Origin: Salvia splendens
Lineage: Eukaryota; Streptophyta; Magnoliopsida; Lamiales; Lamiaceae
Direction: 5' to 3'
Assembly: GCF_004379255.2 (NCBI RefSeq)
Contig: NC_056035.1
Location: forward strand, 34,797,208-34,861,207
Length of the DNA: 64,000 nucleotides
The notes beneath the pieces are model-generated. The model ran no database searches. It saw only the letters and a list, made by a program, of their open reading frames with translations, and was not told where the DNA came from. Of this stretch, positions 1 through 64,000 are shown piece after piece. The stretch's first letter is position 1, and every line of letters begins with the position of its first letter. Position numbers and translations under genes: made by a program.

Positions 1-1060
1 GATATAATTGACTATATAATGCACAATTTGTGAACTGCAATGCATACGAACAAGATGTGCTGTGTTATGATGTTTGACACACGTTTCTTGTTTCCCCTAA
101 GGGTTTAATAAGCTTAGGGGCTAGGGTATAGTACGTACGCATTAATAACAAATTATAAAACGATACGAATAATTCACCAAATTGTCACGAGTAATGTATG
201 TTATTAACTATATAATGCACAATATGTGAACTGCAATGCATACGAATAAGATGTACCATGTTATGATGTTTGACACACATTTCTTGTTTCCCCTAAGGGT
301 TTAATAAGCTTAGGGGCTAGGGTATAGTACGTAGACATTACTAACAAATTGTTGTTATTGGAATATACGTATGTGCATTATTTGGTTTAGGTAGTGCATT
401 ATGTAGCTGTTAATTGTCATTATCTCAGTATATTATGCATTATTAGAGGTATTGTGTATATGGGTTAATCAACGGATTGAAGATTACATACGTGCATTTA
501 GTAATGTCTACGTACTATACCCTAGCCCCTAAGCTTATTAAACCCTTAGGGGAAACAAGAAACGTGTGTCAAACATCATAACATATTAGATCTTATTCGT
601 ATGCATTACAGTTCACATATTGTGCATTATATAGTTAATAACATCCATTACTCGTGACAATTTGGTGAATTATTCGTATCGTTTTATAATTTGTTATTAA
701 TGCGTACGTACTATACCCTAGCCCCTAAGCTTATTAAAGCCTTAGGGGAAACAAGAAACGTGTGTCAAACATCATAACACAACACATCTTATTCGTATAC
801 ATTGCAGTTCACAAATTGTGCATTATATAGTTAATTATATCCATTACTCGTTACCATGTGAAGATTACATACATGTCTACGTACTATACCCTAGCCCCTA
901 AGCTTATTAAACCCTTAGGGGAAACAAGAAACGTGTGTCAAACATCATAACACAGCACATCTTGTTCGTATGCATTGCAGTTCACATATTGTGCATTATA
1001 TAGACAATTATATGCATTACTCGTGACCATGTGGTGCATTATTCGTAGCGGTTTCCAGCC
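1..1060. repeat. Clustered inverted/direct repeat (fold-back-like)
   Basis: A unit of about 160-190 bp is present five times. Two copies run forward (about 1-180 and 190-345) and three run in reverse (about 503-665, 690-855 and 868-1040). Each contains the core CCTAAGCTTATTAAACCC next to TACGTACTATACCCTAG. The forward pair and the first two reverse copies are arms of a large inverted repeat around a spacer of about 155 bp. The left boundary lies outside the window, so no target duplication can be read. I found no coding sequence. It lies in the intron upstream of the first visible exon of the gene at 1332. A fold-back transposon or a locally amplified MITE would explain it. Confidence 0.7.
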
Positions 1061-1331
1061 ATTATTAGATTACTATTGTACCCTCATAATGCACAAAATA
1101 GGACAAATAATGCAACACGGGATTAATTACTCAATGTTGATCTTGACTGTCCATTTCTCTAATCTAATGGCTGATATTAAGAAGGAAAAAGGAGGAAATA
1201 TAGGAAAAGGAAATGAATACATCCCTATATATATATATATAACTTTTGAAATATCTAAATGTATGATATTTCGTAGTTGATCAGATAAGAGTAATTGTAT
1301 GCTTTCTGATCATCGGCTGCTGCCTTTTCAG

Positions 1332-3732
1332 GGTCGAATTCCAGGATGTGCATAGACTCTGTGATGGCCAAGTCAAGCACTCACCTGAAGCATTTTATGC
1401 AGGTTACCTGTGGAAGGTTTGACAAATACGTTTTCTCATTCAAATCTATAAAAATTGCCATGTAATTATTCATCAATCAGTAATGTTTGCTTTTGTATAA
1501 AGTACTTTATTTAATTTTTTTTATCATTTTTTATATCAAAGGTAAGTGTCCAGGCTTTTAGTGATGAAGATCCACAGGGACGCCGTACACTTGGTATTAT
1601 GTTTGAACCTTTTGTAATAAACAAAGTTATACCTTTCAAGAAATGCCTTGTTCCAATGCTGATCTCTCCTTATTGTATGTTACTCAGGCTTGTTTCTTCA
1701 CCGGCGCAAGGCAGAAATCAATGATCCAGTGAGAAAGGTACTCAAAAGTCATGTTTGTATGATACATTTTGGGTTGCAGACACAATCCTAAAACACATTT
1801 GGTGCTCTGTTACCGGGAACTGATCATTTTATTGGCTGAAATGTGACTTTAACATTCTTGGAGAACCTTGGTCTGTAAGATCTTAGACAGCATGATCTCT
1901 AAAACGAAACCCCCTTAAATTTTCTGATACTGCTGATAACAAACATTACCAATGATGCTTGTGGATAGTGGCGTCTTATTGTTTAGAGCTTTTCACACCC
2001 TCCCTTATGTGCTGTTTAGAAAGATTGAATAAACACCATATCTTACTTATTTCATGAATAAGTAAATTTATTGTCACTGCGATCACAATAATGATTGACA
2101 GAATCTTATGATAAGGTCAAACACAGGATAATTTATTGTGTGAAAATTGTTGGATAATGTTGAGACTTGAGCCCTTAGGGCATCCGCAGTGGTGTGGATG
2201 TCCCGGCAGAATTCTCCGCGGAATTCTCAAAACACCTCCTCCACGTCATAAGTACTTCCTACTGCACTGCCACGTCATACGGACTTTCCACTGCACAGTG
2301 GTGGAATTCTCCTGCGGAATACCCGACGGAATTCCCATATTAAAAAAAATTACAAATTCACAAATTAAACAATTTCCGGAAGTAAACAATTTACGTAATT
2401 AAAATTTTGACGAAAATAAGGAAAAAATTCCATTAAAATAAGAAAAGTACATTTCACCAAATAAAAAAAAATACATTTCAATAATTAAAAACTACATCAA
2501 CGACGACCTCTACGCTGCCACACTTCTTCAATAATATCGTTGTGGAGTCGAACGTGGGCTTGTTTTTGGCGCATGTCGGCAAATGCACGGACTCGATCGA
2601 CGTGGTCATGGGGAATCCCCATGCGTACATTGCTAGTGGTCACGCCGTGGCTTGGACCCGCAGCATCAGCATCATCATCATCATTGGCCCAATCGGTCAG
2701 TGCTGGACCTTCATCTTCGACGATCATGTTGTGCATGATAATACATGCGTACATGATGTCGGCGACGCTGTCAACGTACCACAGCCGTGATGGACCCTTC
2801 ACTGCCGCCCATCGAGCCTGGAGCACACCAAATGCCCGCTCCACATCCTTGCGCGCTGCCTACTGACGTTGCGCAAAGTATACCTTCTTCGCATCCGTTG
2901 GGCATCTGATCGTCTTCACAAAGACGGGCCACATCGGGTATATCCCATCCGCCAAATAATTGTCCATGTTGTGCTGGTTGCCGTTGGCGACGAAGTTGAC
3001 GGCCGGACCGACGCCCATGCACCGGTCGTTGAAAAGGGGCGACGCCCATTCAACGAGCGGTATATATAGACATTACAAAAAAAAACGAAATAAAGCTGAA
3101 TTCCGCGGGAGTCGACGCAACGGCGGACGTCCGCGCGGAGTTCCGCTTAACGCCGCGGGCCTGCGACGTCCTCAGCCCAATTCCGTATCCGTGGCGGGCA
3201 CGCCTAGTGGTGGACGTCCGCGACGGAATTCCGGGACGTCCGTGGGAATTCCGCGCGGAAGTCCGCCATTGCGGATGCTCTTATATCATTGGTCTTGCAT
3301 ATTTGTATTTTATTTCCTTTCTCTTCTCTAAGTAATGTAAAATGATCATATGTAATTAAAACGTAATCCATACTATATCTTCTGTCTTGTGATCTCAGGT
3401 CCATATGTATGTTGATTCTAGGGAAAAGGTTACTGCTAGATATCAGGTGAAGTAACAAGCCTGTTTCAAGGATATTGTACCATCAATTAACTGGCTCGTG
3501 TTGTTCACTAGTTGCTTCTTCTTCTTCTTTTTTTTTTAATCTTTTGAGCTTTCAGTTGATATGCCCGTCGAAGAGAGAGGTTATGGTTTTTGGGAGCTAT
3601 AAACAAACGGGCACACTTCTGCCAAAAGCTCCAAAAGGATGGGGCTGGCGTACAGCATTGTTATTCGATGAGCTCAGCGATCTACTCCAAAATGGAACCC
3701 TGCGAGTTGCGGCTGTAGTGCAGATTATCTGA
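1332..3732 (+). CDS. C-terminal exons of a conserved plant protein (possibly BTB/POZ-type)
   Basis: Five coding exons join in phase: 1332-1416, 1542-1593, 1688-1737, 3399-3446 and 3556-3732, ending in TGA. All introns are GT-AG. The product, partial at its N-terminus, reads VEFQDVHRLCDGQVKHSPEA, then a stretch with SVQAFSDEDPQGRRTLGLFL, and ends in a block with TARYQLICPSKREVMVFGSY, KGWGWRTALLFDELSD and LRVAAVVQII. It looks like a strongly conserved plant protein. From memory it resembles the C-terminal half of a BTB/POZ-domain family, but the BTB domain would lie upstream of the window, so the name is uncertain. The third visible intron (1738-3398) is inflated by a 1.1-kb PIF element. Upstream exons are missing because the window opens in an intron. 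Confidence 0.75.
2178..3280 (-). mobile_element. PIF/Harbinger element, non-autonomous, in a host intron
   Basis: Terminal inverted repeats of 15 bp begin GGGCATCCGCAGTGG on the left and GAGCATCCGCAATGG on the right (reverse strand). They are flanked by the 3-bp target duplication TTA (2175-2177 and 3281-3283), as expected for PIF/Harbinger. The 1103-bp body has GC-rich ends and a transposase remnant on the minus strand. It sits in the large intron of the gene at 1332-3732, in the opposite orientation to that gene. The first part of the transposase and the companion ORF1 are absent, so it could move only with help in trans. Confidence 0.88.
2497..3060 (-). pseudogene. PIF/Harbinger transposase remnant (DDE_4, HARBI1-like)
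   Basis: The minus strand encodes the C-terminal third of a plant HARBI1-like nuclease: VGPAVNFVANGNQHNMDNYL, then DVERAFGVLQARWAAVKG, then a tail with MIVEDEGPALTDWAND. The Glu of ERAFGVLQ is probably the third catalytic residue of the DDE triad. The first two acidic residues are missing. A TAG at about 2862-2864 breaks the frame just before the AARKDVERAF block. The copy at 57757-58430 has a Glu codon at this place. The gene is dead. Confidence 0.85.
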
Positions 3733-5074
3733 TTCTTTTAAAGGTTATTACTAGCTGCTCAAGTCATGGTATTCGTTGAACTTTTTTCATTCACCACATT
3801 AAGGATGTCTCTAGTTTTAGGTGGAGTAGTAGAGTGAGTTCAGTTTTGTTTTTGTCCAGAGTCGCCATCAATAGCTGAGCAGTGAGCACATACAATACAT
3901 ACTCTTATTTTTCTTACCGTTTGTGCAGTTACATTGTGTATATATGATCATTCAATGAAAAAATAAGGCTGTTGCCTTGGTGCATCAAAACAGGAACACA
4001 TCGTTCAAAATCCGCGGCGCGCTCTTCATTTCCTCAGCAATAGGGAGCCGCGGCCCAGCCAACCCCGTGCCGGGAGCTGCGGCTTCCCTATTGTGGACGC
4101 TCTTACTAACAAAATGTATTTTGCACCCACCAAAGTTTTGTGGATGCGTGCGCGACTGACAGTCTCTCCAAAATGTCAAAATTTCAAGACTTACAATGAA
4201 GTGCCTTAAAGATGCGATTGACACGGTATAATGATTAATGGCCTCTAATAAATGTCAAAAATTCAAGACTACAATAACAAGATTAGAAGAATTTGAGAGA
4301 GAATGAGAGTGAGAAACAGTGGGAGATCAACAGCGACCACAGCTCGGCACGTCATGAAATGGAAGAAGAGTTGTCGTCGCCCCTGTCGGAAGAGAAAGAG
4401 TAGAGACAAGAGAGGGAAACCACGAAATAAAAATGGGTAAGCCCTAATTGCTGTTTGAACTTAGTTGAATTTGACTTGGTCAAAATCGGATAATAGTTGA
4501 TACCCGATCAATTTACAGAAATCTCACTATTTTAACATGAACCCATTATCTGATTTTTTGGGTATCAGGTGCCCAATACCCGATAATTTTTGGGTCGGAT
4601 GGGGTGTACCCGAGACTAGATAACCGAACGGACAGTCCTAATTGGTGAGACAATGTATCATGATACATTGCAACGATTATTTGGATCATTCGACATATAC
4701 ATAGAATGTTTTATATTTCGATGGATGAGGGCAACTTGAGCCAAGATTTAGATCATCCCATGCATTAATTAAAGATGATGCAAATTATTTATTTTCCTAT
4801 TTCACAGATACGGATAATGAGAGATAAGTTAATACGGAGTAGTATTTTGCTAGGAAGTGATATTGAGAGACAAGTTAATGTTTTGCTAGGAAGTGATATT
4901 TAGTTACTTAGAATGTTAGTGGAACAAAAGCCAACTATGGAAATGTATGTGGAAATCAATATGCCTTCGAACTCAAAGTAAATTTGAGAGGCGGACGCTC
5001 AAGACTAGAGCACGATGTGATGTGGGATATTGAATAATTATGAAGACGAGGAGAATAGGATATGCATAGATATA
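3733..5074. other. 3' UTR and intergenic DNA with small hairpins
   Basis: 3733-3960 is probably the 3' UTR of the upstream gene. 4038-4093 is a GC-rich hairpin with arms CAATAGGGAGCCGCGGC and its near complement, looking like the core of a small TIR element. 4560-4640 holds repeated GGGTATC/ACCCGA motifs resembling the hAT MITEs further right, but I could not pair two ends. No open frame here looks coding. Confidence 0.5.
4651..4670. repeat. Perfect 20-bp palindrome
   Basis: CAATGTATCATGATACATTG is its own reverse complement with no spacer. It lies just right of a degenerate MITE-like tract and may be a transposon scar or a dyad binding site. Confidence 0.85.
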
Positions 5075-5314
5075 CTTCCTCTGTCTACAAAATAATGTCT
5101 CAATTTACTATTTTGGGACGTCTACAATTTAAATTCTCATCTGGTTCCATTTTAGGTAGTGAACTTCAGACTCCACATTCTACTTATAAAATCAAACTAA
5201 CACTATATAAAAATGGGACCTCATTCTATGAACTTTTTCATCACCTTCATTTACATTTTTTAAAACTCGTGCATGCATGTCAAAATGAGACTATAAAATC
5301 GTGGACGGAGGGAG
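5075..5314. mobile_element. Stowaway-like MITE
   Basis: The 240-bp element starts CTTCCTCTGTCTACA and ends GTGGACGGAGGGAG, the Stowaway type of terminal repeat. It is flanked by TA on both sides. The internal arms also pair (AATGTCTCA against TGAGACTATA). It is non-coding and would depend on a Tc1/mariner transposase. Confidence 0.85.
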
Positions 5315-5316
5315 TA

Positions 5317-6558
5317 ATTTGATATCATGCCTTAAGAGTTATGTGGTTTCATTAGAGAGGTGCCATAAAAGGTTGGGTTGTTGGGGGTGTGAGCAGATCG
5401 GGAATCATCGTTCAAGAATCATGATACGGGTAGCACTAGCCTACCCCCTATCGATGAAGAGTCTGATACTACGGAGACGGACATGGTGATGGGAAGAACA
5501 TGCGCAGATGAAGAAGAGGGAATAAAGGAGTTCGAGACAGTGGAGCTAGAGGAGCTTGCACCGATGGTGGTGACGACCAATTCACGCCCACGGTCGTCCG
5601 GAGAAATATGGAGATTGTGTCTCACATTAGAATTGGTTATTAGTTTATTATTATGATTTTTCTTTTTTGAATTGCTTCCTTTTAATTTATTTTGTTAAAA
5701 TATTATGTCGAGCATATTTATAAGCTCTTTTCTCAATTTCCTTTGTTGATTTTTTCTCGGAGAGCATAAGAGACTTGAATTGATGGGACCCGACTTGGGG
5801 TCCCATCATTGAGAATTGAGCACATGTTTTGTGAATGTGGAACTATTAAAGATAAACCTAGTGGCAAGCTAGGGTGAAGAAAGCTAGGGTTTACGAGAAA
5901 ATAATTATAGTTTTTATTCCTCGACTATTTTTTACTCTCTAATGAACTCTTTATATAGTGTTCGGACCCTGGTTGATTCAACTCTACGATTCGAGTAAGA
6001 ATCAAGAAGAAAATCTAAAAAGATTTAATAAATCTAAACTAAGTAATTATTCGAGAAGTAATGAGATATATGAAATTCTTGAACTTGGCATGCCTGGATG
6101 CGTTCCTCTTCGATCGTTCATTCCTTGTCTGCGATGGGGTCATCCGCTTTCTATCTCGTCCTCTTTTTGGTTCGTCTTCCTTGCATGGCGTGGGTTCTGC
6201 CTTGTGCGTCTGCATGGCTGTCTCGATTGGATCCCTATCATGAACTAATCAACCCTAGGGTTCTTAGACTATAAATGGACTTCTTGTTATTGCTTAATTA
6301 ACCCTAAAGAAATAATAGAATTTCTATAATGAAGTTTAAGTATTCAGGAATTGCGGGTAATACTTAATTTCTTACTACATTAGTATTCATTTTTAAATAT
6401 TAGTACGAAGTAATTTATTCTCGATTTTAATTGTGATTTTAATCTGCCTGCCAAACAAATAAACTCTATCAACTGAAAAGGCGATGAATTTACTTCATCT
6501 GTATGCAATATCAATATTTATGTTTTACAATTCATTCTCAGAGAAATTAACACTCACG
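5317..6558. other. Non-coding flank left of the MULE
   Basis: I found no convincing gene. A perfect 11-bp inverted repeat with a 6-base loop lies at 5781-5808 (TGATGGGACCC and its complement). The stretch ends at the 9-bp duplication of the MULE. Before that insertion, the right end of this stretch was continuous with sequence just upstream of the ESD4-like gene, so it probably contains that gene's original distal promoter. Confidence 0.5.
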
Positions 6559-6567
6559 TTTGTAATT

Positions 6568-6670
6568 GGGAAAATCGGGTTTATGGGGCACTTTACACTA
6601 AAGATTACGTAAATGTACCCATTTTGTTATCTATTCCAAAAATGGGAAAAACGCCAACCACATTGGCGTT
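6568..6670 (+). repeat. MULE left terminal inverted repeat
   Basis: It matches the reverse complement of 23731-23833 with only a few mismatches. It contains ACGTAAATGTACCCATTTTG and ends in the first micro-palindrome. It is preceded by the duplication TTTGTAATT. It probably contains transposase binding sites and the mudrA promoter. Confidence 0.93.
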
Positions 6671-6875
6671 TCTATTAGTAAAAATGCCAACCTCATTGGC
6701 GTTTATCTTCGCGTCGTATTGGAGGTGTATTTTCGCCAAATACAGCGGCGGGAAAAAACGCCAATGAAGTTGGCGTGTTTTAAGGTAAAACGCCAATGTA
6801 GTTGGCGTGTTTAATTAATAAAAACGCCACTGAGGTTGGCGTGTTATGCTTAAAAACGCCAATTTGAGCGGCGTG
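6651..6875. repeat. Left subterminal array of ACGCCAA-N6-TTGGCGT micro-palindromes
   Basis: About seven 20-bp units begin near 6651, 6689, 6734, 6760, 6792, 6825 and 6856. Each has the form ACGCCAA, six variable bases, TTGGCGT. The outer arms are conserved while the six central bases differ, and both arms of some units carry changes. Spacers are short and AT-rich. Subterminal repeats of this kind commonly bind transposase. Confidence 0.85.
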
Positions 6876-9708
6876 TTTCTGTTGAACCATATCCTTATCA
6901 GATCTCCCCCAACATCGCGACCCTAAACACTTTCCCTCCCCAAAACGCGAAAACCCTTCCCAAACGCATAAAAACCTTTCGCTCGGGTCGACCCGGTGGT
7001 GGATTTAAGCGTGGATATTTTGAATTTGGCTAATTCTTTCAACCATTAGTCCTTCTAATCGGTTAGTATATCAAATTTTAGACTCATTCTTCTAAACATT
7101 AGTCTTCCAATATTTGATTGATTGTTGTGATAATATATATTGTAGTGTAATTAATATAATAGTTTGACCAATTATTATGGGTACACTAATATTTTGATGG
7201 ATTATTATGATAGTATATATTTTAATGGAAATATTTTGACCAATTGTTATGCTATTATATGTTATAGTATATTTTATGGATTGTTATGATAATACATATT
7301 GTAGTGTATTTAATAGAATTATTTTGTCAATTTTTTGGCTGACTCTACATAATGATGAATGTAAAAATAATACATATTTATTTGTGTTTTACATTATTGC
7401 AGATAGTATGACGTGGTGTGTCAATTTATATTGGGGTGGAAAGATAATTCCCGGAGCAGTTATTTCGTATGATCCTCCTTTTGCTAAAGGATTCATTATG
7501 TTGGATGAAACAATTTCGTACGATGACCTTGTGGAAAAAATTTGTGAAAGGATGGGGATAAGCATATATGAAAACAATATTCAAATAATATGGAAACGTA
7601 CTATATGCTTTGGATCCGGAGTCACGTTTATAGGTGTTCAACTAGAAGAAGTATGCATGCAACTAATGTTTAGTGAGAGTATGGTTATTGGAGGTGTAAT
7701 TGATTATATGTTGAGTATTCGGCAATTACTCAACATCATAGTCATCATGTCATAAGTTATGATGCTGGTACGTCAACGAGAGCCCAAGAACCATATTTTG
7801 CTGCAACACAAGATTTTGATGTTGGTACGTCTACGAGAGCCGAAGAACCATATTTAGCTGCAACACAAGATTTTGAAGCTGGAGGCGTGCATTTAGGGGA
7901 TCGTGACAATTGTGATGTGGTGGAGGACATAATAGGTCCTGATAAAGCCGACTTTCTTGATCCACAATCACCTTATAATTCTGAAGATTCCGACACGGTT
8001 AGTACAGACTCAGATGGTGATCCGTCGGATGATGAACAATTTGTTGCTTCAAGACCATCCATTCCACTTGGAGAAACAGCAGTTGGAGAAACATCAGTTG
8101 GTGGAAGGGCAGTTGGAGGAAGAGTAGTTCCACAGTTCCCACAGCCTGGAATCAACTACTTTCGCACCTTACCAGGTCCATATGATAGTTTTGATCCCAA
8201 AAACTTTGAGCGTGATGATCCCAGTGTGCATTATTGGAGTGAAAAGGATCCTACCAATGTCGGTTTGCATACTAAATTTAGAACGAAGTTGGAATTGAAG
8301 GCAGCTGTGACTCATTGGCATTTGGAAAAAATCCGACAATATACAGTTGTTGAAAGTAAAGGAAAGAGATGGCATGCAGTTTGTAAGTGGCCACAGGGAA
8401 ATCCGAAAGATAAGTCCTTACCGCCATGTTTGTGGGAGTGCCGAGCAACACTGAGGAAGCATGATGAACACTGGCAAATTAGAGTGTTCAGCACTGCTCA
8501 TACTTGCATGGGGGATCGTAACTATAATGGCCACGCTAATCTTTCGTCGGGTATGATAGCGTTGAGTGTTCGCCATCAGATAGAAAACGATCCTTGCTAC
8601 AAGGTAAAAGCAATTGTGGCGGATATTGAAAATAGATTTCATGTCAAAGTTAGTTACAAGAAAGCATGGTATGCTCGGAGGACAGCGATTGAGCTTGTAT
8701 ACGGTGGATGGGAGTGGTCGTTCAAAGTTTTACCAGCTTATTTGAATGAAGTGCAAAGACAAAATCCTGGCACAATTGTGGAATGGATGCACGATGACAT
8801 ATTAAGCAATGGTATGAACAAGGTATTCAAGTACGTATTCTGGGCTTTTGGACCAGCTGTGGAGGCTTTTCAACTATGCAAACCAGTTTTAACGGTTGAT
8901 GGAACTCATCTACGTGGACGATGTCGAGGTAAAATTCTTATTGCCGTTGGATTTGATGCTAATAAGAAATGTTTGCCTGTTGCATATGCCATTGTTGATG
9001 AGGAAACCAAAGAAAGTTGGAATTGGTTTATGGAACGCATTAGACTTCATGTAGCAAAGCATGAAATATGTGTCATATCTGATAGGCATGTGGGAATCAT
9101 AGATGCAATGAATTCTCCCATATGGAAAGAAGAACCCAATGTGGGTCATCACAGATTTTGCTTGGTACATGTTAGAAAGAATGTTTTGCAGAATCACAAA
9201 GGTATCATGGTCAAAAGACTTGTTTGGAAAATTGGTATTGCTACCAAGAAGCGCAAGTTTAAGATCAGACGTCGTTTACTTCGAAACGTCAACAACGAGG
9301 CTTTGCAGTACCTTGATGCCGTGGAGTTAGAAAAATGGAATCTGGCGTATGACAAACACAAAAGATGGGGTGAGGTTTCCACTAATATGGTGGAATCTTA
9401 CAACAATGTGTTGAGAGGCGCAAGACAACTCCCAATTAAAGCTTGCATTGATATGATATTCTGGAGGACAATAGAATGGTTCAATGACCGGTCAATTGCA
9501 TCAACACAGTGTGCCACACCACTTACCCCGTGGGCGCATGAAAAGGTGTGCAAAAATGATGCAAAAGGTCAATTGCATAATGTGAGAGCACCCAACACAA
9601 TTGCAGGGCATTATGTGGTTCGAACAAAGCGTCGAATTGGTGGAAAGGGCGCTAATAAGTGGAAGGTAAAGTACTTGGACTCGCACTGCAAATGTCAAAA
9701 GTGGCAGA

Positions 9709-12700
9709 TGTAATGCCCCAAAACCCACCTTAGACGGAAAAGTGAATTTCCGGTGCTGTAAATCGCCGAAATTAGGGTTTTCGGCGAATAAATTGAAATA
9801 AATAACAAAATAAATTCTGATAATTCAATAAATCATGGGATACCGAAATATAAGTCATAATAAGTGTTAGAAAGGATACGTGAGCAAAGAATTGAGTTTT
9901 AATGAGTTTTAGTACGTTTTTTTTAGAAAAGTCACCGATTAGGGTTTTTCGGCGAATTTGCCGAGAAATATTAGGAATTTCCATTGGAAGATAATTTATA
10001 TGGAATCTAGAGATCAAAATAAGTATAATGTGAGTAAGATTGAGCAAGAAATTAGAATTAAATCGGTGCTCGTATAGAAAACGCGACAGGAGGGCAAAAT
10101 GGTCATATCATATAAAAAATACACCAAATCTTGTAAAAAGTAAAATGATTAATTATTTCAGATATGTAATTGGTATTACACGTCCATCAAGTGGAGGAAA
10201 TATGAAGAAAATTCTAGACTTGGTTAATTAATTAGAATGGTGCCACTTGTACACCTTATCTTCCATAAAATTTAATAATGAATTTTAGACTTATATAAAC
10301 TACAAATAATATTATTCATCTTCCTTCTACTTGAAAACTCTCGGCTCTCTCCCTCTTTGAAATACAAGAAAATTTTCTCTTCCATTCTTGATCATGTCTT
10401 GAAAAGAATTAAAGGAAAATCAAGTGTAAATGATAAAGTTAAGGTAAACCTTGTATTTTATGCTATTTCTACAACTTAAAGATGCAAGAAATATTGAGTT
10501 TAAATATTATATGATTTACGAAAATTTTGGGAATAACCATGCATGAAATTAATGTTTGTCATATTGATTTATATGTGATATTAGGATGATAGATATGCAT
10601 GTTTTAAGGGGGTTTTAATTATATCTTGAGATGACCGAAAATTATTTATTATTGAATCTTGAGCATTTGATGTTATATAGAGTAAATGATTGTTGATTTA
10701 TGGTTAATGGGATGATTAAACATAAATGGAAATAGAATTTGATACAAAAGTATGAGTCAGATTAACTCCTCTGTTTTTCAGCCCCATATTCTGAATTGTT
10801 TTGAATATTTAGGACTGTGAAAAGTTTGATTTATCAATTTTGAAAATAACTATAATGAGTCTAGAGGTTCTCTGAATTGTTTTGTAAATTTCGGAGTTCA
10901 CTTACTATAAGTATAAATTTTATAACAATACAGCTACAAACTGTCAAAATTCTGGTACACTGGCATATTTTGGTATGTGTTATCCGAAATATTCAGGGAA
11001 TTTAAGGTGGATGGAAACTTGATTGCATAATTTCTAAATTAACTATAAGGTGTTTAGTTATTCTCTGAATTTTGTGATTAATTAGAAAATACAAATACTA
11101 TTTATAAAAATTGTGTAGAAACTATTGCCATAAACTGCTCGATTTTGGTAGTCTGTGGTGAAAGGAGAATATCTCTCGACCCATTAGGAATCTTATTGCT
11201 TTGTAAACTAGACTTCCAAGGGTATTTGGAAATACTAAGTTACGCCTCTAAAGCCTTTTAAATGATTACATAACATTAACGAGAAAACAGTCTAATGTAG
11301 TGGATATATTAAAAGTAAATTGCTAGATCATGGAATTACTTTCATCTAGGATATTAGATGAGGATAAAAGGGGAGAGTTTAGCTTATAGTAATATTATTT
11401 CTCGATAAATTAATTTGTGTTATAATTCTATGAGGTAGCTACACCCAAATGTTAGCAAATGAAAGGAAAAAGGATCGGCGAAAGAAGAAATGTCGAATGG
11501 AAAGGTTTGGAAACAACGTCATCCAGGTAGCATGCTCAACACTTAAATGGCCTAATTCTCTTGCGTATTTTTCCGTGATTAGTACGTGACTTATTGTCTA
11601 AATAATTTATGATTAATTATGTGATAAAATATTCAAGAAGTGAAATATAAGAATATGATGGATTGTTGATTGATTTGATAATGAAATATGTGAAAAGAGT
11701 ATACGTTGAGGAGAAGGAAATAAATGTGATTAAATGTGATGATGTCTGATCTATCTATCTGTGATGAGGTCTGATTTGTCGGTTTGTGTTGATGTATTAT
11801 TATTTTAGTAGATTATGAGTAATTATGTGATAAAAGACTTATGAAGTAAAACATGAGAATATGGTGAATTATTGAATGATTTGATAATGAAGTATGAAAA
11901 TGGAAGAATATGATTGTGACTGTAAAGATGGTGAGATGTATACAAATAAGATTTACATTTGAAATATGTCTGATCGATCTGTGATGACGTCTGATCTGTC
12001 TGTATGGATTTGTTATGTTGGAAATCGTTGATGATAAAGTATACTTGTAAGTGCTTATGCCATGTGCTTGAGTGTGTTCTGTGGGTACAATTGGCATGCC
12101 ATAGGACAGCAGCGCTGCATTATCCGTGATCTCTCGTCTTCTGGATAACCGAAGCGAGGATCGTCTGTTATCTGATCTGTCTGATCTACACCCTATGGGT
12201 GGTCTGTTCCCGGGATTATCTGTCTGCATCCGAAATGAATGGTCTGATTATCTGTCTGCACCCTAATTGGGTGGTCAGTGCGGAGTCCTCTCGAGGACAA
12301 AATCCTCGTCTGTATCTGATTCTGATTCTGATTCTGATCTGGTCCGCGTACCCTAGTATGTCACTAAGCACATTAAGGGGCCATGTGTGAAATTATGTGA
12401 TAATGTCGATCGAAATATTCGTGATGATATATGTGACAATGTGTATGGCAACATATGAGTTATAATATGAGATTATGTGAAACATCTGTTAAAATTTGAT
12501 ATGATAATATCTTATATGTGAAAATGGATTCTGTTACATGGTTCTGTTGAGTTTTGTCATAAATATTGAAAATCTGACTTGCAGATGTAGTTTATGACAT
12601 ATGTGAAGTTTTGTATTATTATACCCCTCTGATGACATAGTTTGGAAATTTGAAGTCGTGGACGGAGATTTGACTACTGGTACGGGTATGTTGATACGTA

Positions 12701-13288
12701 TGATGACGTCTGTGATTTGTCTATGTTAATGTATGGATATCATTTGGAATATTAGATGCTTCATATGAATGCTGATGACTGTTGATAAATTCTGGGTTTG
12801 ATATTGCCTATTGTTGGGTTCTGGGTATGTGTTGGTCATAGAGGAGATGCTGCCCAATATATGTTAGAAATTAATAAGACAATAATAATATGATATAAGC
12901 GGTAATGGTTGATAAATAAAATAATAAGAATTTAAAAAATTTAAGTTGTATGATTATTGTTGTTAGAGTATTGTGGCTAAAGTGTTGAGTGTGCTACAGG
13001 TTAATTGGATCAGGGATTTCTTTGGATATTTCTTTCGTTTCTTTGCCAGCACTGCATCCACGGTGGGTCACTAATCACTGCTTGCGGCGTTTGTGTCCAT
13101 TTATGTTAGATGTGGCATGTATAGTATTTGAACATTTGCAATAGCTTCCGCTGTGTTTGTAAATAGTGTTGGAACTTTTGCTGATAGGTTAATGAATTAA
13201 GTTTGGTTTTTAATTGACCATAATTTATGGCACCGTAATTGTGACATTTCCTATTCGACCGTTCGCCGATCGGGTAGGGGGTGTTACA
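9709..13288 (+). repeat. LARD 5' LTR
   Basis: 3580 bp, TG...CA ends. By eye it is identical to the 3' LTR except for one T in a homopolymer (four T near 10918, five T near 16683). It contains a TCTGAT-rich stretch near 12310-12345 and no convincing gene. Short open frames inside it are exactly repeated in the other LTR. Confidence 0.95.
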
Positions 13289-13290
13289 AG

Positions 13291-13303
13291 TTGGTATCAG
13301 AGC
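13291..13303 (+). other. Primer binding site, initiator tRNA-Met type
   Basis: TTGGTATCAGAGC begins two bases after the 5' LTR. TGGTATCAGAGC complements the 3' end of plant initiator methionine tRNA, the usual primer for plant LTR elements. Confidence 0.95.
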
Positions 13304-15460
13304 CTAGGTTTAGGTGTTCCTAGGCTCTTGGTGGGTTTGAAGTGTGTTTAGTAACATGCCACATAGGGTGTCGAGTCGTATTCGATATCAGTGACCTGAT
13401 GCAGTGGCTACAGTATGCCAATATAGAAGTTTGTCAAACGATTATTTGATAAAGTATAAAGTCTAAAGTTTATCAAAGTACGGGACAAGAATTCCCGTGT
13501 GACCGAGAAATTTGGTTATATGGGACTGGCCACCCCACATAACTCGAATCTCGATAGTGTCATTGTCGGACAAAAAAACAAACTAAAAATAAATAAATAA
13601 ATATGATGTCAGCTAAAAGAGTGTAAAGTATAAAATGATTAGTAAGTAAATTATTTGCTAATTATGATTTGAGATCTGATTTTGATATATGTGAACATGA
13701 CAGTGATGTGGATAATAAATTAATATGGTCATATAAGTGTTGTGCCCTTGTTTATGCGTTAACATCGGGTATAGAAATTATTTATGATATATGATACATA
13801 GTGTCATTCTCTACAATATATGGTGTGATGGGAGGAAATAATATGATGTGACGATTGGTGTGATGGGAGGATTTGATTGACCCCATGCGGGTGCATTTTT
13901 TCTTTGTACGTATACCCGTGTTTATCGTTAAGCACACTTAGGCAAATAAGTGAAAATATGTGATAATGTGTATTAGCCTACGGATAACATATGTGTTCTG
14001 TGATCTGTAAATGTGTTGGTTATGGATAAGAATGGGATATATCCTTCGTATTTGATTTTAATAAATCGTATGGATATATGATGTTAAGTTTTATACGACG
14101 AAAGCGGGCTATCTGAATGTGAACATGTGAATTGATCGATACCTGATATGGATAAATATGTGTGCTCTAAATGAGCTATGCGTACGTGAAAATGAAGTGT
14201 ATGAATATGTGACGTGAATGGAAGTATGAAATCTATATGGATTATATGAGTACTCGGAATCGGGCAATATGAAATATGATGTGATGTGATAGAGATATAA
14301 GCTAAGTAACTGTACATGATATAAGATATGTGATACAAAATGTGGTAAGATTAGAATGTTAACTCCGTAAGAACTGTGTGCACTCGAAGACGAGCTAAGT
14401 GATTATGGAAATTTAAATGAAGATTTAGATATGAAATGGAAAATTAAAATGGGTGCTCTAAGTGAGCTATAATATATATGAAATGATATGTCTAAAAATG
14501 TGAGTTGTAAATGAAATAAATATATGAGTTTGAAATTGAACTATATGAGGAAAAATGGTACTATGCTTGAAATTATGGAATCCAGGGAATCATATGCGTG
14601 TTTAAAAGAATGTGAAATGTATTGATGACCAATATATGATGGAATTCGAAAATGAATGTGATATTTGACATTATTGCGAATTGTGTTGATTATTTGGGAG
14701 ATATTACAATGTTGCTGTGGATGATTAATTTATTTGGATGCTTTGCCTTTGAATTTGAATATTGTTGGTTTTTGGGCATGCTCCATTTTTAGGGGAAAGG
14801 TTGCCCAATTTTTGTTAGAAACTAATGGAATAAATTAACTACGGAATTATAATAACAAGAGATGATGACTGTAATAGAAACAATATCCAATATGTGATGA
14901 ATCAAGGTGGAAGTATGTAGTATGATAAAAGGGTATGTAAATTGATATGATATAAGAGGACAACATGAATAAGTTAAAAATGAACTAGAATGGTGTAGGG
15001 GATAAATGAGTAATAAAAATGGTAGCATTGTCACGTGAATGCGAATGGGGAATCTGAATGTGAAAATGTTGATTATGTGATTTTATATGCTATTTGATGA
15101 ATGATTATTGAAATATGAGCTATGGATTTCACATTGGAACTTATGCTGAAATCTGTCAGATAATAAAATGTAAAGAAGTATGCGATATAATTTGATAAGT
15201 ATGCTTATGTATATTTTGAATCTGTGACATGATGGAACTAATAATCTTAATATGATATATTAGGGTGAAATATGAACTTATGTGACATTATATGTGAAAG
15301 GTGGATTATGTGATTTGAAGTATGATTTTGTGGCTTGATGCGGAAAATGAGGATACGCTACAAATAGGAAATGACGTAATGCCATGAAATGACATAAGAG
15401 AAACCATGGCGCTTCAGGAGTAAGAAAATCTGATGGAATTTCGAGGACGAAATTCTATTT

Positions 15461-15472
15461 AGGGGGGATGAG
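15461..15472 (+). other. Polypurine tract
   Basis: AGGGGGGATGAG directly precedes the 3' LTR start and is the expected primer for plus-strand synthesis. Confidence 0.85.
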
Positions 15473-15473
15473 T

Positions 15474-18400
15474 TGTAATGCCCCAAAACCCACCTTAGAC
15501 GGAAAAGTGAATTTCCGGTGCTGTAAATCGCCGAAATTAGGGTTTTCGGCGAATAAATTGAAATAAATAACAAAATAAATTCTGATAATTCAATAAATCA
15601 TGGGATACCGAAATATAAGTCATAATAAGTGTTAGAAAGGATACGTGAGCAAAGAATTGAGTTTTAATGAGTTTTAGTACGTTTTTTTTAGAAAAGTCAC
15701 CGATTAGGGTTTTTCGGCGAATTTGCCGAGAAATATTAGGAATTTCCATTGGAAGATAATTTATATGGAATCTAGAGATCAAAATAAGTATAATGTGAGT
15801 AAGATTGAGCAAGAAATTAGAATTAAATCGGTGCTCGTATAGAAAACGCGACAGGAGGGCAAAATGGTCATATCATATAAAAAATACACCAAATCTTGTA
15901 AAAAGTAAAATGATTAATTATTTCAGATATGTAATTGGTATTACACGTCCATCAAGTGGAGGAAATATGAAGAAAATTCTAGACTTGGTTAATTAATTAG
16001 AATGGTGCCACTTGTACACCTTATCTTCCATAAAATTTAATAATGAATTTTAGACTTATATAAACTACAAATAATATTATTCATCTTCCTTCTACTTGAA
16101 AACTCTCGGCTCTCTCCCTCTTTGAAATACAAGAAAATTTTCTCTTCCATTCTTGATCATGTCTTGAAAAGAATTAAAGGAAAATCAAGTGTAAATGATA
16201 AAGTTAAGGTAAACCTTGTATTTTATGCTATTTCTACAACTTAAAGATGCAAGAAATATTGAGTTTAAATATTATATGATTTACGAAAATTTTGGGAATA
16301 ACCATGCATGAAATTAATGTTTGTCATATTGATTTATATGTGATATTAGGATGATAGATATGCATGTTTTAAGGGGGTTTTAATTATATCTTGAGATGAC
16401 CGAAAATTATTTATTATTGAATCTTGAGCATTTGATGTTATATAGAGTAAATGATTGTTGATTTATGGTTAATGGGATGATTAAACATAAATGGAAATAG
16501 AATTTGATACAAAAGTATGAGTCAGATTAACTCCTCTGTTTTTCAGCCCCATATTCTGAATTGTTTTGAATATTTAGGACTGTGAAAAGTTTGATTTATC
16601 AATTTTGAAAATAACTATAATGAGTCTAGAGGTTCTCTGAATTGTTTTGTAAATTTCGGAGTTCACTTACTATAAGTATAAATTTTTATAACAATACAGC
16701 TACAAACTGTCAAAATTCTGGTACACTGGCATATTTTGGTATGTGTTATCCGAAATATTCAGGGAATTTAAGGTGGATGGAAACTTGATTGCATAATTTC
16801 TAAATTAACTATAAGGTGTTTAGTTATTCTCTGAATTTTGTGATTAATTAGAAAATACAAATACTATTTATAAAAATTGTGTAGAAACTATTGCCATAAA
16901 CTGCTCGATTTTGGTAGTCTGTGGTGAAAGGAGAATATCTCTCGACCCATTAGGAATCTTATTGCTTTGTAAACTAGACTTCCAAGGGTATTTGGAAATA
17001 CTAAGTTACGCCTCTAAAGCCTTTTAAATGATTACATAACATTAACGAGAAAACAGTCTAATGTAGTGGATATATTAAAAGTAAATTGCTAGATCATGGA
17101 ATTACTTTCATCTAGGATATTAGATGAGGATAAAAGGGGAGAGTTTAGCTTATAGTAATATTATTTCTCGATAAATTAATTTGTGTTATAATTCTATGAG
17201 GTAGCTACACCCAAATGTTAGCAAATGAAAGGAAAAAGGATCGGCGAAAGAAGAAATGTCGAATGGAAAGGTTTGGAAACAACGTCATCCAGGTAGCATG
17301 CTCAACACTTAAATGGCCTAATTCTCTTGCGTATTTTTCCGTGATTAGTACGTGACTTATTGTCTAAATAATTTATGATTAATTATGTGATAAAATATTC
17401 AAGAAGTGAAATATAAGAATATGATGGATTGTTGATTGATTTGATAATGAAATATGTGAAAAGAGTATACGTTGAGGAGAAGGAAATAAATGTGATTAAA
17501 TGTGATGATGTCTGATCTATCTATCTGTGATGAGGTCTGATTTGTCGGTTTGTGTTGATGTATTATTATTTTAGTAGATTATGAGTAATTATGTGATAAA
17601 AGACTTATGAAGTAAAACATGAGAATATGGTGAATTATTGAATGATTTGATAATGAAGTATGAAAATGGAAGAATATGATTGTGACTGTAAAGATGGTGA
17701 GATGTATACAAATAAGATTTACATTTGAAATATGTCTGATCGATCTGTGATGACGTCTGATCTGTCTGTATGGATTTGTTATGTTGGAAATCGTTGATGA
17801 TAAAGTATACTTGTAAGTGCTTATGCCATGTGCTTGAGTGTGTTCTGTGGGTACAATTGGCATGCCATAGGACAGCAGCGCTGCATTATCCGTGATCTCT
17901 CGTCTTCTGGATAACCGAAGCGAGGATCGTCTGTTATCTGATCTGTCTGATCTACACCCTATGGGTGGTCTGTTCCCGGGATTATCTGTCTGCATCCGAA
18001 ATGAATGGTCTGATTATCTGTCTGCACCCTAATTGGGTGGTCAGTGCGGAGTCCTCTCGAGGACAAAATCCTCGTCTGTATCTGATTCTGATTCTGATTC
18101 TGATCTGGTCCGCGTACCCTAGTATGTCACTAAGCACATTAAGGGGCCATGTGTGAAATTATGTGATAATGTCGATCGAAATATTCGTGATGATATATGT
18201 GACAATGTGTATGGCAACATATGAGTTATAATATGAGATTATGTGAAACATCTGTTAAAATTTGATATGATAATATCTTATATGTGAAAATGGATTCTGT
18301 TACATGGTTCTGTTGAGTTTTGTCATAAATATTGAAAATCTGACTTGCAGATGTAGTTTATGACATATGTGAAGTTTTGTATTATTATACCCCTCTGATG

Positions 18401-19054
18401 ACATAGTTTGGAAATTTGAAGTCGTGGACGGAGATTTGACTACTGGTACGGGTATGTTGATACGTATGATGACGTCTGTGATTTGTCTATGTTAATGTAT
18501 GGATATCATTTGGAATATTAGATGCTTCATATGAATGCTGATGACTGTTGATAAATTCTGGGTTTGATATTGCCTATTGTTGGGTTCTGGGTATGTGTTG
18601 GTCATAGAGGAGATGCTGCCCAATATATGTTAGAAATTAATAAGACAATAATAATATGATATAAGCGGTAATGGTTGATAAATAAAATAATAAGAATTTA
18701 AAAAATTTAAGTTGTATGATTATTGTTGTTAGAGTATTGTGGCTAAAGTGTTGAGTGTGCTACAGGTTAATTGGATCAGGGATTTCTTTGGATATTTCTT
18801 TCGTTTCTTTGCCAGCACTGCATCCACGGTGGGTCACTAATCACTGCTTGCGGCGTTTGTGTCCATTTATGTTAGATGTGGCATGTATAGTATTTGAACA
18901 TTTGCAATAGCTTCCGCTGTGTTTGTAAATAGTGTTGGAACTTTTGCTGATAGGTTAATGAATTAAGTTTGGTTTTTAATTGACCATAATTTATGGCACC
19001 GTAATTGTGACATTTCCTATTCGACCGTTCGCCGATCGGGTAGGGGGTGTTACA
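15474..19054 (+). repeat. LARD 3' LTR
   Basis: 3581 bp, ending GTGTTACA at 19054 and followed by the GCAGA duplication and then the rest of the transposase SWIM domain. Near identity to the 5' LTR implies very recent insertion or gene conversion. Confidence 0.95.
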
Positions 19055-19968
19055 GCAGATGTGGAGACTTCCATGTTCACATGCAGCGGCAGTTGCGCGT
19101 TTTAGAAACGACAACATGCTGTCGCTTGTTGATCCCGTATACCGCACAAGTGTTTGGGTACACCAATATTCTACGGTGTTCAATCCACCCAGACACCAAG
19201 ATTATTGGGCCGTGCCTGAATGGACTTTGCAATGTTCACGAGCTCAGTTAATGCCTAAAAGTCGCGGTCGATACCGTACTACTAGGATTCCTAATCAGAT
19301 GGATGTCCGTGAAGCTGACCAGCCACGAGCCCGACGCCGATGTAAACATTGCCGTCAACCAGGTCACGACAGGCGCAACTGCCCGAATGCTCATTCAAGG
19401 ATGGATACTCAGTTGGTAGATGATGCCGCTGACGATTTTTTGCATCCACCTCCACCAAGGATGGATACTCAGTTGATAGATGATGCCGCTGACGATTCTT
19501 TGCCTCCACCTCCACCAAGATATGCAGTTCGAGGTCGTCATTCTGTCAGTCACACTGATGATGTCGATCACGATTTTATGCCTCCACCTCCACCAAGATC
19601 TGCAGTTCGAGGTCGTCACTCTGTCAGCCACACTGGTGGTACAGGCGAACACATCGGTCTCAGTGATGTCCCACATTCTCCACCTCGGTCTTCTGTGCGA
19701 GACGAATATTTTGGGGTTGATTTAGAGAATGTCGTTGTGCGAGAGACTCCTCCGTCTAGACTCTCAACCGCCAGAATCGGGAAGGGGATCCGTAGCTTTT
19801 TTACGCGGAAAAGGCGAGACAATTGAACGTATGCATTGTGTAATATTGGATTTCTGTATTTAGCAAGATTTGGACTAATGTATAGGGTAATATTTGTATG
19901 TACTTATATATTGAATAATGATGAAATGATTAAAAACTCTTAACTGTGGGAGCGTTTTTTTATAGGAC

Positions 19969-20444
19969 ACGCCGATGTGAGTGGCGTGTTTAAAGAGACG
20001 CCTACTTAATTGGCGTCTTTTCACTTTAAAACGCCAACGTGAATGGCGTGTTATTACTGAAACACGCCAACGGGACTGGCGTGTTTGTTCAGAATGTCCG
20101 CTTTCGGCGTAGAAAAAACGAGCAACGAAAAAACTAACTTAAAAACGCCAATGGCGTTGGCGTTTTTAAATAACACGCCAACGGGAATGGCGTCTTATTA
20201 AAAACGCCAACGGGAATGGCGTGTTTGTTCAGAATGTCCGCATTCGTCGTAGACAAAACGGGCAAAATATAAACTAACTTAAAAACGCCAATAGCGTTGG
20301 CGTTTTTAAATAACACGCCAACGGGAATGGCGTCTTATTAAAAACGCCAACGGGAATGGCGTGTTTGTTCAGAATGTCCGCATTCGTTGTAGAAAAAACG
20401 GGCAAAATATAAACTAACTTAAAAACGCCAATAGCATTGGCGTT
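19969..20444. repeat. Central micro-palindrome array with a 140-bp tandem repeat
   Basis: About eleven units of the same 20-bp ACGCCAA-N6-TTGGCGT palindrome lie between the two convergent gene ends. Part of the array is a tandem repeat of exactly 140 bp, marked by GTGTTTGTTCAGAATGTCCG at 20081, 20221 and 20361. Each tandem unit holds three palindromes. The array starts about 140 bp after the mudrA stop and ends about 190 bp before the PMD stop. A further degenerate unit lies near 20470. Confidence 0.9.
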
Positions 20445-20633
20445 TTTCACAAAGACTTACATTCACAAAAACGCCAATATCTCTTTATTTGCCTGTTTTC
20501 ATTTTCATTTCTACTAGGAAATAATAATTCAGACATCCAAATACTTAATCATAAAGACTTAAAATCAATGAGTTCAAATCAAATGAAAAAACATCAATAT
20601 CAAATTACAGTAATATCAAGAGTTCAAATTAGT

Positions 20634-22761
20634 TCAATCGTCACGACGTTTCCGCATAAACAGACGCCGTATCCCCTTCCCAATAGTAGATGTAGATCTA
20701 GGGATCCTTGAGGGAGGAGTATCTTGAACAACAGCGTTCTCAAGATCCTCCTGCACAGACGACCGCGGTGGAGAAGCGGGGACATCACTGAGGCCAATAT
20801 CTTCTCCGGTACCACCGGTATGGCTAATAGAATGACGGCCTCGAAGTGCAGAGCTCGGTGGAGGTGGGTCCTCAAAATCGTCATCGGAGTCGTGTACGAA
20901 CTGAGATGACGACTCTCCGCGGACGGTTTTCTGCTTGGTTCGTCGTTTTGCCTTTTGCCTTATGGGTACGTCCACGTCCATTGCAGAGCGCTGCGAAGGA
21001 GGGTAGTCCATCAGCTGAGGCTCCCCGGATATCTGCAGTCCTTCTTCAACCATCCTCGAAATGGTTTCCATATCCGGACAGAAATGTCCTGTCGCAGCTC
21101 GGCCACTTAGATAGTGACGTATTTTGTGAAGCGTCTCCACCTACAATTTTTCAAAGTTAAGTACATATCATAATATGAATTTGAATAAGTAATCAGGGTT
21201 TAGTTAAGTATAAATAATGTACCGTAAAGTTATGAGAAGATGCGGTTTCGTGGAATCCCTCTTCAGCATGCACGCCGGGTTTGGTTAAATACACCACAGT
21301 GATCTGGCGAAACCAATTCATATATTCTTCCGTTGCAACAGGCTCAGTACTGTCCTCCAGATCAGTCCATATCGTAAAGTGTCTGTTGTCCCACTCCTGT
21401 ATATAATTGGCGTGCCATTGAACCCAATTCCGACCAGCTTTTCCACGGCGATCCTGTTTCAAAAAATCAGAACCGTGGAACCGGGGGAGATCCGGGATAT
21501 ACGGTTGGACAATCCCGAATTGGCGCAACACTCGGTGTGGCAGGTGTGGCTCAGCCAGATTCCAACAAATAAGCGTTGTGATCGACATCCATATAGGACG
21601 ACCGGCATCACAACTTTCCGGCAACTCCCGGTGGAGATAAGGCCTCCAAATAAACTACATGTGATACAAATTTTTCAAAATAATTTCCATAAAAACAAAA
21701 AACAAAAAACCAAAAACATTTTATAAATATATGAAGTACCTGATTAGGATGCATCATGGAGAACTGATCTCGGAAATTTTCAACACAATGTCCGGGTGCT
21801 TTTACATATGACGCCGGGCCATTCCATCTAAAAAATTTAAATTATGAGCGAAGAACACGAAAATTGATGAACATTAAGTTTAAAAACGCAATTAATGAAC
21901 AACTTACGCGCTTGCACATGGTAGATAGTCTGTATGCACGGGATCTAGCATCCTCGGTCTAATATTTGGGATTCTCTCCCAAGCCCAAAGTTGTAATAGA
22001 GTTAAGGCTCCCCCTACATCCGTCCTCTGACCAACGACCGCTTCACACAAATTGTGGTACAAGCAAGCAAGCGTCGCCCCACCCCAGCTATATGTAGAAC
22101 ACCGTTCTATATCCATGAAAAAGTGTAGGTAGAAGAACGGAATTTTATTTCCGGTGGCGTTGGGGATCATCAGACCACCAAGTAATAGCAGACAATAGAT
22201 ACGAGCCCGCTGAGCATATATGTAGTGTTCGTGGTCATTAGACAGCTCAATCCTCAATTGGCGCGATAAGCTCGTCTGCTTAAAAGCCATTTCCTTCAAC
22301 TCGGATGCTTCCGGTATGAATCCTAGAAAATCCATACACCTGTCCGTCCAATATCCCGCGTCCGTCGGGGGGATGTAAGTTGTCAGAGCCTCTCCATCAA
22401 TTTTCAGGCCCCATAAGACCTCCACGTCTTCCAGTGTCACAGTCGCTTCACCGACTGGAAAGTGAAACGTGTGAGTCTCTGGCCTCCAACGTTCAATCAG
22501 AGCTGTGATAAGATGGTGGTCAATTTCTTTTGGTTTACCACACCTTAACATACCCCCAAACCCCATCTGGTCCACTATTGTCAAGACATGTTGCTGGATG
22601 GGAACATCCCAAATTTTTCCTTCAAATCGTCGGCAGCGTACATCTTCGGATGGAACTCCTGCCCATATGTTCTTAGAGACGTGTTGTCTCTGAAAATATA
22701 ATACAGATGGATCCGCAGGACCACATGCAAGCCGACGACGAGAGGTTGAAGATGATGCCAT
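20634..22761 (-). CDS. Plant mobile domain (PMD) protein encoded by the MULE
   Basis: Four exons join in phase on the minus strand: 22761-21908, 21827-21740, 21654-21223 and 21140-20634, giving 626 residues with GT-AG introns throughout. The body, roughly residues 40-450, matches the plant mobile domain of MAIN/MAIL1 and PP7-long-form proteins: HHLITALIERWRPETHTFHF, VTLEDVEVLWGLKIDGEAL, LLLLGGLMIPNATGNKIPFF and RRKGKAG-type basic segments later. Exon 4 has a basic patch (RQKAKRRTKQK) and ends in a tail of about 72 residues (RGRHSISHTGGTGEDIGLSD ... RRLFMRKRRDD) shared with the MULE transposase. The ATG gives MASSSTSRRRLACG. Host MAIN/MAIL1 act in gene expression and TE silencing; the role of this TE-borne copy is unknown. 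It has no lesion, unlike its partner gene. Confidence 0.92.
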
Positions 22762-23456
22762 AATTTACCTACATAATTCAAATTCAACAATAACCAACCA
22801 TAACATTTAATCCAATTTCATAAACCAAATTCAACAATAACCAACCATAAACCATTTCAATAATTAGATACAATTTAATCCAATATCACAAAATTGAACA
22901 CCAACATCAAATAAGCAAGTTACACAACATTGCACATTCAAAATCATAAACCAATTCACCTACACAAAATTAACAATTTCAATTAACAATTCGCCCAACC
23001 TACCAATTTCAATTTTGCCTAACCTAAACAAATTTAACAATCTAAACTAATCAACCAAAACCCACATAAATCAAAACAATTTGCCCAATTTTTTAGCTAT
23101 AAAAACCCTAGGGTTTAGGCTTATAATCAAATTTATACACAAATTAACTTAAACCCAACACAATCCAACATAATAATCAACAATAATATCATTCAACCAA
23201 TCCAAAATGCATAATATTTCTACTCAATTCACAACCCATTACAAACCCTAGCTATCCACCAATTACTATAATTATGTAAAAGGTAAGCATACTAACCGAA
23301 TAAAATAGATGAATTTGGGGGAGAATAGCACCGATTGATGAATGTAGGCCGAAATCACGGAGAGAAGGCGCGCAGCTGGAGAAATCGCGAAGGCTGTGTG
23401 TTGTGAGGTTTTCGCGATTTGGGGGAGGAACGCCTGGTATATCAGTCTGATTAAAC
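22762..23456 (-). promoter_or_regulatory. PMD gene 5' leader and probable leader intron
   Basis: Upstream of the PMD start lies about 500 bp of AT-rich, CAA-rich sequence with a plausible 3' splice site (TTATGTAG, near 22770) and a possible 5' splice site near 23298. This suggests a 5' UTR intron, as also seems to be present before mudrA. Transcription would then start near or inside the right terminal region. The splice assignments are tentative. Confidence 0.45.
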
Positions 23457-23750
23457 ACGCCACTCAGAATGGCGTTTTTCATGATTAAGTAAATACGCCA
23501 CTCCGGTTGGCGTCTTTTACAAAACGTCAATATGTTCGGCGTTTCAACAAAGAAAACACGCCATTTACAAATGCGTTTTTTTATTTATACACGCCAACCA
23601 AGTTGGCGTGTTTAATCGTAATTACAATCCGAGAGCATACACCCAAAATACGGCACAAGTATAAAACGCCATCATCGTTGGCGTATTTACCTTAAAACAC
23701 GCCAATGACGTTGGCGTATTTACTAATAAAAACGCCAATGTGGTTGGCGT
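23457..23750. repeat. Right subterminal micro-palindrome array
   Basis: About eight 20-bp units begin near 23457, 23494, 23523, 23555, 23591, 23666, 23699 and 23731, with the same ACGCC(A)-N-GGCGT design as on the left. The innermost ones are more degenerate. The outermost unit is part of the terminal inverted repeat. Confidence 0.85.
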
Positions 23751-23833
23751 TTTTCCCATTTGTGGAATAGATAACAAAATGGGTACATTTACGTAATATT
23801 TAGTGTAAACTCCCCCATAAACCCGATTTTCCC
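23731..23833 (-). repeat. MULE right terminal inverted repeat
   Basis: Reverse complement of 6568-6670 with a few substitutions. It is followed by the duplication TTTGTAATT at 23834-23842. It faces the ESD4-like gene, whose start codon is about 275 bp away. Confidence 0.93.
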
Positions 23834-23842
23834 TTTGTAATT

Positions 23843-24108
23843 CCAAATCCCTTTTCGCAATCGCAGCTATTTCCATAAGCCTAATCCTTCGTCGATTGCT
23901 CTCAAATTCTTGAAATTAGTTGCTCGTCAACGACCTCTCCCTCAAAAAACCCTAATTCGCCTCAAATCCGCGACAATTTTCCGATCAATCTCATCTCGTG
24001 CATAACCTTTTTTCCAAATTCAAAAGCCCCACGCCGTTTTTACCGCAAAATACCGAACGTTTCGATGATTCAACGGTTGGGGTTTTCACCGGAGTAGTAG
24101 CTTGGATA
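23843..24108 (+). promoter_or_regulatory. ESD4-like proximal promoter and 5' UTR, truncated by the MULE
   Basis: Only about 265 bp separate the MULE target duplication from the start codon. The stretch is CT-rich in places (GACCTCTCCCTC) and has no clear TATA box. Transcription must start here or inside the MULE end. An in-frame GTG at 23998 was not chosen because family proteins start at the MGA methionine. Confidence 0.55.
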
Positions 24109-27100
24109 ATGGGGGCTCTAACCAGCAACAGGAAGCGAGGAGACGATTATTTCAAAAACCTTTTGTTTGACCAATCGCACGGCCACATCTCAAAAAAACC
24201 GAAGCTTTCAGCTTCTATGAGTCAAACTACGGTGGATACTAATCGTGCGGCGGCGGCGAACTCGGTTGCTGCCAGAATTGCGCAGTATCCGGATAGGAAA
24301 TTGGGGTTTACGAGGAAAGTTCACGCCCCAGTTAACCATAGATTTGGAAGTTCTTTTAAGAATACTGTATCTGCTGCTGGTTCTAGGGAATCCCCATCTG
24401 ATAAAATGGGGAAATTTAGTTTTCTCTCGCGGCTTTTAAACTTTGAAAAACTTAAGGATTCGGCATTGAGATCTACCAGGTATATCGCTCCAGTGAAACA
24501 GAAAGAGAAGGAGGTGATTGAGCTTGATAGCAGCGAAGACCAGGATTTTGATGTTGTCTCTAATGATTCTAGCATAGAAGAGGTGGAGATTGTGGATTCC
24601 CAGGAGAGAAGGTGGAAGGGGGGAGAATGGGTTGTGGAGAAAGAAGTGCGGTCTTTAGATTCTTCTGTGGTCACTGATGTTAGCAATGCGGCAAAGGTTG
24701 ATGATTTGAAGAATTATGGATTGTCGTTGTTGGACCCAATGACTGATGATTCGGAGGTGCCACTGTATAAGAGATGGTATGATAGTATAAAGAAAAGCGA
24801 TGCTAAGCTTGCCCACATAAGTTTTAATATAGATTTACAAGAAAAGAGGGCTCAAGGGTTGCAGTTATTGCGGCCTCCAAAGAAAGAAGAGCCTATTAAG
24901 GTGGTCTTTGGTTTTACTGTTCTATCCTTTGTGCAATTGAATTTTTAGTCATATGTTTTAATTAGGTTGTACTTTTTTGTAGGACGTGACTGAGGAGTGC
25001 TTCGTGCCTCTTACTCATGATGAAAAGGATGAGGTTTCTCTTGCCTTGTCTAATTCCTACAGGTTGTTATTCCTCTTCGATTGAACTGGATGTCTTTCAT
25101 GTGCTTTTTACTAAATCTTATCTTTGTTCGGTATTTGCAGGAGAAAAGTTTTGGCCACTCATGCGAATTCAGGCATTGATATTTCTGGAGAAATACTACA
25201 GTGTTTGAGGCCCGGAGCATGGCTTAATGATGAAGTGATTTTCTGTATTTTTTTGCATGAATTTCATAAGATTAGGTGGAGATACGGAATCTTTCATGTG
25301 GAGGCTGAGGCTGTGGTTAAATATATTCTTGTATTGCAGGTCATTAATGTGTATCTTGGGCTGTTGAAAGAAAGGGAAAATAGGGCGCCAGAGAAGTTTC
25401 TCAAGTGCCATTTCTTTAATACCTTCTTCTACAAGAAGGTTTGCTCATCGCTCATGGATCCATTCTTTAGCACCATGTCGCATTTATTAAATTGTTAGCC
25501 TGACATACCTGATACACGTTATAGTTTCTCTTCATACGAGAAGATTACACTTACTGCCCCTAACATTTAGAAGTGCGCTTCTATTTCTAATTGTCTAAAG
25601 CGTTGTATTGTCACTTGGTGCTTTCTCAGCTTAGTAACGGGCGGGGTGGCTACAATTTTCAATCAGTTCGAAGATGGACTACACAGAGAAAGCTCGGATA
25701 TAGTCTTTTAGAGTGTGACAAAGTATGTTTCTGGGAATTTTCATTTCATTAAAAGCTTTTATTTGTCAAAGTCTCTACTTATCCCTTTGAATTAATTCAT
25801 TTGTGGTGCTGTTACTTAATTTTCTTAGATTTTCGTGCCTATCCACAAAGGAAACCATTGGTGTCTGGCAGTTATCAACAAAAAGGATGAAAAGTTTCAG
25901 TACCTTGATTCGCTCGGAGGTCGTGATTATCAAGTTCTGAATGCACTGGTACGCTTACTTCCTTGTTAAGCTGGCTGAACTTAGTTTCTGTATTTTAGTT
26001 TATAGCTGATTTTCGTTTATCTACAAGTTCAGCTGTCTGTAGTTCGTGTTAGATCTATTATCCATGCATATGTGGGATATTGTTTGCTCTCTTGTACTAT
26101 ATAATTAGCAAGCTTTGTTCTATCATTGTCTCTATATAGCTTTGATGTTTGTAAGTACTCCCTCCGTCCCACCCAAGATGACCACATTCTTGAGTGGCAT
26201 GGAGTTTTAGGTGGAATAATTGTTTGTGATAAAGTAGTTTGAAAAAGTAATTGAATATTTTAATGAGGGGAGATGATAGAGAGATTTAATTCCAAATATA
26301 GAAAGTGGACATCTTGAATGGGACAAACTAAAAAGGAAAGGTGGTCATCTTGAATGGGACGAAGGGGGTAGCAGTTATGGGAAAATAAGGAAAGAAAGAA
26401 GTTGGAAGGAGAGAGAAAGGGGAAATGAATTAATTGATGCATTAAAGGTGGAAAATAAATGGGAGTTGTAAAATTGAACTCTGGTTGTTGCACCTATTGA
26501 ATATGTATCATGGAAGCTATTGTGCATATCTGTATTTTCTCATTATTTATGTTTAACTTTTTAGCAAAATCGTTTCTATATAATTTTATTCACTGTATAT
26601 ATAATTAAGAAGTATTGCAATCTTAATTTCATTCATCACACTCCCACATTCCTTTACTTAGGTTAGGACTCATCTAATCTATTTTTCTTTTTTCTGTGGG
26701 GGAGAGGAGGAATTGTATGTGTAAGATCACAATATTGTAATTTATAAAGTAGCCCTTTTTAGAGTGGAGCAGTATCCATCCAATTTGCTGGAAAAATAAT
26801 CTATTTATGTTACATCATCATTTTGGAGCTATAGTCTTCGGTTGCTCTCTGAGGATTGCATCCCATGTTACGTGGCATTTAAGCTACATAATGCATTGAT
26901 TTGTTCATAATTTTTTCTGGTTTATCTAGTTTTTTTTTACTATGGCATGACCCTTTTTGAAGTTATAAATGTAGGCCAAGTATTTTGTGGATGAGGTGAA
27001 GGACAAGTCTGGAAAGGATATTGATCTTAACTCATGGGAGAAAGAATTCGTCACAGAACTTCCAGAGCAGTTAAATGGGTAACTTGTGAAACTTCCGAGT

Positions 27101-28001
27101 ATTTTAGTTTTTGTGCTTGTGAATGTGAAAGCTTGAAAATATATTGGCATATAAGAGAACAAATTGATATAACTGAACTAACGTGAAATTGAACTAGCGA
27201 TTCTTGAACTTATCTGTCAAAAGTAGTCCTCCCTTGTCCCTCATACCAATTAGTATACTCAGATATCTGTTATTCTGTTTTTCATCATCAATATTCTGCA
27301 TGGTGTTATGCTATTGGTGAAGGTACGGTAGAAATAGGGTAAAAGCTTTGCTGTATAAACTTCCAAAACTTTGTGGCTCTGTCAACATATAATAAAACAA
27401 GATTAATTTTTACTAAGTTGATAAATAATGTAATATTTTTTCATTATTATGATAAATTGCTTGTGGACAGGTATGATTGTGGTGTGTTCATGATTAAATA
27501 TGCCGACTTCTATAGCAGGGATATTGGACTTTGCTTTAGCCAGGTAAACACTTCAGTGTAGCTTGTAAAAGAAGCTCCATATTTGCCTGCTTTTCAACTT
27601 GTCTGTCTGACATCTGCCTAGTGGCATACATAGTACTGTATATTGGGCTTTCCTCGAGATACATTTTCAAGAAGTGAGCTAATTATTATTTACCCTTGTT
27701 TTGAAAAGTGTTTTCTCATCAGTCATATTAACAACATAAAATTCGTCACATTTCCTTCCTTTCCTTGGCCACTGTGTAGCAGTTCACTTCAATTTTTGTG
27801 TGGGTACTTAGTGTCCTCCAAAATTGAACTTTCCTCAAGGAATGAGTAGAGCGCTTGCAAGTCACCTTATTATGGCATATCTATATTTCAAATTTTAAGC
27901 GTAACTGAGGTTGATTTGATTGTTTTTTTTGGCAATAGGATCATATGCCATATTTTAGGCAGAGGACAGCGAAGGAGATTTTGAAATTGAGAGCAGACTG
28001 A
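24109..28001 (+). CDS. ESD4: ESD4-like SUMO protease (ULP1 family, C48)
   Basis: Nine exons join in phase: 24109-24900, 24983-25062, 25141-25234, 25340-25438, 25630-25722, 25829-25948, 26975-27078, 27471-27543 and 27939-28001. They give 505 residues; Arabidopsis ESD4 has about 489. The start MGALTSNRKRGDDYF matches the ESD4 N-terminus. The first exon encodes the variable regulatory half with an acidic patch (VIELDSSEDQDFDVV). The C-terminal catalytic domain shows His396 in GNHWCLAVI, Asp413 in QYLDSLGG, and Gln458 and Cys464 in EQLNGYDCGVF, so the triad is complete. The family matures SUMO precursors and removes SUMO from targets at the nuclear periphery, and in Arabidopsis it affects flowering time. 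Intron 6 contains a Stowaway. A 17-kb MULE lies just upstream and may affect its promoter. Confidence 0.95.
26158..26368. mobile_element. Stowaway MITE in ESD4 intron 6
   Basis: It starts CTCCCTCCGTCCCACC and ends GGGACGAAGGGGG, flanked by TA at 26156-26157 and 26369-26370. It is 211 bp. Internally the motif GATGACCACATTCTTGA recurs as its complement near 26345. Confidence 0.9.
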
Positions 28002-29092
28002 TGAACAGAGATCTGACTGTTCTGCCTACACTACACTTTTGATGGCTCCATGGCAGAAAATCATTGCTAGATGAGATCATAATGTAAGATGTGCTTTCTG
28101 TAAATTACAAAGATGGGGTTCACATACATTGCACATTCAGACCCTGCAGTTACTGAAGTTGCCAGCCTCTTTCATCACACTTGCTTGTAAGCTTCAGCGA
28201 AAGCACCGAAAACTGTACATGGATACAAGTGTTGAGCAACACAGCTTGATGGTCACCTGGTTGATTATAAAAAGTCCATCTGATTATAAGTTCATAACCA
28301 TAGCCCATTCCCAAATTGGTCCGAGGAGATCTACTCATTCTTTTTTAAATTTTTTTCCAGTGATGATTCGACACGGTTTTTATATCATGTGATGTGTTCA
28401 TAGTAATTTTGCAGTTTAGCTATAAGATTTTTTTTTTCTGGGGGTGTGGGGGAGTGGGTCTAAGTCTCTGAAATGTCTTAGTTTGAGTGTTTTTCTTTAC
28501 TCGGGAAATGTAACTCCATGTTTGATAAAAATTGATGCGGATAATGGAGATTTTTCGTGTATATTTGCATGACTTGCCAGATTCTTGAATTTTATTTGTT
28601 GCTTACTATTTTTGTTGTGGATATATTTTAACATACAAAAATACGAGGAAACAAATGCAGCTAATTGGAATGTATTGAGTAGAGGCTTGTTGAAAATCCA
28701 TCCATTGAAATAATGATGATTGGTGGTGACAATGGATAGAAATACCGAATGCAAAAATGTAAATTAGAAGGAAGATACATTTCCAAAAGAATTTCATTAT
28801 AAAATATTGAATTAATAACATACCAGAACTCGAAGAAATGTACAAATTTGCTAGGCATTAGATGTGCGACACTAATTGCACACTGATGTGATGCAAATTG
28901 CCAAACTACCGTTAGTTTCACAATAGATTCCTTCAACAGTTCTTAGCATTTTATCTAAGTCGCTTTCTTCTGCTTCACAAATACAAACCTCATCTGGGCG
29001 ATTCGTATGTATAGTTGACAGTAAAGGTAGGCTATAGTCGGTACAATAAACAAGAACAAACGTAAGTTCCCTGGGCCTCCGTAACTGTTGCT
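28002..29092. other. Convergent 3' regions of ESD4-like and KIN-13A genes
   Basis: The two genes end toward each other across 1.09 kb. Both 3' UTRs must lie here. I see no further gene and no clear transposon. Short open frames near 28500-28930 have AT-rich, non-coding character. Confidence 0.6.
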
Positions 29093-34122
<5,030 letters not shown>

Positions 34123-35449
34123 CGATCTCTTTTGCGGAGCCAATTTTCAAGATCTAGTTTTCCACACTTCAATCAAACAATTACAACAAAATTCCAGAAA
34201 TCAATAACAATAGATGATCCAACCACAAAAACATCATCCAGAAAACGAATTTAACAACAAAGTGGCACAAAATGTAGAAATCATACGAAGAGTGGGAAAT
34301 CGGAACCAAAAGCCAACACATCAACGCGCTCCGCACCAGGGGAAAAAAAACCACAGTCCAATCCCAATCCCCTTAATTTGCGTTATAAATTCCCCAATTC
34401 ACAGCGTCTACAATGATATCCTACAAAGATCATAACCGAAACAAAAAAATTGCATTTCAATCAGAATTACACAAAATTCAAGCAATGCGATGGATAAAAC
34501 AAAACAAATCAGCAGAATCCTACCTGAAACAAAATCAATAGAACATGGAATGCAGACGGATCTGAGAGTTCTATCAAGAAACATTAAAACAGATAATTTT
34601 GGGCGGAACTTCCTGCAGATTTCTGAGATTGCTTAAGAGTGGAACGGAGCGTCTATATATGATGATTATATATTTATTGTATATCTAATATCTACATTGC
34701 TTTGTATTTCCAAGTTTTCTTTTACTGTTGGCGGATAAATTATTCATCAGTGAAATTTTAGGATAATATATACACAGATACGTATATGGATTTGCATGTA
34801 TTCTCACAAAATTGGGTGGCGATTTTTTTTGAAATAAATAATTAATACACGGTTCATTTTAGGAGTTTAATATTGGACATTTGACAGATTAATAATGGAT
34901 AGTTCATTTCATAATATACTACCAATAAATAGGTGATTAAGCTTCATTAATCATCGCATTTATTTTGAGCTTATTTTAGAACACCCAAATTATCCCAACC
35001 TCTCCAAAATAAAAATGTATGGTGAGTATTTAAATCGTATTGCTCTATTCTCTTTAAAATAATACTACTAGAAATCATCATAATCGATTTGATCATTGCC
35101 AAAAAGATTATGAAAATGGAATTTTATTAACGCTCAAGCTAAGTGGTTGCTAAAACTTATTCGCCATATTATTTATTTTGTAGTATAAATTACTATATTG
35201 TTACTAACAAATGGGTATGTTGGAGTACTATTGTCAGGTAAATTATCATTGAGCAGCTATCAAGAATTGAAATAGACAGCTACTCGACCAGATCAAGAAC
35301 TACTAAATGGCTATACCCATCCTACCTAAATGGAATATAATGTTTTCACCAAATAAATCATAACATGCATATTTATATAAGTATATTTGCTTAGAGCTTT
35401 AAAAATGCCAGTGAAGCATCACATGTCGACCTATTTATTACGGTAACAT
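34123..35449. other. KIN-13A 5' UTR and upstream region
   Basis: 34123-34640 is probably the KIN-13A leader, perhaps with a leader intron (TTTCAG followed by GTAGGATTC near 34523 on the minus strand). A TATATATA-like stretch lies near 34653-34675. 34700-35449 is AT-rich with no gene seen. Confidence 0.5.
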
Positions 35450-35742
35450 AATTTATATAGACTAAAGTTGTTACTTACATTTGACCAAAATAACTTTTTG
35501 GTCATTTACATTATGTTTGTGACCTTTTGATCCCAAACAATATATTTTGGTCCAAACTTAACTTTTTCCGTTAAAATTAACGGTCAAATGTGTTTGATCA
35601 AATTAATGACTTAATTATAATATAATTAATCTAATTAACTTAATTAATTTAATAGTATTAAAATTTATAAAATGAGTATTTTTTTACTTAAAATAAAAAT
35701 TAATTAATTTTTTTTCACTTAAGAATAAAATTAAAAGATAAA

Positions 35743-36234
35743 TTGCTTTCCACTATATTTCGTCTCCGTGCTCCCTCGCCAGCGGCTGACGGCTCTCTGG
35801 TCGGGCTGCTGCTCCACTCCAGCCTTCTCTCTTTGCACATCACCTCAATTCAGTCGCCCCCATCGCGCGGCCTGGTGGAGCTCTGCCGCTGCCGTCTCAT
35901 CATCAAACTACCGCTGCCTCTGTTACTCGCCATCCTCTGGTCGCGTTACTCTTTTCTCTCTCGCATTGCAAGGCCGTTGTGGGTTGTTGCTGCCTGCACA
36001 GAGACACCTCCTTTATCGATCACCGCCGTCGCGGCCAAGGATCAGTTGATGTCATGCCCTCTGCTTGCTGTCTGCCTTTGCCTCTCCTCCGCGCAGCTGT
36101 CGCCGCTGCCGGGATCGCCACCGCTGTCTCACCCCCTTCACTCTCGGTCTCTATCTCTCACTCCCTCTTTCGATTTCTCACCAGACACTCTCTCGGCCAT
36201 TCAAACAAACTATGAGGAGTTGGAGTTTTTTCCA
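35743..36234 (+). other. GC-rich open segment, possible captured gene fragment
   Basis: This stretch is open in one frame and its composition is unlike the AT-rich flanks. The translation (RLRAPSPAADGSLVGLLLHS and onward) is Leu/Ser/Pro-rich and I recognise no family. The open frame runs on into the copia LTR by chance. A leader-plus-exon fragment captured by a Pack-MULE is one explanation; simple CT-rich sequence without coding role is another. Confidence 0.35.
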
Positions 36235-36239
36235 ATTTA

Positions 36240-37416
36240 TGTTGGGGATATTGGAATGATATCCTTCTTACTGGAATTACAAGAGATAAACAATACCGGG
36301 CGTAATACAACCCAAGAAGGAAGAACTAAAACTGAAAATTACAACGAAACCGAAACTGTAACTGGAAATAAAACTTAGCCGAGTCGAGGAGGCCTCCTTC
36401 CGCAAGACGAGATACGCCCCGGCATTGCTCTCAGTTTGGTGTGTCGTCCCCAAAGATAAAACAGCTTTGTCTCTGGTGAAGCAGCACCGCAATCAACAGA
36501 GCTCCGGCGAACTGGAATAGGAGAGGGCAGAGCTTTCGGGAAGAAAAGACTATGCAGAGAGTATGATGCTTGTATGTATGTTCTGATTGTTGTTCTGTTA
36601 TTTTCTAATGCAAGGAATGACTAGCCTATTTATAGGCTTGGTCCACTGCGGGGTTAACTCAGCCTTGATGGTTGTTATCATGGCTCATCATGGCGGGGCA
36701 GTAACCGCCAGCCGTTACGAGTTTGAAAGCTGGAGTGGTCGACGTTGAATCTAGACGCTGTACAAGCCCTAGTTCAACCGTCACACGTGGACTTCGTGAA
36801 GCGACTTGATCAAGATACTGATCAAGCCATCGCTCAAGGCGCAGCAGGCCGAGTTGATCAGGCTGTTGATCAAGGCGCATCATGTCCAGTTGATCAGGCT
36901 GCTGCCCAAAACTGAGGTGGTCCAAAACATTAAGTCTGGATCCAGGGACAAGCCTAAGAACCAAGCCCAAAGACCACCCAAGGACCAATTGCCAAGACCA
37001 AGACCAAGGGCAAGGGCATAGGCTCGGGCTCCGGCACGGCTCGGCTCGGCGCGCGTGTGCGCGCGTGTGGGCTCTTTCACCCATCTTAGTCCACGATAAT
37101 TACTAAGTGTAACAAGTCACTTAATAAATACACATTTAAAGATGTGTCTCATCTTCTATGTGACATAATTAACATTAGTTAATTACTCCCTACACTTTCA
37201 ACTCATAGTTTTATCAAAAGCTACAATGCGGCCAACTTTAATCCACTATTTCTCACTCACCGGGAATCGGATTTGAGAAAGTGAATATACTACGGTCATC
37301 TACGCGGAACGTAGATCGACGCTATATCATTTAATTTTTCCAAAATTAAATGTCTCGTCACATTTATTATTGGTCAAACTTCATTGACCGGACATCTTAA
37401 ATTTAAGATTCCAACA
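36240..37416 (-). repeat. Copia LTR (3' in element orientation)
   Basis: It pairs with 42438-43611 and ends GATTCCAACA on the plus strand. Open frames within it, such as an Arg/His-rich one near 36659-37084, recur in the other LTR and are not genes. Confidence 0.92.
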
Positions 37417-37976
37417 ATCCCCCACATGAGTGGAAATAGCCAAATGCATATGCGTGCAGACACAAGCTCAACCCTCACGAGGTATATAAGCATAAGGATA
37501 TGTAGTTTTTGGCTTTGAACCCTCCATATTCAACACCATCGGATACACAGGCGGCTTATTAGCGCGATGCTTTGAACTAATCCCCACGGCGTGCACCGAG
37601 ACAATGGTGTTAACGCTTAAACACCTCACCCTCATCCGTTCTCACGTTTTGTGTCCTTTGCGGCCTTGGACACCACTTTGGATTCATAAGTGTGTTATTT
37701 GAAGCGGCCTCACTTCACACTTATATAGGTGATTCCTAATCGAGTATCTTGCCCTACTCGGTCTCCTTGAGAACTCAATCTCCTCGAGATCCTTAGGAGT
37801 CATTAAAAGTCATAGACTTAGCCTCACCACTAGGCAAGTTTTCCAACACTCTATTACTCTCTAGGGAATAGATATAGTTGAGTGTTTCTCATGAACTCTC
37901 ATAGCTTAGTTGTCCCTTTGAACCAAGTTCTTGGGATCTCCAGTCATCATGGTTGGGTTACCACTATGACAATTCT

Positions 37977-40900
37977 TTAGTTTGTAGATTTCAAATTCAT
38001 TCCCTCTAGCAACTTATTCATTTGATCATGGTTTAACCCTTTAGCTAGCGGATCCACTAGATTATCTATTGACTTCACATAGTCAATTGTAATCACCCCT
38101 GTTGTGATCAAATGTCTCACGGTGTTATGTCGTCGACGTATATGTCGAGACTTACTGTTATAGAAGCCATTGTTTGCCCTTCCAATAGTCGCTTGGCTAT
38201 CGCAGTGGATCAGCACTGGTGGCACTGGCTTAGACCAACATGGAATATCTTCAAGGAAGTTCTTAAGCCACTCGGCTTCCTCACCAGCCTTATCTAAGGC
38301 AATGAATTCCGATTCCATTGTTGATCGGGCTATACATGTCTGTTTTGTGGATTTCCACGATACAGCACCACCCCCAATAGTAAAGACGTATCCACTTGTT
38401 GAAAGTGAGTCTCTATTGTCGGATATCCAATTTGCATCACAGTACCCTTCAAGTACCGGAGGGTATCTCGAAAAGTGTAGCCCAAGATTTTGAGTATGTT
38501 TTAAATATCTCAAAACCCTTACAAGAGCTCTTCAATGCTCTTTGCTTGAATTGCTCATGTAACGACTCAACTTGTTCACGACACAAGTAATGTCAGGTCG
38601 AGTGCAATTAGTCAAGTACATAATGCACCCGATGACCCGTGCATACTCTTCTTGTGCAACGGGTTCGCCTTTGTTCTTGCTCAAGTGAACGTCGAGTTCA
38701 ATTGGAGTCTTAACCGGCCCACCATCATAGGCTTTGAATTTATTCAATATCTTCTCAACATAATGTGATTGTGTTAAGATGATTCCATCAGACGTTCTTA
38801 GAATCTTCATTCCAAGAATTACATCGGCTAGACCCATGTCTTTCATGTCAAACTTTCTCTTTAACATGGTCTTTGTATCGTTAATTACTTGAGTGTTGCT
38901 ACCCAAGATTAACATATCATCAACGTATAGACACACAATAACATGATCGTTATTAGTGCTCTTGATGTAGACACATTTGTCGCACTCATTGATTTTAAAC
39001 CCATTTGATAACATCTCATTATCAAACTTCAAGTGCCATTGCAATGGCGCTTGTTTCAATCCATATAGAGACTTTACGAGCTTGCATACCGTTTTCTCTT
39101 GTCCAGGTACTACAAACCCTTCGGGTTGCTCCATATAGATTTCATCTTCTAGTTCATCATTTAGAAACACAGTTTTTACATCCATTTAATGAATCTCAAG
39201 ATTGTGCAATGCAGCAATAGCGAGAAGCACTCGGATAGATGTAATCCTTGTTACAGGTGAATAGGTATCGAAGAAGTCATGTCCTTACTTTTGTTTAAAA
39301 CCCTTTACTACTAGTCGGGCTTTATACTTATCCACTGTTCCATCGGCCTTAAATTTCCTTTTAAGTACCCATTTGCAACCTAGAGATTTTGCACCTTCAG
39401 GTAGATCTACCAGCACCCAAGTGTGGTTCAGCAAAATTGAATCAATTTCGCTTTGAACAGCTTCTCTCCAATGTAGCCCGTCTGGGCCATCGAAGGCTAC
39501 TTTTATAGATGTCGGTTCTTCATCTAATATAAAAGCAATGTAGTCAGGACCAAATGTTTTTGGTGTTCTGACCCTACTACCACGTCTTAGTAGTGTATCC
39601 TTTGGATCGGGCCTTGCACGCTTGCGCGATTCAGGTTCCTCATCCGCTGATTTAGAACTAGTGGTTTCATCCTCAATTCTTGTCTCAGAATTGGATGCTA
39701 CGTTTTCCTTCCTTTTGCAAGGAAACGTATTTTCAAGAAATACCGCGTTTCTTGACTCAATTGTTATTCCCACGATCACAGTCGGTATTTCAGAGTTGTG
39801 GACAATAAATCGATATGCACTACTATTAAGTGCATATCCAATGAAGATCCAATCAACCGTTTTAGGTTTGATTGTAACTTCTTTGGGCGGAGGAACCATC
39901 ACCTTTGCCAAACACCCCCACACTTTGAGGTATTTGTAGGATGGCTTCCTTCCCTTCCACAACTCATAAGGAGTAACATCTTTTCCTTTGAGAGGGATTT
40001 TATTCAAGATATAGTTGGCTGTCAAAATAACTTCCCCCACATGTTATGTGGTAATCCTGAAGTCAGAAGCAGTGCATTCATCATCTCTTTTAGAGTTCGA
40101 TTTTTGCGTTCTGCAACACCATTAAATTGTGGTGAATATGGTGCAGTCGTTTGATGGATTATACCACTTGCGTTGCATAATTCCTCAAACAGAGCTACAT
40201 ATTCGCCTCCTCTATCGCTTCGAATCGTTTTGATTTTACAACCAAGTTGATTCTCAACTTCGTTCTTATAATTTTTGAATGCTTCTATTGCTTCATCTTT
40301 ACTTCTTAAAAGATAAATGTAGCAACACCTTGTGCAATCATCTATGAAAGTGATAAAGTACTTTTTACCACCTCTAGTTTGCACCATCTTTAAATCACAT
40401 ACGTCCGTGTGAATTAATTCAAGGGGTTTTGTGCTTCGTTCAACCGAGTGAAACGACAACTTAGTCATTTTTGCTTCAAGACAAATTTCACATTTATCTT
40501 GGTTATCCACTTCATTAGCCTTTAGTAAATCTAAATTCACTAATTTTTTAATGACTTTTGAATTTACATGTCCCAATCTACAATGCCACAAGTTTGAATA
40601 CTCAATCAAGTAAGAGGAAGTAGACGCATTGTTATTGATAGCCAAAGGCTTGGGACCATGGCGTGTAACCACGCTAAGCTTGAAAAGCCCATTGGTTACA
40701 TAACATTTTCTGAGGGATTTTCCAAACTTATACAAAACAAACCTATCGGATTCAAATACAAGTTTAAAACTCTTATTAACTAGTATAGATCCAGACACTA
40801 GGTTCTTGCGGATGTCCGGCACATGCAACGCATCCTTCAGCGTGATAGAGACGCTAGACGTCATTTTGAGGATCACATCTCCAGTTCCTTTGACTTCGGA

Positions 40901-42350
40901 TGATGTTTGATTCCCCATGTTGATCTTCCTCCCATCAACAGGATTGTAAGTTGAGAACTTACTCCTATCGGCACAAACATGAGCAGTTGCTCCAGTGTCG
41001 ATGTACCATCCTCCATTGTTTTCAATCAAGTTGGCCTCTTCAGTGACCACAGCAATGAGGTCATTCTCGTCCCAGTCTTTGAACTCTTTTTCGACGACGT
41101 GGGCAGCAGACTTCTTGCTCTTGCTTCGGCAATCCTTGGCGAAGTGACCAGGTTTGCCACATTTGTAGCAGTCGCCTTTCACAGGCTGCTTTGCCTTGCC
41201 TTTGTCCTTTGACATTGGACGATTTGGGCGAGGTCGTTTGTTGGAGGGACCGCCTCGCTCTAACAAGTTGGTCTTGCCTTCAAAGGGGCCATGTCCTCTA
41301 GCCTTTTGGTCGTTTTTGCGCACGTCAGATTCAATGCGCAATTTCACGATCATTTCTTCAAGGGTCATCTCCTTTCGCTTGTGGTTAAGGTAGCTCTTGA
41401 AGTCCTTCCAACTAGGTGGAAGCTTCTCAATAATCGTGCCAGAAGTAAAAGCTTCTGGCAAGTTCATCCACTCGGCGGCGAGTTCGTGGATGATAATTTG
41501 AAACTCTTGTACTTGGTCTATCACTGGTCTTGAATCGACCATTTTATAGTCCAAGTACTTAGCTATTACAAATTTCTTAGTACCGGCATCATTGCTACGG
41601 TACTTCTTCTCTAGGTTCTCCCACATTTGTTTAGATGTGGTTACATTAGAGTATACATTGTAGAGGCTATCATCTAGTGCACTTAAAATAAAGTTTTTAC
41701 ATAGACAATCCCCTTTGTGCCATGCGTCGTAGTCGGAGAAGACCTCCAATCTTGTCTCTTGATCGCTTGGCCTGGGTGGCTCGTCTTCCTTGAGGAAGTG
41801 CACGACCCCCAATGTTGTCAAGTAGAACAACATTTTCTGTTGCCACCTCTTGAATTCAGATCCTCCAAACTTGGAGGGCTTCTAAGCGGGCGGCATCATT
41901 CTCAGCATCAAAGGCACCGAGCTTGGTCCATGATATGAACCATTCAAGTTGACTATACTTGAGCCAGCAACGTGATTGGGCATATAGCCCCCACCATTCA
42001 TGTTGGGCATAGAGCCCGCCATGGTCGTACCAGCCTCGAAGGAACTAGCACCCTCGTGAGACCCGAAGGCCCCAACATTCGCGTGAGACCCGAAGGCCCC
42101 AGCACTTGATCCATTAAAGGATCCGAAGGAACCACTAAAAGTGGAACCAACCGATCCACTCGAGGTGGATCCACCAGTGGGCCCAAGGGGGTTAACAAAC
42201 TCTCAAGGGGTTGTTGATGAAGATGGATAGAGCCCGGGAGTGGGCATCATCGTCGGAATCGACGACATGTTGACCGGTGCAGTGGTCGACACGGTGGATG
42301 GAGTTGTTGCAGCAGCGGTGGTGGCAGCGACAGTGTTTGATTTAGTCGAG
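37977..42350 (-). pseudogene. Copia gag-pol polyprotein, multiple stops and a frameshift
   Basis: Reading leftward: a Gly/Ser-rich gag leader, a UBN2-type gag (from about 41905), a CCHC knuckle (CYKCGKPGHFAKDC), protease WYIDTGATAHVC, the pre-integrase motif LWHCRLGHV, integrase with Asp in HTDVCDL, Asp in IRSDRGGEY and Glu in GVAERKNRTL, then reverse transcriptase with YVDD, then RNase H ([29 protein letters not shown]) ending at 37977. Lesions: a TAG at 41882-41884 before the gag block, a frameshift near 40022-40040, and stops near 39286 (in GFKQK-GHDFF), 39184 (in EIH-MDVKT) and 38529 (in SKEH-RALV). No complete protein can be made. Confidence 0.94.
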
Positions 42351-42437
42351 ATCTCCAGCAAATGTGTTAAGTTTTGAAAGTTTTAAGTTCAGTTAAGGTC
42401 CGAATCCTTCAATGACAAGTATATCTCGTCTTGCGAT

Positions 42438-43611
42438 TGTTGGGGATACTGGAATGATATCCTTCTTACTGGAGTTACAAGAGATAAACAATACTGGGCG
42501 TAATACAACCCAAGAAGGAAGAACTAAAACTGAAAATTACAACGAAATCGAAACTGTAAACTGGAAATAAAACTTAGCCGAGTCAAGGAGGCCTCTTTCC
42601 GCAAGATGAGATACGCCTCGGTAGTGCTCTCGGTTTGGCGTGTCGTCCCTAAAGATAAAACGACTACGTCTCTGGTGAAGCAGCACCGCAATCAACAGAG
42701 CTTCGGCGAACTGGAAGAGGAGATGGCAGAGCTTTCGGGAAGAAAAGACTATGCAGAGAGTATGATGCTTGTATGTATGTTCTGGTTGTTGTTCTGTTAT
42801 TTTCTAATGCAAGGAATGACTAGTCTATTTATAGGCTTGGTCCACTGCGGGGGTCAACTCAGCCTTGATGGCTGTCATCATGGCTCATCATGGCGGGGCA
42901 GTAACTGCCAGCCGTTACGAGTTTGAAAGCTGGAGTGGTCGACGTTGAATCTAGACGATGTACACGCCCTAGTTCAACCATCACACGTGGACTTCTTGAA
43001 GCGACTTGATCAAGACACTGATCAAGCCATTGCTCAAGGCGCAGCAGGCTGAGTTGATCAGGCTGTTGATCAAGGCGCATCATGTCCAGTTGATCAGGCT
43101 GCTGCCCAAAACTGAGGTGGTCCAAAACATTAAGTCTGGATCCAGGGACAAGCCCAAGAACCAAGCCCAAAGACCACCCAAGGACCAATTGCCAAGACCA
43201 AGGGCAAGGGCATAGGCTCGGGCTCTGGCACGGCTCGGCTCGGCGCGCGTGTGCGCGCGTGTGGGCTCTTTCACCCATCTTAGTCCACGATAATTACTAA
43301 GTGTAATAAGTCACTTAATAAATACACATTTAAAGATGTGTCTCATCTTCTATGTGGGATAATTAACATTAGTTAATTACTCCCTACACTTTCAACTCAT
43401 ACTTTTATCAAAAGCTACAATGCGACCAACTTTAATCCATTATTTCTCACTCACTGGGAATCGGATTTGAGAAAGTGAATATACTACGGTCATCTACGCG
43501 GAACGTAGATCGACGCTATATCATTTAATTTTTCCAAAATTAAATGTCTCGTCACATTTATTATTGGTCAAACTTCATTGACCCGGACATCTTAAATTCA
43601 AGATTCCAACA
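42438..43611 (-). repeat. Copia LTR (5' in element orientation)
   Basis: 1174 bp, begins TGTTGGGGATACTGG on the plus strand. Scattered substitutions and small indels separate it from the partner LTR. Confidence 0.92.
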
Positions 43612-44214
43612 ATTTAATAGACATGGGCTGGACAATTTTTGTCGATTATGGTTTCTGCCTTATGATTTTATGAGTTTGATTGTATAACCTTAGGGAATTA
43701 GTGAGCGATTGGGAGAAGAAGGAGAAGGAAACCTTTGGGAAAATGATTTGGGGAAGAAGGAGGACGAGAGGAGAGGAGAGGAGAGGACAGAGAAAGTTTG
43801 ATTTTGGAATTTTTTTAATTTAATTTTAATTATGCTTAATAATTTATTAATATCTAAATTGGTTAAAATATCACTAATTAGTTATTTAGATTATAATTAA
43901 GTAATTAATTTGGTCAAACATGTTTGACTGTTAATTTTAACGGAAAAGGTTAAATATGAACCAAAATATATTGTTAGGGATCAAAAGATCACAAACTTAA
44001 TGTAAAGGATTAAAAAGTTTTTTTGCCAAATGCAAGGGATCAAAAATGGACTTTAGTCTAATTTATACTAGTATATTTAAAAATTATCCAGAAATGTGTT
44101 TTCACTAGTTCTCTGAATCCAGTTACTTTAAATCAAAAGATAGTTTCGATTGTGATATGTATATATACAGTAGTATATGTTTCAAAAATATGAGGTTTAA
44201 TTTTGTAGGTATAA

Positions 44215-44472
44215 GACCATCTCCAACTATTTACACTAAACTCAAACTCATTTTTGAGTATACGTCATATCAAAAAGTAGTTTTATTCCAATCATTTACA
44301 CCAAATTCAAAATTTACACAATTTCTGAGTTTTTGTCTCACAAAATTTTTGCAATAATACCATATTTGGTGTTGTTTCATTAAAAAATACCAAAAATGAG
44401 TTTGAATTTGGTGTATGGTTGGAGACGATTTGCACACCAAAACTTATTTTTGGAGTATGGTTGGAGATAGTC
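44215..44472. mobile_element. Tourist-like (PIF) MITE
   Basis: Ends GACCATCTCCAAC and, on the reverse strand, GACTATCTCCAAC. Flanks are TAA at 44212-44214 and 44473-44475. The interior is AT-rich with AACTCATTTTTGAGT-like repeats on both arms. Non-coding. Confidence 0.88.
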
Positions 44473-44475
44473 TAA

Positions 44476-46250
44476 ATAGGCTTGTTCAAACACATATGTC
44501 ACCAAACCTAGGATGTCACCAAATCTGGGATATGATTAATTACTAAATAATTAGCAATCCAAAATTAAGATCATTTTTTAACTATTAGATTATGAGATCT
44601 AGTGGCTGATATAATGTCAAATGGATTATATTTTAAGTTTAAATAATTATTAAATAAAATAAAAGAATACTAATATCAATGATCTCTTATAAAAATTAAC
44701 CTAAAACTTTAAATTTACGTTAACTCTCTCGATTTAAATTATTTTTTGAAAATGTTTCAAATTAAAGGTAATTTTATAAGGATTCTAATGAGATTTCAAT
44801 TGCATATGTTTCGATGACATTCGGATGATGAAATTTGATTATTTTTATTTCAGCTTTTGTATATAAAAAAATTCATATAATGTATGTAAAATCTCAATAA
44901 AAATGTGTTGATATTTTCTTTTACTTATGTTGAGATTCTCATGTCACTGTGTTGATATTTGTAATACACTACGTTGATATAAAAAAACACGAAAATTATG
45001 ATATGATAACAGAATGACGATCTTACTCTTTTGTTAATATTTTGTCTACTATTTATTGAAATTCGTAAGATTTAATCTTATTCACTCATTTTAAAATATA
45101 AGGATGTAGATTTGGTCTTAATTTTGGATTATGATAAGCAATATAAGAAAACCCTCCCCAAACCGTTCTTATGGATAGCTTAATAGTATGATAGTGATAA
45201 TAAATCATTATTATATACATTAACTTAGCATCGAATATGGACTTTTAGACCTGTAGATACCAATTGTAACTTTATGGTTTTAAATTGCTGGGTTGGATTA
45301 GGAGTACTAATCATATTGAAATAGATGGTGCTACTTGAATCAAACTAATTAGCATTTTTTTTTCATAATTGATACAACCAAACTTCACTTTCCCTTTGTA
45401 AATCTTCTGATTCTGGCAACTTTTTCGTCCTACTCAATTATTACCTCAAACAAATAATAATTTGAATTTAAAGGGTCTTCAACAATAGAAATTTGGTTGT
45501 ATTTATAAACTTCATAAATCGATTTTAGAATAGTACTACATGGTAAATGAGGAATTATTTTCATCTATCTTTAAATAAAAAGGGAAAAAACATAAAAAGA
45601 ACCATTAATTGCATCTTTAGACAAGTTATAAATTTTCAAAATAAAAGGACTTCATAGATAAAATACAGAAATTCAATTTACACACGGAGATTCTAAATTA
45701 TTACTAGTACCTATGTATTGTTAGTAGAGAAATAATCTCGAAAAACATATTGTAGGAGTATTAGATATTAAATATTTACCCTATGGCCAAATTATCTATA
45801 CATATTTAATGTTTGGTCCCCATATTTAATTATAATTTCCAGCACAGAATCGAAGAAATTGGAGTTGTGGGAGCAGACAATGCTGGCTTTTCCAATTGCG
45901 TGGGATAATTACTCTCACTTGCCCAACACATTATTACACTGGATTCGGGACACAATTCTTATGATTTTTATTGTTTGTTTTTCAACTAGCAATTTCTGGA
46001 TGAATTTCTACAGCCAACCAAAATATTATATCGTTTGAACCCATGTTATGGATTTTAGTTCGTTTTTTTTCTACTCCTATACAATAGGGATATTAAGAGT
46101 TGTGACAATCTTGATATTTGATGAAAAATTTATTTTATTACACATTTAATTAAATGATATTCTTGTTAACGTCAATATAATGCATGCGTATGTAGGTATA
46201 TAAATACTTTCAGTCGTCCTTTATTTGATATACTTGCTAATTGCTATATT
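44476..46250. other. AT-rich intergenic DNA, nothing recognised
   Basis: I found no gene, paired transposon ends or tandem array. It is long AT-rich sequence with scattered stop codons in all frames. Confidence 0.5.
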
Positions 46251-46468
46251 AAGGGGCGGATGCAAAAAAAAATATGAATAGGGACTATAATTATTAAATG
46301 TTGTTCTAAAGTTATATTTTTGGGTATTTTAGATCATTTATAAGGGCTTTTATACAAAATTTATATTAAACTTGAATAAATTTTAAAAATTTATAAAAGA
46401 AAATAGTTAAAAAAATATTTTTATTAATGGCTTTAGCCCCACCCTATTTCTACATGGGTCCGCCCATG
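46251..46468. mobile_element. hAT-type MITE
   Basis: The exact 8-bp duplication GCTATATT lies at 46243-46250 and 46469-46476. The ends are AAGGGGCGGA and, on the reverse strand, CATGGGCGGA. The 218-bp AT-rich body has no coding capacity. Confidence 0.85.
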
Positions 46469-46972
46469 GCTATATTGCTATGTATATAGGTCACATTTGT
46501 ATTTTTCTTGGACAGTTTAGGCATTAGGGTCAATAAGTTTTGTTTGATCAAGAATGAAGGTAAGAATTAAGAGCATGCACAACGGTGAGCAGGACGGCGT
46601 CCGTCCGTCCGTGCTAGCGGCACGGAGACGCTGTCCGCTACCGGCACGGCGCTGCTCGATGCATCGAGCACGTCCGTGCCAGCGAGCAGGTAACGTGGCA
46701 GGCGTTGCTGTTGGCAATTTTGATTTTTTTAATAAAAAATCGGGTTTTAATTAAAAAACCGATTAAAAAAAATATTTTCCCACTTCCCAAAAAAAATATA
46801 TCCGTTTTCTACCCACTTTTAATTTTTTTTTCATTTTCCCCCCCAAAAATACACATTTTCATCTATAAATACCCTCACTTTCACACCCAAAAATTCACAC
46901 CACACTACACAATTCTCATCTACATTCTCTCATCTCCATTCTCAATCTTTCTTCCACTCCTACAATATAACA

Positions 46973-48729
46973 ATGTCCGGCCACGGCGATCACCCCCCGG
47001 CTCCCACGGTTGGAACCCCGATTGGTTCGGTTCACAACCGTTTCCTAGTCCGGAAACAGAATATTCGGCCCCTCCTCAAACCCAAAGTTCGGGAGTTCCG
47101 GGTGGCTACCGGCCTTACCCGATCGACGACCAAGATGCCCCCGAAGGGCAATACGGGTGGACACCCGAGCCTAGAGCGAGGTCGAGCGGCCCCTCCCAAA
47201 CTCCGACTCCTCCTACTCGCGGTGTCCGCACACCGTACACTCCGACGGAGATGGAACAATTGTTCAAGGCGTTCATGTCAATCTCCGAAGATCCGGAGGT
47301 TGGCACGAACCAATCTGGCGATCATTATTGGTGGCACATCTGTTGCCGGTAGGGATGTCAATCGGGCCAGCCCACCGGGTTTCGGGCCAACCCTATTCGG
47401 GTTGCGGGTCAATCGGGTGCGGGCTAATCGGGTTGTTATTTTTTCGGGTTATAAAAGTTCAGCCCTAACCCTAAAAGCTCGGGTTTCGGGCTAGCCCATC
47501 GGGTTAATCGGGTTGCTACCAATAAAATTAACATGCGATCAATCCAATAAATAATGGCAAAAATTAGTTATATTTATAAAATGTAAAATATTTAATTATA
47601 ATAAATTTGAGATATATGTGTAAACTCAAATATTAACATGATCAAATACTAATATTTGAGATTTATGCAACATAAAACATAAAACATCAAGAAATTTTAA
47701 AGCATGTTTAGAAATTTAAATATATTTTTTAGTGAATTTGAAGTTTCTAATTCATTTATCTATTATTATATTAATAAAAACTTAATATATAATTTATATA
47801 TTTAATATATAAAATGGAAAGTTATTTTTTCAGTAATCTGTATTATAAAATAATCAATGAAGTGTCGAATTAGAGTCAAACAAATAGAACAATATAAATT
47901 TTATCGGGTTTCCGGGCCAGCCCATCGGGTTTTCGGGTCTGGCCCTAACGGGTTGTGGGTTAATCGGGTGCGGGCAAATCGGGCTGTAATTTTATCGGGC
48001 TGGAAATTTTCAGCCCTAACCCTATAAATTTGGCGGGCTATTCGGGTCAGCCCACGGGTTGCGGGCTAAATTGACATCCCTAGTTGCCGGTACAATAAAA
48101 ACCGGCCGGCGGGAATAATCTAGCGCAACGAGAGTATGGTGCGCAACACCATATACAGAGCCAACGAAGAAATCCAAGAGTTCCAGGGGTATTACCTCCA
48201 GGAAGAGCGGTCGGCGGGGAGCGGCCGGAGCGAGGTCGACATCATCAGTTCCGCCTTGTCGACCTACCAATCCATGAAATACAAGCCGTTCAAGTACCTC
48301 AACATTTGGCAGAAGACATGGTCGCATCCGAAGTATAAGGGCGGTGTAAAATCCTCCTCTAGCAGCTCCTCCAAACAGTCAAGGTCGGTATCCCTATCCG
48401 ACGCCGGCTCCGAAGACGTGGCTAGCCAACTTGCCGGAGCTAACTTGGGTAGCCACGACGCCGGCCAGAGCGGTTCCCAACGCCGACCGCAAGGAAGGAA
48501 GAAGGCGGCGGCCAACCGCCGTCGCGCCGCGATTCCATCCGGCGATGCTCCCGAACCCTCTCCCGTTCCCTGTGCGCCACCTCCACCTCCCACCAACTCG
48601 TTGTGGGCGATTTTGGCCCAACTCAATATGGCCGATAGGTCAACTATGGCCCCCGCGCAACTTCGATCGCATGAGGCCATGATATTGGGTCTCCAAAAAC
48701 AATTGGGGGTAGTGCCGCAGGATGAATAG
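46973..48729 (+). pseudogene. PIF/Harbinger ORF1 (Myb/SANT-like, NAM-associated type), interrupted
   Basis: From ATG 46973 the frame is lost after a few codons by a single missing G in a C/G run (CCCCCCGG, compared with CCCCCCGGG at 59712). The correct frame then reads SHGWNPDWFGSQPFPSPETE and TPYTPTEMEQLFKAFMSISE. A hAT MITE splits it at 47349. It resumes at 48091 with YNKNRPAG, a TAG at 48120, then MVRNTIYRANEEIQEFQGYY and a basic Ser-rich tail ending QKQLGVVPQDE. The motifs match the DNA-binding partner protein (ORF1) that works with the Harbinger transposase. At least three lesions make it inactive. Confidence 0.87.
47350..48082. mobile_element. hAT MITE nested in the PIF ORF1
   Basis: Ends TAGGGATGTCAAT on both strands, with an exact 8-bp duplication GTTGCCGG at 47342-47349 and 48083-48090. 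Its ends are rich in TCGGGT/GGGCC repeats and the middle is AT-rich. The related element at 60060 shows the uninterrupted site (GTCGCCGG then TACAATGAAAACC), confirming the boundaries. Confidence 0.94.
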
Positions 48730-48759
48730 TCTTCCACTGGGGTATTTTTAGCCTTTAAT

Positions 48760-48905
48760 TATGTAGTTTTTAATTTTTAGGAGTTTAATTATGTAATTTT
48801 TAATTTGTAGGAGTTTAAGTATGTAATTTTTAATTTTTAGGATTTTAATTATATAATTTTTATTTTTTAGGATTTTAATTATGTAATTTTTATTTTATTT
48901 GTAAT
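48760..48905. repeat. AT-rich tandem repeat of about 30 bp
   Basis: Four to five copies of a unit built on TTTAATTATGTAATTTTTAA lie just inside the right end of the PIF element. The sister element has the same array at about 60735-60850. Confidence 0.8.
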
Positions 48906-49241
48906 TTGTAATATTATTTCATTTTTTTAATGAATTTTAATATTATGAAAATGTTTTTATTTAAATTGAATAATAGAATGATGAGACCCTTGTGCTCGTC
49001 CTTGCGGAAGAGCACGCTTGTGGGTGTTGTGCTCTTGCCTAAGAGCAGACAGAAAAAGTGGGGCCGAGCCCACAACCGTGCTCGTTGGCAAGAGCACGGT
49101 TGTGGATGCTCTAAGATATAGTAAGAGAAAACAAAAAATTCAAACGTTATTAAACTAATAATAAAAGATACTAACATTTTAACTGTAGATCAATAAAACT
49201 CGCTTTATCTGCACAAAATCTTCCTTTATATTTAATACGAC

Positions 49242-49801
49242 TAGGGCTGGCAATTTTCGACACGACACGATAATCTGACACGAATCGGCACGAAATTATC
49301 GGGTTGGGTCAAGTCTTATTGGATCCGTGTCCTTATCGGGTTGGCCCATTAAGAACTCGATAATTTCGGGTTGGGTTCGGGTCGGATGCAGGTCGGATAC
49401 GGGTAACCCATTAAGAAATAATATTATTATTTTTATTATTATTTAAAAATATATATATTACTTTAATTTTTTAATTTCTTATAAATTAGGTTTAAATAGT
49501 ATAAAACGAATTTTAATTGTGTAAATTAGGTTAAAAATTAAGGTTTAATCGTGTAATATTAGGTTTTAATCGTGTAATATCAGGTTCGGGTTGTTATCGT
49601 GTCGTGTCGACCCATATTATATCGTGTCGATAACGGTTTCGTGTCGGGTGCGGGTCGTGTTTGGATTTGAAGATAGCAGGTCGGGTTCGTGTTCGGATTT
49701 ACAGTTTCCTTAACAGGTCGGGTTCAGGTTAGGCCTTATTAGGTTGGGTCATTATCAGGTTGACCCGATAACGACCCAATCCGCACGATTTGCCAGCCCT
49801 A
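49242..49801. mobile_element. hAT MITE rich in TCGGGT repeats
   Basis: Ends TAGGGCTGGCAA on both strands, with the exact 8-bp duplication AATACGAC at 49234-49241 and 49802-49809. The ends carry many GTGTCG/TCGGGT motifs around an AT-rich centre. Non-coding. Confidence 0.94.
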
Positions 49802-49879
49802 AATACGACATCTTGCATAATTAATTACGAGCTGAATATTTTTTGAGTTTATATAATATGGCTTGAGTGTTTAAGGGCC

Positions 49880-49990
49880 TAATTTCCTTAGTGAAAGCCC
49901 ACCCAACCCAAACCCTGATGCCCCTATGGGTTGAGACCCGCACTCCGACCCAAAGATAAGCGCTTTAACCAACGGCTTTGGTGCTCTCAG
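49880..49990 (-). mobile_element. Possible tRNA-derived SINE fragment
   Basis: On the minus strand, GTTGGTTAAAGCGCTTATC looks like a pol III A box and GGGTCTCAACCC, about 30 bases on, like a weak B box. This matches plant SINE heads in layout only. No poly-A/T tail or duplication was identified. Confidence 0.3.
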
Positions 49991-50020
49991 TGTCTCACAT
50001 CTTTCTCGAGGAGTCTCTAA

Positions 50021-50325
50021 GAGTATCTCAAGGGGGAAAGGTATATTAAGAATGTATATTTCTCATTTACCTTCTCAAAAAGGTTATTACACCTTCTTAA
50101 AAATAATGGACTCCAAGGAAAGAAAGTAAATTAAAAAGGTAAATAAAATAACTAACTTTTTATCTTTTCTATCAAGAAGAGGTAAAGATATCTTCTCAAA
50201 ATGAAAGAAGGTATAATACCTTCTCAAATACCCTTTCTATTGGAACATGAAATTTTATGAAGAAGAGTTAAATATGATAGTTATTTTCTTTACCTCTCCA
50301 TTTACCCTCTCACTTGGAGATGCTC
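50021..50325. mobile_element. Tourist-like (PIF) MITE
   Basis: Ends GAGTATCTCAAGGGGGAA and, on the reverse strand, GAGCATCTCCAAGTGAGA. Flanks are TAA (50018-50020 and 50326-50328). 305 bp, non-coding. Confidence 0.87.
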
Positions 50326-50701
50326 TAACACTCCCTCTTAATTTGAGTGCGGCCTCATTCTCATTATCTTTTGAAATATGAGACCGAGACATGCGAATTT
50401 TTTAGAACAAGATATTTTTACCTTCTTTTTCTTTCCCTTTTTCTTTTCTCTTTTTTGATCAAATTACCCTCTCTAATTTAGACCTAAACTCAGAAAAATA
50501 ATCACACAATTGAGACTCATATTCTGAAATATCTCCAGTTTGACTCAGTAGAGGATTCTCTGCTGATCCATACTAACTTTCTATTTTTGTCTGGCCTAGA
50601 GTAAATGTTACAAGGAAATCAAACAGTGGAAAATAAGTTCTATCAAGAAAGAAGTTCAACTTCGATATCTTCAACAATTTACAAATATTTTATAAAACAT
50701 A

Positions 50702-51082
50702 CCCCCTCTATTCTATAGTAGTGGAGATATTATTTTCCAGCACGGAAATTAAGTAAAAGGTGTATAATGTATTAAATAAAAAGATTAAGGATAAAGTAAG
50801 TGATCAGAAATGTGTTGACTTTTACTAAAAAGGGAAATGACTGCACTACTATGAAACGTACTCCCTCCGTCCCGGGCTACTCGCTCCTTTCCTTTTCGGC
50901 ACGGAGATTAAGGAATGAGTGTATAGGAAAGTCAAAAATGACGGCTGTAGGTGGAAATTTTTACTAAAATTAGAAAGAGTGCAAGTAACTTGGGACGCCC
51001 AAAAAGGAAATAAGTGCGAGTAGCTTGGGACGGAGGGAGTATTAAAATAGCAAAATGACTTTACTATGGAATAGAGGGAGCA
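50702..51082. mobile_element. Stowaway-like MITE, host to a second Stowaway
   Basis: Begins CCCCCTCTATTCTATAGTAG and ends TATGGAATAGAGGGAG. The right boundary is approximate. The arms match when the inner element at 50861-51039 is removed. Confidence 0.75.
50861..51039. mobile_element. Inner Stowaway MITE
   Basis: Begins CTCCCTCCGTCCCGGGC and ends TTGGGACGGAGGGAG, flanked by TA on both sides. Inserted in the right part of the older Stowaway. Confidence 0.9.
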
Positions 51083-52554
51083 ATACCTACTATAATTGTA
51101 TGTACAAATTATATGTTGCGATAAATTTGTACATTCTGGTGCATTATACTCGTATAACTAGTAAGGACATGTACTGCAAATAATCACAAACGATCAGTAT
51201 TTTTTTCTGACTTGTACAAATTAAAATCAACAATATTGAAGAAAACAAATCGGACCCCATTCCCCTTTGTTCCGAGCCCAACAAAATTTAAATCATTCGT
51301 GCAGTGGGTGTCTGTGTGTATATAAATATATATTTGACTAAGATCTTGACTAAAATCGAATTTAGAAATCATTTTCTCCTCGTGAAGGTTTAGCATGTGA
51401 ATTTATCATTTTATTATGTGAATTCATGGTTTAATTATATAAACTCTTTTTTTTCTATGTTCTTCTCATTTTTATTTAAGTTAAGCTATTAACTTTCAAA
51501 ATATAGAGAAAAAAATATTGATTTTGAATTATAGAAAAATTTAAGTTGATATGACCATGTCAGATGCATGCAGCCCAACCTCTCATGCCTTGCGGTAAAC
51601 ATCTTTTTTTATTTAAATAAAATATTGCTTTAACTTTAAGTATCTAGGTATTAAAAGTATAGTATTTTGAATATAAAATTAGTCCCTGGCATTGCATCAC
51701 TTGATTTGTCCCTTGGAGTGCCCTTCGATATTAATTTACATTCTCGTCATCAATTTCATAGTATTTTGTTTTTGAAATCAATAGTATTTTTTATCACATT
51801 TTTATATGTAATTGATCTGAATTTAGTTTATTCGAGTACTTCATTACTTTAATATTTCAAGAAAATGTAGTTTTCTAACTGGACATTTAACTTTGATTGA
51901 TATGGATAGACTTACAAATCTAACCAAAACCATGTGGATTTGTAATTAATAGGTCATTAGTGTTTAATTTAAGTTACTTGACTTATTATTTCACTTTCAC
52001 ATTTCTACGATTAGATTGATTGATTTGTATAGGATATGTTTTGAAATGATTAGATTTTAGTAGATGCTAAACTCAGTAATGTCATCCAATGTCGGCTTCC
52101 ATCAAGAAATTTTGCATCTGTAAATGGGTATTTTGTATAAAAGGTTTACATAGTGATAGTTTTATTTTTATAAATTGTCTGTACATATGGGGAATGCTAA
52201 CTTTATTTTTCTATATGAAGTATTTAATTTTAATTAACAATCAAGTGTTATAATTCCGAGACATATTTTCAGTTGATATTCAAATAATTGGGGACCAATT
52301 ATGTATAATTATGTGTTAGTAGTACAATTTAGTGACACTCATGATTCAACCTTTTATATTGTCAAGGTGCATCATACTGCAAATATTACATTTGCTACAT
52401 TTGGAAGTAAACCATGTTAACAAACTGATTAAAATAATCCAACCATCCAAGAGTAGAACGTGAAAGTCAAATCTAATATATAAACAAAACTGCAAATATA
52501 TACACATTCCATGATTACGAACTTATCTTAATGCTATAATACTACTTCCTCTCG
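51083..52554. other. AT-rich intergenic DNA, nothing recognised
   Basis: No gene, paired transposon ends or arrays seen. A short TGTGTG/TATATA stretch lies near 51310-51335. Confidence 0.5.
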
Positions 52555-53045
52555 TCCCATAAAAATATGAGCAACTGATATAATATGAGAATTAAAACAA
52601 AATTAGTATAGTAAGAGAAAGGAGGAGTAAGGTAGTTAAATAGTGTTAGTAAAACCCATATTATTAGTACTCCATTCATCCCTGAAAATTCGTCACATTT
52701 CATTTTCTGCACTCGTTTTGAAAAAATGATAATAAATTGTTAAAGTTGAGAGAGTAAAGTAAGAGAGAATAATATAAAGAATACTCTTATCTACATTATT
52801 TTCTATCTTATTTTATCATATCTTCACTTTAATTATTTATTATTATTTTTTCAAAATAAGTGCATAAAATAAAATGTGACAAATTTTCAGGGACGGAGAG
52901 AATAATATTTAATAATGGTACAAGTTGTAAATAAGTTAATGTATAAGAATAATAAATTTGGATAATTTTTCAGAAATGGAATGTATATATTTTTATGGGT
53001 GGGACGAAAATTGAAAGTGCACATACTTTTATAGAACGTGGAGAG
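52555..53045. mobile_element. Stowaway-like MITE interrupted by a second one
   Basis: Begins CTTCCTCTCGTCCCATAAAA and ends TTATAGAACGTGGAGAG, flanked by TA. The outer arms are diverged. The inner element occupies 52670-52902. Confidence 0.7.
52670..52902. mobile_element. Inner Stowaway MITE
   Basis: Begins CTCCATTCATCCCTGAAAA and ends TTTTCAGGGACGGAGAGAA, with long complementary arms and TA at each side. 233 bp. Confidence 0.85.
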
Positions 53046-53479
53046 TATCAAATAAAGCCATAATACAAATAATTGTCTTAGAAATTAATTAATCGATCAT
53101 ATCCAAATATTTTTTAAAGGAAAGCAAATTATAAAATACTCCTTTATAAGTAAAACAATCTCTAGAATAAGAAAAGTAAACTTTATGCTAAAAATAAAAG
53201 TTTGGTAAAGAATCTTTATGCCATGACAATAAGAAAAAGAAAGATGCCTTCAGAAGACTAAAGAGAATCATAAGCATATGCTGCAAAGATGCTCACATTC
53301 TAAAACACAATTTTCAAATCATAACAAGTTAAAGATAAACTTAAAATAAGCAATAAATCATGTCAACAAAACTGCAATACCATATTGATAATCTAAATTT
53401 AAAGTCCACACGAACTTTGGTGTCTAAACGAGTACAGATAGGAGCACAACAACATAAAAATATTGGCTATAAGAAACAC

Positions 53480-54869
53480 TCAACACTTGATTTCTTTCAA
53501 ACCATGGGCGAAGTACAAAAATGTTGGATCAGTAGCACCTTCCTTGTAGTAAGCAAACACCAAGGAGCTATCGTCGTGCATGCTCTCTCCGACAAAACTA
53601 AGACAATAGAAAAAACTTACATTAGGTATTCATTCTAGCATATTCACTCAAGCAAAATATACGCACTGAAATTGCAATCTTAGCATAAATCAAGACATAA
53701 ATTTTGGTTCATAAGTAGAAGACCAAGCCCTTATCATTCATTCTTTATATATGTGTACCTAGACATAAACATGGCATAGTAATTCCGATGTTATAAGCAA
53801 GAGATAGAGAGAGAATACATACAATTGAAGATCTTTGAGTTTGGAGACAAGATACTTGGTTGCACCCTCAATGGACTTTTTGAACTCTTCTTGCTTCTCT
53901 GCATCGAGCTTAGGGGTCAACGTTTTGATGTACTTCTTGATGTACCCAATGAATTGCTTCTTGTCAAACGGAGGTTGCTCCTATAGAAAATATTGTCAGG
54001 ACTAGGACTATGAAATCCGAAAAATTATTGTCAATCACGTTTAAAAAACTACAAAGGTGAACCTGCAGCCTGAATGTGTCAACAATGTCGACCACTTTCA
54101 CAGCTTGGTCATCAACACCTTCATCTTCGCCACCACCTTCGGCAGAAGGGTTTGCCCCAATGTCAACATCAACGGCTCCAGTGACTACCCACTGGAGTAT
54201 AAAATTAATCAAAATAGAGATTAGACTAAACTAACAAGTAAATCATCGCAAAGTAAATAAGGTATACCTTTCCTTCGACTTCCCACAAACAACCATTCTC
54301 GATTTCCTTGTATGGGAAAGAGTCAGAGAGGAGTTCATCACCTACAAATAACATAGCATATTTAACAAACCAAATATACTAAAGCAACAACATATCCAAC
54401 TCAAATTCATCAAACACAAACACAAGGTAAACAATTAGCCTTAGTTAAAAATGCATACTATGTAAGTAAAATAAATCTTAATAATCTAAATGATAGCAGT
54501 AACAATGGCAAAACTAAATCTTTGGAAGCTCTTGAATCATCAATTAAACGCGGTGAATATCTAATCCTAAGATATTAAACCTCAAGATATAAACAAATCT
54601 CAGAGCAAATAATAGAAAGGCGTAAATGTTAAACCTTGAGGTAGAAAGGTCTAATCTTTACTATAAAAACCTTAAACCAAAATTAAATTCAATCAGAAAC
54701 AGATCTATCGCCCAACAACGAATTCAATTTAAAGCACCAATCAAAACTCACTACGAAACAAGATAACAGTGCCGAGTAGATCTATACAATAACATAGACA
54801 AACTCAAGTTCAAATTTAAAACTAAATAAATACAATTTTACCGGTGAGTAAATCTTGATAGACCAGCAT
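53480..54869 (-). CDS. TCTP: Translationally controlled tumor protein (TCTP)
   Basis: Five exons on the minus strand: 54869-54842, 54341-54268, 54191-54063, 53980-53823 and 53597-53480. They give 168 residues, exactly the usual plant TCTP length. It begins [20 protein letters not shown] and ends [13 protein letters not shown]. The TCTP core is seen in [19 protein letters not shown] and in the acidic loop [18 protein letters not shown]. All introns are GT-AG and in phase. TCTP is an abundant cytosolic protein tied to growth, TOR signalling and GTPase regulation. The leader is pyrimidine-rich (CTACTCTCTCTCT), as in growth-regulated translational mRNAs. Confidence 0.97.
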
Positions 54870-55408
54870 GATTGCACAATTTTCAGCCCTGAATCAAGAT
54901 TTAGCAAGAGGAAAAGAGAATTGTTTTTAGAGAGAGAGTAGGTATATATACACGAATTCTTTATAGTGTATTTACAATTCTGCCCCGTTTCCTAACTTCA
55001 CTATCAGGCTTGGGCCTTTTATATAATGGGCCGGAATATAACGTTACGATAAATTCTTATTCAAAGACATACTAATTCACATAGGTGGAAAATTATATTT
55101 ATTGTGGAATCAGATTTCTAATTATTGACACAAACTCAAAATCTATTGTAGGAAAATAATATTTATTGTGATGAGATTTGGCTGTTACTTGGCTGGTTCT
55201 CTTTGAAATTTATTATAGGAGAAACACTATAAATTTCGCATTAATGCCGTGATGGTGAGAAATAGTGTTTCACAGATGTAGAGCTTACCATATAATTATT
55301 TGAATTAATTCAAATATTTGAGAAGAAGGAAAGCATTTCTTGGCTCTATATATACACTATTCCACCCTATTTTTTTTTTTATTTCTCATTTTTATTAGAG
55401 AGAGAGAG
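54870..55408. promoter_or_regulatory. Shared divergent promoter region of TCTP and the RING-H2 gene
   Basis: The two start codons are 540 bp apart in opposite directions. A TATA-like GTATATATAC lies near 54941-54952 (for TCTP, minus strand) and CTATATATACAC near 55346-55357 (for the RING gene, about 55-60 bp before its ATG). No transposon is visible between them. A (AG)n stretch directly precedes the RING start. Confidence 0.7.
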
Positions 55409-57068
55409 ATGAGTTCGCGGTTATGCAGCATATGTTTAAACACAGTTGTGGATGATAACAGTAGAGGAAAAGCTGAGCTGATCTGCGGCCATCTCTTTCA
55501 CTTAGGTGCGTATATATATTTTCTGAATTTTCTTCATATCATAAATTTATTCTTCACTATTTTTACTCTGTTTTATTTGCTCTTTCTTCATGTTAATTTG
55601 GTTCTATTAAACTATCAAGATCCAAAACTATATGAATTTCTAAAAAAAAATTGGTTGTAGATTGTATCGGTTCGGAATTCAATTACAGAAGCGAAATGAA
55701 ATGCCCAAACTGTAGGGTGGTGGAAAATGGTGAATGGCTAATTCCAGATGAGGAAATGGAGGAAGACGACGACTATTTAGTGCACGTGGTAAAATAAATA
55801 CAAATACAAATACAAATACAAATAAGCAAGGTGTATCTGTTTTAATTACATTCTAAATTTATTAAATGACTCTGATTATAGATTAATGAATCCTAATTAT
55901 GACAAATGCATTATGTATCCAATTTATAGTTTATGAAATTGATTAATTCCCTAATTATTTCATTTTCAGCGCCGTCTTGAACTCCACATATACACACATG
56001 GACTTGGTGGAAGGGGTGGTTATCTGCAGTCTTCCAGGCAAGTTGTAACACATTTTACCTTTTAATCTTTATTTTTTTTGTATATTTTCTTTTCATAGTT
56101 TCTGATATCTCAATTTTTTTGTCATATACTAATACATAGGATTACGAGTGGACATGTTGAAAAAATTAATGGAATAAATTGTAACTAAATCAATTTACAA
56201 AATTCTCAAAATATAATTTTTTTTCAAAATTATTATTATGTTTATATTTAATTTAAAAATTGTGCTTATCATTCTTAAACTTATGATGATTTGTACTTGA
56301 GCTCCTATATTTTATTTGTGACTATTTCATTGAATATAATATAACTGGTTTAAAACAATGTATTCATGTATCAAAATGCAAATATTTGTCTTACAATCCT
56401 AATATAAAAAATCGTATTAAGAAATATTTTATTTTAAAAATAATATAGGGGTGAAATTGGTGTCGAAGAACGTAGAAGATTAGCGATGATAGCCCCAATA
56501 GTGCATTACAACCACAACAATGTAGTGCATCCTCCAAATTATGGAGCCAACATTTTGGCCAATACTTGGACCAACGATCCTTTAAGTGCTGACACATTGT
56601 TGAGGGATTATGGTTCCAACTCCACTCAACAAATAAGGCTGGACCCATCAATCTCGAGGTATTTCTATAGTAGTAATTGTTTTCTATTGCATCCTACATT
56701 TCCCATGTTATCTTACCCAATGTAGTTTTAGTTCATAATCTGAACTACTATTATTCATTAAACTTTCATTTAGGACAAATGGTGGAGAAGTGATGGCACA
56801 ATATCGTCGTACTAGATTCCATTACAATCCACCTATTTCAACAATGGTGAATACTGAGTCAAGGTACCGAAGACGTGAAGAAATTACATCCGCAAGCACA
56901 AATAGGACGGGATACAATTCACTCCCGTCTAACGGGTCATATAACGGCCCGTCTTTAGAGCTTACACTTACGACAAACCCGAGTGAAGATCGATCCCAAG
57001 AGGAGCAAAATGGAAGGCATGAGGATCGCTCGGGTCATGGAACAAATTTAGGTTTCAGGTACTCTTAG
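55409..57068 (+). CDS. RING-H2 zinc-finger protein, putative E3 ubiquitin ligase
   Basis: Five exons in phase: 55409-55505, 55661-55788, 55970-56037, 56449-56658 and 56774-57068, giving 265 residues. The RING lies at residues 6 to about 50: CSIC, then CGHLFHLDC, then KCPNC. The spacing fits C3H2C3 (RING-H2), split by intron 1. An acidic patch (DEEMEEDDDYLVH) follows. The rest is Asn/Ser/Arg-rich and I recognise no second domain. Intron 3 has the GC-AG form: exon end TCTTCCAG, then GCAAGT, with AG before 56449; only this junction keeps the frame. RING-H2 proteins usually transfer ubiquitin from an E2; substrate unknown. Confidence 0.85.
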
Positions 57069-57451
57069 ATTAGTTATTGGGTTTGTACCATTAAACAAAA
57101 ACGAAATTTGTAGTTAGCATGTAACATTACATTTTATCTTGTTTACTTCTTTTTTTTATCATGACTATTTCTAACATTATAAAATACTTTTGTTTTTTTT
57201 GTTCATAATGTGCAAAATTATATTGATAATTAATGCCTTTGTTTGTGTCTAGTGCTTAGCACATTTAGTTTGTGATTTGTCGAAGATTTTCAAAGTACAT
57301 ACATATATTGATATGTGTATAAATTTGCAATCCATGTAATTTGGATAAGAAATTTAAGTTAGAACTATCGATAGCTCCTATATTTTGTGGAGTGCGTTTA
57401 CCTCGTAGACATTGGTTTGAAGCTCAAGACGGTCTCAGTTTTAGCTCTTCA
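57069..57451 (+). other. 3' UTR and flank of the RING-H2 gene
   Basis: AT-rich with no gene seen. It ends at the TCA duplication of the PIF element. Confidence 0.5.
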
Positions 57452-58711
57452 CGGCATCTCCAATGGCGGCGTCGGCACCGGCACGCCGATTTTTCACGGA
57501 CGCCGGTGCTGACGCCGAACCATTGCGAGCGGCGTCGTCGAAATCGGCGTCAAAATCGGCGTGCCCACGCCGATTCTTGGGCTGACGCCGATCCTCACGG
57601 CGCCATTGTAGGCCCTGGATCGGCGTCAGATTTTTAATTTTTTTTTATTTTCCGAAACACTATATATACGCGCTTTGGACGTCATTTTCATTCGCACCGC
57701 TTGTTTTAACGAGTACTCTCTCTATCTTAATTTTTGTACAAGATCAACAACAATAAATGAGTAATGCCGGTGGCTGTGGTGGTGGTAGTGGTGGGGATGC
57801 TGATGAGTACGAGCGTATGAGATATACCCTAGGTGGGATATACCCTTTGGGATAGCCGGTTCGAACAACGACCTAAACGTGCTCAACTCGTCGCCCCTTT
57901 TCAACGAGCAGTGTCAGGGCGTCGGTCCGGCCATCAGTTTTGTCGCCAACGGCAACCAGCATGATATGAGCTACTACTTGGTAGATGGAATATACCCTAG
58001 GTGGCCCGTCTTTGTGAAGACGATCCGGTGCGCATCAGATGCGAAGAAGGCCTACTTTGCGACGCGGCAGGAGTCGGCGCGAAAGGACGTGGAGCGCGCA
58101 TTTGGTGTGCTTCAGGCTCGATGGGCTGCAGTCAAGGGACCAACGCGTTTATGGCATGTCGACTGCATTGCTGATATAATGTACGTCTGTATTATCATCT
58201 ATAACATGATTGTCGAAGATGAAGGTGTACAACTGACTGATTGGGCCAACGACGATAATGAAGCCGGTCCAAGCCACGGCGTCGCCGCCGCCAACGTACG
58301 AGGTGGGGTACCTCACGATGAAGAAGCCCTCCTCCAAGCAAATGCCGACATGCGTCAGACGGATGCTCATATTCGACTCCAAAAGGATTTAATTGAAGAG
58401 TTGTGGGCGCGGAGGATTGCAAGGCGTTAGTTTTTAATTTAATTGCATGTATTTTTTTTTAATGTACATTTTTTAAAATTATTGTACATTTTTAAACTTT
58501 AATAGTATTATTCAATTTTCCTGTATTTGTCTCGTAAATTAAATTCTGTATGTTGCTACAATTGTTAGTGATGTGGAAGGCTAGGTGAGGGCTATTGGAT
58601 ATCCAGTTGCATGTCCAGATGATGTGTGGCAGGAAGATTTTAGTGCTGATGATGTGGCAGTGAGAAGACTATGTGAGGGCTATTGGATATCCTATGCCAT
58701 TGGAGATGCTC
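57452..58711 (+). mobile_element. PIF/Harbinger element with deleted transposase
   Basis: Ends CGGCATCTCCAATGGC and, on the reverse strand, GAGCATCTCCAATGGC. Flanks are TCA (57449-57451 and 58712-58714). The 1260-bp body has a GC-rich left part with many CGGCGTC motifs and a right end with two copies of GTGAGGGCTATTGGATATCC near 58584 and 58673. Confidence 0.85.
57757..58430 (+). pseudogene. PIF/Harbinger transposase with internal deletion
   Basis: ATG 57757 starts a Gly-rich N-terminal peptide that soon meets a stop near 57853. An internal deletion then joins it to the catalytic end: GIAGSNNDLNVL (probable second Asp), VGPAISFVANGNQHDMSYY, KDVERAFGVLQARW (probable Glu) and a C-terminus ending WARRIARR at 58430. 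The first Asp region is gone. Close to the 2.5-kb copy in sequence but without that copy's TAG. Confidence 0.87.
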
Positions 58712-58714
58712 TCA

Positions 58715-59241
58715 TAGAGAGAATTTGAGATGTCCATGAGTGCATGCATGCATAGCTACTGAAATTTTATAGTTATATATTGAAGCATCAACCATGGACT
58801 CCATAATATATCCACTGGCCTTTCATACACAAAATTGGCTTTGGGATTTTTATACGAAAAACATATTAATCCATGTAATTTCGAGTCCAAGATTTGAATT
58901 CAGACTAAGATTTTTGTTTTGAGTTGAGAGAAAAATCATACTTCAAAAATCGAAAAAATTTAACCTTAGAAAGTTTAGTAATATGGCTAAAATGTTTTGT
59001 ATGCGACCTTTAACAATAGGGTTTTACTAGCAAATAAAATCCGACACTATAAGTTGTAAGTTGTAACAAAATATTCGCTAGAATAATTATTGCGGAATCA
59101 GTACTGGATTTTCAATGGATATTGGTACCAACTACAATTAATGTACTGATCAGCCATTCAACACTGACGTCTGACGCACATTCCCGAATAACCCCATTTT
59201 CTTCCATTTTGGTTCCCACATTCAAGAAGAGATAATAGGTG
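58715..59241. other. Intergenic DNA, nothing recognised
   Basis: AT-rich, no gene or paired ends. GCATGCATGCAT-like alternation lies near 58742-58754. Confidence 0.5.
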
Positions 59242-59244
59242 TCA

Positions 59245-60990
59245 GAGCATCCACAAATGTGAGCAGGAGACACTGTCCGTCCGTCCGTATCAAAGCACGG
59301 AGATGCTGTCCGCCACTACGCGCGCGCCGCTGCTCGATGCATCGAGCACGTCCGTGCCAGCGAGCAGGTGGCGTAGCAGGCGCTAATTGGGCAACGGCAT
59401 AGCCGTTGCATTTGAATATTTAAAAAAAAAACGGTTTTTAATTAAAAAAACTGATTAAAAATAAAAAAAATATTTTCCACTTCCCAAAAAAATATATCCG
59501 TTTTCTAACCACTTTCATTTTTTTTTCACTCCCCCCCAAAAATACACATTTTCATCTATAAATACCCTCACTATCACACCCAAAAATTCACACTACACTA
59601 CACAATTCTCATCTACATTCTCTCATTTCCATTCTCATCTACATTCTCTCATCTTCATTCTCAATCTTTCTTCCACTCCTACAACATAACAATGTCCGGC
59701 CACGACGATCACCCCCCGGGCTCCCACGGTTGGAACCCCGATTGGTTCGGTTCACAACCGTTTCCTAGTCCGGAAACGGAATATTCGGTCCCTCCTCAAA
59801 CCCAAAGTTCGGGCGTTCCGGGTGGCTACCGGCCTTACCCGATCGACGACCAAGATGCCCCCGAAGGGCAATACGGGTGGACACCCAAGCCTAGAGCGAG
59901 ATCGACCGGCCCCTCCCAAACTCCGACTCCTCCTACTCGCGGTGTCCGCACACCGTACACTCCAGCGGAGATGGAGCAATTGTTCAAGGCGTTCTTGTAA
60001 ATCTCCGAAGATCCGGAGGTTGGCACGAACCAATCCGGCGATCACTATAGGTGGCGCATCTGTCGCCGGTACAATGAAAACCGGCCGGCGGGAACAATCG
60101 AGTGCAACGAGAGTATGGTGCGCAACGCCATCTATCGAGCCAACGAAGAGATCCAAAAGTTCCAGGGGTATTACCTCCAGGAAGAGCGGTCGGAGGGGAG
60201 CGGCCGGAGCGAGGTCGACGTCATCACTGCCGCGATGAACACCTACCAATCCATGAACTACAAGCCGTTCGAGTACCTCAACATTTGACAGGAGACGCAG
60301 TCGCATCCGAAGTATAGGGGAGGCGTAACATCCTCCTCTAGCGGCTCCTCCAAACGGTCAAGATCGGTATCCCTATCTGACGCCGGCTCCGAAGACGTGG
60401 TTAGCCAACTCGCTGGAGCTAACTTGGGTAGCCCCGAAGCCGGCCCGAGCGGTTCCCAACGCCGACCGCAAGGAAGGAAGAAGACGGCAGCCAACCGCCG
60501 TCGCGCCGTGACTCCATCCGGCGATGCTCCCGAACCCGCTCCCGTTCTTGTTCCCTATGCGCCACCTCCACCCCCCACCAACTTGTTGTGGGGGATTTTG
60601 GCCCAACTCAATATGGCCGATATGTCAACTATGACCCCCGCGCAACTTCGATCGCACAAGACCATGATATTGGGCATCCAAAAATAATTGGGGGTAGTGC
60701 CGCCGGATGAATAGTCTTCCACGGAGATATTTTTAGCTTTAATTATGTAATTTTTAATTTTTAGTATTTTAATTATGTAATTTTTAATTTTTAGGATTTT
60801 AATTATGTAATCTTTATTTTTTAAGATTTTAATTATGTCTTATTTATTTTATTTGTAATTTGTAATATTATTTTGATTTTTTTAATAAATTTTAATATTA
60901 TGGAAATGTTTTTATTTAAATTGAATAATAGAATGATGGGACCTTTGTGCTCGTCCTTGCGGAAGAGCACAACTGTGGGTGTTGTGCTCT
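59245..60990 (+). mobile_element. Second PIF/Harbinger ORF1-type element, right end cut
   Basis: The left end GAGCATCCACAAATGTGAGC follows TCA. It is collinear with 46571-49111, including leader, gene and AT-rich tandem repeat, but lacks the hAT MITE. Similarity stops near 60990 (TTGTGCTCTTGCC), where another PIF end (CCATCTCCAATGG) begins, so the right terminal repeat is displaced or lost. Confidence 0.85.
59692..60714 (+). pseudogene. PIF/Harbinger ORF1 (Myb/SANT-like), several stops
   Basis: ATG 59692 opens MSGHDDHPPGSHGWNPDWFG and stays in frame to TPYTPAEMEQLFKAFL. A TAA at 59998-60000 replaces the Ser codon of the sister copy. Further on it reads NQSGDHYRWRICRRYNENRP and AIYRANEEIQKFQGYYLQEE, then a TGA in NI-QE (60286-60288, normally Trp) and a TAA in IQK-LGV near 60685. 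The final stop is at 60714. Different lesions from the first copy show independent decay after duplication. Confidence 0.87.
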
Positions 60991-61995
60991 TGCCATCTCC
61001 AATGGTTCTGGACAAGCCATAGGCCAGCCATAGGCTAGACACAACTCCTCCTGCCACATCATCAGGACAAGCAATAGGCTAGCAATAGACTATCCACAAT
61101 AAACAAAATTATAAAAAATAAATATTTACCAATCACACAAAATACGAAATTAAATTTACGATACAGATATGGGAAAATTCAATAATAACATTTAAATTTT
61201 AAAAAAGTACATTAATTAAAAAAAATTACATTAATTTAAAAAAAACCCTCTTCCACGCACGAGCCCCCGCTTCACTCGTCGTGGTCGTCGCCGTCGCCGT
61301 TGTCGCTGTCGTGGCCGCCCGCGTCTGAGCCCCCCAACTGTGCCGCGGTGGCATCCAAATCGATCCGCATACTCTCGAGCATTGAGTGAAGAAACCTCTT
61401 CTCCACGGGTCAGTTGCCGCCTTCCAATCATCTAAGATCTTGTACATCTGAGCCCGCGTTTGTTGACGCGCGAAGAAGGCGAGCTCGGCTATCGACTTGC
61501 CAACAGGGGGGATGCCGACTGGACCTCTTGGGACCCCTGGCGAGCCCGCTGCGCCCGCCTTTGACCAGCCGGACGAGTGCGGCGAGTAAACGCGGGAGGG
61601 GACGGAAACTCCTGAACATCCTCGGGGAGGTCGTGGGAACCGCCGCTGCTGCCGCTGTAATCACCGGTATAGTTCAGTCGCTGCTTCTTCGGCCAGCCAG
61701 CCAGCTTCGACACCTGCCCTAAACTTCTCGGAGTCCATCAACACCTCATAGCAGTTCCAGTAGGTGAACTCCTTATAAAGCCCGGGCACGGGGAAGGCTT
61801 TCTCCGCTATCCTCCTGCAGTCCTCGTCAGTTTGGCCACTGGTCTGCATGCGGAGGGCGTTGCTGTACAAGCCCGAATATCGGGAGACCGCAGCCATGAT
61901 TCGGTCCCACCCTTTTAGGCACTCCTCCCCACTGTGTGGCCTCTCCTCCTGGCAAAAAGCCTTGTAGGCTGCTGATATTTTAGCCCATGACTCAA
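60991..61995 (-). mobile_element. PIF/Harbinger fragment abutting the ORF1 element
   Basis: The left end CCATCTCCAATGGTTCTGG is of the same type as the 57452 element. Direct repeats of CAAGCCATAGGCCAGC type lie near 61010-61095. The minus strand encodes another ORF1 remnant. The right side is replaced near 61990 by unrelated retrotransposon-like sequence, so no second end or duplication can be read. Confidence 0.65.
61226..61985 (-). pseudogene. PIF/Harbinger ORF1 fragment (NAM-associated domain type)
   Basis: Read leftward: ESWAKISAAYKAFCQEERPH, CLKGWDRIMAAVSRYSGLYS, EKAFPVPGLYKEFTYWNCYE and then a frame change near 61690, later FFARQQTRAQMYKILDDWKA. It resembles the proteins often annotated as glutathione S-transferase T3-like in plants, which are ORF1 proteins of Harbinger elements. 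The N-terminal part is missing beyond 61985 and several frames are needed, so it is inactive. Confidence 0.78.
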
Positions 61996-64000
61996 CTTTA
62001 TTTTACCCAAATAATACCCGTAAGTGTACGGGGTTATCGTAGCTAATAGCAAGCAAGAGTATATCGTATCACACAGAGACAATTAAGTGTAAACCTAAGT
62101 ACCACGAACAAATTTCAACTACTATCCACACAATCAGGAAATTTGGCTTTGAAACTAACAACTACTAAAAGCATGTAAATTCAGAGAAGAAAATAGAACA
62201 AATAACAAGAGAGCGATAAAGCAAGTTGTGTAGATGATAGAGAAATATGCAGAATTCAAGGATCCGATGCACAACTCATAGCCTAACCCAATTGAAACCG
62301 ATTTACCATTTAAAGTTTCCAGAATTGTTGAATCAATCACAATTGTAGATTAAACCCCCTTCCGAGGTGAGAAATCTGTAGATTAGGTGTAATAAGTGAA
62401 GTCCCCTTCTAAATCTTAGACCTAACTCCCAAAGGTTTGATTAGATTAAAGATCCCACTCATAATCTCAACTCTCCCGAGTTCTATTGAATTAAGGTGTG
62501 AATTATTCTTCTTTCAAGATTAAATATTTCATCTCCCGATTACTCTAAGAACTCCTAACACTCCCAATTAGTGATCAAGCAATTGATAGGAAAAAGCACA
62601 AGAATAATTCAAACAATTACAAGAGCAACATAAAAACAAAATCAATTGGATTAAAACTATGAATCAATGCATCTTCACCAAGAATTCTACATGAAGGGTT
62701 TAGTTACTCATATTCATGGCGGAAATCAGACAAAAACTAAGAAAAACAAGAAAAACCATGATACGAATTACAATTGGCGGAGGAATCGAAGCTTGACTCT
62801 TCAATCTTCTTCCAAGAGTTCTTCAGAGAGATAGAAAGCGTATTTTCGCGGCTCCGGCAGAATGAATCGAGTTGCCCTAGCTCTAGCCTCTTTATTCCCC
62901 TGCAAAAATCGCGTCTGAACACTAAAAAAGTTGTCAGTTCATCGGACCCGACCGGGTGTAATTATTGTACAGCAAATTCACCCGGTCGGGTGAAACTCTC
63001 TGGAGTCTCCGCCTTATAAAGTTTCCACCCGGCCGGGTGGAATTATTACAAAGGAAATTCACCCGGTCGAGTTGCTCTCAACCGGCAGTTTCTGGCCTTC
63101 AACAGGCTTATTTCTGATACCCGGCCGGGTGTCTTTTCAGCCACCTATACTCACCCGACCGGGTGGAACTATTTTTGCTCCAACTTCGCCTATTTTTGCC
63201 TGAAATACTCAACAAACACGTGAACTCCGAAACATAGAGGAATTGGCTGGAAATAACAATTTTGAGCACAAAAACTAAACAATTAGGCACATCAACATAC
63301 CAATCACGACACTATAAATACGAGTTTGTCAACTCCCCCGAACTTAGACTCTTGTTTGTCCTCAAATAAGAATAAGAAATCATGAAGAACAAACTCATTC
63401 ATAGATGTGGGATTGATGTATTGCTTCAGACAGTTTTTTTTTTCAAAGCAAGGTCGAAGGAAGGAAACATACAACAATCAACCAAACATTAATTGAAGCT
63501 ACTATCTCGTATGTCACTTGATGTCAATGCTCTCACAAGGTTTTGGGAGTGTGCTTTTTTTTTCTTCATCTTCCCTCTCACTCAAGTGTATAAGAGATAA
63601 TATAAACACTCAAATCAGGTAACATGTAATGCTTACCATAGGCTTGCTCAACGTCAAACGTTTTCTCTGCTCGGTTGTGGAGGTGAACCTAAAATCAGAA
63701 AGGTCTTTATTCGGGTTGTAGTGTAGGCTCTTTGGACGGTAGGGAACATTTAGGCTATAGTGACTGAAGAGTATACTTGAAGCACATAATCTAACAATAC
63801 CCATTCACCAAAATAGAATTCAGATAAGCTCGATTTCATCATTCTTACTCCTAGCCTCCAAGACCCACTTATTACTTTCTCCAACATAACACATTTTTTT
63901 TCTCTTTTTTTTCTCTAGACTTTGTCTAGCTTATACCTTCTTTTTTTTTGAGTGTTTTTTATCTCTTCCTTAACACTTACTACCAATGTGCTTCCTTCTT
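61996..64000. mobile_element. Probable non-coding part of an LTR retrotransposon
   Basis: The stretch starts with motifs I know from plant retrotransposon non-coding regions: CCCGTAAGTGTACGGGGTTA, then GTATCACACAGAGA near 62066, and later AACTCCCCCGAACTTAGACT followed by TTGTCCTCAAATAAG near 63330-63370. In my memory these belong to Ty3/gypsy elements (Tat/Ogre-like), but no coding domain or LTR pair lies in the window, so this rests on recall. No host gene was seen. It truncates the PIF fragment on its left. Confidence 0.45.
62946..63165. repeat. Cluster of CACCCGGNCGGGTG palindromes
   Basis: Six palindromic 13-14-bp units lie at about 62946, 62981, 63028, 63061 (imperfect), 63119 and 63152, three of the intervals being about 33-35 bp. 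The centre base pair varies. The surrounding sequence is AT-rich (GAATTATTACAAAG). It is within the presumed retrotransposon. Confidence 0.85.

Follow-up and report, generated by a model that had tools for sequence, protein, structure and literature searches.

The DNA analysed here, a stretch of 64,000 nucleotides from Salvia splendens (scarlet sage) that we call the window, contains a MULE at positions 6568-23833 with a mudrA-type transposase gene and a plant mobile domain (PMD) gene in convergent orientation (Table 1). The element has the features by which MULEs are recognized: the transposase domain PF10551, long terminal inverted repeats (TIRs), a target-site duplication in the range of 8-11 bp and a SWIM zinc finger. 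The earlier note on this DNA had described matching terminal repeats, an exact 9-bp duplication and two converging genes, and all of this is borne out: the repeats and the duplication are as listed in Table 1, the gene entering from the left carries PF10551 (E 1.3e-17 for the part in the window and 3.4e-17 for an intact copy) and the gene entering from the right has an open frame whose product matches the PMD family PF10536 (window copy: E 1.1e-79, 268.7 bits against a gathering cut-off of 34.9). The SWIM domain (PF04434) is barely over its cut-off in the intact copy L023, with 19.9 bits against 19.6.

Table 1. Features of the element and its flanks, with positions in the window.
Feature	Positions	Strand	Basis
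Left target-site duplication TTTGTAATT	6559..6567		exact match to 23834-23842
Left terminal inverted repeat	6568..6702	+	135 bp, 94% to 23699-23833
Left dyad array	6651..6842		exact ACGCCA-N7-TGGCGT at 6651, 6758, 6790, 6824
mudrA-type gene, part before insertion	7408..9708	+	ORFs, start codon, PF10551
Nested LTR retrotransposon, 9.3 kb	9709..19054		LTRs 9709-13288 and 15474-19054
mudrA-type gene, part after insertion	19055..19826	+	ORF 19044-19826; holds the remainder of the SWIM region, a zinc knuckle recognized by eye and the C-terminal tail
Transposase tail matching PMD tail	19599..19823	+	coordinates transferred from copy L023; DNA match in window
Central dyad array	20031..20443		nine exact dyads between gene 3' ends, mostly within 140-bp tandem repeats 20060-20479
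PMD gene, 626 aa	20634..22761	-	predicted exons 22761-21908, 21827-21740, 21654-21223, 21140-20634
PMD C-terminal tail common to transposase	20637..20852	-	DNA and protein match
Right dyad array	23457..23750		six exact dyads: 23457, 23495, 23591, 23666, 23699, 23732
Right terminal inverted repeat	23699..23833	-	135 bp, 94% to 6568-6702
Right target-site duplication TTTGTAATT	23834..23842		exact match to 6559-6567; 9 bp

The element in the window is a defunct member of an S. splendens MULE family that has multiplied recently. Its mudrA frame is broken between 7704 and 7755, where the reading frames overlap, and an LTR retrotransposon with a 5-bp duplication (GCAGA at 9704-9708 and 19055-19059) is inserted into the same gene. 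Therefore this copy is unable to make transposase, and a live element at this position is ruled out. The LTRs of the retrotransposon are 99.94% identical over 3,584 columns; of the 13 other long copies, 12 lack it and have contiguous mudrA halves, and the remaining one (L011) has a deletion that spans the insertion site. The earlier note had overlooked the retrotransposon that splits mudrA, the separate frame break and the homology of the two gene tails that is described below.

Counting the window, at least 40 places in the genome align with the element's left 501 bp over 490-501 bp at 99-100% identity, this count coming from the 40 places scored among 1,318 candidates. Nineteen copies besides the window were read, and 13 of these are long (7.5-8.05 kb). 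The convergent pair of a mudrA-type and a PMD gene was found in 13 of the 19, the transposase being broken in two of the 13 and the PMD protein likewise in two, and all 19 copies have a target duplication of their own of 8-10 bp (judged by eye in L018). The two-gene layout is therefore not due to chance, since it recurs convergently in copies that each have their own duplication. Among the 13 long copies the mudrA frame is open in 11, the PMD frame is open in 11 and both are open in nine, given the predicted splice model of the PMD gene, for which a fourth exon starting two codons shorter is also allowed. The intact copies have an open frame for a transposase of 1,022 aa and, convergent to it, the open PMD frame of 626 aa. 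Many copies of the same layout with distinct duplications were what the earlier note had expected of an autonomous family, and the nine full copies with open frames at distinct sites suggest that the family is of this kind. The mean divergence of the 13 long copies is 0.24%, and 144 of the 163 variable sites in the 19 copies are singletons; the low divergence of the long copies points to a recent burst. Selection inside the burst was looked for and was seen in neither gene, the ratio of nonsynonymous-plus-stop to synonymous changes being 42:12 in mudrA (neutral about 2.7) and 27:11 in the PMD gene (neutral about 2.6).

The dN/dS of the PMD gene between two families, from one pair of copies, is 0.17 (bootstrap 0.13-0.22), which indicates purifying selection on the PMD protein between these families; the PMD gene is thus the element's own second gene. 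The same convergent pairing occurs in the family F4 at a PMD identity of 42%, and the PMD gene lies antisense to the transposase gene in the window element as well as in L031, L032 and L034. The two grounds for doubt that the earlier note had raised, the absence of any other two-gene element and a near-identical host gene, do not hold: further two-gene elements were found, and the PMD matches include no near-identical host gene, the closest of them (at most 76%) being proteins of other Salvia PMD elements. Long host-type PMD proteins are 33-38% identical to the element PMD. In the tree the Salvia element PMDs are set apart from the long host-type genes of Lamiales, a separation that does not support a fresh capture; the direction and the number (one or more) of ancient PMD transfers are left undecided by this tree, in which a PMD from Heliosperma, joined with a MULE domain in one protein, sits in the other half from the Salvia element PMDs.

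The C-terminal tails of the mudrA-type and PMD genes are homologous, as judged from their alignments: in the window DNA the tails form an inverted repeat of 141 nt with 79% identity, and in copy L023 an alignment of the protein tails over 77 columns shows 71% identity (E 1e-27). When residues 880-1022 of the transposase of an intact copy were compared with 846 candidates of admitted length, the sole match was a PMD protein, and the F4 transposase ends six residues past its zinc knuckle; thus the tail as a general feature of MULEs is unsupported. The dN/dS of the transposase tail is 0.66 (0.32-1.69; one pair of copies). That of the PMD tail is 0.12 in the two-family comparison given above, also one pair of copies, and 0.38 in a closer pair (F2 and L033).

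Additionally, the end regions and the intergenic region of the element carry 19-bp dyads of the form ACGC-xy-N7-y'x'-GCGT with fixed spacing. In the window family xy is CA; of two diverged PMD-MULE lineages, one has GA and the other AT at this place. The intact copy L023 has 20 dyads against 0.055 expected, nine of them in the central array; gaps of N3-11 between CGCCA and TGGCG were permitted in this copy, yet all 20 have N7, with variable gap sequence. No dyad lies in coding DNA of L023 or the window. Some dyads lie within the 140-bp tandem repeats, hence part of their number arose by duplication. All 19 fetched copies, including those that lack a gene, keep 10 to 23 dyads. Genome-wide, 5,973 CA, 484 GA and 8,022 AT dyads were counted, and the reversed-pattern controls gave 14, 4 and 7. 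The commonest dyad is in one register in all nine PMD-element loci (six CA, two GA and one AT, the AT family being read at one end). The GA loci, the rearranged L030 with seven GA dyads, one CA and two mixed ones, and L031 with six GA dyads and two mixed ones, have dyads near their ends only.

We propose that an element-encoded dimeric protein, most likely the PMD protein, binds the dyads and thereby counters the silencing of its own family. Our probability for this reading is roughly 0.45. The dyads would then be putative sites of this dimer, and the tail would have been copied from the PMD protein into the transposase, which perhaps joins the PMD protein on the dyads via the common basic tail. 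Arrays bound at the ends and between the genes would keep the DNA of the family accessible and expressed despite host silencing, as modelled on VANC acting for VANDAL elements, and the base changes in the inner half-sites would keep the system of each family private. A more general version, which we hold more tentatively, is that PMD proteins encoded by transposons act as dimers with sequence specificity, reading the 19-bp dyad with xy as the private code of the family, and that the transposase joined the system by copying the PMD tail. Several observations count against this reading: dyads also lie in the TIRs, where transposase binding is expected; in the GA loci they are confined to the neighbourhood of the ends, and CA or mixed dyads accompany the GA ones; the DUF1985 matches that would recall VANC stay below the Pfam cut-off and occur in five of 11 PMD proteins; and neither gene shows selection inside the burst. 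The pairing of half-sites with proteins, which covers three lineages only, cannot separate the PMD protein from the transposase.

One could argue that the dyads are binding sites of the transposase and that the PMD protein, like mudrB, assists mobility, with the common tail bringing both proteins together at the ends. TIRs are the substrate of MULE transposases, and maize mudrB is said to be required for insertion; moreover, the dyads occupy terminal regions in every family read, the AT family being covered at one end, and persist in copies lacking a gene. However, the CA families have a third array between the 3' ends of the genes, where end recognition is unneeded, and a DNA motif is reported for the action of host PMD proteins in excerpts of two papers (PMC7156037, PMC9899485). 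We regard this reading as possible but doubtful. It is improbable that the dyads are structural, as short hairpins or foldbacks that multiply through slippage and might either supply small-RNA silencing or escape it. The sites are indeed dyads and are partly contained in tandem repeats, but the loop length of neutral hairpins is expected to vary, the gap of L023 is constant in length while its sequence is not, and three lineages change the inner bases of the half-site and keep ACGC and the spacing. Finally, MULEs are known to acquire fragments of host genes (PMC6446971, in part), and the PMD gene could be a one-off host capture that is carried as a passenger. This is already contradicted by the intact PMD frame of 11 among the 13 long copies, the low dN/dS between families, the same pairing in F4 and the tree, and we reject such a capture, with hardly any probability left to it.

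If the PMD proteins do read their own dyads and undo silencing, this would bear on the way in which the host proteins MAIN and MAIL1 find their targets. Dyads of fixed geometry, family-specific half-sites, their thousands of occurrences genome-wide and the near-identical intact copies make the role of transposon-borne PMD testable. The common tail and the differing histories of the element halves suggest exchange as a way in which systems of this type may be remodelled.

Two convergent genes, TIRs and 9-bp duplications are shared with maize MuDR, in which mudrA and mudrB are arranged in this way. The second gene of the Salvia element is a PMD gene, however, and the "mudrB position" that the earlier note assigned to it is an analogy of layout only. 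As a carrier of PMD, the two-gene element of the earlier note stands with regard to its layout and the selection on PMD, but not with regard to newness: in the excerpts available of Dupeyron 2019 (PMC6446971) an antisense PMD is tabulated for most plant MUDR-clade MULEs, and an anti-silencing role for MULE-borne PMD was proposed earlier (Ikeda 2017, PMC5418596, likewise in excerpt). The MUDR-clade elements have in common with ours the SWIM-finger transposase, the TIRs, the 9-10-bp duplications and the antisense PMD. The same excerpts make no mention of dyad arrays or a common tail, both of which the Salvia family has, and the Salvia family is distinguished by its recent burst, nine of the 13 long copies read having both frames intact. 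No earlier report of the dyads or the common tail was found in the parts of the open-licence PMC literature covered. These two features look new; the two-gene layout is not new. MULE-PMD fusions of grasses and Amborella (PMC5418596, in excerpt) also carry PMD, but as a fusion, whereas in the Salvia element, from a eudicot, it is a separate convergent gene.

VANDAL21 of Arabidopsis with its protein VANC (Hosaka 2017, PMC5735166, in excerpt) is likewise a MULE-type element with a second protein and with arrays of a short motif, varying by family, in non-coding DNA with tandem repeats. Family-specific non-coding arrays occur in the Salvia family too, a likeness in working and not in descent. VANC carries DUF1985 and DUF287 and no PMD, whereas the second protein of the Salvia element has a PMD and, in five of 11 PMD proteins scanned, a sub-threshold match to DUF1985 (E 1e-4 to 3e-3; 22.5 bits under a Pfam cut-off of 35.1) that is absent in the other six; DUF287 is not listed in the domain scans of these 11 proteins. 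The VANC motif YAGTATTAY forms single-orientation arrays with no spaced dyad according to the excerpt, in contrast to the spaced dyads of Salvia, and VANDALs are often without TIRs or have degenerate ones (PMC6446971), unlike the element described here.

Arabidopsis MAIN and MAIL1 are PMD proteins linked to a short DNA motif, as our element PMD may be. They are host genes acting with PP7L, and their motif is not described as a dyad array in the excerpts available (PMC7156037, PMC9899485); this motif, named DOWN, is over-represented in the promoters of MAIN/MAIL1-dependent genes and is a candidate site only. The MORC1 instance of it, CATGCAGTTT, and the AT-family half-site TCATGCGTC have CATGC in common, which is a lead only. 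A title from 2025, seen as a reference entry, refers to "PMD protein-DNA motif modules". Should our proposal be true, the Salvia family would represent a transposon-side counterpart of such host modules, and its dyads would form a second code against silencing in addition to that of VANC.

The plant mobile domain (PMD) gene of the window MULE belongs to the element itself. The window (G000:C4:34797208-34861207 of the 806-Mb assembly) holds the features listed in the table, and the description given in the earlier note, namely terminal repeats with an exact duplication, a transposase gene from the left and an intact PMD gene from the right, was borne out. The same convergent pair occurs in two other families of this genome, F2 (L032 and L034; P0001 protein, 76% identical) and F4 (L031; P0008 protein, 42%), and so the expectation that other elements carry both genes also holds.

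Features of the window copy and its surroundings (positions in the window)
Feature	Position	Description
MULE	6568-23833	flanked by exact TTTGTAATT copies
TIRs of the MULE		135 bp, 94% identity
Transposase gene		enters from left; MULE domain
PMD gene		enters from right; four predicted exons, open 626-aa frame
LTR retrotransposon	9709-19054	9,346 bp, within transposase gene; LTRs 99.94% identical; duplication GCAGA
Adjacent gene-like stretch	23956-25498	MULE lies immediately upstream of it; we take it to resemble a ULP1/ESD4-type SUMO protease gene; Pfam scan of two fragments gave no match
Direct repeats	36240-37418, 42438-43613	95.6% identical; perhaps LTRs of the Copia-like fragments
Copia polyprotein-like fragments	37977-41881	by eye; between the direct repeats

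The window copy is dead for transposase, since the retrotransposon lies within the gene and the frame is broken between 7704 and 7755, yet intact copies are present elsewhere. The retrotransposon has LTRs of 3.58 kb with about 2.2 kb between them and no listed ORF of at least 120 aa; it is very young, and probably non-autonomous and dependent on the proteins of another element. The left half of the MULE recurs together with its flank and the retrotransposon (window 6318-16315) 18.8 kb upstream at 99.92% (locus L009, G000:C4:34784731-34794730). The right half was not found in 10 kb at L009 or in window 1-6567, two stretches that lie 2.5 kb apart, and the repeat is either a partial local duplication or an assembly artefact.

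The left 501 bp of the window MULE match at least 40 places, counting the window, with 99-100% identity across 490-501 bases (40 scored, out of 1,318 candidates). Twenty of the 39 other places were examined, and L009 was left out, since it repeats the window locus at 99.92% and has its flank in common with it. The 19 remaining copies comprise 13 of 7.5-8.05 kb and six internally deleted ones of 3.1-5.8 kb, and each of them lies in a target duplication of its own, 8-10 bp long (L018, with a mutated right TIR end, was judged by eye). Under the window's splice model both genes are open in 9 of the 13 long copies, and the transposase and the PMD gene in 11 each; the several full-length copies with the two-gene layout and distinct duplications anticipated by the earlier note are thus present. 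The long copies differ pairwise by a mean of 0.24% (0.08-0.40), 144 of the 163 variable sites among the 19 copies are singletons, and the expansion of this family (F1) is a star-like burst. Changes inside the burst look neutral both in mudrA (41 nonsynonymous, 1 stop, 12 synonymous; neutral expectation 2.71) and in PMD (26, 1 and 11; 2.60). Internal deletions of the family were seen at L011, L013, L015, L016, L017, L021 and L024; L013 and L024 are short, with an open PMD frame and without a whole transposase, and are possible trans-acting PMD donors.

Between F1 (L023, an intact copy) and F2 (L034), a single copy pair in which the F2 transposase is broken, PMD shows dS 0.81 and dN/dS 0.17 (bootstrap 0.13-0.22; 592 codons), and the transposase dS 0.16 and dN/dS 0.42 (1,001 codons). 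This five-fold gap in dS indicates that the two halves of the element have different histories, to which exchange between families may have led. The PMD tree (n=44: 41 proteins chosen among the 120 listed of 716 matches, two fused gene models and the F1 protein) unites all eight S. splendens element proteins it contains, F1 and seven others, with two from S. hispanica in one clade with support 1.00. That clade shares its half of the midpoint-rooted display (1.00) with Coffea, Zingiber, Sesamum and Helianthus proteins and the fused Centaurea model; the Sesamum grouping itself has support 0.00. Long Lamiales proteins, taken for host genes, stand apart from this half. Two points count against a single transposon group: P0189, the fused protein of Heliosperma, is placed in the opposite half, and most non-Salvia proteins of the tree are no more than candidates for transposon-borne PMDs. 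PMD and MULE are joined in four gene models from Zingiber, Heliosperma and Centaurea, where the domains share a strand and either of them may come first; therefore the convergent layout is not universal, and the association, being found in several plants, is wide and may be old. Two Glycine soja proteins, P0077 and P0106, stand for clusters of 69 and 160 member sequences and are perhaps high-copy transposon PMDs in legumes.

The two proteins of the element share a C-terminal tail. It comprises the final 75 transposase residues and the final 72 of PMD, which align over 77 columns with 71% identity (E 1e-27 under a low-complexity filter), and both L023 proteins end in IGKGIR-x-x-FMRKRRD-[ND]. 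The pair of tails is present in F2 too, and the F4 transposase ends six residues past its zinc knuckle. The sole match to the transposase tail among 846 candidates of admitted length was one PMD protein. Among the PMD tails compared, those of locus L033 and F2 have the smallest synonymous distances to the F1 transposase tail (0.28 and 0.40), and the tail of its own element is much farther off (1.05); dN/dS of the PMD tail is about 0.1 for F1 against F2 or L033 and 0.38 for F2 against L033. It could be that the transposase of an F2/L033-like ancestor acquired a copied PMD tail and that the PMD half of F1 was subsequently replaced by another.

Arrays of dyads are found inside the elements. L023 has 20 exact CGCCA-N7-TGGCG dyads, five by the left end, six by the right end and nine in the stretch that separates the gene 3' ends, all with gap 7 though 3 to 11 was allowed (200 shuffles: mean 0.055, maximum 1); 47 of its 57 half-sites are non-coding and 10 coding, and 10 of the 17 neighbour distances below 200 bp are 29-34 bp. 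In the window copy, exact ACGCCA-N7-TGGCGT dyads number 19; its coding DNA, the retrotransposon and the remainder of the window are free of them, and other gaps from 0 to 30 in its end and intergenic regions gave a single case, N1. With no preset motif, the commonest dyad was in this register at 9 of 9 loci (6-20 times; shuffle maximum 1-2), which amount to three lineages rather than nine independent cases because six are mutual CA relatives. The inner bases are GA in 7 of 10 dyads of this form in L030, which also has one CA, and in 6 of 8 in L031, and AT in six dyads of L036 upstream of a P0013-type gene (one end only); thus the ACGC-N11-GCGT geometry is constant and the inner bases vary by lineage. 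Genome-wide, S. splendens has 5,973 CA, 484 GA and 8,022 AT dyads against 14, 4 and 7 in backwards-read controls, and GA dyads lie within 5 kb of all three PMD matches on contig C1 with profile range 12-346 (L030 class). At G000:C1:964918-966086 CA dyads are dense over about 1.2 kb with no nearby PMD among the matches listed, perhaps a short non-autonomous relative.

A dyad with a fixed gap of variable sequence would be the mark of a dimeric binding protein, and there are two candidate readers, PMD protein and transposase. We put at roughly 45% the reading, drawn from sequence, that the PMD protein binds the dyads with an anti-silencing result. The central array lies away from the ends, which speaks for PMD as reader. 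Binding by the transposase only would agree with the arrays in and near the TIRs of every family read (in the AT family, at one end), and we consider this explanation somewhat less likely than the first. Also for PMD, host PMD action is accompanied by a DNA motif (PMC7156037, PMC9899485), described there at the level of association, and a 2025 paper bears PMD protein-DNA motif modules in its title. The L036 half-site TCATGCGTC and the Arabidopsis MORC1 DOWN motif CATGCAGTTT have CATGC in common, a match of so few bases that it carries no weight, though it offers a lead towards PMD as dyad reader. The shared tail may draw PMD and the transposase into one complex.

A rice MULE provided the first description of PMD, and PMD-MULE fusions and the anti-silencing guess appear already in Ikeda 2017 (PMC5418596). 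According to Nicolau 2020, what eudicots have is chiefly genic PMD-C, and a table in Dupeyron 2019 (PMC6446971) gives antisense PMD for most plant MUDR clade members, so the two-gene layout was already known. Earlier reports of the dyad code or the shared tail were not found in the open-licence literature, which does not prove their absence. Among the closest known systems is that of VANDAL elements, whose VANC is described in PMC5735166; it demonstrates that proteins carried by MULEs are able to read such arrays and remove methylation, which speaks for the proposed dyad reading by PMD.
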